Notes under the pieces: model-generated | Seen by the model: only the letters and a program-made list of their open reading frames with translations | The model's database searches: none | Told to the model about the DNA's origin: nothing | Translations under genes and position numbers: made by a program | Shown here: in pieces, positions 1-47,715 of the stretch | How positions within the stretch are numbered: the stretch's first letter is position 1 | How the letters are laid out: each line of letters starts with the position of its first letter | Source of the DNA: Akkermansia sp. | GTDB taxonomy: Bacteria > Verrucomicrobiota > Verrucomicrobiia > Verrucomicrobiales > Akkermansiaceae | Reading direction: 5' to 3' | Length of the DNA stretch: 47,715 bases | NCBI GenBank assembly: GCA_017521405.1 | Contig: JAFXCP010000029.1 | Location: forward strand, 1-47,715

Positions 1-250
1 AAAAATAATTTTTTCTTGTTTTTACTGCGATTCCATATTTTTATTGCAGCATAAAAAATTCGTTTTTGTTTATCTGCATCTCACAAATAAAAATATTCGT
101 GTTTCATAATATGGAAGGTACATCTCATTTGAAAAGCGATACACTTGCGCCGCAGGCTCGTCTTGTCCGACTTCTAATCTTCCACCGAGCGAGGAATAGT
201 GAGGCGAGCAATGAGGCATATTAAACTCAACCATAATATTATACACGAAT

Positions 251-946
251 ATGAAAAAGACGATGATTGCACTTCTGGCTATGGCCGGTGCTGCTTTCGG
301 TGCTGACTACACCGTAGAAAACATCTGGACGGTCAACTTCGGCACTGAATATGGTGACAGCGGTTACCAGATTTCCGGTGATTTGAACAGCGTCGGCACT
401 GTATGGGATCTTACTGCCGTTAAGGGTGGTATGCAGACCGGTGAGGGACGCGTTCACTTGCAGGGCGGCACTTTCGGCGACTGGTCCGATGACTTCGAGT
501 TCAGCATTACCCTTACGCTGGGTGATACCATCTCTGCTTCCAACGATTGGCCCGTATTCTTCCAGCTCATGGGCAATGGTAACGATTTGCGCGTGGGGCC
601 GTACATCGCCGAAAGTAATGCGGTCGACATAGATGGTAACCTTGCCAAGAACTCGGAGATGGCTGCCACTGTGGCTCCCGGTGGCACATATACCATTACC
701 CTCACCAAGATTGGTTCTACCGTGTCCGCTGCCGTTGATGGCGTTGTCTCCTCCACCGGTACCGTGAGCAACTATTCCGGAACCATCAGCGATGTGTTTC
801 TTGGTGGTGGCATCCACAACTACTACAAGATCAATTCTGTTGTACACAGCATTAGCATGGGTGCTGTTACCACTGTTCCCGAGCCTGCCACGGCTACGCT
901 GAGCCTGCTGGCTCTGGCCGGTTTGGCTGCTCGCCGCCGCCGCTAA
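251..946 (+). CDS. PEP-CTERM secreted protein, lectin/LamG-like
   Basis: A 231-residue secreted protein. Residues 1-17 are a signal peptide (MKKTMIALLAMAGAAFG). The C-terminus is a PEP-CTERM sorting tail: a VPEP motif, a hydrophobic helix (SLLALAGLA) and a final Arg run. In families with exosortase this tail is cut and the protein anchored at the envelope; no exosortase lies in this window. The middle (about residues 60-205) is Gly/Thr/Ser-rich with alternating beta-strand character and reads like a concanavalin/LamG-type beta-sandwich, which would suit glycan binding. That fold is inferred, not proven. The start is the only Met giving a signal peptide, and the leader (A/T-rich) has no Shine-Dalgarno. 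I see no convincing promoter in the 250 bases upstream. A strong terminator follows. No enzyme motif is recognised. Confidence 0.85.
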   Translation: MKKTMIALLAMAGAAFGADYTVENIWTVNFGTEYGDSGYQISGDLNSVGTVWDLTAVKGGMQTGEGRVHLQGGTFGDWSDDFEFSITLTLGDTISASNDWPVFFQLMGNGNDLRVGPYIAESNAVDIDGNLAKNSEMAATVAPGGTYTITLTKIGSTVSAAVDGVVSSTGTVSNYSGTISDVFLGGGIHNYYKINSVVHSISMGAVTTVPEPATATLSLLALAGLAARRRR

Positions 947-984
947 GCTGCTGCACTCTTGCTAAAAGAGCATCTTTTACACCC

Positions 985-1019
985 AACCGCCCCCTGCATT
1001 CGGAGGGGGCGGTTTTTTT
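985..1019 (+). terminator. Rho-independent terminator of the PEP-CTERM gene
   Basis: An 11-bp perfect stem (AACCGCCCCCT with AGGGGGCGGTT) is followed by a run of T, 39 bases after the stop codon. Confidence 0.9.
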
Positions 1020-1025
1020 ATAATG

Positions 1026-1058
1026 AAAAAGCCGCGCGGCAGGGGAGTGCCGCGCGGC
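1026..1058 (-). terminator. Terminator of the rubrerythrin operon
   Basis: On the minus strand a perfect 11-bp GC-rich stem (GCCGCGCGGCA with TGCCGCGCGGC, loop 6) is followed by five T. It sits back to back with the plus-strand terminator, so both converging transcripts stop within about 75 bp. Confidence 0.85.
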
Positions 1059-1094
1059 GGGGTGGGGTTTTGGAAGCTAAACTCCCGGTGGTGT

Positions 1095-1277
1095 TCAGGG
1101 TTTGCGAGCCGACATCCAACTAAAGGCACCTACCCCGAGGAGGAGGAGGCAAATACCCGTGCAAAGCACGCGCTTGGCCAATAACTCATCCCCCGGCAGG
1201 AGCCACATGTACACACCGCCCAGCAGGAGACCTCCTGCCAAAAGTGCCAAAATGCCGGCCTTGTTCGCCTTCCACAT
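1095..1277 (-). CDS. Small two-helix membrane protein
   Basis: A 60-residue protein with two predicted membrane helices (about residues 8-26 and 36-54), a positive N-terminus (MWKANKAG) and a short positive tail (SARKP). It lies 29 bases downstream of rubrerythrin on the same strand and just before the shared terminator, so it is probably the last gene of that operon. I do not recognise the family. The hydrophobic pattern and its place before the terminator support a real gene; function is unknown. Confidence 0.6.
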   Translation of the reverse strand: MWKANKAGILALLAGGLLLGGVYMWLLPGDELLAKRVLCTGICLLLLGVGAFSWMSARKP

Positions 1278-1306
1278 GGGAGTATGTTTTTTTGGGGGGG
1301 AGGGGA

Positions 1307-1843
1307 TTAGTAGTTGAGAGCCTCAATGCGGAAATAGGCGCGGGCGTGGTCGCACACGGGGCAAACCTCCGGAGCCTTTTTGCCGATGCAGATATGACCG
1401 CAGTTGGAGCATTGCCAGATTTGCTCGTCATCTCGGGAGAAGACGAGACCACCCTCAATATTAGCCAGCAGTTTGCGGTAGCGGTCCTCGTGGTGTTTCT
1501 CGATGGCGGCCACGCTTTCGAAAAGCTCGGCAATCTTATCGAAACCTTCGGCGCGGGCTTCCTCGGCAAAGGTTTTGTACATATCCGTCCACTCGTAGTT
1601 TTCGCCTTCGGCGGCATCCTTCAGGTTAGTGATGGTATCGGGCATGCCATCGTGCAGGAGCTTGAACCAGATTTTGGCATGTTCCTTTTCGTTGTGTGCC
1701 GTTTCCTCGAAGAGGTCGGCAATTTGTACATAGCCATCCTTTTTAGCCTTGGAGGCGTAGTAGAGGTATTTGGTATGGGCTTGGGATTCGCCGGCGTAGG
1801 CCGTAGCCAGATTAGCAGCCGTTTTGGTACCTTTCAGGTTCAT
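1307..1843 (-). CDS. rbr: Rubrerythrin
   Basis: A 178-residue rubrerythrin, a non-haem iron peroxidase that reduces hydrogen peroxide in anaerobes using electrons from rubredoxin or NAD(P)H systems. The N-terminal four-helix ferritin-like domain carries the expected diiron ligands ([36 protein letters not shown]). The C-terminal rubredoxin-like domain has the two iron-binding pairs CSNC and CPVC. I start at the third of three clustered Met codons ([12 protein letters not shown]), which matches the usual rubrerythrin N-terminus; ATG codons at 1852 and 1849 would add only three residues. A small membrane protein gene follows. Role in oxygen tolerance is known for the family. Confidence 0.95.
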
Positions 1844-2017
1844 ATGCATCAAATGAAGTTAGTGTTTTTCCCGCGAATGGGGCTTACTCCCAGTGTACGC
1901 GCCTATCGGAAAGAATGCAATCTCTTTTCTTTATCTATGACACAGGGGCAATGCTCGCTCGGGCAAGACAAGATAAAGGCTTGCTTTTGGCTGGCTTTTC
2001 TGCTACCCTCCCGGCAT

Positions 2018-2974
2018 ATGAAGAAGTCCCTTTCCCTCCTCGGTCTCTGTGCCGCCTTAGTACTGGCACTTCCTTCCTGCAACAGCGTCCGCCACGGCGG
2101 CAGCTATGAGGAAGCGATTCCCATGAGCGAGTTCAGCGAGCTGTCCGTAGCGGATGGCGAGCTGCCGCCGTGGGTGCTGGAGGGGGACGATTCTTACCAG
2201 GTTTCCGCCGGGGATTACACGCCGGAGGTGGACCGCAACCAATTTGCCACACCGGAGCCGGGGGAATCCATGGCGGTGAGCGACGGGCGCTATTCCGCCC
2301 GCCAAAACCAGCCTAAAATTGCCGCCGGAGATACGCTGATTGAGGATGATACTCCGCCTGCACCGGGCGATTTTAACACCACACCCACACCCCGCAATGT
2401 GGTAGACCCCATGGCGGCTGCCACGCCCGCCACCCCGGCTCCCACACCTGCCGCGGCTACACCGCAACCCGCCCCCCGCCCTGCTGCCGCCAAACCTTTG
2501 GCGCAAAACAAGAAGCAGCAAACAAAGAAAAATGCTAAGAAGAAGATTAAAAAGGTGGACAAGCCCACGCTGGTTGTGTACAAGGTGCGCCCGGGTGACA
2601 ATTTGCACGATATTGCCAAGCGCAGTAACACAACCATTGCCCAGATTCGCAAGGATTCCGGCATTAAGGGGGATGTGATTCACCCCGGGCAAATTATTAA
2701 GGTGCGCTATACGCCCAAGGGCTACAAGCCCGGCAAGAAAGCAGCCACACCTGTGCCCACCACCTATATCGTAAAGCGCGGCGATACACTTTCCGCCATT
2801 GCGAAGAAGAATGGTATTTCCACAGCGGCGCTACTGAAAGCCAATAACATGACGATGGCACAGGCGGCTAAGGTGCGCCCCGGCCGCAAACTCACCATCC
2901 CCGCTAAGGCAGCAAGCAAGAATAACACGGCTTCCAACAGCAAAAAGAAGCAGAAGAACCGCCGCCGCCGCTAA
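2018..2974 (+). CDS. LysM-domain lipoprotein (two LysM)
   Basis: A 318-residue predicted outer-membrane or periplasmic lipoprotein that binds peptidoglycan. The signal peptide ends in a lipobox (LALPSC), so the mature N-terminus is the Cys after LPS. A Pro/Ala/Thr-rich linker (about residues 110-180) leads to two LysM repeats, about residues 183-231 (YKVRPGDNLHDIAK) and 247-296 (YIVKRGDTLSAIAKK), and a very basic tail (KKKQKNRRRR). The reading frame stays open far upstream across rubrerythrin, but that part is antisense. The ATG at 2018 is chosen because it gives the lipoprotein signal. First gene of a run of three wall lipoproteins. No catalytic domain is visible, so it may be an anchor or an activator. 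Confidence 0.88.
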   Translation: MKKSLSLLGLCAALVLALPSCNSVRHGGSYEEAIPMSEFSELSVADGELPPWVLEGDDSYQVSAGDYTPEVDRNQFATPEPGESMAVSDGRYSARQNQPKIAAGDTLIEDDTPPAPGDFNTTPTPRNVVDPMAAATPATPAPTPAAATPQPAPRPAAAKPLAQNKKQQTKKNAKKKIKKVDKPTLVVYKVRPGDNLHDIAKRSNTTIAQIRKDSGIKGDVIHPGQIIKVRYTPKGYKPGKKAATPVPTTYIVKRGDTLSAIAKKNGISTAALLKANNMTMAQAAKVRPGRKLTIPAKAASKNNTASNSKKKQKNRRRR

Positions 2975-3001
2975 TGCGGCAGATGCACTCCCGCTCTCCG
3001 T

Positions 3002-3736
3002 ATGCAACGCATCTCTCCCACACATTGCCTCGGCATGCTCACCGCAGCCCTGCTGCTGAGCTCCTGCGTGATTAAAAATAACCGCCCGGATTTTACTTGG
3101 CTGCGGGAGGGCGCCGCTCCTACCGTGAATGATCAGGTAGTGCTGGATAACCGCGGCCCTGCTCTACTGAACACGGCACCGGCGCCTTCTATTGTGAAGG
3201 AGCCGCCGCCCGAGCCGGAGGTGGAAACCGGGCTGCTGGCTCGCCAAGCCCAGGAGGAAGCCGCCCGCCGACAGGAAGAGGAGACCACACGGCAGAAGGA
3301 AATCTCCGCCGCCCCCACAGCAGTGGCTGCTGCGGCACCTGCACCGGTCGGTATTTACACTATTCAATCCGGGGATACCCTCAGCAAGATTGCCAAGCGC
3401 TACGGCACAACGGTGGATGCCCTCTGCCGGGCGAACGGCATCAGCAAAACGCAGACTCTCCATATTAACCAGCAGCTGCGGCTTTCCGCCGCCACGCCGC
3501 TACCGGTAGCACAAACAGTTACTGCCAAACCGGTGGCTAAGACCACTCCGGCACCGGCTCCCCGCCACAGCACAACCAAGGCCGGTACTTATACCATCCA
3601 AAGTGGGGATACGCTCTATGGCATTGCACGACGCTATGGCATTAACGCCAAGGCGTTAATGCAGGCAAATGGAATTACCCCCGAATCCGCAGGGCGCCTT
3701 CGTATCGGCGGCACCCTCACCATCCCCTCTAAGTAA
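3002..3736 (+). CDS. LysM-domain lipoprotein (two LysM)
   Basis: A 244-residue lipoprotein with a signal peptide ending in LLLSSC. A Glu/Gln/Arg-rich stretch (about residues 70-100) is probably helical or coiled. Two LysM domains follow at about 117-161 (YTIQSGDTLSKIAKRYG) and 195-242 (YTIQSGDTLYGIARRYG), joined by an Ala/Pro linker. The two LysM share near-identical openings and look like a recent internal duplication. The stop codon abuts the ATG of the L,D-transpeptidase downstream (TAAATG), so the two are probably translationally coupled. Expected to tether to or organise peptidoglycan; no enzyme motif is seen. Confidence 0.88.
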   Translation: MQRISPTHCLGMLTAALLLSSCVIKNNRPDFTWLREGAAPTVNDQVVLDNRGPALLNTAPAPSIVKEPPPEPEVETGLLARQAQEEAARRQEEETTRQKEISAAPTAVAAAAPAPVGIYTIQSGDTLSKIAKRYGTTVDALCRANGISKTQTLHINQQLRLSAATPLPVAQTVTAKPVAKTTPAPAPRHSTTKAGTYTIQSGDTLYGIARRYGINAKALMQANGITPESAGRLRIGGTLTIPSK

Positions 3737-4603
3737 ATGAACACGCACGCTCGTATTTTCGCACTCTCCGCCGGGCTGCTGACTCTGGCAGCCTGCACTA
3801 CTCAGGAACCGCAAGCCCCCCTTGTGGTGAATCTTCCTGCTGTGGCCACCATGCCGCAGGTGAATCCGCTGGATTTGCAGGGTAAGAATTTACCCACTTA
3901 CCAAAACCCCTACCCGGTGGGTACCTACGAGCATTTCGTGGCAAAGCCCGCTTACCCGAATACGCTGGAGTATTATGCCAATGATGTGCTGCTAAACCAG
4001 GTGACGCGAGCAAATTCTAAGCTGATTATCTGCATTCCGCAGCAACGCGCCCGCCTTTATGTGCATGGGCAGGTAGCGCTGGACTGGGCGGTTTCCACCG
4101 GTACGAATGGGCACGAAACACCCACCGGTGTGTTCCGTATTCTGGAAAAGGAACCCGACCATAAGTCCAACCGTTATGGCAGATTCGTGAACGAGGCGGG
4201 CAAGACGATGAATGGCAATGCGGACTTGGCTGCCGGCTTGCCGGAAGGGCAAACTTTTGTACCCGCCGGAATGCCGAATTGGAACCGCCTTACCTGGGAT
4301 GGTGTGGGCATCCATGCCGGCAAGGTAATTCCCGGGCAGCGGCTTTCCCATGGCTGTATCCGCACGCAGCCGGAGGTGGCAAAAAAGTTCTTTGAGCATA
4401 GCGTACTGCATATGCCGGTGTACATTTCCCGCGCGGTGGAGGATTACCACCGTGGCGGTTTCGTGAAACCCATTGATGTGAAGTACCGCCCGAAGCCGGG
4501 GAACGATTACACGGATATGGTGCCCACGGTGATTAAAACAATTCCGGCGGATGGCAGCGCGCCTACCCCCGCACCGACCACCCCTGCGGCACCGCAACCC
4601 TGA
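3737..4603 (+). CDS. L,D-transpeptidase lipoprotein (YkuD family)
   Basis: A 288-residue lipoprotein (lipobox LLTLAAC) with a YkuD catalytic domain at about residues 90-225. The active-site signature is complete: His193 in GIHAGK, then SHGCIR with His205 and the nucleophile Cys207. Such enzymes make 3-3 peptidoglycan cross-links or attach proteins to meso-diaminopimelate. The C-terminal 60 residues are Pro/Thr-rich and probably disordered. It starts directly at the stop of the LysM lipoprotein upstream, so a LysM protein and a transpeptidase are made together. It is a clear paralogue of the protein at 9619-10422 (shared SNRYGR, MPNW.RLT.DGVG and RLSHGCIRT blocks). Confidence 0.92.
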   Translation: MNTHARIFALSAGLLTLAACTTQEPQAPLVVNLPAVATMPQVNPLDLQGKNLPTYQNPYPVGTYEHFVAKPAYPNTLEYYANDVLLNQVTRANSKLIICIPQQRARLYVHGQVALDWAVSTGTNGHETPTGVFRILEKEPDHKSNRYGRFVNEAGKTMNGNADLAAGLPEGQTFVPAGMPNWNRLTWDGVGIHAGKVIPGQRLSHGCIRTQPEVAKKFFEHSVLHMPVYISRAVEDYHRGGFVKPIDVKYRPKPGNDYTDMVPTVIKTIPADGSAPTPAPTTPAAPQP

Positions 4604-4618
4604 GCACTTTTCCCCGGC

Positions 4619-5038
4619 ATGAGCCCCCGCACTCTGCGCGCTGCTAATGCGGCTTTGTACTTGTGCCTTGCCCTGCTGGTATTAGCAGCGGCGGTGTATG
4701 CTTGCTGTACCCGGGAGGGGCTTTGGCAGCAGGGGCTGGCCTTGGCGGGGGGGCTCGTAGCACTGCTCTGGGCGGCGTATTATATATCCCTGCGCTATAC
4801 GGTGAATGCCATGGGTATTTGCGAGCGACGCCTGGGCAAGGGCACACGCTGCCTGCCGTGGACGGAGCTGGAGCGAGCGGAATTACAACACAAGCACATG
4901 CAGGAGGTGGAATCCCTTACCCTCCTGCTGCACAGTAAACAGGGTTTTACTATGAGCCTCAGTTCCGAGTTGCTTTCTCTGGAGGCGATGGAAGAGCTGG
5001 TGGGAGAAATGCGCCGTGCGGGTATTCTTAAGGACTAG
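4619..5038 (+). CDS. Membrane protein with PH-like C-terminal domain
   Basis: A 139-residue protein with two membrane helices (about residues 10-31 and 36-58) followed by a soluble domain of about 75 residues. The pattern YTVNAMGICERR, LPWTELERAEL and LTLLLHSKQGF resembles small bacterial PH-like (bPH) domains. It is 15 bases after the L,D-transpeptidase and likely the last gene of the 2018-5038 operon. Function is unknown; the PH-like assignment is by pattern only and is moderately sure. Confidence 0.7.
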   Translation: MSPRTLRAANAALYLCLALLVLAAAVYACCTREGLWQQGLALAGGLVALLWAAYYISLRYTVNAMGICERRLGKGTRCLPWTELERAELQHKHMQEVESLTLLLHSKQGFTMSLSSELLSLEAMEELVGEMRRAGILKD

Positions 5039-5050
5039 CATTCCCTTTTT

Positions 5051-5071
5051 TTTGAAAAAAGACTTTTCAAA
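5051..5071. promoter_or_regulatory. Inverted repeat over the gdhA -35 (possible operator)
   Basis: A perfect 8-bp inverted repeat, TTTGAAAA and TTTTCAAA with a 5-base centre, overlaps the -35 hexamer of gdhA. It has no following T-run, so it reads as a protein-binding site more than a terminator. Confidence 0.45.
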
Positions 5072-5091
5072 CGGTCTATTTCTGCTATAAT
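5064..5091 (+). promoter_or_regulatory. gdhA promoter
   Basis: TATAAT at 5086-5091 with a weak -35 (TTTTCA, 5064-5069) and a 16-base spacer, 68 bases before gdhA. The weak -35 lies inside an inverted repeat, which suggests control by a regulator. Confidence 0.6.
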
Positions 5092-5159
5092 GCCGCGCGT
5101 CTGACCGCAGGAACCGGTCACCCTCCCTTTCTTGCGAACCCAGACAAGTACATACCACT

Positions 5160-6518
5160 ATGTCTGATTACACGACTCGAGTGTTGGAGCAGGTGCGCGC
5201 CAAGAACGCCACCGAGCCTGAATTCCTGCAAGCTGTGCAGGAGGTGATTTCCACGATTGCTCCCGTGCTTTCCGCTAATAAGAAGTACGAAGACAACTGC
5301 ATTCTGGAGCGCATTGTGGAGCCGGAGCGCACCATCATTTTCCGCGTTCCCTGGCAGGATGACCAAGGCAAACTCCATGTGAACCGCGGTTACCGTGTGG
5401 AATACAACAGTGCCATCGGCCCGTACAAGGGCGGGCTGCGTTTCCACCCTTCCGTGAATCTGGGCATCCTCAAGTTCCTCGGCTTTGAGCAGGTGTTCAA
5501 AAATTCCCTTACCACGCTGCCCATGGGCGGCGGCAAGGGCGGTGCAGATTTTGACCCCAAAGGTAAGAGCGATTCCGAGGTGATGCGCTTCTGCCAGAGC
5601 TTCATGACGGAGCTGCAGCGCCACATCGGGCCGGATACGGACGTGCCGGCCGGCGATATCGGCGTGGGTGCCCGCGAGATTGGCTACCTCTTCGGCCAGT
5701 ATAAGCGCCTGCGTAATGAGTTTACCGGCGTACTTACCGGCAAGGCGCTGAACTGGGGCGGTTCACTCATCCGCCCGGAGGCCACCGGCTATGGCTGCGT
5801 GTACTTTGCCCAGAATATGCTCGCTACGCGTAATGATGATCTGACCGGCAAGGTTTGCGTGGTATCCGGTTCCGGTAATGTGGCTCAGTTCTTAGTAGAG
5901 AAGTTGAACCAGCTGGGTGCCAAAGTAGTCACGATGTCCGATTCCAATGGCTATATTTACGACCCGGAGGGCATTACACCCGAGAAGCTGGCATGGCTGA
6001 TGGAGCTGAAGAATGTGCGCCGTGGTCGCATTAAGGAATATGCAGAGCAGTTTAAGAATGCACAGTACTTTGAAGGGCAGCGCCCATGGAGCGTGCCTTG
6101 CGATTGTGCTTTCCCCTGCGCCACACAGAACGAAATTAACGGCGCGGAAGCCGCCACCCTCATTAAGAATGGCTGCATGCTTGTGGCCGAAGGGGCTAAC
6201 ATGCCCACGGATTTGGATGGTATTAATGCTTACCTGCAAGCCAAGATTCTCTATGGTCCGGCCAAAGCAGCCAATGCCGGCGGTGTGGCTACCTCCGGCC
6301 TGGAAATGAGCCAGAACAGCATGCGCCTGAGCTGGAGCCGCGAGGAGGTGGACGCCAAGCTCTTCAACATTATGAAGAATATCCACGAGAATGCGTATGC
6401 CCACGCCCGCGAGTTCTCCAAGGATTGCACGGCGGACTTTACCAACTATGTGGCCGGTGCCAATATCGCCGGTTTCGTGAAGGTGGCCGATTCCATGATT
6501 GCACAGGGGCTTGTTTAA
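5160..6518 (+). CDS. gdhA: NADP-specific glutamate dehydrogenase
   Basis: A 452-residue glutamate dehydrogenase of the hexameric small class, normal length about 445-450. It makes glutamate from 2-oxoglutarate, ammonia and NADPH in the cytosol and is a main ammonium assimilation route. Visible family motifs are the substrate region (YRVEYNSAIGPYKGGLRFHPSVN), the catalytic Lys region (LPMGGGKGGADFDPKGKS), DVPAGDIGVGAREIGYLFGQYK and the nucleotide-binding GSGNVAQF. The start MSDYTTRVLEQV fits homologues. The gene stands alone between its own promoter and a terminator. The NADP preference is by resemblance to GdhA, not by a visible specificity residue. Confidence 0.96.
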   Translation: MSDYTTRVLEQVRAKNATEPEFLQAVQEVISTIAPVLSANKKYEDNCILERIVEPERTIIFRVPWQDDQGKLHVNRGYRVEYNSAIGPYKGGLRFHPSVNLGILKFLGFEQVFKNSLTTLPMGGGKGGADFDPKGKSDSEVMRFCQSFMTELQRHIGPDTDVPAGDIGVGAREIGYLFGQYKRLRNEFTGVLTGKALNWGGSLIRPEATGYGCVYFAQNMLATRNDDLTGKVCVVSGSGNVAQFLVEKLNQLGAKVVTMSDSNGYIYDPEGITPEKLAWLMELKNVRRGRIKEYAEQFKNAQYFEGQRPWSVPCDCAFPCATQNEINGAEAATLIKNGCMLVAEGANMPTDLDGINAYLQAKILYGPAKAANAGGVATSGLEMSQNSMRLSWSREEVDAKLFNIMKNIHENAYAHAREFSKDCTADFTNYVAGANIAGFVKVADSMIAQGLV

Positions 6519-6549
6519 TGCCCCTTTTCCCGCAAAATGCCTTTTGCAG

Positions 6550-6577
6550 GCCGCAGTCCTTTCGGACTGCGGCTTTT
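6550..6577 (+). terminator. gdhA terminator
   Basis: A perfect 10-bp stem (GCCGCAGTCC with GGACTGCGGC, loop TTTC) followed by TTTT, 31 bases after the gdhA stop. Confidence 0.92.
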
Positions 6578-6601
6578 CGCACCTTTCCGCCTGTTTTCCA
6601 C

Positions 6602-6629
6602 TTGCCAAAGCCTGTTAGGGTGTTATAAT
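6602..6629 (+). promoter_or_regulatory. Promoter of the NlpC/P60-like gene
   Basis: TTGCCA (6602-6607), 16-base spacer, TATAAT (6624-6629), 26 bases before the ATG. Confidence 0.75.
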
Positions 6630-6655
6630 AGAATCACCACACTCTCATACTGCAC

Positions 6656-7183
6656 ATGAATCGCATACTAACCTTTTTTCTGGTAATGCTTCTGCCGGTA
6701 TTTTTCGGATGCCAGCAGCAGTTGGGGCGTGGCGCGCGTACACCGCGTTACGTGTACCACGCCGGCTACACCCCCAAAATCCTCCGTAGTGGCAAGGTAA
6801 CTATCCCCTCCCGGGCACCGGCACGCATTAAGCGCGCCATTGCCGCAGGGAACAAGATTGTGGGCAAGCCGTATCGTTTGGGCGGCGGGCACCGCAAGCA
6901 CTACGATTCGGCATACGATTGCTCCGGCTCTGTGGCATTCGTGCTGCGGGAAGCAGGCATGCTGAAGCGGGGTACAAGCCCATCCTCCCGGGATTTTTTC
7001 CGCTGGGGACACCCGGGCTTTGGCAAGTGGCTCACGGTGTACACGAAGCGCGGCCATGTGTTCCTGATGATTGCGGGCATGCGTTTCGACACCACGGGGA
7101 GCGGGCGCGGCGTGGGACCGCGCTGGTATACCAGCTCCCGCCCCTGCTCCGGCTTTGTGGTGCGCCATTTACCCGGTTTCTGA
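6656..7183 (+). CDS. NlpC/P60-like peptidoglycan hydrolase lipoprotein
   Basis: A 175-residue lipoprotein; signal peptide with lipobox (PVFFGC). The NlpC/P60 cysteine peptidase core begins near residue 60 (IVGKPYRLGGGH). The nucleophile is Cys89 in YDCSGSV, and His134 in RGHVFLMIAG is the likely second catalytic residue. Family members cut stem peptides in the cell wall. At 175 residues it carries little beyond the catalytic domain and has no wall-binding repeat of its own. It has its own promoter and lies between gdhA and a small HTH gene. Substrate bond is not predictable from sequence alone. Confidence 0.85.
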   Translation: MNRILTFFLVMLLPVFFGCQQQLGRGARTPRYVYHAGYTPKILRSGKVTIPSRAPARIKRAIAAGNKIVGKPYRLGGGHRKHYDSAYDCSGSVAFVLREAGMLKRGTSPSSRDFFRWGHPGFGKWLTVYTKRGHVFLMIAGMRFDTTGSGRGVGPRWYTSSRPCSGFVVRHLPGF

Positions 7184-7219
7184 TAGTTTTTTCCTAAACA
7201 ACACGTATTATCCTTAAAG

Positions 7220-7531
7220 ATGAACGAAGCAAACGAACTCAACCACGGTCCCCAGCGCATTGATGAGATTATGCAGTACTGGGGACTGGATAACCACGAC
7301 CTCGTCAACGTCTCCACCGAGCAGCTCACTCACAAGCAGGTGCAAAAGGCTCGCGCAGGCCGCCAGCTCACCCTCAAGATGATGCAGAAGGTGGCACGCG
7401 CCCTCAATGTGGCCATTTGGTACCGGCTGGAGGAGGAGGCCAAAGAGAGTTACTACGAATACATCCACCGAGACCTCTTCACCTACGCCAAAGGGTTCGA
7501 CCCCGCATGGCAGGACCCGAATCGTAAGTAA
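7220..7531 (+). CDS. Small helix-turn-helix DNA-binding protein
   Basis: A 103-residue cytosolic protein with an XRE-like helix-turn-helix in the middle (about residues 34-65: STEQLTHKQVQKARAG, then LTLKMMQKVARALN). The C-terminal part (YRLEEEAKESYYEYIHRDLFTYAKGFD) is acidic and aromatic and could be a dimer surface. It lies 12 bases upstream of xseA, so the two are probably co-transcribed. Likely a regulator or nucleoid-type protein; the target is unknown. I do not recognise a named family. Confidence 0.8.
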   Translation: MNEANELNHGPQRIDEIMQYWGLDNHDLVNVSTEQLTHKQVQKARAGRQLTLKMMQKVARALNVAIWYRLEEEAKESYYEYIHRDLFTYAKGFDPAWQDPNRK

Positions 7532-7543
7532 AACCGGGAGTCC

Positions 7544-8911
7544 ATGGCGCAAAGCGTCACAGAGCTGGTAACCCGCCTCCGACAAACGGTGGAAATGGGC
7601 GTGGGGGAGCAAAGCGTGACCGGGGAGATAGGCTCCTGCAAGGTGGCCTCCAGCGGGCATATTTACTTTACTCTGAAGGATGCCCAAAGCCAGTTGCAAT
7701 GCGCGCTGTACTCCTTCCGCGCGCGCATGCTGCGCCTGCGGCTGCGGGAGGGTATGCAGGTGGAGCTGCGCGGCAAAGCCACGGTGTGGGAGGGACGCGG
7801 CAGCCTGCAATTCATTGTCGAAAGTGTGCGGGAGGCCGGGGTGGGTACCTTGCAGCAGCGCTTCGAAGCTCTCAAGCAACGCTTGCAACAGGAGGGGCTC
7901 TTCTCCCCCGAGCGTAAGCGCCCGCTGCCGGAATTTCCGCAGAGTGTGGGGCTCATCACCTCCGCCACGGGGGCTGTTATCCAAGACATGCGGCACCGCC
8001 TGGAGCAGCGTGCGCCCTGGATGCAGGTTTATTTGCTGCCGGTGCAAGTGCAGGGTAAAGGAGCGGAGCATGGCATTGCCCGAGCACTGCACTGCCTGGG
8101 GCATGCGGCGGAGTATGGCCTGCCGCAACCGGAATACATCATTCTGGCACGCGGGGGCGGCTCTCTGGAAGATTTATGGTGCTTTAATGAAGAGGTGGTA
8201 GCAAGGGCTATTGCGGCCTGCCCGCTGCCTGTGGTAAGTGCCATAGGGCACGAGACAGATTTTACTATTGCGGATTTTGTGGCGGATTTGCGCGCGCCTA
8301 CTCCCACGGCAGCCATTGAGCTGAGCACGCCGGATGCCGCCGAACTGCAGAGCCAGTTGCAAGCCACGGAGCAGCACATTCGCCGCCAGTTGCAACGAGC
8401 TCTCCAGTGGGCGGGCATGCGCTTGCAAATACTGGAGCAAAGCCGCCTGCGCTCTCCCATGGAGCTGCTGGCTCCCTACGGACAGCAGCTCGATGTGCTG
8501 CACGAGGATATTTTCCGCAGTTCCCGGGAGCGCATGCTGCGAGAGGGAAATCGCCTCTCCCTGCTGGAGGCACGGCTTTCCTCCCGCGCGGTACAGGAAC
8601 GCCTCGGCACGGCAGCACAAAAGCTCCGCCATACGGAGCAGCACCTCCTCTCCCTCTGCCGCAATCGCCTCGTCTCCGCCACAGCAAGACTGGATGCACT
8701 GGCCGCGCACACCACAGCGGCCCACCCGCAGCGTGCGCTGGAACGCGGCTTCGCCCTGGTGGGCGATGGAAACGGAAGCCTCCTCCGCAGTACGGATTCC
8801 CTGCACGAGGGGGATGCTCTCGATATTACCCTCGCCTCAGGCCGTCTCTCCGCCCGCATTACCCGGATTCTCCCCGCCCATGCTGACTCAGATTCTGACA
8901 CGAATTATTGA
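7544..8911 (+). CDS. xseA: Exodeoxyribonuclease VII large subunit
   Basis: A 455-residue XseA, typical length about 450. With the small subunit XseB it degrades single-stranded DNA from both ends in repair and recombination. The N-terminal OB-fold holds the family pattern (GEIGSCKVASSGHIYFTLKD, then VELRGKATVWEGRGSLQF). The catalytic domain has GLITSATGAVIQDM, ILARGGGSLEDLWCFNEE and AIGHETDFTIADFVADLRAPTPTAAIE. The long helical region (about residues 260-390) is the coiled arm that holds XseB. No xseB is in this window. The short C-terminal motif ERGFALV is also present. Confidence 0.96.
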   Translation: MAQSVTELVTRLRQTVEMGVGEQSVTGEIGSCKVASSGHIYFTLKDAQSQLQCALYSFRARMLRLRLREGMQVELRGKATVWEGRGSLQFIVESVREAGVGTLQQRFEALKQRLQQEGLFSPERKRPLPEFPQSVGLITSATGAVIQDMRHRLEQRAPWMQVYLLPVQVQGKGAEHGIARALHCLGHAAEYGLPQPEYIILARGGGSLEDLWCFNEEVVARAIAACPLPVVSAIGHETDFTIADFVADLRAPTPTAAIELSTPDAAELQSQLQATEQHIRRQLQRALQWAGMRLQILEQSRLRSPMELLAPYGQQLDVLHEDIFRSSRERMLREGNRLSLLEARLSSRAVQERLGTAAQKLRHTEQHLLSLCRNRLVSATARLDALAAHTTAAHPQRALERGFALVGDGNGSLLRSTDSLHEGDALDITLASGRLSARITRILPAHADSDSDTNY

Positions 8912-8929
8912 ATCCTTACCCGAATGAAC

Positions 8930-8958
8930 TTGACAAAAACAGCAAGGCAAGGCATAAC
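8930..8958 (+). promoter_or_regulatory. Promoter of the paired L,D-transpeptidase genes
   Basis: A perfect -35 TTGACA (8930-8935), 17-base spacer and a -10-like CATAAC (8953-8958), starting 18 bases after xseA. Predicted leader about 55 bases. Confidence 0.6.
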
Positions 8959-9019
8959 GTCCGCGCGCTCGCATGCGTGCGACGTGTGCATGGCTGCACC
9001 ATACCCCGCTCCACATCCC

Positions 9020-9619
9020 ATGAAACGGAAAAAAATCCTTCTCTGCGCCACCGCTATCCTACTGAGTGCCTGTAATAGCGCCACAACCGGGCCTGTATCC
9101 AACATGGCCACGGGCTATGCCTTTGCACGCCCCAAAATTAAGGTGACAGCGTACGAGGCGGTATCCACCGGCCAATGGGATGTACCGGAGGGACTTACCG
9201 GCCAGCGCATGATTGTGGTGGATACCGAGTTGCAACAGGCCAAATACTACATTGGCGGGCGCCAAGTGGGCTGGTGTACCATTTCCTCCGGTAAGGCCGG
9301 CAAGGATACGCCCCGCGGTACCTTCCCCATTCTGGCTAAGGATGAGGACCACATCTCCTCCACCTACGGCAGTATTGTGGATGCCGAGGGAAACACGCTC
9401 ATTTCCAACTACACTAAAGGTGACCCCATCCCTCCCGGCGGGATTTACAAGGGCGCGCCTATGACTTGTGGCATGCAGCTGACGACAACCGGCATCTGGA
9501 TGCACGAAGGCATTGTGACCTCCGCCCCGGAGAGCCACGGCTGCATCCGCCTGCCGGGGAACATGGCTAAAATCTTTTTCGACAACACTCCCGTGGGAAC
9601 CCCCGTGGTTATCAAGTAA
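9020..9619 (+). CDS. L,D-transpeptidase lipoprotein (YkuD family)
   Basis: A 199-residue lipoprotein. I start at 9020 (MKRKKILLCATAILLSAC), which gives a full lipoprotein signal; an in-frame ATG at 8924 would overlap the promoter and add a non-signal peptide. The YkuD domain covers most of the mature protein: VDTELQQAKYYIGG, SSGKAGKDTPRGTF, then GIWMHEG and SHGCIRLP with the nucleophile Cys175. It differs from the two larger paralogues in this window and is closer to the short ErfK/YkuD type. Its stop overlaps the ATG of the next transpeptidase by one base, so translation is coupled. Confidence 0.9.
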   Translation: MKRKKILLCATAILLSACNSATTGPVSNMATGYAFARPKIKVTAYEAVSTGQWDVPEGLTGQRMIVVDTELQQAKYYIGGRQVGWCTISSGKAGKDTPRGTFPILAKDEDHISSTYGSIVDAEGNTLISNYTKGDPIPPGGIYKGAPMTCGMQLTTTGIWMHEGIVTSAPESHGCIRLPGNMAKIFFDNTPVGTPVVIK

Positions 9620-10422
9620 TGCGCTCCGCTAAAAAATTCATTCTGTTCCTTCTGGCTCTGGTCACCATGGCCGGAGTATGCCTCGTTACCTCCTCCTGCC
9701 AGCAGCAGCAAATTCCACCGCCTGTGGAAACCATTCACATTCCCACAGCGTACGAAACCTTTGTGGAAACTTCCGGCAATTACCCGGAGGTGATGTCCAT
9801 CTACGTGGATGAGGACCTCATGCAGCAGGCTAATAAAAAAAGCGAAGTATATATTTGCCTTAGCCAGCAGCGCGGCCGCCTGTATGTAAATGATACTGTG
9901 GCCGCAGATTGGCCCGTTTCCACCGGGGTGGATAGGCACCCCACCCCCACAGGCAAATTCCGCATCCGCCTGAAGAAGAAGGACCACACCTCCAACCGCT
10001 ACGGCCGCATGTACGATGCCAATGGCAAGTGCATTAACCGCGATGCAGACGCTTTTAACGACCCCGTACCCGAGGGCGGACACTTCGAAGGCTCCCCTAT
10101 GCCGAATTGGATGCGCCTTACCAGCGATGGTGTGGGCATGCATACCGGCAAGGTGCGCGCCGGCAGGCGGCTTTCCCACGGCTGCATCCGCACGCCGCAC
10201 TACATGGCTTGCCGCCTGTTCGATGTTACGGACATCGGCACTCGCGTATACATTACGGATGAGCCGGAAGCAAAGTTCCCTGCACAGCATATATTGCAAC
10301 CGGCTCCGAAGCAAACCGCCGAGGCTTCAGCAGCAGCCGGGAGTAGCCCTGCACCGGCTCCCGCATCTGCGGAAACAGCCCCTGCCACCCCCTTTATTAC
10401 GCCGAACTTCAGCACACGCTGA
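9619..10422 (+). CDS. L,D-transpeptidase lipoprotein (YkuD family)
   Basis: A 267-residue lipoprotein (lipobox VTSSC) with a YkuD domain at about residues 70-210. Catalytic residues are His177 in GMHTGK and the SHGCIR motif with Cys189. The C-terminal 50 residues are Ala/Pro/Ser-rich and probably disordered. Its catalytic half aligns closely with the protein at 3737-4603, so it is a dispersed duplicate 5 kb away. Overlaps the upstream transpeptidase stop (TAATG). A dus gene follows after 14 bases and may share the transcript. Confidence 0.9.
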   Translation: MRSAKKFILFLLALVTMAGVCLVTSSCQQQQIPPPVETIHIPTAYETFVETSGNYPEVMSIYVDEDLMQQANKKSEVYICLSQQRGRLYVNDTVAADWPVSTGVDRHPTPTGKFRIRLKKKDHTSNRYGRMYDANGKCINRDADAFNDPVPEGGHFEGSPMPNWMRLTSDGVGMHTGKVRAGRRLSHGCIRTPHYMACRLFDVTDIGTRVYITDEPEAKFPAQHILQPAPKQTAEASAAAGSSPAPAPASAETAPATPFITPNFSTR

Positions 10423-10436
10423 GCCCGCATTTTGCC

Positions 10437-11369
10437 ATGCAGCTTGCACTGGCCCCCATGCAGGATGTGACGGACCTCGCCTTCATGCGAGTTCTGCATC
10501 GGCTGGGCAGCCTGCCGGATGTTTTGGTGACGCCCTACTTCCGCAGTACGCCCACCACCTGCGCCATGGCGGAGCATAATCTCCGCTGCATCGATGAGAA
10601 CGAAACAGGCCTCCCCATACTGGCACAGCTGGCCGGGAGCGATGCCGCCGCCCTGGTGCGGGACGCCGCGGCGCTACTGGAACGCCCCGGAGTTTCCGGT
10701 ATTAACCTGAATGCAGGCTGCCCCTCCCCACTCGTGAACCGCCATGGTGCCGGAGCCGGACTTTTGCGGGAACTACCCCGCTTCCGGGAGGTTTTGCTGG
10801 CTCTGCGGCAGATGCTACCGCAGGGGAAATTCAGCGTCAAGACGCGCTTGGGCTGGGAATCCGCCGAGGAGGAATTCCCGGCTCTCCTGCACCTGCTGGA
10901 GGAAGCCCACCCGGATGCCGTAATGCTCCACGCCCGCACACGCCGCCAGCTCTATGGCGGCCGCCCGGCCATGAACTATGTGCAGCAGGCCGTGCAGCAG
11001 CTTGCATGCCCCGTGCTGGCTAATGGGGATATCTGCACCCCGCAGGAAGCAGCCGCCTGCCTGCACCACACCGGAGCTGCCGGGCTGATGATTGGGCGCG
11101 GTGCCGTACGCAACCCCTACCTCTTCCGCCAGCTGCGCGGCGAGCCACCCCCCAGCCGGGAGGAAATGCAGCGTTACTACGCCCTCCTGCTGGAGGAAAC
11201 AGGCCGCATTCTGGGCCCGCACCGCACGGAAAAAGGCCATTGCAACCGTATGAAAAAATACCTTGCCTTCTGCTACCCGGATTTTTCCCCGGAGCAGGAA
11301 TACGCCCTCCGCCGCTGCACTTCCACGGCGGAGATGCTCCGCCTCCTTTCCCTCCCCGCCCGGGTCTGA
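10437..11369 (+). CDS. tRNA-dihydrouridine synthase
   Basis: A 310-residue Dus family flavoprotein that reduces uridine to dihydrouridine in the tRNA D-loop using FMN and NADPH. The TIM-barrel pattern is clear: LALAPMQDVTD at the start, the catalytic Cys95 in NLNAGCPSP, KTRLGW, MLHARTRRQLYGG, VLANGDI and GLMIGRGAVRNPYLF. A small helical domain ends the protein. I cannot tell whether it corresponds to DusA, B or C. It directly follows the transpeptidase pair and may be transcribed with it. Confidence 0.92.
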   Translation: MQLALAPMQDVTDLAFMRVLHRLGSLPDVLVTPYFRSTPTTCAMAEHNLRCIDENETGLPILAQLAGSDAAALVRDAAALLERPGVSGINLNAGCPSPLVNRHGAGAGLLRELPRFREVLLALRQMLPQGKFSVKTRLGWESAEEEFPALLHLLEEAHPDAVMLHARTRRQLYGGRPAMNYVQQAVQQLACPVLANGDICTPQEAAACLHHTGAAGLMIGRGAVRNPYLFRQLRGEPPPSREEMQRYYALLLEETGRILGPHRTEKGHCNRMKKYLAFCYPDFSPEQEYALRRCTSTAEMLRLLSLPARV

Positions 11370-11394
11370 ATATTGCTTTTCTGTGCACTTTTGC

Positions 11395-11418
11395 GCCGGG
11401 CTCAAAACAATCCCCGGC
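11395..11418 (+). repeat. Weak hairpin after dus
   Basis: GCCGGG and CCCGGC arms with an 11-12 base loop, 25 bases after the dus stop; no T-run follows. The rest of 11370-11503 shows no gene. Confidence 0.25.
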
Positions 11419-11503
11419 ACCATATGGACGCATTCTTTCAGGATACATCCATGTGAATTTAGCCCTGCAAAGTCCCGGCCTACAAGGGGGGCTGGCTATT
11501 TGC

Positions 11504-11531
11504 TTGACGTACCCGGAAGCGGTGGTATATT
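11504..11531 (+). promoter_or_regulatory. Promoter of the transglutaminase-like/discoidin gene
   Basis: TTGACG (11504-11509), 16-base spacer, TATATT (11526-11531). The predicted transcript start near 11538 supports translation from the ATG at 11561 and not from the upstream in-frame TTG. Confidence 0.8.
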
Positions 11532-11560
11532 CATGAGGATTGCATTTTTCCCCTTTTGCT

Positions 11561-14014
11561 ATGAACAATACCGCACTTATGCCGGCGCTGCTTCTGGCAT
11601 GCGGCATGTACGCGCAGGCTCAAGTGCCCGCGCCCGTGCAGCCGCAATTTCCCGGAGTGGCTGTCAAAAAAACAAGCCCTGCACCGCTGACCACCAGCCG
11701 GGATTGGCAAGACCCCGCCGCTTTGCGCGAGAGGCTCGCCAAACAGATTGAGGGGCGGCTCAAGGGCACGGATGAGGCCTCCGTCAAAGCCTTTCTGAGA
11801 TTGCCTTCCAATCGCCTGCTGCTGGCCAACTATGCACTGGCCACCGCAGAAATTCTCTCCGAAAAAGCATACGGGAATTTTCTGGCAGAGCAGCAAAGGC
11901 AGCTGGATTCCCGCAAGAAAAATCTGGCGGCTCTGGAAAAAGAACTGCCGGAGCTGGGCGGCACAGCCGTGGAAAGCACTCACTACAAGATTGAAAAGCT
12001 GAAAGGCGAAATAGCTGCCATAGAAGCAGAGTTGAAACAGCCCATCCGCATGGCCGATGTGGTGAAGCGCCCGCGCAGCAGCAAGCTCATTAGCCTTATT
12101 GCCAATGATTTGGGATGGATTGGCGATGTCGTATACAGCGGTGAATGCATAATGCCCGGCCGCATGCTGAACATGCTGGCCAATATGATGGAACGCTATA
12201 CCCGCATGCTGCCTAATGAACGCATGCCGCGCGATATTGCCACGGCCACGGCTTTGGAGTTCGCTCGCTTCGGGTGGAGTGTGGATGCCGCCTGCAAACG
12301 AGCCGAATACTTTGTACGCAACTGGCGCCAAGACCGCCTGCACCAAATTTTTGATACCCTTCCCTTCTGGCAGCGCCGTGTAGTATGCGGCTGGAAGGGA
12401 AATCACAGCTCCGGTACCCCGGAGAGCTTCACTTGGGCGCTCTACAATGTCAACGTGACTGATGAGCGCTATACCGGCTGCTGCTGGCGCTGCGGTTATG
12501 TGCTGCACAATGTGTACGGCGACAGTATCCATGGTAGTGCCTATGCCGCAGCCTTCGAGGGGATGTACGAGGGGCGCCACCACCAGTTTACTCAGGAGGT
12601 AGGCGGTGTATGCGGCAGTTTATCGCACTTCGGGGCATCTGCCGCCTGCGCCCATGGTATACCCGGGCTTACCATGGGGGAACCGGGACACTGTGCTTAT
12701 GTGGTGTGGCAAAATGGTAAGTGGACTCCTTCCTACTCCATATCGTGGGAGCGCGGACTGCACTGGTGCCCATGGCCGGATAACAGGCGCTTTTCCTCCC
12801 TGCACCAGCTTGCCGAACAGCACGCTCCGGAGCAAAAGGATGCTACGCGCCTTTCCAATGCCTACCGCTTGCTGGCGCAAATAGCAACCGCGCAAAATAA
12901 TACCGCCAAGGCCTCCGATATGTTCCTGAAGGCTGAGGCCGCCCAACCACGCCACTACCAAGTTTACCGCGAGCATGCTGATATGCTCGCGACCACCTCG
13001 GCTGATATCAATGCGTGGTTACAGCTTAACGACAGTATCTGCACTCACATGGTCCCCCTCTTTGCCGAATGTGCCGCAGAGCTGATGCGTAACCAGGTGT
13101 GTGACCATCTGGTAAAAAGCGGTGCCACTGCCGAACAGTTGGAAGGTGCCTACGCTAAGTTCTGGCAAAACATTCACAATCTTGGACCGGAGCGCTGGAA
13201 TATGCAAAATATGCTCAACAAGCAAATTGCCACACTGAACGCCGTGTGCCAAAACAAGGATTTGGAGAATAAGTGTACCCTATACCGCCATATGCTGGCC
13301 GGCACAATCTCCAACCCGGATTACGCGCGCTATTCCCTTGAAAGCGGCAATACACTCATGCAAAGTATGGACGATACCGGCAAGGCTCGCATGCTCGGGC
13401 TTATGACGGAGGCTCTCAGCAACAGTGGAGCAGAACTGGAAGGCGATGCCCGAGACAAGGTGATTGCTAACATTATTCTGGCGGCAGAAAATAACCACGA
13501 CACCTCTGCCTTCCAATCCGTCAGCAAGCTCATAGCCACGGATAAGGCACACGATAGCCGCCCCATTGGCGATGTGGCCCCCTTCCCCGGCAAGCTCGTT
13601 TCGGAGGGAGGTGCGGTGTTTGCCTCCTCCACCAGCCAATGGGATAAACCCGCCACGCATGCCAACGTGCTTACCAAGCTGGGCGGACAAATCCATACCG
13701 GTCGCGATAAGGAGCCTTGGATTGCCGTTAAGCTGCCCAAGCATGCCACCATCAGCGGTGTAGTGATTGTACCCCACTCCAATGGCCGCAACTGGAATAG
13801 GTTGAACGATTTACAATTGCAGGTTTCCGAAACAGGCAAGGCCGATGATTGGTACAATGCCGGTTCCCTCACCGGCAAATGTACGAAGCGCGAAATCCGC
13901 ATCGATTTGGGGGCGGAGCAACCCAAGGCTCTCTATGTACGCATTATCCGCCCCGGTGTGCAGGAAGTCCTCCATGTGGATGGCATCTTTGTGTACGGCA
14001 CCCCGGCAGCATGA
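11561..14014 (+). CDS. Secreted transglutaminase-like protein with discoidin-type C-terminus
   Basis: An 817-residue secreted protein. Signal peptide at residues 1-20 (MNNTALMPALLLACGMYAQA). Residues about 120-160 are charged and probably coiled-coil. The central part resembles a transglutaminase-like cysteine fold: Cys351 in GGVCGSLSHFGASAACAHGIP and His377 in GEPGHCAYVVW, followed by an aromatic/Asp region (WCPWPDN). A helical, TPR-like stretch follows (about 430-640). The last 140 residues resemble an F5/8 type C (discoidin) sugar-binding domain (DKEPWIAVKLPKHATISGVVIV to YVRIIRPG). A secreted wall- or glycan-active enzyme is likely, but bond and substrate are unknown. A second secreted gene follows after 33 bases. 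Confidence 0.8.
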   Translation: MNNTALMPALLLACGMYAQAQVPAPVQPQFPGVAVKKTSPAPLTTSRDWQDPAALRERLAKQIEGRLKGTDEASVKAFLRLPSNRLLLANYALATAEILSEKAYGNFLAEQQRQLDSRKKNLAALEKELPELGGTAVESTHYKIEKLKGEIAAIEAELKQPIRMADVVKRPRSSKLISLIANDLGWIGDVVYSGECIMPGRMLNMLANMMERYTRMLPNERMPRDIATATALEFARFGWSVDAACKRAEYFVRNWRQDRLHQIFDTLPFWQRRVVCGWKGNHSSGTPESFTWALYNVNVTDERYTGCCWRCGYVLHNVYGDSIHGSAYAAAFEGMYEGRHHQFTQEVGGVCGSLSHFGASAACAHGIPGLTMGEPGHCAYVVWQNGKWTPSYSISWERGLHWCPWPDNRRFSSLHQLAEQHAPEQKDATRLSNAYRLLAQIATAQNNTAKASDMFLKAEAAQPRHYQVYREHADMLATTSADINAWLQLNDSICTHMVPLFAECAAELMRNQVCDHLVKSGATAEQLEGAYAKFWQNIHNLGPERWNMQNMLNKQIATLNAVCQNKDLENKCTLYRHMLAGTISNPDYARYSLESGNTLMQSMDDTGKARMLGLMTEALSNSGAELEGDARDKVIANIILAAENNHDTSAFQSVSKLIATDKAHDSRPIGDVAPFPGKLVSEGGAVFASSTSQWDKPATHANVLTKLGGQIHTGRDKEPWIAVKLPKHATISGVVIVPHSNGRNWNRLNDLQLQVSETGKADDWYNAGSLTGKCTKREIRIDLGAEQPKALYVRIIRPGVQEVLHVDGIFVYGTPAA

Positions 14015-14047
14015 TTCATCTTCTAACTCCTCTATCTTTTTCCCCAT

Positions 14048-15268
14048 ATGAAATTTGCATTTTCCATACTGCTGAGTCTGGTAGCAATTACCCTACTGCC
14101 CGCACAGGCCGCCACTAAGGTGAGCAGCTATGCGCAGGCACAAGCCGGGCTGAATGACGATGGCTACGCCGTCTTTATCTACGGCAAGGGCTGGGATAAA
14201 CGCGCCGAAGCGAACATGACGGCTCTGTACAACGCCCCCGCCGTACTCCAAGCCACCGGTAACGCCGCCCTGATGCTGGTGCCCCTGCCGGAAAGTATGA
14301 GCCCGGAGCAAAAAGAAGCCTTGGGTAATACCATGGGCAAATTGCAACTGCCCCATCCGCACAGCAAGCATTCCTTCCCTGCGGTAGTGCTGTACGATAA
14401 GAGCGGGCGCCAGTACGGCATTGTGTGCGGCCCGCCCATGGTGTACCCGGAGGCCGAGCGCATTGCACGCCTGATTTCCGCCCGCCGTGCAGCCAAGGCC
14501 CGGCAGGATGGGCTGATGGCCCGGGCCGATGCCGCCCAAGGAGAAGAACGTGCCAAGCTCCTACTCCAAGCGGCACAGGTGGAGAACATCGAACGCCCAT
14601 ACAAAGTGGAGCAACTTATCAAGGAAGCTGATCCGGAGGATAAGTCCGGCTGTTTGGCAGCCCTGAAATTCCACAATAATCCCGTGGGCGATAAAATTAA
14701 GGAGATGCCTATCTTCGAGGCTCTTGCCACCATGGATGCCGCCATCTCCAACCCTCTGCACACCGTGCAGCAAAAGCAGAATGCCTGTGCCTTCGCCATT
14801 GGCTTAATTCGCCGCCGCTTCGGCACCGGCCCGGCAGAAGCCATTGCCCACTATGCGCGCCTGATGAAGGAGCTTAACCCCACCTCCGTGCTGGGACGCT
14901 CGGCAGATGTCGTGATGCGCGATTGGACCACCGGTATGCAATTGGTGCGCGGCTGGGCACCGGATTCCCTTCCCCTGCCCGGCGTGGCGGGCGAGTTGCA
15001 CGGCAAGCTGCCCCTCGGCCCTGCCGGTAAGTACGAGGTGCGCTTGGAACCCACCCGTGGCAAACACCCTGCCAAAGTTTCCCGCGTGGCTCTATACGAT
15101 GGCGATACACTGGTGAGCGAGGACACCCGCAGCTTTACCCTTACTACACCGGCCAGTTACTTCGTGACAGCAGAGAAGGAGCTCCTCCGGCCGCGCCTCT
15201 TCATTACCTTCGATAATGGGGAAAAGGAACGCGATACCCGCGGCAACTTCATTGTACGGAAGCATTAA
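14048..15268 (+). CDS. Secreted protein of unknown function
   Basis: A 406-residue protein with a clear signal peptide (MKFAFSILLSLVAITLLPAQA). The first 130 residues have alternating strands and helices (YAVFIYGKGWDKRAEANM, AVVLYDKSGRQYGIVCG) that hint at a thioredoxin-like fold, but there is no CxxC pair. The middle is helical; the end (about 310-406) looks like a beta-sandwich (GKYEVRLEPTRGKHPAKVSRVALYDGD). It is co-transcribed with the transglutaminase-like gene and ends in a strong terminator, so the pair probably work together in the periplasm. I do not recognise a named family. Confidence 0.75.
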   Translation: MKFAFSILLSLVAITLLPAQAATKVSSYAQAQAGLNDDGYAVFIYGKGWDKRAEANMTALYNAPAVLQATGNAALMLVPLPESMSPEQKEALGNTMGKLQLPHPHSKHSFPAVVLYDKSGRQYGIVCGPPMVYPEAERIARLISARRAAKARQDGLMARADAAQGEERAKLLLQAAQVENIERPYKVEQLIKEADPEDKSGCLAALKFHNNPVGDKIKEMPIFEALATMDAAISNPLHTVQQKQNACAFAIGLIRRRFGTGPAEAIAHYARLMKELNPTSVLGRSADVVMRDWTTGMQLVRGWAPDSLPLPGVAGELHGKLPLGPAGKYEVRLEPTRGKHPAKVSRVALYDGDTLVSEDTRSFTLTTPASYFVTAEKELLRPRLFITFDNGEKERDTRGNFIVRKH

Positions 15269-15286
15269 GAAGTCTCCATATTCCGC

Positions 15287-15327
15287 AACCTGCGCACCGG
15301 GAATTACCCGGCGCGCAGGTTCTTTTT
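15287..15327 (+). terminator. Terminator of the secreted-protein pair
   Basis: A 15-bp stem with one mismatch (AACCTGCGCACCGGG with CCCGGCGCGCAGGTT) and a C-T6 tail, 18 bases after the stop. Confidence 0.9.
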
Positions 15328-15373
15328 ACTCTCCGGAGGGAAGGGTGCATCCACTCCGCTTCCACAGCAAGAC

Positions 15374-15403
15374 TTGACAAAGGGGGGGCAGTACCGCTAC
15401 ACT
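15374..15403 (+). promoter_or_regulatory. Promoter of the U32 gene; likely leaderless transcript
   Basis: TTGACA (15374-15379), 18-base spacer, TACACT (15398-15403). Transcription would begin about 7 bases later, at or next to the ATG at 15411, leaving no 5' leader. Confidence 0.7.
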
Positions 15404-15410
15404 GGCTGGC

Positions 15411-16670
15411 ATGCAGGCATTGGAAATCATGGCCCCGGCGGGGTCGTTCGAATCTCTTGCGGCTGCCTTGCGCGCCGGGGCGGATAGCGTATACTTTGGT
15501 GTAGGGCAATACAATATGCGCGCCCGCTCCACGGTAAATTTCACGGAAGCGGATTTGCCTAAGGTGGTGCGCCTGTGCCATGCTTGCAAGGCTAAGGCTT
15601 ACCTTACCTGTAACATTATTGTGTACGATGAGGAGTTGGAGGGTATGGAGCAGCTGCTCCGCACAGCCAAGGCCGCCGGGGTGGATGCCGTGATTGCAGC
15701 GGATATGGCAGTCATCTCCTATGCCCACAGCATCGGGCTGGAGGTGCACGTCTCCGTGCAGGCAAATGTGTGTAATGTGGCAGCCGTGCGTTTTCTGGCC
15801 GCCTATGCGGATGTGATGGTGCTGGCTCGAGAGCTGAAGCTGAGCCAGATACGCTACATTATCAATCGTATTCGGGAGGAGAATATCCAAGGTCCCTCCG
15901 GGCAGTTGGTACGCATCGAGGTCTTTGCCCATGGGGCACTCTGCATTGGTATCTCCGGCAAATGCGGTATGAGCCTTGCCGCTTACAATGCCAGTGCTAA
16001 CCGTGGACAGTGCTACCAGCTCTGCCGCCGCAAATACCGCGTTACGGATACGGAGACAGGCTTCGAGATGGATATTGACCACCAGTACATTATGTCCCCC
16101 AAGGATATTTGTACCATTCGGGTGATTGACCAACTGGTAGAGGCGGGGGTTTCCGTATTCAAACTGGAGGGGCGAGGGCGCTCGGAGGCATACGTTTCCA
16201 CTGTAACCGCAGTGTACAAGGAAGCGGTGCAATGCTGTGCCGCCGGACAGTGGAGCCCGGAGAAGGTACCCGCTTGGGAGGAGGAGCTGCTGCGTGTGTT
16301 TAACCGCCAGTTCTGGCACGGCGGCTATTACTTGGGGGAGGAGTGGGATACATGGAGCGGCTGCTCTAACAGTTTGGCACTGGAGCAGCGGCGGCATCTG
16401 GGGCGTGTAGTGCGCTGGTATGCCAAGGCACAAGTGGCGGAAATTCGCTTGGAAGCAGAGCCCCTCTCCCCGGGAGATAAGATTGAGATTACCGGCTGCA
16501 CCACGGGTATTGTGCGCTTGGAGGTGCCGGAGGTGCGCTGCGACGATGCCGAGGGGATTACCCGCATTGTCCCCACTGCTCCCAAGGGTGCCATTGCTAT
16601 GGTGGCGGTGCCGCAAAAGGTGCGCCATGGGGATAAGGTTTACCTCGTGACACGCCGAAAATTAAAATAA
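15411..16670 (+). CDS. Peptidase U32 family protein (tRNA hydroxylation-type)
   Basis: A 419-residue U32 family protein. The N-terminus MAPAGSFESLAAALRAGADSVYFG and the Cys cluster in GKCGMSLA....NRGQCYQLCRRKY are family hallmarks; these Cys probably hold an iron-sulfur cluster. Although named as peptidases, the best studied bacterial members of this architecture (TrhP/YegQ) act in hydroxylation of tRNA uridine 34, so RNA modification is the better guess. The second half has the FKLEGRGRSEAYV motif and a small beta-barrel (about residues 335-419). The gene has its own promoter at the start codon. Subfamily assignment is uncertain. Confidence 0.88.
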   Translation: MQALEIMAPAGSFESLAAALRAGADSVYFGVGQYNMRARSTVNFTEADLPKVVRLCHACKAKAYLTCNIIVYDEELEGMEQLLRTAKAAGVDAVIAADMAVISYAHSIGLEVHVSVQANVCNVAAVRFLAAYADVMVLARELKLSQIRYIINRIREENIQGPSGQLVRIEVFAHGALCIGISGKCGMSLAAYNASANRGQCYQLCRRKYRVTDTETGFEMDIDHQYIMSPKDICTIRVIDQLVEAGVSVFKLEGRGRSEAYVSTVTAVYKEAVQCCAAGQWSPEKVPAWEEELLRVFNRQFWHGGYYLGEEWDTWSGCSNSLALEQRRHLGRVVRWYAKAQVAEIRLEAEPLSPGDKIEITGCTTGIVRLEVPEVRCDDAEGITRIVPTAPKGAIAMVAVPQKVRHGDKVYLVTRRKLK

Positions 16671-16680
16671 GCCCGCCAAG

Positions 16681-16692
16681 TGGAAATTTCCA
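16681..16692. promoter_or_regulatory. AAATTT-centred palindrome upstream of mmdA
   Basis: A perfect 12-bp palindrome, TGGAAATTTCCA, between the U32 gene and mmdA. It is centred about 61-62 bases before the predicted mmd transcription start, the spacing typical of a class I activator site. The 10-bp core GGAAATTTCC occurs again just after the operon (20797-20810). Confidence 0.45.
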
Positions 16693-16713
16693 TCCGGCAG
16701 CATCAGATTTTGC

Positions 16714-16742
16714 TTTGCAGGGGAGAGGCTGTGTGCTAGAAT
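16714..16742 (+). promoter_or_regulatory. mmd operon promoter
   Basis: TAGAAT (16737-16742) with a -35-like TTTGCA (16714-16719) and a 17-base spacer, about 80 bases before mmdA. The weak -35 fits activator control. Confidence 0.55.
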
Positions 16743-16822
16743 AGACCCATCGTAGGTGGACTGTGCCCTCCTGCAAGCTCGCTCGTATTCCGGGCGTACA
16801 AATATTCTAACAGATTAAACTT

Positions 16823-18388
16823 ATGGCCATTGATCCCAAATTGCTCGACGAGTTGGAAGACCGCCGCAGGAAAGTTATCGTTTCCGGAGGCCAGGATAAG
16901 ATTGATAAGCGTCACGAAAACGGCGACTGGACAGCTCGTGAACGCATGGATTGTCTTTTTGATAGCGGCTCCTTCACGGAAATCGGCATGCACACGCGCC
17001 ACCATTGCAGCAACTTCGGCATGCAGAACAAGTACATCCCCGGGGAGGGCATCGTCTCCGGCTTTGGCTTGGTGGATGGGCGCCCGGTAGCGGCTGTCTC
17101 CGCAGACTTTATGGCACAGGGAGGCTCCTTGGGGTACATGCACGCCCAAAAGATTTGCGATGCTCAGGTATATGCCATGAAGGCGGGCATCCCCGTTATC
17201 CAGATGAACGATTCCGGCGGTGCCCGTTTGCAGGAGGGGGTGGAATCCCTCACCGGCTTTGCCAATGTGTTCTACAACAACGTGGCAGCCTCCGGCGTGG
17301 TACCGCAGATTTCCCTCATTCTGGGGCCCTGCGCGGGCGGCGCTGCTTATTCCCCCGCTCTTACGGACTTTATCATCATCCGCAAGGGTGGTGCCGCAGG
17401 CATGTACATTACCGGGCCGAAGGTGATTGAGCAGGTCACATACGAAAAATGCACCATGGAGGAGATTGGCGGGGCAGCCGTGCATTCCTCCGTTTCCGGC
17501 AATGCCCACTTTGTGGCCGAGAGCGATGAGCATGCCATTGCCATTGCCCGCCGCCTGCTTACTTACCTGCCCTCCAACAATGCTCAGGAACCGCCGCACG
17601 AGCTCTCCTGCCCGCTGAACATTGCGGACGATGAGGGGATGAACGATATTATCCCGGATAGCAATAACACCCCGCTGGATGTGCAGAAGGTGATTTCCCG
17701 CCTTGTGGACGAAGGCAGCTTTATGGAGGTGCATGCCAACTTTGCCGGCAATGTGGTGGTGGGCTTTGGCCGTATTTGCGGTGTGGTGGTGGGCATTATT
17801 GCCAACCAGCCTGCCGTGAAGGCCGGCTGCTTGGATATTGATGCTTCCGATAAGGCGGCTCGCTTCATCCGCTGCTGCGATTCTTTCAACATTCCGCTGG
17901 TTAATCTGGTGGATGTGCCCGGTTTCCTGCCCGGCAAACAGCAAGAGCGCGGCGGCATTATCCGCCACGGCGCTAAGATGATTTTTGCCTACTCCTCCGC
18001 CACGGTTCCCAAGGTAACGCTCATTATGCGAAAGGCATACGGCGGTGCCTATATTGCTATGTGCTGCAAGGGATTGGGGGCAGATGCCGTCTTTGCATGG
18101 CCCTGCGCGGAGATTGCCGTAATGGGCTCTGCCGGTGCCGTACCGATTCTCTATGGTCGCGAGCTGAAGGCCATAGAGGACCCCGCCGCACGAGCTGCCC
18201 GCCAGCAGGAGCTGCAGGCCGAGTACGAGGCTGCTTTCTCCAACCCATATGCCGCAGCAGCTTCCGACCAGGTAACGGAAATCATCAACCCGAAAGAAAG
18301 CCGCGCACGCATTGCGCTTACACTGCGTACCCTCCTCAGCAAGCGCGAGACGCGCCCTGCCAAAAAACATGGCAACATGCCCCTCTAA
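16823..18388 (+). CDS. mmdA: Methylmalonyl-CoA decarboxylase, carboxyltransferase (alpha) subunit
   Basis: A 521-residue acyl-CoA carboxyltransferase (usual length 510-520). It moves the carboxyl group of (S)-methylmalonyl-CoA onto the biotin of MmdC, giving propionyl-CoA. Typical blocks are ARERMDCLFDSGSFTEI, AQGGSLGYMHAQKICDAQVYAMKAG, MNDSGGARLQEGVESL, GPCAGGAAYSPALTDF and, in the second half, DVPGFLPGKQQERGGIIRHGAKM and MRKAYGGAYIAMCCKGLGAD. It heads an operon whose later genes encode the gamma-like, biotin and Na+-pump subunits, which favours decarboxylase over propionyl-CoA carboxylase: no biotin carboxylase is present. Confidence 0.93.
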   Translation: MAIDPKLLDELEDRRRKVIVSGGQDKIDKRHENGDWTARERMDCLFDSGSFTEIGMHTRHHCSNFGMQNKYIPGEGIVSGFGLVDGRPVAAVSADFMAQGGSLGYMHAQKICDAQVYAMKAGIPVIQMNDSGGARLQEGVESLTGFANVFYNNVAASGVVPQISLILGPCAGGAAYSPALTDFIIIRKGGAAGMYITGPKVIEQVTYEKCTMEEIGGAAVHSSVSGNAHFVAESDEHAIAIARRLLTYLPSNNAQEPPHELSCPLNIADDEGMNDIIPDSNNTPLDVQKVISRLVDEGSFMEVHANFAGNVVVGFGRICGVVVGIIANQPAVKAGCLDIDASDKAARFIRCCDSFNIPLVNLVDVPGFLPGKQQERGGIIRHGAKMIFAYSSATVPKVTLIMRKAYGGAYIAMCCKGLGADAVFAWPCAEIAVMGSAGAVPILYGRELKAIEDPAARAARQQELQAEYEAAFSNPYAAAASDQVTEIINPKESRARIALTLRTLLSKRETRPAKKHGNMPL

Positions 18389-18412
18389 CCCCCCCCTTCA
18401 ATCTAACCTAAC

Positions 18413-18856
18413 ATGACAACACCGATATTCGCCGCACTCGATATGGATGCCGTAATCTACCAGGTTACCGGCATGTGTGTGGTGTTCTGCTGCCTTACGC
18501 TGCTGAGCGTCATCCTGACGATTTCCGGCAGTGTGGCACAGCGGATGGATGCCGGGCGCAAAGCACGGGCAGAGGCTGCCAAAGCCGCAGCCACCCCGCC
18601 CCCAGCCGCACCCGCCGCAGCCCCCGCCGTGGCAGTTCCGGAACCCACTCCCGCAGAAGTAGCCGCTCTGGCCGCAGGTATCTATGATGCCGCCCGGAGC
18701 AGCATTACCCCGCAAGTAGTGGCAGCCATTGCCGCCGCCGTCAAGGTAACAGTGGGCCAGGAAGCCCGCATCCTCGACATTAAGCCCGTGAATCCCGCAT
18801 ACGGGCAAGACGGTCGCAACGCCGTAATGAACTCCCATTTCCCCGTGCGCGGTTAA
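18413..18856 (+). CDS. mmdD: Na+-translocating decarboxylase gamma/delta-like subunit (OadG-like)
   Basis: A 147-residue small subunit with one N-terminal membrane helix (about residues 15-40), an Ala/Pro linker (about 55-85) and a short C-terminal helical region. This is the layout of OadG/MmdD, which anchors the carboxyltransferase to the membrane pump and helps assembly. Sequence conservation in this family is low, so the call rests on layout and its position 24 bases after mmdA and before the biotin carrier. Confidence 0.8.
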   Translation: MTTPIFAALDMDAVIYQVTGMCVVFCCLTLLSVILTISGSVAQRMDAGRKARAEAAKAAATPPPAAPAAAPAVAVPEPTPAEVAALAAGIYDAARSSITPQVVAAIAAAVKVTVGQEARILDIKPVNPAYGQDGRNAVMNSHFPVRG

Positions 18857-18919
18857 GATAGTGCACACAAAATCCTTCCTAAAATAAATTCAACAACAAA
18901 CACTAGAAAACAAGATACA

Positions 18920-19312
18920 ATGAAACAACTCCGCATTACCGTTGCCGGCCAGACCTTTGATGTAACCGTAGAGACCCTTGGTGGTTCCAACGCCGCTCCC
19001 GCCCCCGCTCCCGTGGCTGCTCCCGCCCCCGTTGTGGTGGCTGCTCCCGTGGCTGCTCCCGCTCCCGTGGCTGCCCCTGCACCCGCTGCTACCGGTGCCG
19101 GCACGCCCATTCCCAGCCCGCTGGCCGCTAAGGTGGTTTCCTTGGATGTGCAGCCCGGCACCGCTGTGAAGGAGGGTGACCAGGTGATGACCGTGGAAGC
19201 CATGAAGATGAATACCGTCATCTACGCTCCCGCCGCCGGCACCGTGACCTCCTTTGCCGTGAAGCCCGGCGACACCGTGGCTGAGGGCCAGACTCTGGCC
19301 TATCTTGGTTAA
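18920..19312 (+). CDS. mmdC: Biotin carboxyl carrier subunit
   Basis: A 130-residue biotin carrier. A short N-terminal strand region (residues 1-20) is followed by an Ala/Pro/Val linker (about 25-62, repeated APAPVAAPAP units) that lets the biotin arm swing. The biotinyl domain (about 63-130) has the acceptor Lys96 in EAMKM. It carries carboxyl from MmdA to MmdB. The linker is coded by imperfect repeats of GCTCCCGCCCCCGTGGCT type, so its length may vary between strains. The leader is A/C-rich (CAACAACAAACAC) with no Shine-Dalgarno. Confidence 0.93.
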   Translation: MKQLRITVAGQTFDVTVETLGGSNAAPAPAPVAAPAPVVVAAPVAAPAPVAAPAPAATGAGTPIPSPLAAKVVSLDVQPGTAVKEGDQVMTVEAMKMNTVIYAPAAGTVTSFAVKPGDTVAEGQTLAYLG

Positions 19313-19328
19313 GGATTGCAACCGCAGG

Positions 19329-19362
19329 CCCTGTGCCGGGAATCATACCCGGCAGCACAGGG
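19329..19362 (+). repeat. Hairpin between mmdC and mmdB
   Basis: CCCTGTG-CCGGG pairs with CCCGG-(CAG)-CACAGGG, 12 bp with a 3-base bulge and a 7-base loop. There is no T-run, so it is not an ordinary terminator; it may set transcript stability or subunit ratio within the operon. Confidence 0.55.
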
Positions 19363-19391
19363 GTGTGTAACGCAAGTGTTAGACAACAGCT

Positions 19392-20786
19392 ATGCAAGAA
19401 CTCCTTAATTCTTTTGCGGACTTCATCTCCGGCATGGGCATCTACCAGATGACTTGGCAGATGTACGCCATGTGGGGTGTAGTGGCCGTGCTGCTGTACA
19501 TGGGTGTGGCAAAGCAGTTTGAACCGCTGCTGCTGGTACCGATTGCCTTCGGCGCCCTCATTGCCAACATTCCGGATAACGGCATGGTGATTACTCAGGC
19601 CCAGCGCGAGGTGGTGGCCATCGAAGCAGGCAAGGTGGAACGCTCCACCATGAACGATGTGGGCTTCCTCTCCCTTACGCTGGCTCCCTATACGGATGCC
19701 GAAGCTAAGCAGGATACCACCGGGCTTGCACCGGAGGTGGTGGCAGAATACGATGCCGCCATGGCCGAACCCATGACGGTGAAAACCGTGGGTAAGGGCA
19801 AGGTGAACATCACCGGCCAAGCCACTCAGAAATTCATGATTATGAAGCCCGAGGGCGGCCTTTTCGACTGGCTCGGTCTGGGTATCAAGTGCGAGATTTT
19901 CCCGGCACTCATCTTCATGGGTGTGGGCGCGCTCACGGACTTCGGTCCGCTGCTGGCTTCGCCCAAATCTCTGCTGCTGGGTGCCGCTGCACAGGGCGGT
20001 GTGGCCTTCACCTTCCTTTCCGCCATTGGGCTGGGCTTTACGAGGGGGCAGGCAGCAGCCATCGGCATCATTGGCGGTGCGGATGGTCCCACCTCCATCT
20101 TCCTTGCCAGTAAGATGGCACCGGAGCTGCTGGGTGCTATTGCCGTGGCAGCATACACATACATGGCTCTTGTGCCGCTCATCCAGCCCCCGTTCATGAA
20201 GCTCTTTACCACGGAGGCGCAGCGCAAGATTAAGATGAAGAGCCTGCGTCAGGTATCCAAGGGGGAGAAGCTGTTCTTCTGCTTTGTAGTGACGCTGGTT
20301 ACCATTCTGCTCTGCCCGGATGCCGCCCCTCTGCTGGGGATGCTGATGCTGGGCAACTTCCTGCGCGAATGCCAGGTAACGGAGCGTTTGGTGAGCTGCG
20401 CCCAGAATGAGTTGATGAACATCACGACCATCCTGCTGGGTGTATCCGTGGGTCTGACGATGCAGGGCGTGCGCTTCCTGCAGCCGCAAACCCTGCTCAT
20501 CATCGGTTTGGGTGTGGTGGCATTCGCCATGGCCACGATTTGTGGTCTGGTGTGCGCTCAGTTGATGAACTTGGTACCCGGCTGGCGCAAGAACCCCATC
20601 AACCCGCTCATCGGTTCCGCCGGCGTATCCGCTGTGCCGATGGCGGCTCGCGTATCCCACAATGTGGGGCAGCAGGCAGACCGCACAAACTTCCTGCTCA
20701 TGCACGCCATGGGTCCGAATGTGGCGGGTGTGATTGGTACAGCTGTGATTGCCGGTTACTACATCACCACGCTGAGCGGGCATTAA
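19392..20786 (+). CDS. mmdB: Na+-pumping decarboxylase beta subunit
   Basis: A 464-residue polytopic membrane protein of the OadB/MmdB/GcdB family. It decarboxylates carboxybiotin and uses the energy to export Na+. Key motifs are present: [10 protein letters not shown] with Asp231 (matching the Na+-binding Asp of OadB) and [17 protein letters not shown]. Members are usually about 375-435 residues; this one is longer because of a hydrophilic insertion at about residues 64-155, between the first membrane part and the conserved [29 protein letters not shown]. The gene is 79 bases after mmdC, past a hairpin, and ends with a terminator. The Na+ gradient could drive the DASS carrier at 36725-38431. 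Confidence 0.93.
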
Positions 20787-20796
20787 GCAGCTCAAA

Positions 20797-20810
20797 CAGG
20801 AAATTTCCTG
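20797..20810. promoter_or_regulatory. AAATTT-centred palindrome between mmdB and fucU
   Basis: A perfect 14-bp palindrome, CAGGAAATTTCCTG, just before the mmdB terminator. It shares the 10-bp core GGAAATTTCC with the site upstream of mmdA. Confidence 0.4.
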
Positions 20811-20811
20811 C

Positions 20812-20840
20812 AACCGCGCTCCTTTCGGGGCGCGGTTTTT
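20812..20840 (+). terminator. mmd operon terminator
   Basis: An 11-bp stem with one imperfect pair (AACCGCGCTCC with GGGGCGCGGTT, loop TTTC) and a short T-run. Confidence 0.88.
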
Positions 20841-20842
20841 CA

Positions 20843-20872
20843 TTGACTCTCCCCGCACAGTATGGCAAGATA
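20843..20872 (+). promoter_or_regulatory. Possible fucU operon promoter
   Basis: TTGACT (20843-20848), one base off consensus, directly after the terminator. The -10 is poor (CAAGAT or AAGATA near 20866-20872), so this would need an activator or is misplaced. The predicted start is within about 5 bases of the fucU ATG. Confidence 0.35.
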
Positions 20873-20881
20873 CGCAGTGTT

Positions 20882-21304
20882 ATGCTGAAAGGAATTTCCC
20901 CTGTTATCTCCCCGGAGTTGTTGAAGATTTTGGCCGAAATGGGCCATGGTGATGAGATTGTACTTTCCGATGCTCACTTCCCTGCACATGCCTTCCACAG
21001 CAAGGTGGTGCGCGCCGATGGGCTGGGAGTGGATACAATGTTGAAAGGTATTATCCCGCTTTTTGAGCTGGATTCCTATGCCACCCCCGTCATCATGATG
21101 GCCGCCGTACCCGGAGACACGCTGGACCCGAGCGTGGAATCCCGCTACCGCGCCGCGCTGGATAACTACAGCGGCGAGATTGAGCGCATGGAGCGCTATG
21201 CCTTCTACGAACGCGCCCGCAAGGCCTATGCCGTGGTGTGCTGCGGAGAGTTGGCTAAATACGGCAACATCATCATCAAAAAAGGCGTTACCCCCATCTG
21301 CTAA
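20882..21304 (+). CDS. fucU: L-fucose mutarotase (FucU/RbsD family)
   Basis: A 140-residue member of the RbsD/FucU fold, the usual length for FucU. It interconverts alpha and beta anomers of L-fucose so that fucose freed from mucin can enter isomerase-led catabolism. Supporting blocks are [34 protein letters not shown] at the N-terminus, [23 protein letters not shown] in the middle and [16 protein letters not shown] at the end. The start at 20882 gives the canonical MLKGI N-terminus. It heads a tight operon with queD, a BioG-like gene and a GT10 gene; no other fucose catabolic gene is in the window. Confidence 0.93.
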
Positions 21305-21306
21305 TC

Positions 21307-21762
21307 GTGTACCGCATTTGCAAAAGCATCGAACTGGAAAGTGGGCACCTGCTTTCCAAGCATCCCGGGAGTTGCCAGTTTCCCCATGGGCATACGCGCA
21401 GTGTGGAGATGGTATTTGCCGCTGAGACGCTGGATGCAAATGAAATGGTGGTGGATTTCAAAGCCATCAAAGAGATGATGGAGCCTTTTCTGGAGCAATT
21501 CGACCACTCTCTCTGCATGAATACGGAGGACCCGCATTACGAGGAGTTCCGCCGTATATACGGGGAACGCATTATCCCCTTCGAGCGGCGGGACCCCACC
21601 AGCGAAGCCATGGCAGAAGCCGTGTTCCGCCATGCAGCAGAGGGATTGCGCCGCGCCGCCGCCGGAGAGTGCGGGAGTTACCCGGTGCGCGCCTGTGTGC
21701 GCTTGGAACGCGTGCGCGTATGGGAAACAAGCTCCTCCTGGGCAGAGTACAGCGAAGAGTAA
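21307..21762 (+). CDS. queD: 6-carboxytetrahydropterin synthase (QueD/PTPS family)
   Basis: A 151-residue PTPS-family enzyme. QueD converts dihydroneopterin triphosphate to 6-carboxytetrahydropterin, the second step to preQ0 and queuosine. Zn2+ ligands are visible as SGHLLSKHPGSCQFPHGHTR (a His early in the protein and the HGH pair), the proton-relay pair lies in VDFKAIK and FDHSLCMN, and the late Glu in CVRLERVRVWET. Translation begins at a GTG two bases after the fucU stop, so the genes are coupled. The usual partners queE and queC are not nearby. A pterin rather than queuosine role cannot be excluded. Confidence 0.88.
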   Translation: MYRICKSIELESGHLLSKHPGSCQFPHGHTRSVEMVFAAETLDANEMVVDFKAIKEMMEPFLEQFDHSLCMNTEDPHYEEFRRIYGERIIPFERRDPTSEAMAEAVFRHAAEGLRRAAAGECGSYPVRACVRLERVRVWETSSSWAEYSEE

Positions 21763-21772
21763 TAACTCCACT

Positions 21773-22378
21773 ATGCAGCGCCGATTGTTGCAACGATACC
21801 CCGGGAATCGGAAACTGGTTCTCATGTTTTTGGGCTGGGCAGCCACGCCGGCGGATGTGGCGCACATTCCCTTCCCCGCGGAGTACGATGTACTGGTTTG
21901 CCATGGGTACCGCACCCGCCCCATGGCATGGGCGGCCGAAGAGTTTGCCGGGTACGAACAGATTTACCTGTTTGCATGGTCCTTCGGTGTATGGGTGGCG
22001 GAGCAGTGCTGCCCGGCACTGCCGCTGCGCCGCGCGGTGGCACTCAATGGCACCCCCTTCCCGGTGAGCGAGGAGTATGGTATGCGCTTGCGCCCGGCTC
22101 TGCGAGCGGCCCGAGCCATGCTGCGCACAGCACCGGAACCCGGCCTGCCCACCCCTCAGGAAAGGCTGGACGAAATTACCCGCTTGGCAGCATGGGCGGA
22201 GGAATGCTCTGCAGCCCGCCTGCGCTGGGATGCCGCCCTGCTGGCCGATGCGGACGAGATGTTCCCCCCGGCGCGCTTGCAGGCCTATTGGCAGCCCTTG
22301 GGCGTGGCCATGGTGTACCACGGCACCCACAATCCATTTGATGAGCCAAAAAGAATTCTTGATTGGCTGGACGCCTGA
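21773..22378 (+). CDS. BioG-like (DUF452) alpha/beta hydrolase, putative pimeloyl-ACP methyl esterase
   Basis: A 201-residue small alpha/beta hydrolase. It resembles DUF452/BioG proteins: LVLMFLGWAATPADVAHIPFPAEYDVLVCHGYR at the N-terminus, the nucleophile elbow AWSFGVWVA, VALNGTPFPVSEEYG, and a C-terminal YHGTHNPFDE that would hold the catalytic His. BioG frees pimeloyl-ACP in biotin synthesis. I start at the ATG at 21773, ten bases after queD; longer in-frame options overlap queD. The assignment is by motif and length and is moderately sure. Biotin supply would fit the biotin-dependent mmd operon just upstream. Confidence 0.72.
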   Translation: MQRRLLQRYPGNRKLVLMFLGWAATPADVAHIPFPAEYDVLVCHGYRTRPMAWAAEEFAGYEQIYLFAWSFGVWVAEQCCPALPLRRAVALNGTPFPVSEEYGMRLRPALRAARAMLRTAPEPGLPTPQERLDEITRLAAWAEECSAARLRWDAALLADADEMFPPARLQAYWQPLGVAMVYHGTHNPFDEPKRILDWLDA

Positions 22379-22387
22379 GCCACGACG

Positions 22388-23371
22388 ATGCGCATCAAGA
22401 TTCTCACCTCTTGGACTGTATTCCCCCGGGTGCTGAACTGGAAGGGAATTGAGTTCGTGTGCGACCCGGCCTGCCGGGATTACGATTGGCTGGTAGTGTA
22501 CGATGAGTTGCCCTCCCGCCACCAAAAGGAGCTGCTGGCCTGCCCGCCGGAGCATACCATCCTGGTTACACAGGAGCCGCCCTGCATTAAAATATACAGC
22601 CGCGTGTATACCCGGCAGTTCCAGTACGTACTTACCACACACGACCGCGCCATTCTGCCCCACCGCCATTACCGGCGCGGGCAAGGATGTATTGTTTGGC
22701 TCAACCACCGCAGTGTGGAGGAAAACTGTGCTTGCCTCGATTTTCCGAAAGATAAAACCATTTCCGCCATCTGTACCCGCAAGAAGTTCCGCTATACCAC
22801 GCACTATAAACGCTACAAGCTGCTGAGGTATCTGGAGGAACATCTGCCGGAACTGGCTTGGTATGGCTGGGGCTTTAACTCCCTGCCCCGCAAGCATGAT
22901 GCGCTGGATACCTATAAGTACAGCCTTTGCGTGGAAAACCACATTCAGGCGCACCACTGGACGGAGAAGTTCTCCGATGCGCTGCTGTGCGGCTGCCTGC
23001 CCTTTTACGCCGGAAATCCGGCTATGGAGGAGTTTTTCCCGCCGGAGAGCTTTATCCGCATCCCCGTGGATAATCCTCCGGAAGCACTGCGAATTATCCG
23101 CACGGCTATTGCTCATAATGAGTACGAGCGCCGCCGCCCGGCCATTGAAGAGGCGCGCCGCCTCATCGTGAATCGCTACAATCTCTGGCAGCAGGTGGCG
23201 GATCTCATTGCGGAGCATCGGGCTCAGCCTGCCGGGGTGCAGGAAGCAGCACCCAACCAAGGCACCATCTGCTCCCGCCGTTCCCTGCGCCGGCGCCCGT
23301 GGAATCTGCCCATCTACCTGTTCGACAATCTGCGGGCACGCCTCTATATGCTGCTTAACAAGCAAGCATAA
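22388..23371 (+). CDS. Glycosyltransferase family 10 (fucosyltransferase-like)
   Basis: A 327-residue glycosyltransferase. The C-terminal donor-binding block YKYSLCVENHIQAHHWTEKF, followed by SDALLCGCLPFYAGNPAMEEFFP, matches the GT10 alpha-1,3/1,4-fucosyltransferase signature (family form: FxxxFENS...YVTEKxxxAxxxGxxPVxxG). The N-terminal half (acceptor side) is less conserved. A basic tail (RRSLRRRPWN) may bind the membrane surface. It is the last gene of the fucU operon, nine bases after the BioG-like gene, and its end overlaps the convergent tsaE by 17 bases. Donor would be GDP-fucose; acceptor is unknown, probably a surface glycan. Confidence 0.8.
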   Translation: MRIKILTSWTVFPRVLNWKGIEFVCDPACRDYDWLVVYDELPSRHQKELLACPPEHTILVTQEPPCIKIYSRVYTRQFQYVLTTHDRAILPHRHYRRGQGCIVWLNHRSVEENCACLDFPKDKTISAICTRKKFRYTTHYKRYKLLRYLEEHLPELAWYGWGFNSLPRKHDALDTYKYSLCVENHIQAHHWTEKFSDALLCGCLPFYAGNPAMEEFFPPESFIRIPVDNPPEALRIIRTAIAHNEYERRRPAIEEARRLIVNRYNLWQQVADLIAEHRAQPAGVQEAAPNQGTICSRRSLRRRPWNLPIYLFDNLRARLYMLLNKQA

Positions 23372-23801
23372 CCGTGCGGGTTTGCTCCCCGGTGTGGCGC
23401 AGCACCAGCCAGAGCGTGTCCTCCGGCATGAGTGCCCCATCAAACCGATCCGCCCATTCCACCAGCAGCAAATGCTCCCCGGCTAAGTACTCGTCCCAGC
23501 CCATGCCCAAGGCTTCCTCCGGGCTCTTCATGCGGTAAAAATCAAAGTGAGCCGCGGGTATGCGCCCATCGTTATGCTCGTGTACCAAGGAGAAAGTGGG
23601 GCTTACCGCCGGGCGCCCGGCACCCAATCCCTCCAATATGCCCTGCACCAAATGTGTTTTCCCCGCACCTAAATCCCCCACCAGCCCCACCACTTCCCCG
23701 GCCGAAAACTCGGCCGCCAGTTGCCGCCCCAATGCCAGCATGCCGGCCTCCGTTTCCACCTCAATAGGCCCGTTTTCGAAAAATTTTTGCAGTTTTTTCA
23801 T
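23355..23801 (-). CDS. tsaE: tRNA threonylcarbamoyladenosine biosynthesis ATPase TsaE
   Basis: A 148-residue P-loop ATPase. TsaE works with TsaB and TsaD to make the t6A modification at position 37 of ANN-decoding tRNAs. The Walker A motif GDLGAGKTHL, the following PAVSPTFSLVHEH and the HFDFYRMKSPEEALGMGWDEYL plus LVEWADRF blocks are diagnostic. Length is normal (about 150). It is convergent with the GT10 gene and the two coding ends overlap by 17 bases, leaving no room for a terminator between them. Its 5' region is close to the divergent rplU promoter. Confidence 0.95.
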   Translation of the reverse strand: MKKLQKFFENGPIEVETEAGMLALGRQLAAEFSAGEVVGLVGDLGAGKTHLVQGILEGLGAGRPAVSPTFSLVHEHNDGRIPAAHFDFYRMKSPEEALGMGWDEYLAGEHLLLVEWADRFDGALMPEDTLWLVLRHTGEQTRTVMLAC

Positions 23802-23819
23802 TTTTTGACGAAATTTTTC

Positions 23820-23847
23820 TTGCCAAAAGCGTTGGCATGCCTATAAT
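23820..23847 (+). promoter_or_regulatory. rplU-rpmA promoter
   Basis: TTGCCA (23820-23825), 16-base spacer, perfect TATAAT (23842-23847). The -35 lies in an inverted repeat, TGCCAA-N5-TTGGCA (23821-23837). Confidence 0.85.
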
Positions 23848-23854
23848 GTGCCAG

Positions 23855-23868
23855 CCCGCATGTGCGGG
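23855..23868 (+). promoter_or_regulatory. 5' hairpin of the rplU transcript
   Basis: CCCGCA and TGCGGG with a 2-base loop, placed at the predicted 5' end of the mRNA (start near 23853). It could protect the 5' end or take part in ribosomal-protein autoregulation; no known L21 leader consensus was recognised. Confidence 0.4.
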
Positions 23869-23892
23869 TGCAACACCAAAATTCATCAAATT

Positions 23893-24213
23893 ATGGCATA
23901 CGCAGTTTTCACTTCCGGCAGCAAGCAGTACCGGGTGACGGTTGGTGACATTCTCACCGTGGACCGTATCTCCGGGCTGGAGAAGGATGGCGAGACCACG
24001 TTCGACCAGGTTCTCCTGGTTGAGGATGGCGAGAACACCACCGTGGGTACTCCCGTGGTGAGCGGCGCAACGGTGACGGCCAAGGTGCTGGACCCCGAGG
24101 CTCGCGGCGCCAAGGGCATCGCTTTCAAGTTCAAACGTCGCAAGGGCTTCCACAAGAAGAAGGGTTTCCGCGCCGCTCTCACCAAGGTGCAGATTACCGC
24201 TATCAACGCCTGA
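23893..24213 (+). CDS. rplU: 50S ribosomal protein L21
   Basis: A 106-residue L21, standard length, with the expected MAYAVFTSGSKQYRV start and the KFKRRKGFHKKKGFRAALT rRNA-binding stretch near the C-terminus. It binds 23S rRNA near L20. The start at 23893 matches the family; an in-frame ATG at 23848 lies at the promoter and is rejected. Followed by rpmA after 34 bases, the common gene order. The leader is A/C/T-rich with no Shine-Dalgarno. Confidence 0.97.
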   Translation: MAYAVFTSGSKQYRVTVGDILTVDRISGLEKDGETTFDQVLLVEDGENTTVGTPVVSGATVTAKVLDPEARGAKGIAFKFKRRKGFHKKKGFRAALTKVQITAINA

Positions 24214-24247
24214 TTACTCACCCCAAACCATAGATTTCTAACTAGTC

Positions 24248-24496
24248 ATGGCACATAAGAAAGGTCAAGGTTCCGTTCGTAACGGTCGCGATTCCCGCAG
24301 CAAGCGCCTCGGCGTGAAGAAGTTCGGCGGGCAGACCGTCATCGCCGGCAACATCATCATCCGCCAGCGTGGTACCAAGTTCAAGCCCGGCAAGGGCGTG
24401 GGCATGGGCCGCGACTACACGATTTTCTCCCTCGTGGATGGCCGCGTGTTCTTCGACCGCGAAGGCCGCCGCGTGAATGTGGCTCCCGAGGCCTAA
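24248..24496 (+). CDS. rpmA: 50S ribosomal protein L27
   Basis: An 82-residue L27 with the conserved N-terminal arm ([16 protein letters not shown]) that reaches the peptidyl-transferase centre and the [25 protein letters not shown] core. It begins directly with MAHKKG, so it is the unprocessed type and needs no N-terminal cleavage as in Firmicutes. Co-transcribed with rplU and closed by a terminator; no obgE follows. Confidence 0.97.
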
Positions 24497-24536
24497 GCCT
24501 CGCTCTGCCACGCTTCGTGACACACACGCACAACAC

Positions 24537-24577
24537 GGAACGCATCCCGGGCAACCGAGGGTGCGTTCCGGCTTTTT
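24537..24577 (+). terminator. rplU-rpmA terminator
   Basis: GGAACGCATCCC pairs with GGGTGCGTTCC (one bulge), followed by a T5 run. Confidence 0.88.
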
Positions 24578-24593
24578 ACCCCTGCCCTTCCCC

Positions 24594-24630
24594 CCAAAAA
24601 AAGCGCCGCCCCCCGGTAAAGGGGGGCGGC
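24594..24630 (-). terminator. Aconitase gene terminator
   Basis: On the minus strand a perfect 10-bp stem (GCCGCCCCCC with GGGGGGCGGC, loop 6) followed by an uninterrupted T-run. Confidence 0.88.
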
Positions 24631-24655
24631 ACCATTAAAGCAGGCAGCTTATGGC

Positions 24656-27373
24656 TTAGCAATACTGGGTAAGCACATACTGCAAAATGCCGCCGGCGCG
24701 GAAGTACTCCTTCTCGATGGGAGTATCCAAACGCACCACGAGCGGAAGCTCGAAAGCGGGTTCTCCGGCAGGCTGCACCACGAGGGTGGCAGCACTGCGG
24801 GGTGCCATCTCATTATGCAAGCCTATAATGGAGAAGGTGGCATCCTTAAGCCCCTTTACGCGGTCGTAATCCTGCGGGTTGGCAAAATTGAGGGGCAACA
24901 CGCCCATGCCAATCAGGTTGCTGCGGTGAATGCGCTCGAAGCTCTTTGTAATCACGGCGCGCACGCCGAGCAGGTTCGTGCCTTTGGCAGCCCAGTCGCG
25001 GCTGGAGCCCATGCCGTAATCCTCGCCGCCGATGATGATGGTGGGCACACCTTCCGCGCGGTAGGCCATACCGGCATCGTAAATAAAGGTAGGCGTACCG
25101 CAGGGGGCGCAGATATCCGCATCCGGGGCGGAGACACTGCCGGAGCCGAAATAGAGCGTATAGCCACCCTCCACGCCTTCCGTAAGGAGGTTTTTGATAC
25201 GGACATTGGCAAAAGTGCCGCGAGCCATCACCAAATCATTACCGCGGCGGGAGCCGAAGGTGTTGAAATCCCGGCGTTCCACGCCTTGAGCCGTAAGGAA
25301 TTGCCCGGCGGGGCCGGTGGCTTTAATGGCTCCGGCGGGGGAGATGTGATCCGTGGTAACGCTATCGCCAAAGATACCAAGCGGGCGGGCATCCGTAATA
25401 TCGGTAATGTCTGCCTTGCTGCCATCGAAGCCTTCGAAGAAGGGCGGGCGGTGAATATACGTGGAAGCCTCGTTCCAACGGAAGGTGGCACCGGTGGGGG
25501 CGCTCACGCCATCCCACTCCGGCACATGCCCGGCATAGCAGGCGGCGTAGTCCTCCGGGGTAGCTGCCACAGCCTGTGCAGCGGCTATCTCCTCGCCCGT
25601 GGGCCAGATGTCGCGCAGGTACACGGCAGAGCCATCCGCCGCGGTGCCCAGCGGCTCTTTCTCCATGTCGATATCCACGCGGCCGGCCAGTGCAAAGGCG
25701 ATAACGAGCGGGGGAGACATGAGGAAGTTTGCCTTCACATGGGAGTGGATGCGAGCCTCAAAGTTGCGATTGCCGGAAAGCACAGAGCAGGAAATGAGGT
25801 TATGCTCCGTAACGGCTTGCTCCAGAGCGCTGTTGATGGGACCGGAATTGCCGATGCAGGTGGTGCAACCGTATCCCACGGTGGAGAAGCCTATGGCATC
25901 CAAGGCCTCGGTGAGGCGGTTATTGGCAAAGTAGCGGGCAGCAATGCGGGAGCCGGGGGCAATGCTGGTTTTAACATAGGCCGGCACGCGCAAGCCCAAG
26001 GCGGCAGCTTTTTTGGCCAGCAGCCCGGCGGCCAGCATAAGGCCGTCGTTGCTGGTATTCGTGCAGCTGGTAATGGCAGCCACAAGAATGGAGCCATCCG
26101 TCAGCTCTACCTCGTGTGTGCTTGCCGCATCCGGGTTACCGGCATCCCCCTGCATGGTAACGGGTATGGGGGAGGTGCGGGGCTCTTGGCCGTATGTGCT
26201 GCGGCAAATGGCAGCAAAGGATTCTTTGAGTTCGGACATCGGGATGCGGTCCTGCGGGCGCTTGGGACCGGCCACAGCGGGAACGATGGAGGAGAGGTCC
26301 AGCTCCAATTCCACGCTGTAATCCAGCTCTCCCTTGCGCGGCATGCCGAAGAGACCCTGTGCGCGGAAATAATTCTCGCAGGTTTGCACCTGTTCCTCGC
26401 TGCGACCGGTGGCGCGCAGATAGGCGGCGGATACCTCATCGAAGGGGAAGAAACCCATGGTGGCACCATATTCCGGAGCCATATTGGCCACGGTGGCGCG
26501 ATCCGGCAGGGAGAGGCTGGCTGCGCCTTCCCCGAAGAATTCCACAAACTTACCCACCACGCCTTGCTTACGCAGCATTTGAGTGATATGCAGGGCTAAA
26601 TCCGTGGCGGTTACCCCTTCGCGGAGTTTGCCGCTCAGGTGTACGCCGACAACTTCCGGCACGAGGAAGGTGACCGGCTGGCCCAGCATGCCGGCTTCTG
26701 CCTCAATACCACCCACACCCCAAGCCACAATACCCAGGCCGTTAATCATGGTGGTATGGGAATCCGTACCGACGAGGGAATCCGGGTAATACACGCCGGC
26801 TTGCTCCATAACGCCGCGCGCCAAGTACTCCAGATTCACCTGGTGCACAATGCCCGTGCTAGGGGGTACCACGGAGAAGGTTTTGAAGGCTTGCTGCCCC
26901 CATTTGAGGAATTCGTAGCGCTCCGTATTGCGCTCGAACTCACGGGTAAGGTTTTTCTGGTAAGCCTCCGGGAAGCCGGACCAGTCCACCTGCACGGAGT
27001 GGTCCACCACAAGGTCCACCGGCACCAGGGGCTCCATGCCGGAGGGGTCGCGCCCCAAATCCTGCACGGCAGCGCGCATGGCGGCCAAATCCACCAGCAG
27101 CGGCACCCCCGTCAAATCTTGCAGGATGATGCGCCCCACGGTGAAGGGAATCTCGTAATCCCCGGGAATACCGGCCTGCCAGCCGGCAAGGTTGCGGACA
27201 TCCTGCTCCGTCACTTTGAGCCCATCGCAGTTGCGAAGAAGGCTTTCCAGCACGATTCGCAGGGATACGGGCATGCGGTTAATACCACCGAAACCCTGTT
27301 CTGCCAGAGCCGGCAGGGAGTAATACTGCCCCGTGCTGCCATTACCGGTGGTAAATGTGCGAAGTGTATCCAT
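24656..27373 (-). CDS. acnA: Aconitate hydratase (AcnA type)
   Basis: A 905-residue aconitase, close to the usual 890 of AcnA. It converts citrate to isocitrate through cis-aconitate using a [4Fe-4S] cluster. Cluster ligands are in [10 protein letters not shown] and [12 protein letters not shown]; substrate-binding blocks include [58 protein letters not shown] and [16 protein letters not shown] start at 27373 ([23 protein letters not shown]), which fits both the family N-terminus and the promoter; an in-frame ATG at 27475 lies upstream of the -35. Single gene with its own promoter and terminator. Confidence 0.96.
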
Positions 27374-27393
27374 GGTGCTTGTGTATGTGTGAG

Positions 27394-27403
27394 TTCGCGC
27401 GAA
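27394..27403. promoter_or_regulatory. TTCGCGCGAA palindrome at the acnA start site
   Basis: A perfect 10-bp palindrome touching the acnA -10 and covering the predicted transcription start, a position suited to repression. The 8-bp core TCGCGCGA is also in the A2M promoter (40275-40282). Confidence 0.4.
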
Positions 27404-27430
27404 GTATACACCTTTTTTGCAGGAATGCAA
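27403..27430 (-). promoter_or_regulatory. acnA promoter
   Basis: Minus strand: TTGCAT (27430-27425), 16-base spacer, TATACT (27408-27403), about 30 bases before the ATG. Confidence 0.78.
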
Positions 27431-27482
27431 GCTAAAAAGGCCGTGCGGCCACAGTGCCGGAGCGCAGGAGACCATGGGGCAT

Positions 27483-27521
27483 AAAAAACTGTGCCTCCCC
27501 CGGGAAAAGAGGGAAGCACAG
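27483..27521 (-). terminator. Autotransporter gene terminator
   Basis: On the minus strand CTGTGCTTCCC pairs with GGGAGGCACAG (one mismatch) and is followed by six T. It lies between the autotransporter stop and the acnA promoter. Confidence 0.85.
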
Positions 27522-27555
27522 GCTTGTGGGTAGTGGGTACCGTGCGGGGAATGTT

Positions 27556-30270
27556 TTAGAAGCTGTACCGCATACCGATGTTGGCGTTGAATTCGCGGCT
27601 GCCGCCCCGGAATTCAAAATTGGCACCGCCAAACATGGACCAATGCCGGCTCATGGGGATATCCAATCCCATGCCTACCAGCCCACCGCAGCGGTCCGGC
27701 TCGGCATAATCCAGATGGAAGCGGTTGCCGCCGCCGAGGAAACGAGCGTTAACGGTACTCCCTTGGTCCCCTGCATCCAGCGTGACGAGTGCCTCCAGCA
27801 TGACGGTGGCCGGGGCTTCGTTCGTGAAAGCGGTGAACTGGTGTGTAAGCCGCGCACCCAGGCCAAAGAGTACGCCCCAGGCATCCTGGCTACCCACGTT
27901 CAATCCGGCGGAGCCAAGGCCGCTCTCGGAGTAAGAATCCACCCATCCCGCCATGGAATCCACGGTGAAGAGGGGAGCGAGTGTGGTACGCTCCGCGATG
28001 CGGAAATCATAGGACAGCTCGTAGAAGGCATTAAAGGTAATGGCATCCGGGCTGCTCTTAGCCGTGCCGCTAAAGGGGCGGTCGCCACCGATGCTTACAC
28101 TGCGTTTGTGGTCCATATCGTGCAGACCGATGCCAATACCGGCACGGGTGTACCAGCCGCGATAGCGGTACCCGGCATAGAGGTCGATGTAGTAGTTATC
28201 CGTGCGGTCGCGGAATTGGGACACATCGGTAATGCGGGAGCGCTCGTACCCGGCGGCCAGCCCCAGCAGCAAATTCTCGTTCATGCTGTACTCCGCACCA
28301 AGCATGCCACCCCAGGAATCGCGGTCGAATCCGGGAGCCGAGGATGCGGAACCACGGCGGGAGAAGGAGGTGAAGGGCGAGAGCCATACGGACATGCCGG
28401 GCTTCCATGCCCCGGTGTAGCACATCTGCCCGCTCTTGGGGTCCAGCATGCTTTGGCGGGTGGCATTGTTTCGTCCCATCATGTTCCGCAGGTTACGGTT
28501 ATGCACCAAGCCACCATCCAGCAGGGAGGACATTACAGTGGTGAGTCCCATGCCCCCCAGAGAATTGAGTGCGGAGAGGGTCTCCCCGCTGCTGGTGGTG
28601 TAGCGCAGGGAATCCAACACGGTGGCCAAGCTGCCGGTGGCGGTGCCTGCATCCTCCGCAGAGGCCAGTGCACGAGCCACGGCGTTCTGGTTTGCATTGC
28701 CGGAAACGCTGCGGTAGTTGCGGCTGAGAGTGAGGACCACGCCCTCCTCCGTATTCTCCGTGCGGGCGTTGAGACCATCCAAGTTGCTATCAATCTCCAT
28801 GGAGAAAGCCCCCGTCACATCATCCGCCTGTACGAGAAGAATATCTCCACGGTTGAGGAGTTCCGTCTCGTCCCCGCTTACGTTGAGCTGCAGGCTGCTG
28901 CCTTGGAGATTAGCCGCTTGGGTCACAACGAGAGTATCCTGCTGGCCGCCCGCATTCACATCCATCACCACGGTGGAGCCGGCATTCAACTCCAGCGTAC
29001 CGAGGGTGAGGGTGGTGTAATCCGTTGCGGTACTACTGCCCACTACCAGTGTGGTGCCCGAGGAGCCATTGGCCACGGCCACGCTGCCAATGCTGCCATT
29101 GCCGCTTACCGTGGTGCCGGTGGACATGGTGACGGCGGAGCCCAATGCAGTATTCACGGCAAGGGAGCCTTCCTGCAAATCAATGGCCGCCATATAGGCC
29201 GATTTATCTGCCCCTTCCACCACGAGGGAAGAGAGGCCATCCTTCACCAATGTGGAGGTGGCATCAGCCGTCATCTCACCGCTCAGGCTCACGGTGGATT
29301 CGTTATTGGTGGTAATGGTATCGAAGTTGAAATTATTGCCGCTTACCAGCACATTCCCCTCCTCCGCCAGCAGGGTGGAGATGTTTTTCGCTACGCTGGT
29401 ATCCTCGTGGGAGAGAACGAGAGTGCCTTCCCCCATCTTGGCCAGTACGCCCTCGGAGTTCACCTCGCCGCTCAGCGTCTGCTCCCCGGCAGCCACCTCT
29501 ACTGTAAGCTGGCCTGCGGGTGCGGTGGCGGTGGCGGCGGAGCTAATGTTCTTCTGCTCGTTGCTATTGAGTTGCAGCACATGGGAACCGGGGGCTACGA
29601 CTAAGGTACCATCCGTACCCAGCTGGTTATCCCCGCCGGTGAGACCATATTGCCCGGCGGTAGGGGTGGTGGCAATGGTAATGTTCTCTGCGGTGCCTTC
29701 CTGCAAGAGGATATCGCCTGTGAGGTCCATACCCGTGCCGGAGCCCACCATCAGCGTGGCCTCGCTGCCCTGCACATTCACATTCCCGGCACCACTCACG
29801 GCAGAAAGGCGCACCACCTGCTCCTGCCCGATGTTCAGCACGGAATCATTCGTCGTGTCATCCACCTGGAGCTGCATCCATGGACCGGCATCCGTTTCCG
29901 CCACTTCCGCCGGGGCGGTGCCTTGCAGGTTCACGGTATTTGCCACTGCGCCGGTTTGGAGGCTTACTACGGCCGGAGTGCCCGTGGTGCCGGAAAGGGC
30001 AGTATCCGCCGTGTTGAGGGTGGAGGCGGTGAGGGTGACATTTCCTTCCACGGCTCCGCCTTGGAGAATGTTCACTTCGTTATTGCCTGCGGTGGTCACG
30101 TTGCCCGTGAGCTTGGCGGATACGTTCAGCACGTCATCGGTCGACAGTGTCTGGTCACCTGTCTGGTCGGTGGTAATATCGATAACAGCGGCGGATGCAG
30201 GCACGGCTGCGGCCACCATCATCACGGCAAGGGCGGCACGGCGCAGCCCCAAGGGTAGGTGTAATTTCAT
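27556..30270 (-). CDS. Autotransporter (type Va) surface protein
   Basis: A 904-residue autotransporter. Residues 1-27 are a signal peptide ending PASA. The passenger (about 28-610) is rich in Thr/Ser/Gly/Asn/Val with short repeated strands such as [18 protein letters not shown] and [10 protein letters not shown], as expected for a beta-helix of the PATR type. The C-terminal barrel (about 620-904) has alternating aromatic strands ([33 protein letters not shown]) and ends MRYSF with terminal Phe, the BAM signal. It probably displays an adhesin at the surface. No protease triad was recognised. The start at 30270 gives the signal peptide. Its promoter is not clear; TTGACC at 30376-30371 has only a weak -10. 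Confidence 0.85.
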
Positions 30271-30428
30271 GGTTTTTATTTTTCAGGGGTTGGGATTCTT
30301 AATTTTCCCGGACGCAGCAGCACCTTGCCGCCGCGCCACACTTAGGGAAGTTAAACGCTAACAAACTTATGGTCAATCTATTAAAATAAAAGGTATCAAA
30401 GAACACAGGGAAATTACGCGCTATATAC

Positions 30429-30457
30429 TTGCCAATAAGCCACTTTGAGCCTAGAAT
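30429..30457 (+). promoter_or_regulatory. rpe promoter
   Basis: TTGCCA (30429-30434), 17-base spacer, TAGAAT (30452-30457), 30 bases before the ATG. The rest of the 217-base divergent region (30271-30487) is A/T-rich and holds no gene. Confidence 0.7.
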
Positions 30458-30487
30458 AAGGCAAACGATACCCCCCTTACCACGCAT

Positions 30488-31138
30488 ATGTTGATTGCCC
30501 CTTCCATGCTTGCCTGTGATTTCCGCCGCATCGGAGAAGAAGCCGTACGCGCCCTGAATGCCGGGGCCGATTGGCTCCACCTCGATGTGATGGATGGTTC
30601 CTTTGTGGATAACATCTCCTTTGGTCCGGATATTTGTGCAGCCATTCGCCAAGCAGTCCCCGCCGGGGCATTTCTGGATGCCCACCTCATGATAGATGCC
30701 CCGGAGCACTACTACCCACGCTTCGTTAAAGCCGGAATGGATATGATTACCATCCACGTGGAGCGGGAGGGTGCCGTGGATTTAACCGCCACACTGGCAG
30801 CTATTCGCCAAGCCGGGTGCAAATGCGGGCTAGCGGTGAATCCGGCCACCCCGGTGGAAAAAGTGCTGCCCTATCTGGAGGGTGTGGACATGGTGCTGGT
30901 AATGAGCGTGGTACCCGGTTTTGGCGGCCAGAGCTTCATGGGCGAAGTGCTGGAAAAAGTACGCACGCTGAAGGCGGAGCGCAGTGCGCGCGGGCTTTCC
31001 TTCCTCATCCAGATGGATGGCGGTATTGGCCCCGTGCAAGCTCCGGAGTGTGCGGAAGCCGGGGCGGATTGCCTTGTGGCAGGCTCATCGACCTTCCGTG
31101 CGGCAGATATGGCCGCAGCCATTGCTTCCATGAAATAA
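30488..31138 (+). CDS. rpe: Ribulose-phosphate 3-epimerase
   Basis: A 216-residue TIM-barrel epimerase of normal length. It interconverts D-ribulose 5-phosphate and D-xylulose 5-phosphate in the pentose phosphate pathway. Visible motifs are IAPSMLACDF at the start, WLHLDVMDGSFVDNISFGP (metal and catalytic Asp), FLDAHLMI, the MSVVPGFGGQSFM phosphate-binding loop and IQMDGGI with the second catalytic Asp. It is followed after 27 bases by a membrane protein gene. Confidence 0.96.
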   Translation: MLIAPSMLACDFRRIGEEAVRALNAGADWLHLDVMDGSFVDNISFGPDICAAIRQAVPAGAFLDAHLMIDAPEHYYPRFVKAGMDMITIHVEREGAVDLTATLAAIRQAGCKCGLAVNPATPVEKVLPYLEGVDMVLVMSVVPGFGGQSFMGEVLEKVRTLKAERSARGLSFLIQMDGGIGPVQAPECAEAGADCLVAGSSTFRAADMAAAIASMK

Positions 31139-31165
31139 GCCCCCATCCCCCTGCACTGTTTTACC

Positions 31166-31906
31166 ATGGACGACGGTACAAAAAGTCTGCTGAATGTGTT
31201 TCTGAGCGTACTGGCTCCGGTGCTGGTGCTGGACCACTGCTCCACGAATGGCCCGGCCTTCTGGGAGCTGGGCACCACATGGGCCATGGTGGTGGCACTC
31301 TCCATGCCGCTGGGCTGCGGCATTGCCACATGGCTGGATAAACGCTCCGTGGACCCCCTCACTCTCTTTGGACTACTGGCCACCATTCTGACCGGAGTCA
31401 TCACCATTTACGCTAACACCGGGGAGGGCACGGCCATACGCCCGGATACGCCTTGGTGGTATGCGGCCAAGGAAGCCCTTATTGCCCTGCTGCTGGCCGG
31501 GGCTATGATGGTGACAGCGCGGCGCCCCAATTCCATGCTGCGGCTCTTTGTATACTCCGATGCGTTGTTCGACATTCCCCGCATCGAACAAGCCTGCACG
31601 GAAAAAGGAGTGAACCGGCAATACGAACAAACCCTGTGGAAGGCCAGCCTGTACACGGCACTGAGTTTGTTATGCTCCGCCATGGCCAATTTCGGGCTTT
31701 CTCTGTATTTCCTGCTGCCGGTGCTGCAACAGCCGGCGGAGGAACAAACGCTGGCTTATAATTATGCCGTGAGCAGTATGACTTGGTGGGGGTACTTGGT
31801 AATTGGTGTACCGCTAATGGCCACCCTTATCTATGTGATTCGCTATTTGGTGGCACGCCTCGGCTCGCTCACCGGGCTGGGTAAGGAAGAACTCATGCTC
31901 CGCTGA
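31166..31906 (+). CDS. Polytopic membrane protein (VC0807/IspZ-like)
   Basis: A 246-residue protein with about six membrane helices. The layout (LLNVFLSVLAPVLVLDHC, then WAMVVALSMPLGCGIATWLDKRSVDPLTLFGLLATILTGVITIYA) resembles VC0807-type proteins and distantly IspZ/YciB septation proteins. It follows rpe by 27 bases. Its coding end, including the stop, is built into a perfect 12-bp hairpin shared with the convergent ugd gene. Function is unknown, and the family call is moderate. Confidence 0.7.
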   Translation: MDDGTKSLLNVFLSVLAPVLVLDHCSTNGPAFWELGTTWAMVVALSMPLGCGIATWLDKRSVDPLTLFGLLATILTGVITIYANTGEGTAIRPDTPWWYAAKEALIALLLAGAMMVTARRPNSMLRLFVYSDALFDIPRIEQACTEKGVNRQYEQTLWKASLYTALSLLCSAMANFGLSLYFLLPVLQQPAEEQTLAYNYAVSSMTWWGYLVIGVPLMATLIYVIRYLVARLGSLTGLGKEELMLR

Positions 31907-31922
31907 GGCAGAGCATGAGTTC
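31889..31922. terminator. Bidirectional hairpin overlapping a stop codon
   Basis: GAACTCATGCTC and GAGCATGAGTTC form a perfect 12-bp stem with a 10-base loop holding the TGA of the membrane protein. T-runs are weak on both sides, so termination efficiency is uncertain. Confidence 0.6.
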
Positions 31923-31957
31923 CTGTTCAAATAGACGGTTTTTAAGAGGAGCAAGCC

Positions 31958-33283
31958 TCAAGCCTGCGGGTACAGGCTGCGACGCCCCACGGAATGGTAC
32001 TCAAACCCGGCGTGGATAGCGTTCTCCCCGTGGATAATGTTGCGCCCATCGAACAGAATGGGCAGCTTCATCAGCTCGCGTACGCGCACCAAATCCGCCA
32101 CGGCAAACTGCTTCCACTCCGTGGCTACGATAAGCACCTCCGCATCGGCCACGCAGTCGTACATATCATCCACAATATCCACCTTGTAACCCTTCAACAC
32201 GGCAGCAGCCGTCTCGGAGGCCTTGGGGTCGTACGCCGTCACATGGGCACCCTCATCGCACAAGCGACGAATGAGCTTAATGGCCACGGATTCGCGCACA
32301 TCGTCCGTATTCTGCTTGAATGCCAAGCCCCATACAGCCACTTTCTTGTTGCGCAGCACCCAAAGCTTCTCACGAACGCGATTCAGGAAGCGCTCCAACT
32401 GGGAGGCGTTAATGCGCTCCACTTCGCGGAGGATTTCCATGGGCGTACCCAACTGCTCGGAGATGTTAATAAAGCCCTTCACATCCTTGGGGAAGCAAGA
32501 GCCGCCATAACCCAAGCCGGCATTCAGGAAATTGCGGGATATACGCTTATCCATGCCAATGCCCTGAGCCACCAGCTCTACATCCGCTCCGGCCTTTTCG
32601 CACACTGCGGAAACGGCGTTAATATAGGAAATCTTGAGCGCAAGGAAGGAGTTTGCCGCATGCTTAATCAGCTCTGCGGAATGCAAATCCACCTCCAAAA
32701 TCGGTGCGTTAAAGGGCTGGTACACACGCTTCATCATATCCATGGCGCGCTGGGAATCCGCACCAATCACAATGCGGTCCGGATGCAGCAAATCCGCCAC
32801 GGCACTGCCCTCGCGCAGGAATTCCGGGTTGGACACCACATCCACCTCCACGCCCTCGTATGCGTAGCGGTAAATCACCTGGCTCACCTTGGTACCCGTG
32901 CTTACAGGCACCGTTGATTTGTCCACCACCACACGGTAGCCATACTCCGGGCGCAGGCAATCCGCAATCTCGTGAGAAACGGCTTCCATGTACGATAAAT
33001 CCACGGAACCATCCTCGTTCGGAGGCGTGGGCACAGCAATGAAGATAATATCGCAGGCTGCCACGGCTTCCGCCATGGATGTGGTAAAGCTAAGACGCCC
33101 GGCGGATACGTTAGAAAGGATTAAATCCTCCAAATCCGGCTCGTAAATAGGAATCTGACCACGGCGGAGGGACTCTACCTTCGCAGCATTATTATCCACA
33201 CAGATAACATTGTGCCCAACCTCGGCAAAGCACGTCCCAGTGGTGAGTCCCACATAACCGGTTCCGATAATTGCAAGATTCAT
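31958..33283 (-). CDS. ugd: UDP-glucose 6-dehydrogenase
   Basis: A 441-residue NAD-dependent sugar dehydrogenase that oxidises UDP-glucose to UDP-glucuronate for capsule or surface glycan precursors. Motifs: the Rossmann start MNLAIIGTGYVGLTTG, FIAVPTPPNEDGSVDLSY, VDKSTVPVSTG, the catalytic Cys in GYGGSCFPKDV and the C-terminal WGLAFKQNTDDVRESVA. The UDP-sugar class is favoured over GDP-mannose dehydrogenase by overall resemblance. I start at 33283; an in-frame ATG at 33352 is upstream of the promoter and impossible from it. The transcript would start about 3 bases before the ATG. Confidence 0.94.
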   Translation of the reverse strand: MNLAIIGTGYVGLTTGTCFAEVGHNVICVDNNAAKVESLRRGQIPIYEPDLEDLILSNVSAGRLSFTTSMAEAVAACDIIFIAVPTPPNEDGSVDLSYMEAVSHEIADCLRPEYGYRVVVDKSTVPVSTGTKVSQVIYRYAYEGVEVDVVSNPEFLREGSAVADLLHPDRIVIGADSQRAMDMMKRVYQPFNAPILEVDLHSAELIKHAANSFLALKISYINAVSAVCEKAGADVELVAQGIGMDKRISRNFLNAGLGYGGSCFPKDVKGFINISEQLGTPMEILREVERINASQLERFLNRVREKLWVLRNKKVAVWGLAFKQNTDDVRESVAIKLIRRLCDEGAHVTAYDPKASETAAAVLKGYKVDIVDDMYDCVADAEVLIVATEWKQFAVADLVRVRELMKLPILFDGRNIIHGENAIHAGFEYHSVGRRSLYPQA

Positions 33284-33293
33284 AACGGGCGGA

Positions 33294-33322
33294 ATTATAC
33301 TCCTCCATGCACGTAAAATCAA
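33294..33322 (-). promoter_or_regulatory. ugd promoter; near-leaderless transcript
   Basis: Minus strand: TTGATT (33322-33317), 17-base spacer, perfect TATAAT (33299-33294). The ATG begins 10 bases after the -10, leaving a leader of only about 3-4 bases. Confidence 0.85.
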
Positions 33323-33456
33323 GCCTTTCTTCCACTCCGTTAACATTCGCACTTATGCACTAATCTAAATACAATTCTCACATTTCAGAGAGAATCGGCA
33401 TATTGATTAGCATTTTTCATATCCTCCCGGGTTCATTATTCATCATATTCATACAG

Positions 33457-33496
33457 GGAAACCCCGCAGCAAGGTACAACTTGCTGCGGGGTTTCC
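33457..33496 (-). terminator. Porin/transport operon terminator
   Basis: A perfect 17-bp stem (arms at 33457-33473 and 33480-33496) about 25 bases after the porin stop. The stem ends in TTTCC on the minus strand, a weak T-tract. The A/T-rich stretch 33323-33456 holds no gene. Confidence 0.75.
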
Positions 33497-33519
33497 AAAT
33501 TTGACCCGAAGGCGGGTGA

Positions 33520-34791
33520 TTAGAAATTACAACGAATGGCGCTGGTAAATTCCCAACCGCAATAGCTATTTGCCCCATCCTTGCGGGAGGTGAGGTACTC
33601 AGCCCCAAGCATGAGCTTGGCTGCGCTCTTATCGCGAGCAGAGGCGTAGAAATCCGCGCCGAAATAGAAGCTATGAATGCTATCCACCCATGTGGGGGAA
33701 GGTGTCTGCGTGCATACGTAGCGGTCCGCACCGAGTTTGCAGGAACCATCCCCCGTTACGCCGGCATAGCGGAACACAAGGTCCACATGCGGTGTGAGCG
33801 CGTATACAGGCAGGAACATGATGCCCACATTGTGGGAACCCTCCGCATTTCTCATATCGAAGTTGGCCACCAAGTTCGTGGTGAGAGTCCACTTCCCCTG
33901 CTTGATTTCATAGCCGAGGGAGATAGCATCCTGCACGTTGATACCGTAACAGTTAGCACCATCCGTAGCATGGTTACGGCTGTATGTGTTATCGAAATCG
34001 TGCGTATACTGGGCGGAGACCATGTGGTAGCCCTCCTCGGAGATGAGGAATTTATGCTGACCACCCACAATGCCGTAGAATTTATCCTCCCAGCCGAATT
34101 CGCCTTTGAGACCGCGGCCATCGCGGTAGGCATCGCTATGGGTGTAGTTTTTGCCGGTGGGGGCGCGGTCGTTCGCCAAAAGCTGGAGGAAGAGCTTATC
34201 GTTCTTGGAGGGTTCGTACATGGCTTCCACACCCCAGTTGGAATCCAATCCGTGCTGGCCACCCACTACGGAACGATCTACACAGGGATAAACGGAGGAG
34301 GAGGCGATGTATTCCGTGGTGAAGAGGGGGGAAAGCTTGCCCACGCGGAAGCTAAGCCCCTTCACGGAGGAGATATTCTGCTTTACCCAGATATCGAAGA
34401 GGTTGGTGTAGGAATAGTTCTTCTTGTTGCGGCCATTCGGGAAGGTGTTACGCTCCGGCAGGCCACCCACACGCGCCCACACATGGAAGCGAGTACCCGT
34501 GCGGAAATCCACATTGGCACCTATCCAACTGCGGCGGAACTCTTGGTTGCGCGGGCCGGCACCGCGTCTCAAGTGGGCACCATTGCTGCCGGAAGGCTGC
34601 ACGGCGGCCACTTGGAATTGCTGGCGGATGGTGAATTGTACTTTGGATACGAGTGTCTCATCGCTCTCGTACACGATGAGGGCATCCTTAATGCTGCTCA
34701 ACCAGTCCTGCGGCTTATCCTGCACCGCAGCCCCCTGCGCGGCCAGTGCCGCAGAGGCAGCCAGCAGCGTGGAACAAATCATCTTCTTCAT
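33520..34791 (-). CDS. Outer-membrane porin (OprO/OprP-like)
   Basis: A 423-residue porin. Signal peptide ends AAQGA. The mature part is a series of amphipathic beta strands (FRRSWIGANVDFRTGTRFHVWARVGG, DIWVKQNISSVKGLSFRVGKL, KWTLTTNLVANFDM) ending in RCNF with terminal Phe. The pattern resembles phosphate-selective O/P-type porins, but selectivity cannot be read from it. It starts six bases after the receiver gene and is the last gene of the transporter-kinase-receiver-porin operon, which suggests that it is the outer-membrane gate for the substrate of the inner-membrane carrier. Confidence 0.82.
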   Translation of the reverse strand: MKKMICSTLLAASAALAAQGAAVQDKPQDWLSSIKDALIVYESDETLVSKVQFTIRQQFQVAAVQPSGSNGAHLRRGAGPRNQEFRRSWIGANVDFRTGTRFHVWARVGGLPERNTFPNGRNKKNYSYTNLFDIWVKQNISSVKGLSFRVGKLSPLFTTEYIASSSVYPCVDRSVVGGQHGLDSNWGVEAMYEPSKNDKLFLQLLANDRAPTGKNYTHSDAYRDGRGLKGEFGWEDKFYGIVGGQHKFLISEEGYHMVSAQYTHDFDNTYSRNHATDGANCYGINVQDAISLGYEIKQGKWTLTTNLVANFDMRNAEGSHNVGIMFLPVYALTPHVDLVFRYAGVTGDGSCKLGADRYVCTQTPSPTWVDSIHSFYFGADFYASARDKSAAKLMLGAEYLTSRKDGANSYCGWEFTSAIRCNF

Positions 34792-34797
34792 GGCGAA

Positions 34798-35271
34798 TCA
34801 GCGCAGTTTGCTAAAGAGCGTAGCGTTGTCCAGAATCGGCATGTACTCCGTGTGGTCCAAGCCTTTATCCAAGATGTAAAGGGTAAGCAGACGCTTTACT
34901 ATGGACAGCAGTTTCTCGGGTTGCCAGGGTTTCTCTACATAGTTATCCACCTGGCCTTCGTTGATGGCATTGATGGTATCGGCGTGCGTGGCTTGCCCGG
35001 TGAGCAGTACTTTGCGGGTGCCGGCAAAGCGTTTATCGGAAGCCACTTTGCCCAGCAGCTCCGTGCCGCTTTCCCCGGGCATCACTTGGTCAGAAATCAC
35101 AACGGCCACCATGTCGCCCTCATCGTCTATCTGCTCCATGAGCTTGAGACAATCGGCCACACCGGAAGCCTCCTCCAAACGCACAAGGGGAGTGAGCGGA
35201 CGGAGGTCGCGCATGACGGAATCCAGCACTTCCTGCTGGTCATCGACACATATGATATTAATTTTCTCCAT
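34798..35271 (-). CDS. Receiver-only response regulator
   Basis: A 157-residue CheY-like protein. The receiver (residues 4-125) has the acidic pocket (VDD), the phospho-acceptor Asp61 in VVISDQVMPG, the Thr of LLTGQA and the Lys of VEKPWQP. After it comes only a short helical tail of about 30 residues (LLTLYILDKGLDHTEYM); there is no DNA-binding or enzymatic output domain. The start at 35271 overlaps the kinase end by 14 bases. It must act by protein contact, perhaps on the kinase, the carrier or a separate regulator. Confidence 0.9.
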   Translation of the reverse strand: MEKINIICVDDQQEVLDSVMRDLRPLTPLVRLEEASGVADCLKLMEQIDDEGDMVAVVISDQVMPGESGTELLGKVASDKRFAGTRKVLLTGQATHADTINAINEGQVDNYVEKPWQPEKLLSIVKRLLTLYILDKGLDHTEYMPILDNATLFSKLR

Positions 35272-36700
35272 GGATTTGAGTGGTGGGAATGTTAATAATG
35301 AAAGAGGTTTCCTCCTCGGTGCTGCGAACTTCGATGGCGGCTCTGTAGCTATCAATCACGCGGCGCACGATGGAGAGGCCCAGACCGAGCCCGAAATCCA
35401 GCCCGAGTTTTTTGGTTGTAAAGTTAGGATGGAAGATTTTGGTGATATTCTCCTCTGCAATGGCAGGGCCATTGTTGGAGATGGTAACGGTAATATAATC
35501 CGAGGGGAGGAGCCGGTGCCCCTCTGTGTGGAGAATACCCGTGCTGATGCAGATGCGGGGATTGGGTGTTTGGTCCTGCATCAGGGCATCGTAAGCATTT
35601 TTAATGATATTAGTCCACACCTGCACTAGTTCCGTGGCATCTGCCGTAATCGGAGGCAGGGGGGAGAAGGTGGTTTGCACGGTGAGGTGCTTGAGCTGGT
35701 TGTGCAGCAGGTTAAGGGCATCCTTAATGGTCTGCTCCACATCCACGCCCGGCTCGCGGGTGGATTTGCCGCCTCCCAGCATCTTCACGGCTCGTACAAT
35801 GCCTGTGGCCAGTTTGGAGGCAATTTTCATATCGCGCAAATCGTGTCCCAACTCCCAAAAACGATAATTGCGGCGTAAATTGCGAATAAAGCGGGAGGTT
35901 TGCTTGCGCCCCAGCTCTGTATCCGGGTACATATGAGCCATCACCTTAGCAGCTTCCTGCGGGAGTTCCAACTCGCGCTCGTAGTAGCGAGCAGCGGAGC
36001 GTAAATCGCTCGCGGAGGCATAGGAATTATCTTCCACGCCGGCGCGGAAGAGTTCCGCATTGCACTTATCTTCCGCTTCCAAGTACTCCTCCAGACTTTG
36101 CGCCACAAACTCCGTACGGCGGGAAAGCACCCCCACTGCATTGTTTAACTCATGGGCAATGCCTGCGGAAAGCTGGGCGAGCGTAGCGGACATTTCAGAG
36201 CGCTGCACAAGGCGCAAGGCTTCTTCTTTTTCGGCAGCTTTAGTAAAGATACGGCTATTACGGGCAGCCAATTCGTGAATGATGACGGGCAGGAACTGGC
36301 GCTCAAAGGGGCCGTAGAAAGGGGCATCCACCGCCATGGTAGTATCGTCGATGTAGCACACCTCGGAATCCTCCAGTGCGACGATGTTGTAGCTGCTGCG
36401 GTACATGCGGGAGAAGAAGGACTGCACGCACACATAGGAGCCTGCCTCTGCCCGGAAGGCTTCGTAGCCGCGGGAACTGGATTCTGCCGGCAAATCGAGC
36501 CCGGCCACGTTTTCAGCTTGGCGAAAGGCGGCAAAGAGCCCCTTCTTCACCAAAAACATACGGTAGCACTCCTCCCCCTGGTGTACAAGCACCTTCCCCT
36601 GCGGCACCTCGAGGGTGCGCGCAGGGTCGCTGAAATACACTTGGTTAATGCGCCGGAGCGGACGTGTAATCTCATCCGGCAAGGGCATTTGGACCGACAT
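35258..36700 (-). CDS. Histidine kinase with CRP-like sensor domain
   Basis: A 480-residue soluble kinase with no membrane helix. Residues about 25-150 look like a cyclic-nucleotide-binding (CRP-type) sensor: VPQGKVLVHQGEECYRMFLVKKGLFAAFR, then SYNIVALEDSEVCYID. A helix links to the phospho-acceptor His183 in LSAGIAHELNNAVGVL, followed by a long helical insert (about 200-300). The ATPase part has the N box (WTNIIKNAYDAL), ISNNGPAI and the DFGLGLGLSIVRRVID G-box. Whether the sensor binds a nucleotide is not clear. It follows the DASS carrier by 24 bases and overlaps the receiver gene. Confidence 0.88.
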   Translation of the reverse strand: MSVQMPLPDEITRPLRRINQVYFSDPARTLEVPQGKVLVHQGEECYRMFLVKKGLFAAFRQAENVAGLDLPAESSSRGYEAFRAEAGSYVCVQSFFSRMYRSSYNIVALEDSEVCYIDDTTMAVDAPFYGPFERQFLPVIIHELAARNSRIFTKAAEKEEALRLVQRSEMSATLAQLSAGIAHELNNAVGVLSRRTEFVAQSLEEYLEAEDKCNAELFRAGVEDNSYASASDLRSAARYYERELELPQEAAKVMAHMYPDTELGRKQTSRFIRNLRRNYRFWELGHDLRDMKIASKLATGIVRAVKMLGGGKSTREPGVDVEQTIKDALNLLHNQLKHLTVQTTFSPLPPITADATELVQVWTNIIKNAYDALMQDQTPNPRICISTGILHTEGHRLLPSDYITVTISNNGPAIAEENITKIFHPNFTTKKLGLDFGLGLGLSIVRRVIDSYRAAIEVRSTEEETSFIINIPTTQIHGEN

Positions 36701-36724
36701 GCAGGGGGAGGGCGGGAATAGGTA

Positions 36725-38431
36725 TTATCCGAAGAAGCCAACGGCACCCAGCCCCACCATCATGAGGATGGTGATAGCCAGGCCCAAAAGGCAGAGAATG
36801 GTGCCGGAAATAGCCATACCTTTCTGCTCCACGTGGCCGGTGGCATATGCCATAGCATTGGGCGGAGTGGAAATAGGCAGAGCCATTCCCAAAGAGGACG
36901 CGAAGGCTACCGTTACCAGCAGTGCCACAGCCCCGGGGGTATCCATGGAACCGGCAGCCATCATAGCACCGGCCACACCACCCAGAATGGGTACCAACAG
37001 AGCAGCCGTGGCCGTGTGGCTCATAAAGGTGGCCATGAAGAGGCAGATGCAGCTGGCACCCACCAGCAGCATGATGGAATTCCACGTATCAAAGGGAATG
37101 GCGTTAATCATATCCTTAGCAAGGTTCGTCTCGCTGAGGGCCACACCCAGAGCAAAGCCGCCGGCTACCAGCCAAAGCACATCCCAGCTCATAGCCTTGA
37201 GGTCCTTCTTCATGATTACCCCGGTGATGGAGAACACCGCAATGGGGATGATGGCCACGGAGTTGGAATCCAAGCCATGGTATTCCTTGGGGATAATCCA
37301 CATCAGGATGGTGACGATGAAGGTGGCATAGACGATGATGGCTTTGGGGGTGGTCAGGAACTTACCCTTCAGCTCTTTGGAGAGGTCGAGGCTCTTCTGG
37401 GAGATGGGGAACATCTTGAGCAGCACCAGCCAGCCCACCAGCAGCACGATGAGTACGAAGGGGATACCGAACATCATCCACTTACCGAAGGTGACATCCA
37501 GACCAAGGTCCTGCATGTATTTGAGGGCAATGGCGTTAGGCGGCGTACCGATGGGCGTACCGATGCCACCCACGTTCGCACCAATCGGGATGCAGAGGGC
37601 AAAAGCGGCGCGCCCGCGGTCCTCCGGCTTAAAGAGAGCCAGCACCGGCGTGAGCAGGGCAAGCATCATAGCGGCCGTGGCCGTATTGCTCATGAACATG
37701 GAGAAAACAGCCGTCACGCTCATCAAGCCCAGCAGCACGTACTTGGGATTAGTGCCGAAGGGCTTGAGCAGCACGCGCGCCAAGTTGATATCCAAGCGGT
37801 ACTTGGTAGCGGCATCGGCCAGGAAGAAACCACCGAGGAAGAGAATGATGATGGGATCCGCAAAGGTGGCAAAGATACTCTTCTGCTTGGAAACGCTCAC
37901 CAGATTCAACTCGTTAATGCGTTGACTCAGCGTACCATCGTAAAGTTTAGCGGCAGCGGCGGCCAGCTCTGCCTTAGCGGCGGGTTCCGTCACCTTACCG
38001 CTCACCACGGGGGCGAGGATGGTGTTATTGATGGTGGAGCGCACATAAGCCGAGGAAAGAGAGGTTTGCTTTTTCATATCGGCCAGCACGGCATCCTGAG
38101 TAGCCTGCACGGTTTCGGGCTTAGCGGCGGGGCCATAGGCATCGGCCACAATGGCTTTGACGGCAGCACTGTCGAAACGCTCCACTTGCAGGAAATTCAA
38201 GGATTGGTTGGACATTCCCAACAGCGTAAGAGTGATAACCAACACGGAAGTGGTCCAAATGGGAATGACCTCCAAAATCCACATGAGAGCGGCAAACACA
38301 AACAGTGCAATCACTCGGCTCTGAATGGTGTTAATCGGGATTCCCCATTCTTCGAAGGGAATCAGAAGCATGCTGCCACTAAGCAACAGCACAATGATGA
38401 GTTTAATCAATGTTTTCTGAGCTTGATTCAT
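36725..38431 (-). CDS. DASS/SLC13 family Na+-coupled anion (dicarboxylate) transporter
   Basis: A 568-residue polytopic carrier. DASS motifs are visible: the first SNT signature (FMSNTATAAMM), the loop PIGTPPNAIA, a second hairpin region and LPISTPPNAMAYATGHV near the C-terminus. Family members import or exchange succinate, malate, citrate or sulfate with Na+. Two oddities: the second signature reads MSHTATAA (His472 in place of the usual Asn), and about 100 hydrophilic residues (about 82-185) are inserted before FADPIIILFLGGFFLAD. I start at 38431 (MNQAQKTLIK); an upstream in-frame ATG would add a non-hydrophobic leader. First gene of the carrier-kinase-receiver-porin set. Confidence 0.88.
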   Translation of the reverse strand: MNQAQKTLIKLIIVLLLSGSMLLIPFEEWGIPINTIQSRVIALFVFAALMWILEVIPIWTTSVLVITLTLLGMSNQSLNFLQVERFDSAAVKAIVADAYGPAAKPETVQATQDAVLADMKKQTSLSSAYVRSTINNTILAPVVSGKVTEPAAKAELAAAAAKLYDGTLSQRINELNLVSVSKQKSIFATFADPIIILFLGGFFLADAATKYRLDINLARVLLKPFGTNPKYVLLGLMSVTAVFSMFMSNTATAAMMLALLTPVLALFKPEDRGRAAFALCIPIGANVGGIGTPIGTPPNAIALKYMQDLGLDVTFGKWMMFGIPFVLIVLLVGWLVLLKMFPISQKSLDLSKELKGKFLTTPKAIIVYATFIVTILMWIIPKEYHGLDSNSVAIIPIAVFSITGVIMKKDLKAMSWDVLWLVAGGFALGVALSETNLAKDMINAIPFDTWNSIMLLVGASCICLFMATFMSHTATAALLVPILGGVAGAMMAAGSMDTPGAVALLVTVAFASSLGMALPISTPPNAMAYATGHVEQKGMAISGTILCLLGLAITILMMVGLGAVGFFG

Positions 38432-38464
38432 AGCTTGTTCAATTGTGTTCTCGGCACATAGTCC

Positions 38465-38482
38465 GGCATGCGCGTGCATGCC
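38465..38482. repeat. Hairpin in the leader of the DASS gene
   Basis: GGCATGC and GCATGCC, a perfect 7-bp inverted repeat with a 4-base loop, about 35 bases before the DASS start. The 151-base gap to the AAE gene holds no ORF; a possible minus-strand promoter (TTGCCA near 38556) has a weak -10. Confidence 0.4.
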
Positions 38483-38582
38483 AGCTCGCGCGCAAGCGTG
38501 AGAGAACGGGCCTGTGCTGCCCTGCAGCTTATCACAATCCACCAGTTTTGGCAAGTTTTACTTACCAAAACAAGGAATTAGC

Positions 38583-40187
38583 TCAAAAAAGCCCCATGAG
38601 TACCTCCACCAGAACCGTCATCAAAATCATTGCAGCAGGATATGCCGTAGCATAGGCGATTACGGGCTCTTGGCGCTCAGTCTTTGCAGTAATGGCACCC
38701 AGAGCGGGGGTGGAAGTAACACTGCCGCAAATGGCACCCAGAGCCTCCGCCAGCGGAAGGCGCATGAGTTTACGAGTCACATAATACCCAAGCGCCAGCG
38801 GCAGTGTGCTGATGAGTGCGCCGATAAAGAGCATAACCAAGCCTTGCTCCATCACAGTTTGCACTAATTTTTCCCCACCGGTCACACCGGCTCCGGCCAG
38901 GAAAAGCATGAGGGCAAAATCCATCAACAGCACGCGGGATGGGCGGGGGATATACCCGGCAATAGGCCCCAGCTTTCCGAAATGCCCCAGGATGAGTGCC
39001 ACCAGAAGCGGACCGCCGGCCATACCAAGGGAAAAGCCTTTTCCTTCACCAAGGCTTATTTCCACATTACCCAGCAGAATACCCAGTGCCACGCCACCCG
39101 TAAGGGAGAGGATATCCGTCACGTTCAATGCGGAGGAGCGGTGGCCGCACGTGGCGGAAAAATCCCTCACGGCGGTGGCAGAGCCCACCACGCGGACAAC
39201 ATCGTTACGCACAAGTTCCGTATCCGCCGTAGGCACAAAGGTATGCCCCAAGCGGGTGACTCGGGTAATGGATACACCATGGTTTTCCAACGTGCGGAGC
39301 CGGCGCAGCGGGCATCCGCAAAGGGAAGCGTTCAGCACAATCAGCTCTGCGCTTTCATCGCCATAGGAGCGGAGGAGGTGGTGGCTGTGGCTCACATGCC
39401 CCAGCAAGCCTACATCGTGCTCCACAGAGGCGCGCTCTCCCACCATGAGAACTTCCTGCTCCAGAGAGAACACATCCTCCGCAGAGAGCGGCATGAGCAC
39501 CTCCTCCTTCACCACGCGGGGGATGAGGCATTTCAAAGCACCGGATTCCACATATGTGGTGATATTCCAGCCCAGCACCTCCGGATTCGTTACCCGCACC
39601 ACACGTTTGATAATATCCGTGGGGGCTTTTTCATCCGCTTTTCCCTCCGGGGTCTCATTCAAATCCTTTTTCAGCAATCGGGGGAGCAGCTGCACGAACA
39701 GTACCACGCTTATTACCCCGAAGGGATAAGCCACACCATAACCGATGTTGACAAGGGCCGAGTCCCCGCCATTTTCCACCACTGATTCCACGGCTGCAGC
39801 CAATGCCGGGGTACTTGTATTAGCCCCGGAGAAAAGCCCGGCAGCCATTTCCGGGCCAATACCGAAGAGCTTGCAGCTTCCCCACGCCACCAGCATGGCA
39901 CTGGAGGCCATAAGGAGGGAAAGGAGCATGAATATGCTACCCTTCTTCCCCAGGGAGGAGAAAAATCTGTTTCCCACACCCAAACCCACGCAGTAGACGA
40001 AGAGAGCCGTGCCGATACCCATGATTCCCTCCGGTACCTTCAAGCCGAAGTGCCCTGCCGCCAGTGCGATGAATAGTACGCCGGAATTACCAAGGGATAC
40101 GCCTTTAACGGATATATGCCCAAGAGCCATTCCCAAACAAAGCACGGCGAATAGAACAAATGTCGGGTTCGCAAAAACAACGTCCAT
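38583..40187 (-). CDS. AspT/YidE-YbjL (AAE) family transporter
   Basis: A 534-residue carrier with the AAE layout: five helices, two central cytosolic RCK_C (TrkA-C) domains (about residues 190-365, including VLNASLCGCPLRRLRTLENHGVSITRVTR and VRVVGSATAVRDF), then a second membrane half ending GAICGSVTSTPALGAITAK and AYPAAMILMTVLVEVLMG. Known members exchange aspartate for alanine (AspT) or export succinate (SucE); the substrate here is unknown. I start at 40187 (MDVVFANPTF) because the promoter places transcription downstream of two earlier in-frame ATGs. The DASS gene follows 151 bases later on the same strand. Confidence 0.9.
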   Translation of the reverse strand: MDVVFANPTFVLFAVLCLGMALGHISVKGVSLGNSGVLFIALAAGHFGLKVPEGIMGIGTALFVYCVGLGVGNRFFSSLGKKGSIFMLLSLLMASSAMLVAWGSCKLFGIGPEMAAGLFSGANTSTPALAAAVESVVENGGDSALVNIGYGVAYPFGVISVVLFVQLLPRLLKKDLNETPEGKADEKAPTDIIKRVVRVTNPEVLGWNITTYVESGALKCLIPRVVKEEVLMPLSAEDVFSLEQEVLMVGERASVEHDVGLLGHVSHSHHLLRSYGDESAELIVLNASLCGCPLRRLRTLENHGVSITRVTRLGHTFVPTADTELVRNDVVRVVGSATAVRDFSATCGHRSSALNVTDILSLTGGVALGILLGNVEISLGEGKGFSLGMAGGPLLVALILGHFGKLGPIAGYIPRPSRVLLMDFALMLFLAGAGVTGGEKLVQTVMEQGLVMLFIGALISTLPLALGYYVTRKLMRLPLAEALGAICGSVTSTPALGAITAKTERQEPVIAYATAYPAAMILMTVLVEVLMGLF

Positions 40188-40220
40188 AAACAAGAAGGGG
40201 AGGTAAAAAAAGAACGGCTG

Positions 40221-40249
40221 GTTATACATGGGAATACCCTTCTTGTCAA
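40221..40249 (-). promoter_or_regulatory. AAE transporter promoter
   Basis: Minus strand: perfect TTGACA (40249-40244), 17-base spacer, TATAAC (40226-40221). Transcription would start near 40214, which excludes the in-frame ATG at 40229. Confidence 0.85.
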
Positions 40250-40268
40250 GCACTGCCTCACTTTTGCG

Positions 40269-40297
40269 TTGCGCTCGCGCGAAAGGTGGGTTATAAT
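40269..40297 (+). promoter_or_regulatory. A2M gene promoter
   Basis: TTGCGC (40269-40274), 17-base spacer, perfect TATAAT (40292-40297), 22 bases before the ATG. Divergent from the AAE promoter. Confidence 0.72.
40275..40282. promoter_or_regulatory. TCGCGCGA palindrome in the A2M promoter spacer
   Basis: An 8-bp palindrome between the -35 and -10 of the A2M promoter. It also lies about 64 bases upstream of the divergent AAE start. The same core is at the acnA start site. Confidence 0.35.
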
Positions 40298-40318
40298 GCA
40301 TGCTCCACTACTCAGCAC

Positions 40319-43300
40319 ATGCGATACATTCTATCCTCCATTCTGCTTATTCTTGCGCTTGTACTGCCGAGCCCGGCCGATTCTCTCGTGAGCGTCGAAC
40401 GTCTGGGCATCATCAACATCACCTTCAGCGAACCCGTGGTAAGTGCCACCACTGTGGCGAACCAGTTTAACGAACAGCTCAGCCCCAAGGAGCGTGGGCT
40501 GGAGCTATTCACCATCACCGGGGATAAGGATTACCCCCCTGACGCCCGATGGGTAGCGCAGGATTGCCTCCGCATTGTTCCCGCCACCGGCAGCACCGTA
40601 CAAGTGGAGTATGCGTTAAATTTCAAACCCGATACCCGTTATCTGAGCGGACGCCCCTTACAGAACTACGCCTACACCTTCCGCACGCGGCCGGTGCCCT
40701 TGGTGAGTGAGGAAGCTCCGGGCATACCGGGGGGTGCTATGCTTGTTTGCGCCCGTCCGCGCATTTCGCGGGAAGCACTCAATCTTTCCCCGGCATCGCC
40801 CATACGATACACCTTCACCCGCATGGTACCCGATGGCACGGGAGAGCGCGTACCCGGGAGAGAAAGCGTGGAAGGCATTGCGGAGCCGGCTTTGCTGCGG
40901 CACGGATGCAGTTACAGCGTGCTGAGTGCCCTGCGCCGCAGTGGTGCCCGCTGGGAGGAGCTTACGCCGGATACCCCCATTAGCGGCTATGTTCTCGTGC
41001 GCCCGGCACGCCGCCTACCGGAAGGCAGCGAGTGGCGCTTAACCGCCACCGTACGCAACCTAAGCGGATTCTTGGATAGCAAACTCGGGGAGATTACCAT
41101 TACACACCGCCTGCAACTGCGCGCAGAACAAGTGTTCCACCCTGAAAGGGCAACTTCTCACGGCAATAGCCCGGAAACTCGTGTACGTGTCAGCTTCTCC
41201 GCCGAGATGGATAAAACTACTCTGCCGGAACTTTTTCGGCATATGGAGGTGTACTGCAACGGAATCAAGGCCACCCCGGTGGAAGGCAATCCCCTCTGCG
41301 TGGAGGCTCAAGTGGAGGGGAAGCCTGTGCGGATTCACTACGCAGGGCCTTCGGAAGCCACAAGCATGGAGGTGAGCGGTACGCACCTGCATGGGGAAGA
41401 GCGCATCCTCTACACGCACCCGCAAGCACGCCCGGGCATGGAGTTAACAGTGGAAACCGCCCGCCCCTTCCTGCTGGAGCTGCGCTTTGCCAAGAACGTC
41501 AAATCCCTGCAAGGAATGGAATTGCAAAGCCCTACAGCCTGCCGACTTTCCATCACCCCGGCACAGCCCTGCATGCCGGAACCGGATACCGCCGGAGTAA
41601 CCACTCTACCACTGCATGGCAAACATAAGCTGCAAATCCCCTACCTGAATGGCGCAGAACTGGGAATTTCCCTGCATCGCTGGTCGCAAGAGCAAGCCAC
41701 CACCACCATGGGAAAAATGCTGGACATTATGCGTAGGCAGAAGGAATCCCCCCATAGCAAGCTAATGGAAAGCCTGTACCTCAGTGCCCTCATCCAAGCC
41801 CGGCAGGAGCATAAACTTCCCACGGAGGACCTCCCCACACCGGAGGAGCAGGAGGCCCACCGCACAGCACTCCAAGAGCTGCACACCTTGCAGCAGCAAG
41901 TACTGCAAGGTTCCGTTTCCACCCCCATGTTCCGCATGGCCGCTCCCTCGGGGGATAACCGTTTAGCAGGGCACAGCCGCGTAGTAGTTGAGCTGCCCCA
42001 ACTGCTGCAAGGAGAAGCTCTCCGCCCCGGTCTGTATGTGTTGCGCCTACGTTTCACACCTAATGCCGCCGTTCGCGCGGCGGCGGAGGCCTTGGGCATT
42101 CACCAAGAACTGCTGCAACGAGAAGAACTGGCCGTACTTCAGGTAACGGATTTACAACTCCGCCTCAGTACGGATGATTCCCTCGCACTCCTGACACGCT
42201 TCTCCACCGGCAAACCGGAAGCGGAGGGGCAGCTGCAAGCCCTCGGTCGCCAAGGTCTTTTCGGCTCAGCCTTCCCCACACCACACGGCACAGCCCAACT
42301 CCGCCAAGTGGGAGGAGAAATCCTCATGGCCACCCATGGGGAGGACTACTGCTTTGCCCCACGCTATGGTAATAATTGGCTACCGGATTGGGCGGATGAC
42401 GATACGGCGGAAGACCCGGATGCCGTGGAGACAGAGCCGGAGGTGGAGTTGAAAGCCATGTTCTGGACGGATCGCCGGCTCTACCGCCCGGGAGAAACCG
42501 TGCATGTGCGCGGCTTTATGCGCGCCGTGGATAAAATGAACCGCTTTAACCACTCCAAGCACAAGAATTTAGACCTCGTACTCATATCCCCACTGGGACG
42601 GGAGCTGGAACGCCGCAATTTCGATGTGGATGCGTATGGTGCCTTTGAGCAAAGCTTCCGGCTTCCCGCCGGGCAGGACAATGTGGCCGGTGCTTACCGT
42701 CTGCGCCTGCTCACCCCCCTTCCCCGGCAACTGGCAACCCAAACCATACGCTGCGAGGTATTCCGCCGGGATACTTTCGATGTGCAACTCCGCGCCATGG
42801 GAAGCCCCATTGCCCCGGCTCAATTAGAGCTTCGGCTGGAAGCAGCAGATTACTCCGGCACCCCTGTGGCAAATGGGCGAGTGCAGTTGGAAATAAACGC
42901 TCCTATTCCCTTGGGAGAAGAAGGCGAAGCCCTGCCGGATAAGAGCCGGGAAGAACCCAACTACACCCTGCGCCGCCAAGCCACCCTAAACGCCGATGGC
43001 ACACTCCAATTCACCCTTCCCCTCCCTCCCATACAGAAAGAAACCACCCTACACATCTCCGGCAATGTGGCCAATGCCCGGGAGGAATACCGCCACTTCC
43101 GCTTAAACCACACCCTCTGCCCGGCAGGTTTGCGGCTCAAACTCACACCCGATGCCCGGCTGCACCTGCTGGATGCCCGGCAAGATACCCCCTTGGCAGA
43201 GGAGCAAGAGGTGGAGGTACACCTACACGGCACCCGTGAAGAAACCCGCCAACTACCTAACGGTTTCTCTCTGGTAACCACTTCCCCCTACCACCTCTGG

Positions 43301-46174
43301 GGAGAAAGTGTGCGCGTGCCGGCGCACTCTGCCACCGGCATTAAGCTACCCCTGCACAGCATCATCCGCCGCTTGCTGGACATCGGCATCCCCTTGCAGG
43401 ATAAATACACCGTAACCCTCTCCGGCAAGGACAGTGCCGGGCGCAGCTTTAATGAGCAGCGTTCGTTCTACTCCCATGGGCAAAATATGCCGCCGCTCTT
43501 CCGCTTAAGCCAGGAACACCCCGGGGCCACCCCCATGCTGCATTCCGCCATGGAGGGTACAGCCATTGCCATTGTGCGCTGTGGTGTTCGCACCCGCTGC
43601 ATCAGCATTCCCGTGCAGAAGGGGGAGCACCCCCTCTCCTTCACCCCGGAGGCAGAAGAAACCGGGGAGCTGCAACTCCAGCTCTTGCTTCCCTATGCCG
43701 ATGAGCATGGGCAGCATACCCTTCTTGCCTCCACACAAGCCGCCCTTTCTTACCCGAATCCGGCTCGCGATTTGGAGATTACCCTCAATGTTCCGGCACA
43801 AGCACGCCCGGGCAGCACCCAGGATTTTTCCGGGCAGGTACGCCGCCCGGACGGGACCCCCGCGCAAGCCGTCGTTACCCTTTATGCAGTGGATGCCGGA
43901 ATTCTCAACCTAGCCGATTACCACCTGCCAAACATTGCCGCCAGTCTTTCCCGCACTCAGGCACAGCATCTGCATTTTCCACCCATGCTGCAAAAGCATC
44001 GGGCCTTCTCCTTCACCCCCCTGCCCGGATTGTGGCGCGGAGAAAGCCGACCCACCGCCGGAGGCACATGGAAACGGGAGGATTTTGCCGGGCAACTCGG
44101 GCATACGCCCATGCCCATCCTCATGAGTGCCGCCACGGCCACCGGTATGGGAGCCGATGCGGATACCCGCTGGTTGGAGGGCATCTCCGTTCTGGACGAA
44201 GCGGATGAGGCAGCATTGGAGCAGCCCTTGCTCCGCAAACATACGAACGCCACCACAAGCACGGCAGAGCCCCTCCTCCTGCGCCACAATTTCGCCCCCT
44301 TAGCCCTGTGGCAGGGAGCCCTTCCCACTAATACCGAAGGGCGTTTCAGCACACGCACCACCCTGCCGCACACCCTCACCACCTACCGCATTTTCGCCGT
44401 GGCAGCCGATGCGGCAGGGACCGGATTTGGCACCAAGGAGGCGGAGCTAAACGTGCAGCAACCCCTCATGCTCAATGCCACGGCTCCGCTCTTCATGAGT
44501 ACGGGCGACCGGCTGCAAATCCCCCTCACCCTCACCAATAACAGCTCCGCCCAAGGCACATGGAAATTGGCTGGCTCCGGCACATCCACCCCGCAAGAAA
44601 TCACCCTTGCCCCCCATGCAGAGCACACCTTCCACTTCGAGGCTGCCCCGGATACCGAAGGTGATTACCACATGCAATGGATGGCCACCGGCGAAGGCGG
44701 ACAGGATGCCACAGCCATCACCATCCCGGTGCGGCGCCCCGTCCCCTTGCTCAAAGAGGTTCACCACCTCTTGCTGGCAGAAGGAGACAAGGAGCAGAAC
44801 ACCGCCTCCCTGTTGAGTAAGGAACTGGCGAATTCCGCGCAAGGCACGCTGGAACTCCGGCTCTCTGCCAACCCGCTACTACACATGGCAGGCTGCGTGG
44901 AAATGGCTCTGCAGTGTCCCTTCGGACACACTGAGCAACTGGCATCCTCCATGCTGCCCTGGCTCATGTACGACCGCTTGGCTCCCCTTTCCCCGCAAAT
45001 GGCTGCCACTCCGGCAGCACAGGTGCCGGAGCTACTCCGACAAACCATGCAGCGCCTCGCCGCACGCCGGCAGAAGGATGGTGGCCTTGCCTATTGGAGC
45101 GGCGGGCATGAATCTTGCCTTTGGGCCAGTGCCCATGCCGCCATGGTTCTCCAAATGGCACAGCAGCACGGTCACACCCTTCCGGAGGGGCTACTGGAAG
45201 GGCTACAGCGTTATCTCTCCACTGCGGAACTTAAAAATGCCTCCCCCCTCACTCGCTACCAAGTAGCAAGGTTGAAGGGCGACCGCTCCACCATGAAATC
45301 CGCCCTCGCCGAAGCCGGAAAAATTGCTCGCGAAGCACAGCAATGTCCATGGTGGTGCAGCGGCTCACTCACCGCAGATATCACCTTTCTGAGCTACCTT
45401 ATGGACTACAATGCAGGCCGCTACGAAGCCTTCCTTACGTGGATGCGTAGCCGCGCGGCCGACCCGCGGCACCAGAGTTCATGGCGCAGCGCATGGGCCA
45501 TCACCGCCCTCATGGAATATGTGGGCAACTCTGCCGGAGCGGTTGTGGAATCTGCCGTGCGCCTTCCCAATGGGCAGCAGTTGGAGCTGCAACGCGGCAT
45601 TACCACCCTGCAACTTGCCGCCACCGGCACACGCTTGGCAGACACCGCTGCAAGCATTACCCCCCTACGCGGAAACACCTATGCCATCGTACGAGCCACA
45701 GCTCTTCCCCCGCAGGAACAATACCCCGGCATTACCGAAAAAGGCTTGCAAATAACCCGCCTTTACGAGAAACAAGGGGAAGATGGCGTGTGGCGCCCCA
45801 CCTCCGAATGGAAAGTAGGGGATGTCGTACGTATCACCCTTACCTGCGCTAAGACCGCCCCGGAACTCCAACACTTTGTGCTGGAAGATTACCTGCCCGC
45901 CAGTATGGAAGCCATTAACCCTGCGCTGCCCACTCAGGCAGCAGGACTCCCCCACACAGAGTGGAGCCAAGAGCTAAACCACCGCGAGTACCTCGCGGAT
46001 CGCGTGCGCGGCTTCGGCACACGATGGGTAGGTCAAGGCACGCTGAATATGGTATACTACGCCCGTGTCAAACGAGCCGGCACAGCCACTGCCCCCCCTG
46101 CCCAGGCTCAGCTTTTTTACGAACCACAGGTATATGGGCTCTCCTCCGGAGCCACACACATCTCCCTCCCCTAG
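40319..46174 (+). CDS. Bacterial alpha-2-macroglobulin family protein, thioester Cys missing
   Basis: A 1951-residue secreted protein; signal peptide at residues 1-20 (MRYILSSILLILALVLPSPA). Bacterial alpha-2-macroglobulins trap proteases in the periplasm. Family marks run in order: an early Ig-like region, the MG2 motif FWTDRRLYRPGETVHVRGFMR near residue 715, VVTLYAVDAGILNLADYHLPN near 1185, FAPLALWQGALPTNTEGRFSTRTTLPHTLTTYR near 1325 and an alpha-helical thioester-type domain from about 1520. There the usual GCxEQ reads GHTEQ: His1537 replaces the Cys that forms the thioester. It is therefore of the thioester-less type. No penicillin-binding protein 1C gene, a common partner, is adjacent. 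Confidence 0.9.
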   Translation: MRYILSSILLILALVLPSPADSLVSVERLGIINITFSEPVVSATTVANQFNEQLSPKERGLELFTITGDKDYPPDARWVAQDCLRIVPATGSTVQVEYALNFKPDTRYLSGRPLQNYAYTFRTRPVPLVSEEAPGIPGGAMLVCARPRISREALNLSPASPIRYTFTRMVPDGTGERVPGRESVEGIAEPALLRHGCSYSVLSALRRSGARWEELTPDTPISGYVLVRPARRLPEGSEWRLTATVRNLSGFLDSKLGEITITHRLQLRAEQVFHPERATSHGNSPETRVRVSFSAEMDKTTLPELFRHMEVYCNGIKATPVEGNPLCVEAQVEGKPVRIHYAGPSEATSMEVSGTHLHGEERILYTHPQARPGMELTVETARPFLLELRFAKNVKSLQGMELQSPTACRLSITPAQPCMPEPDTAGVTTLPLHGKHKLQIPYLNGAELGISLHRWSQEQATTTMGKMLDIMRRQKESPHSKLMESLYLSALIQARQEHKLPTEDLPTPEEQEAHRTALQELHTLQQQVLQGSVSTPMFRMAAPSGDNRLAGHSRVVVELPQLLQGEALRPGLYVLRLRFTPNAAVRAAAEALGIHQELLQREELAVLQVTDLQLRLSTDDSLALLTRFSTGKPEAEGQLQALGRQGLFGSAFPTPHGTAQLRQVGGEILMATHGEDYCFAPRYGNNWLPDWADDDTAEDPDAVETEPEVELKAMFWTDRRLYRPGETVHVRGFMRAVDKMNRFNHSKHKNLDLVLISPLGRELERRNFDVDAYGAFEQSFRLPAGQDNVAGAYRLRLLTPLPRQLATQTIRCEVFRRDTFDVQLRAMGSPIAPAQLELRLEAADYSGTPVANGRVQLEINAPIPLGEEGEALPDKSREEPNYTLRRQATLNADGTLQFTLPLPPIQKETTLHISGNVANAREEYRHFRLNHTLCPAGLRLKLTPDARLHLLDARQDTPLAEEQEVEVHLHGTREETRQLPNGFSLVTTSPYHLWGESVRVPAHSATGIKLPLHSIIRRLLDIGIPLQDKYTVTLSGKDSAGRSFNEQRSFYSHGQNMPPLFRLSQEHPGATPMLHSAMEGTAIAIVRCGVRTRCISIPVQKGEHPLSFTPEAEETGELQLQLLLPYADEHGQHTLLASTQAALSYPNPARDLEITLNVPAQARPGSTQDFSGQVRRPDGTPAQAVVTLYAVDAGILNLADYHLPNIAASLSRTQAQHLHFPPMLQKHRAFSFTPLPGLWRGESRPTAGGTWKREDFAGQLGHTPMPILMSAATATGMGADADTRWLEGISVLDEADEAALEQPLLRKHTNATTSTAEPLLLRHNFAPLALWQGALPTNTEGRFSTRTTLPHTLTTYRIFAVAADAAGTGFGTKEAELNVQQPLMLNATAPLFMSTGDRLQIPLTLTNNSSAQGTWKLAGSGTSTPQEITLAPHAEHTFHFEAAPDTEGDYHMQWMATGEGGQDATAITIPVRRPVPLLKEVHHLLLAEGDKEQNTASLLSKELANSAQGTLELRLSANPLLHMAGCVEMALQCPFGHTEQLASSMLPWLMYDRLAPLSPQMAATPAAQVPELLRQTMQRLAARRQKDGGLAYWSGGHESCLWASAHAAMVLQMAQQHGHTLPEGLLEGLQRYLSTAELKNASPLTRYQVARLKGDRSTMKSALAEAGKIAREAQQCPWWCSGSLTADITFLSYLMDYNAGRYEAFLTWMRSRAADPRHQSSWRSAWAITALMEYVGNSAGAVVESAVRLPNGQQLELQRGITTLQLAATGTRLADTAASITPLRGNTYAIVRATALPPQEQYPGITEKGLQITRLYEKQGEDGVWRPTSEWKVGDVVRITLTCAKTAPELQHFVLEDYLPASMEAINPALPTQAAGLPHTEWSQELNHREYLADRVRGFGTRWVGQGTLNMVYYARVKRAGTATAPPAQAQLFYEPQVYGLSSGATHISLP

Positions 46175-46191
46175 AGGAACTAAAAATTACC

Positions 46192-46220
46192 TTTACATCA
46201 CCGGAAAATTGCTGTACACT
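46192..46220 (+). promoter_or_regulatory. Promoter of the second PEP-CTERM gene
   Basis: TTTACA (46192-46197), 17-base spacer, TACACT (46215-46220), 30 bases before the ATG. Confidence 0.72.
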
Positions 46221-46250
46221 CTCGAGCAATCAACCATCCCCCCCTACACC

Positions 46251-47573
46251 ATGAAAAAAACGCTTACTGCGCTGATGGCTCTGGCATCCCTCTCTCACGG
46301 TGCCGAGATTGATTTGAGTATCCCCGCATCCACGGATACCAATGTGGGTATCTTCTTTGTCGATTCGGACGAGCCATGGCTTCAACTTGCAGATTACGAT
46401 ACCGGCTCCTACATGTACACCTATGGAGATGGAGAAGAATGGGATATCGTACCCAATAAAGAAACGGGTGAAGGCATCCTGATTGTTGATGCACAGACCG
46501 GAGAAAACTACTTCTCTCTGGCACCTCGCAGAGGAGTAGGCGGCAGCGGAGAAGCCATTATCTTAGATCTCGATGGCGTACTCCCGCAGGATGAATACCT
46601 CACCTATCTCACTTTCAGCATCGAGGGTAGTTACTCGAACGATATCGCCGGAGCGGCTCAGCTCGGGATTTCGCTCTTACACAAACACGAAGATTCGTGG
46701 TCGTTGGTACAACACACTACAGGGACATTGAACATAGGCGAAGGCTCCTCTCTGAATGTGCCTCTATACGCTCCTTGCGCCATCACAGACAGCAGCTATA
46801 AAATCATTGCCACTGTCAGCAATACTGGTGCATTATACGGCTCAGCCACCGGCTTATACACTGTATCCGGCATCGGTGTTACAGTAAGCACGGATACCTT
46901 CACCTCGACGAATATGCCCTCACTCGTCATTCCATACACCCCCTATAATGACGGTATGGACAAAACAACCGCCATGGAAGCGCTGACAGCCTTTGCAACC
47001 CAACCGGATGGAGCCTATATGTTCAACGCAGGCGGATTAGTCAATACAAACAGCAGCACGGGCGAAGGATTCATCCGTATTAACGAGGATGGGAAATATA
47101 CACTTACTCTTGCCCCCCGGCACAAAGCCGGAGGCTCCGGCGAAGCTATCGTGTTAAGTGCTCTCGGCTTGGAACGTGTGGGAGCGTTCCAATTAAACAT
47201 CAAAGATAGCTGGTCGGAAATCGTAAGCGGCGAAGTTGCACTAACTCTTGCCGTCATCTACGAACATGACAACACATGGGAAGTTTTGCAATCCGCCACA
47301 GGCAGTCTACTCATCGGGGAAGGAGCCACACTTACCCTGAATCTGGACCAAATCATCGAAGATTGGACGCACAGTGACACCAATTACAAGGTTGTAGCCG
47401 TGATTGATGATACAGCCAAAGCATTGGAATGCGGCGAGAATTACAGTGCTCTTTACACCATGGAAGACATTTCCATCACAGCGCACCAAAACCGGATTAT
47501 ACCGGAACCCGCCACCGCTACGCTGAGCCTGCTGGCTCTGGTGGCCATGGCCTCCCGCCGGCGGCGAAAATAA
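46251..47573 (+). CDS. PEP-CTERM secreted protein with tandem duplicated domain
   Basis: A 440-residue secreted protein. Signal peptide MKKTLTALMALASLSHG; C-terminal sorting tail PEPATATLSLLALVAMAS then RRRRK. The body is two copies of one beta-rich domain, residues about 55-215 and 256-411. Matching blocks are GEGILIVD/GEGFIRIN, SLAPRRGVGGSGEAIILD/TLAPRHKAGGSGEAIVLS, SLLHKHEDSWSLVQHTTGTLNIGEG/AVIYEHDNTWEVLQSATGSLLIGEG and YKIIATV/YKVVAVI. The fold resembles a carbohydrate-binding sandwich, but this is a guess. I start at 46251 since it gives the signal peptide and suits the promoter. Closed by a terminator. Confidence 0.88.
   Translation: MKKTLTALMALASLSHGAEIDLSIPASTDTNVGIFFVDSDEPWLQLADYDTGSYMYTYGDGEEWDIVPNKETGEGILIVDAQTGENYFSLAPRRGVGGSGEAIILDLDGVLPQDEYLTYLTFSIEGSYSNDIAGAAQLGISLLHKHEDSWSLVQHTTGTLNIGEGSSLNVPLYAPCAITDSSYKIIATVSNTGALYGSATGLYTVSGIGVTVSTDTFTSTNMPSLVIPYTPYNDGMDKTTAMEALTAFATQPDGAYMFNAGGLVNTNSSTGEGFIRINEDGKYTLTLAPRHKAGGSGEAIVLSALGLERVGAFQLNIKDSWSEIVSGEVALTLAVIYEHDNTWEVLQSATGSLLIGEGATLTLNLDQIIEDWTHSDTNYKVVAVIDDTAKALECGENYSALYTMEDISITAHQNRIIPEPATATLSLLALVAMASRRRRK
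46413..47483 (+). repeat. Two divergent copies of a domain of about 160 residues
   Basis: Protein-level tandem duplication inside the second PEP-CTERM gene: copies at about 46413-46895 and 47016-47483. DNA identity is low, so the duplication is old. Confidence 0.85.
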
Positions 47574-47611
47574 GCCCCCCCTTTTTCCACTGCCGATACA
47601 AGCAGCTTAAA

Positions 47612-47641
47612 GACCGCCCCGCATAGGGGCGGCCTTTTTTT
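47612..47641 (+). terminator. Terminator of the second PEP-CTERM gene
   Basis: A 7-bp GC stem (CCGCCCC with GGGGCGG, loop 5) and a T7 run, about 40 bases after the stop. Confidence 0.9.
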
Positions 47642-47684
47642 GGTGTTCCTGCCCGCCGGAATGCACCCCGGCATGGGAGAGAAT

Positions 47685-47696
47685 GCCAAATTTGGC
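47685..47696. promoter_or_regulatory. GCCAAATTTGGC palindrome near the window end
   Basis: A perfect 12-bp palindrome in the intergenic region after the terminator. It shares the AAATTT centre, but not the flanks, of the two sites around the mmd operon. The gene it would serve lies outside the window. Confidence 0.3.
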
Positions 47697-47715
47697 TTGC
47701 GTTTCAGCAGAAATT

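What the first reader, a model, noticed from the sequence alone, without database searches (positions are those of the whole stretch)
33520..38431. Carrier, CRP-like kinase, receiver-only regulator and porin in one operon
Four same-strand genes are packed with gaps of 24, -14 and 6 bases: a DASS/SLC13 anion carrier, a soluble histidine kinase with a CRP-type sensor, a CheY-like protein with no output domain, and an outer-membrane porin. The layout couples inner- and outer-membrane transport to a two-component pair that cannot bind DNA itself. It may directly control carrier activity, or the kinase may sense a cytosolic metabolite or nucleotide through the CRP-like domain. I know of no described system with this order; novelty is inferred.
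Basis: partly seen in the sequence, partly recalled or inferred. Interest (0 to 1): 0.75.

Follow-up and report, generated by a model that had tools for sequence, protein, structure and literature searches.

The report
Carrier with its own phospho-switch pair
A membrane carrier for a small anion, perhaps phosphate, travels through many lineages of one bacterial phylum together with its own kinase and a bare signalling protein that has no DNA-binding part, which suggests that the cell may switch the carrier itself by phosphorylation instead of changing gene expression.

Summary
The operon is real: four minus-strand genes, gaps 24, -14 and 6 bases. It is not strain-specific. In 387 sampled genomes of the phylum, 34 of 40 members of one DASS carrier group have a module-type kinase and receiver beside them, 38 of 40 the receiver, and 0 of 60 other DASS hits either. 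The triad is patchy (34 of 387 genomes, 10 families). The core is carrier + kinase + receiver; the porin is an addition (10 of 34). I think the receiver acts directly on the carrier (inferred). Phosphate is the likeliest substrate: the carrier has the histidine that holds phosphate in yeast Pho90, the porin is distantly related to Porin_O_P and has a paralogue beside a PstS-like gene, and the 7 of 24 genus genomes without PstB all carry the module. In the window's own genome two receivers have no kinase nearby, so cross-talk is not excluded. New variant of a known kind.

The parts
36725..38431 (-). DASS/SLC13 carrier, 568 aa; SNT at 248-250, SHT at 471-473 (H472 aligns with Pho90 His779); insert at about 75-185
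35258..36700 (-). soluble histidine kinase: CRP-like domain, H183, long stretch between H183 and the HATPase domain, altered G1 box (N409, A413)
34798..35271 (-). receiver-only response regulator, 157 aa, D11/D61/T91/K114, C-terminal tail
33520..34791 (-). outer-membrane porin, distantly related to Porin_O_P (PF07396); addition found in part of the module's range
33457..33496 (-). 17-bp hairpin after the porin, likely end of the transcription unit
38583..40301 (-). AspT/YidE-like antiporter upstream (neighbour, not part of the conserved core)

Best explanation
A conserved three-gene module in which a dedicated kinase and a receiver-only protein control a DASS carrier at the protein level. Shown: one group of DASS carriers, the kinase and the receiver stay together in 34 sampled genomes from 10 families; the receiver's catalytic residues are intact; none of the three genes has a DNA-binding part. 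Inferred: the kinase senses a cytosolic signal through its CRP-like domain (probably not a canonical cyclic nucleotide) and sets the phosphorylation of D61; the receiver docks on the cytosolic face of the carrier and changes its rate, as the SPX domain does in yeast Pho87/Pho90. Inferred with moderate support: in this genus the substrate is phosphate, which enters the periplasm through the porin.
For: 387 genomes: 34 of 40 DASS of one group have module-type kinase and receiver within 3.5 kb on the same strand, 38 of 40 the receiver; 0 of 60 other DASS hits have either. Two gene orders, 24 DASS-HK-REC and 10 DASS-REC-HK. In 3 loci the carrier keeps the receiver with no kinase nearby; none keeps the kinase without the receiver. 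Tree: all 32 module or partial rows lie on one side of a 97/98 branch from 20 others. Beside four of seven kinase relatives looked at on plasmids of other phyla there is a receiver fused to a non-DNA-binding effector: FAD oxidoreductase (Deinococcus), EAL or HD (Vibrio, Salinivibrio, Burkholderia). No Hpt match in 3 of 3 genomes. In G119 each of 5 receivers has a kinase match within about 2 kb on the same strand. Precedent: loss of the SPX domain raises uptake by the DASS carriers Pho87/Pho90 (PMC7381174, passages). Phosphate: His at the second SNT motif in 18 of 32 module rows and 0 of 20 others, at the place of Pho90 His779, which stabilises phosphate (PMC13381914, passages); porin relation to PF07396 and a paralogue directly before a PstS-like gene in the window's genome; PstB over cut-off in 17 of 24 genus genomes, the other 7 all carrying the module.
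Against: No interaction, phosphotransfer or transport was tested. The window's kinase lacks the G1 aspartate and second glycine (12 of 39 rows, all of this genus). G128 keeps carrier and porin with no module kinase or receiver found, and G420 the carrier alone. In G000 two of four receivers and two kinase-sized hits lie apart, so cross-talk is possible. Three of the seven plasmid kinase loci had no receiver match nearby, and the Vibrio kinase has no cNMP match. Phosphate is uncertain: 14 of 32 rows have Asn at the key position, G132 and G128 among them; VcINDY scores almost as well as Pho90 (208 and 212 bits); an AspT-like gene lies next door; Pit is present in 24 of 24; the porin family has matches in 58 of 60 genus genomes, with paralogues in genomes without the module, so it is not dedicated to the module; the Pst comparison is post hoc and not corrected for relatedness (7 of 14 against 0 of 10, one-sided p 0.0099).
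Confidence: 0.48

Rival explanations
1. The carrier is the sensor: as with DctA/DcuS or Pst/PhoU/PhoR, the carrier's state tunes the soluble kinase, and the receiver carries the signal to some other, unlinked protein.
For: Carrier-kinase sensing units are well described (PMC6978683, passages); the same gene linkage would result.
Against: Those systems end in a DNA-binding regulator; here none is linked, and where the carrier is without a nearby kinase it is the receiver that stays with it (3 loci).
Confidence: 0.22
2. Same module, other substrate: a C4-dicarboxylate or sulfate carrier, with the porin passing the same anion (overlaps with the best explanation, differs in substrate only).
For: TIGR00785 membership; VcINDY aligns almost as well as Pho90; AspT-like antiporter adjacent; 14 of 32 rows have Asn at the key position.
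Against: His at the Pho90 phosphate position in the window; PF07396 relation of the porin and the PstS-linked paralogue.
Confidence: 0.35
3. In the window's own lineage the pair is decaying or has become phosphatase-only: the kinase binds ATP poorly and the carrier runs unregulated.
For: D409N with loss of G413 in 12 of 39 rows; G128 has carrier and porin but no module kinase or receiver.
Against: H183, N-box, F-box and G2 box are intact and the frames open; receivers of this clade are 72-82% identical to the window's.
Confidence: 0.15
4. The receiver is a shuttle or cross-talks to a DNA-binding regulator elsewhere in the genome.
For: The window's genome has three other receiver genes, two of them with no kinase match on their contig, and two kinase-sized HATPase hits with no receiver nearby.
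Against: No Hpt match in G000, G119, G128; in G119 each of 5 receivers has a kinase match within about 2 kb.
Confidence: 0.12

Closest known systems
Yeast Pho90/Pho87 (SPX-DASS phosphate carriers)
   Same: DASS fold, best-scoring solved structure for the profile; His at the phosphate-binding position; a cytosolic regulatory part restrains flux
   Different: no SPX match here; the regulator is a separate receiver with a kinase
AmtB-GlnK and SbtA-SbtB (recalled)
   Same: carrier with a small soluble protein that gates it according to cell state
   Different: PII-type ligand-binding regulators, not a phosphorylated receiver
DctA/DcuS-DcuR, DctS-DctR, PstSCAB-PhoU-PhoR-PhoB
   Same: transporters coupled to two-component systems (PMC6978683, passages)
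   Different: a DNA-binding regulator; output is transcription
cNMP-domain kinase beside REC-FAD oxidoreductase (Deinococcus aetherius plasmid, L115)
   Same: kinase with cNMP and HATPase domains, overlapping genes, receiver with a non-DNA-binding effector
   Different: receiver fused to an enzyme; no carrier in the pair
VcINDY (DASS dicarboxylate carrier)
   Same: DASS fold, almost equal score; SNT motif 1
   Different: Asn at motif 2 (alignment of a NadC-family relative shows SNT); no two-component partner known to me

Membership tests
DASS / SLC13 carriers | score over the curated DASS model | tested here: met
   TIGR00785 243.7 against 198.6 bits
DASS / SLC13 carriers | two SNT-type substrate motifs | tested here: met
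   SNT 248-250; SHT 471-473, a variant with His
DASS / SLC13 carriers | Na+-coupled transport | not testable with these tools
   needs an uptake assay
Pho90-like phosphate carrier | His at the phosphate site of the second hairpin | tested here: met
   H472 aligns with Pho90 H779 through the profile (role from PMC13381914, passages)
Pho90-like phosphate carrier | N-terminal SPX domain | tested here: not met
   no SPX among the Pfam matches
Two-component histidine kinase | H-box His and HATPase N, F, G2 motifs | tested here: met
   His in 39 of 39 rows; motifs present in the window
Two-component histidine kinase | G1 box DxGxG | tested here: not met
   N409 and A413 in the window; 12 of 39 rows changed, 27 canonical
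cNMP-binding sensor | cNMP-binding fold | tested here: met
   PF00027 29.8 bits, cut-off 27.5; 24 of 24 rows match at E 0.01
cNMP-binding sensor | phosphate-binding-cassette glutamate (position recalled) | tested here: not met
   no Glu at the aligned position in 39 of 39 rows, read by eye
Single-domain response regulator | receiver catalytic residues, no output domain | tested here: met
   D11, D61, T91, K114 in 21 of 21 rows; no other Pfam domain over cut-off
OprP/OprO porin (PF07396) | match to the family model | tested here: inconclusive
   window protein none; 7 of 10 orthologues at E up to 1, best 1.3e-08; 25% identity to a PF07396 paralogue
OprP/OprO porin (PF07396) | phosphate selectivity | not testable with these tools
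   single-sequence model failed, pLDDT 29

The most novel reading that the evidence does not exclude
A secondary carrier whose transport rate is gated directly by a phosphorylatable receiver domain: a bacterial counterpart of SPX-gated Pho90, in which the kinase reads a cytosolic signal and the receiver clamps or frees a phosphate carrier, without transcription. I know of no described case.
Probability: 0.38. Interest if true: 0.85.

Novelty: new variant of a known kind. Interest (0 to 1): 0.68.

Why it matters
Two-component systems are read almost always as gene switches. A conserved unit whose only constant linked target is a carrier would make post-translational control of nutrient uptake by receiver phosphorylation testable with three genes. 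If the substrate is phosphate, gut bacteria and yeast would have found unrelated regulators for the same job, throttling a DASS phosphate carrier. One module genome has a single contig of 2,664,102 bases, the size I recall for the type strain of Akkermansia muciniphila, so work in a cultured strain looks possible.

Tried and rejected
Structure of the porin: the single-sequence model had pLDDT 29 and was not used. The receiver model had pLDDT 65; only its extra C-terminal helix is noted. The promoter and terminator scan gave 2 promoter-like and 6 terminator-like sites against 3.8 and 4.9 in shuffles; it missed the hairpin seen by eye and folded. The genome-contig scan with one kinase returned 14 loci of other phyla, matching mostly in the ATPase part; none of the 14 had a DASS match in the stretch held. 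Plasmid search with the receiver: no match at 1e-12. Plasmid search with the carrier at 1e-40: 2 records, no kinase or receiver match in the stretches. Chromosomes of other phyla were not searched, so the spread beyond the phylum is little tested. A looser porin-DASS link in the genus (about 5 kb apart, other genes between) was judged too weak.

Counts to read with care. The searches scored only a few candidates a genome (4 kinases, 9 receivers, 3 carriers at most in large genomes) at E 1e-40, 1e-25 and 1e-50, so hits are lower bounds, and 'neither' means no module-type kinase or receiver hit, not no kinase of any sort. Among the 40 carriers, 38 score 578 bits or more; the other two (G363, G374; 423 and 393 bits) are cut by contig ends and I placed them in the group by hand because they stand in triads; without them it is 32 of 38. 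The 60 others score 426 bits or less and include 4 fragments (G474 twice, G374:C68, G430:C57) that may belong to the group. Of the 35 receivers in triads one is the receiver-like domain inside the G331 kinase. The tree used 31 of the 40, the carrier of G093, and 20 of the 60. The 39 kinase rows are not the 39 hits: they add G093 and G101 and leave out some. G093 and G101 are apparently not among the 387, as they are not listed there. 27 carrier positions passed my test for group-typical residues; the four that I name are enriched, not exclusive (up to 30% in the others). Porin after the receiver was counted with my own profile for the triads fetched and with Pfam only for chosen neighbours.

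After checking the draft I lowered the best explanation from 0.50 to 0.48 and raised the cross-talk rival from 0.08 to 0.12, because two receivers of the window's genome have no kinase nearby, which the draft had left out.

Literature: searches listed no paper that by title or abstract start describes this module; only open-licence PMC papers are held. Passages were read in PMC7381174, PMC6978683, PMC13394699 and PMC13381914; all others were seen in search listings only.
Full report
Observation. The four genes are at the stated places with the stated spacing. A 17-bp hairpin lies after the porin, and 151 bases separate the carrier from the AspT-like gene upstream. The simplest unit is carrier-kinase-receiver-porin.

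The conserved thing is smaller and older than the operon. In the family search of 145 genomes, full-length relatives of the kinase fall in the window's genus, and their surroundings show carrier, kinase and receiver together in most. Two genomes of another genus in the family have the same three genes with a longer kinase (L042, L043). In 387 genomes of the phylum, searches with kinase, receiver and carrier alignments gave 39, 42 and 100 places. I split the carriers into 40 (38 of 578 bits or more, and two cut by contig ends that stand in triads) and 60 others (426 bits or less). Of the 40, 34 have a module-type kinase and receiver within 3.5 kb on the same strand; of the 60, none has either. 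Of the six exceptions three have the receiver but no kinase nearby (G071:C3, G417:C12, G405), one a receiver cut by the contig end (G410), one carrier and porin only (G128), one the carrier alone (G420). From the other side, 34 of 39 kinases and 35 of 42 receiver hits lie in triads. The order is carrier-kinase-receiver in 24 and carrier-receiver-kinase in 10. The 34 triads are in 34 genomes of 10 families, 13 of them among the 24 genus genomes, so the distribution is wide but patchy. In a tree of 52 carriers, the 32 module or partial rows lie on one side of a 97/98 branch from the 20 others.

The porin. It follows the receiver in 10 of 34 triads: nine in the genus and one in another family (G476), where it is a clear Porin_O_P (E 3.5e-48). 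In G119 and G038 an AspT-like antiporter takes its place. The window's porin matches no Pfam model alone, but 7 of 10 orthologues match Porin_O_P. The wider porin family has matches in 58 of 60 genus genomes, also without the module, so it is not dedicated to it. A paralogue in the window's own genome, 25% identical, matches PF07396 and lies directly before a PstS-like gene (PF12849), divergent from a permease gene, PstB and PhoU. G071 has the same porin-PstS-like order, and in G128 a PF07396 porin lies about 3 kb before PstB on the same strand.

What the carrier carries. The carrier profile finds Pho90 (212 bits) and VcINDY (208 bits) as near-equal best solved structures. The second SNT motif is SHT or SHS in 18 of 32 module rows and in 0 of 20 others. 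That His aligns with Pho90 residue 779, and His779 stabilises phosphate where sulfate and many carboxylate carriers have Asn (PMC13381914, passages). PstB is over its cut-off in 17 of 24 genus genomes; the other 7 all carry the module and the SHT form; 7 of 14 genomes with a module carrier lack it against 0 of 10 without. This comparison was made after the idea arose and the genomes are related, so it is a lead only. Pit is present in 24 of 24. I put phosphate at about 0.55 for this genus.

The signal side. H183 is present in 39 of 39 aligned kinases and D11, D61, T91 and K114 in 21 of 21 receivers. The CRP-like domain has no Glu at the cassette position in 39 of 39 (position recalled), and 6 of 7 module genomes have no class III cyclase match, so the signal is probably not cAMP or cGMP. 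In 12 of 39 kinases, all of this genus and the window's included, the G1 box has N for D together with loss of the second G. The G119-type kinase, which is canonical, should therefore be tested first.

Why direct control, and what speaks against it. None of the three core genes has a DNA-binding part, and no Hpt match was found in three genomes. In G119 each of five receivers has a kinase match within about 2 kb on the same strand. In the window's own genome, however, two of four receivers (C31 and C10) have no kinase match on their contig and two kinase-sized hits have no receiver nearby, so cross-talk cannot be excluded there. G128 has three receivers and no module kinase or receiver, yet keeps carrier and porin. 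Of seven kinase relatives inspected on plasmids of other phyla, four lie beside a receiver fused to a non-DNA-binding effector; the Deinococcus one, the only one of the two kinases tested that has a cNMP match, overlaps a REC-FAD oxidoreductase gene. By that analogy the effector here is the carrier. DASS carriers can be gated from the cytosol: removal of the SPX domain gave up to eightfold more phosphate uptake (PMC7381174, passages). The step from linkage to binding is inference.

Organism. Names were withheld. G119 is one contig of 2,664,102 bases, the size I recall for A. muciniphila ATCC BAA-835; genus Akkermansia and phylum Verrucomicrobiota rest on that recall.

Verdict. Observation confirmed; interpretation partly supported. 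New variant of a known kind, interest 0.68.

Noticed in passing
window 35258-36700 (residues 406-415 of the kinase): The G1 box reads SNNGPAI where most relatives have DxGxG; 12 of 39 aligned kinases share the double change, all in this genus.
   Followed up: partly
window 36725-38431 (residues 75-185 of the carrier): Insert of about 110 residues between predicted helices, longer in G132, missing in G354 and missing or short outside the genus; side of the membrane not determined.
   Followed up: no
L163 6722-8963 (G000:C17): Porin paralogue directly before a PstS-like gene, divergent from a run with PstB and PhoU: a phosphate locus with its own porin.
   Followed up: partly
L120, L121 (G071:C3, G417:C12) and L039, L088 (G071:C28, G417:C3): Two genomes hold a second, split copy: carrier + receiver in one place and kinase + porin in another.
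   Followed up: partly
L125 (G128:C6): Carrier and porin adjacent with no module kinase or receiver found in the genome: a natural comparison.
   Followed up: partly
L115 3178-6242 (Deinococcus aetherius plasmid): cNMP-domain kinase overlapping a receiver fused to an FAD oxidoreductase.
   Followed up: partly
G000:C31:56555, C10:32293 (receivers); C36:12349, C23:19936 (HATPase hits): Unlinked receivers and kinase-sized hits in the window's genome; pairing unknown.
   Followed up: no
window 24656-27475 and 27556-30270: Two large adjacent minus-strand ORFs that look like autotransporters by eye; not tested.
   Followed up: no
window 40286-46174: ORF of 1962 aa, divergent from the AspT-like gene; not examined.
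   Followed up: no
window 38583-40301: AspT/YidE-like antiporter, upstream of the module in the window and five other genus loci (L032, L033, L035, L036, L087) and downstream of the receiver in G119 and G038.
   Followed up: partly
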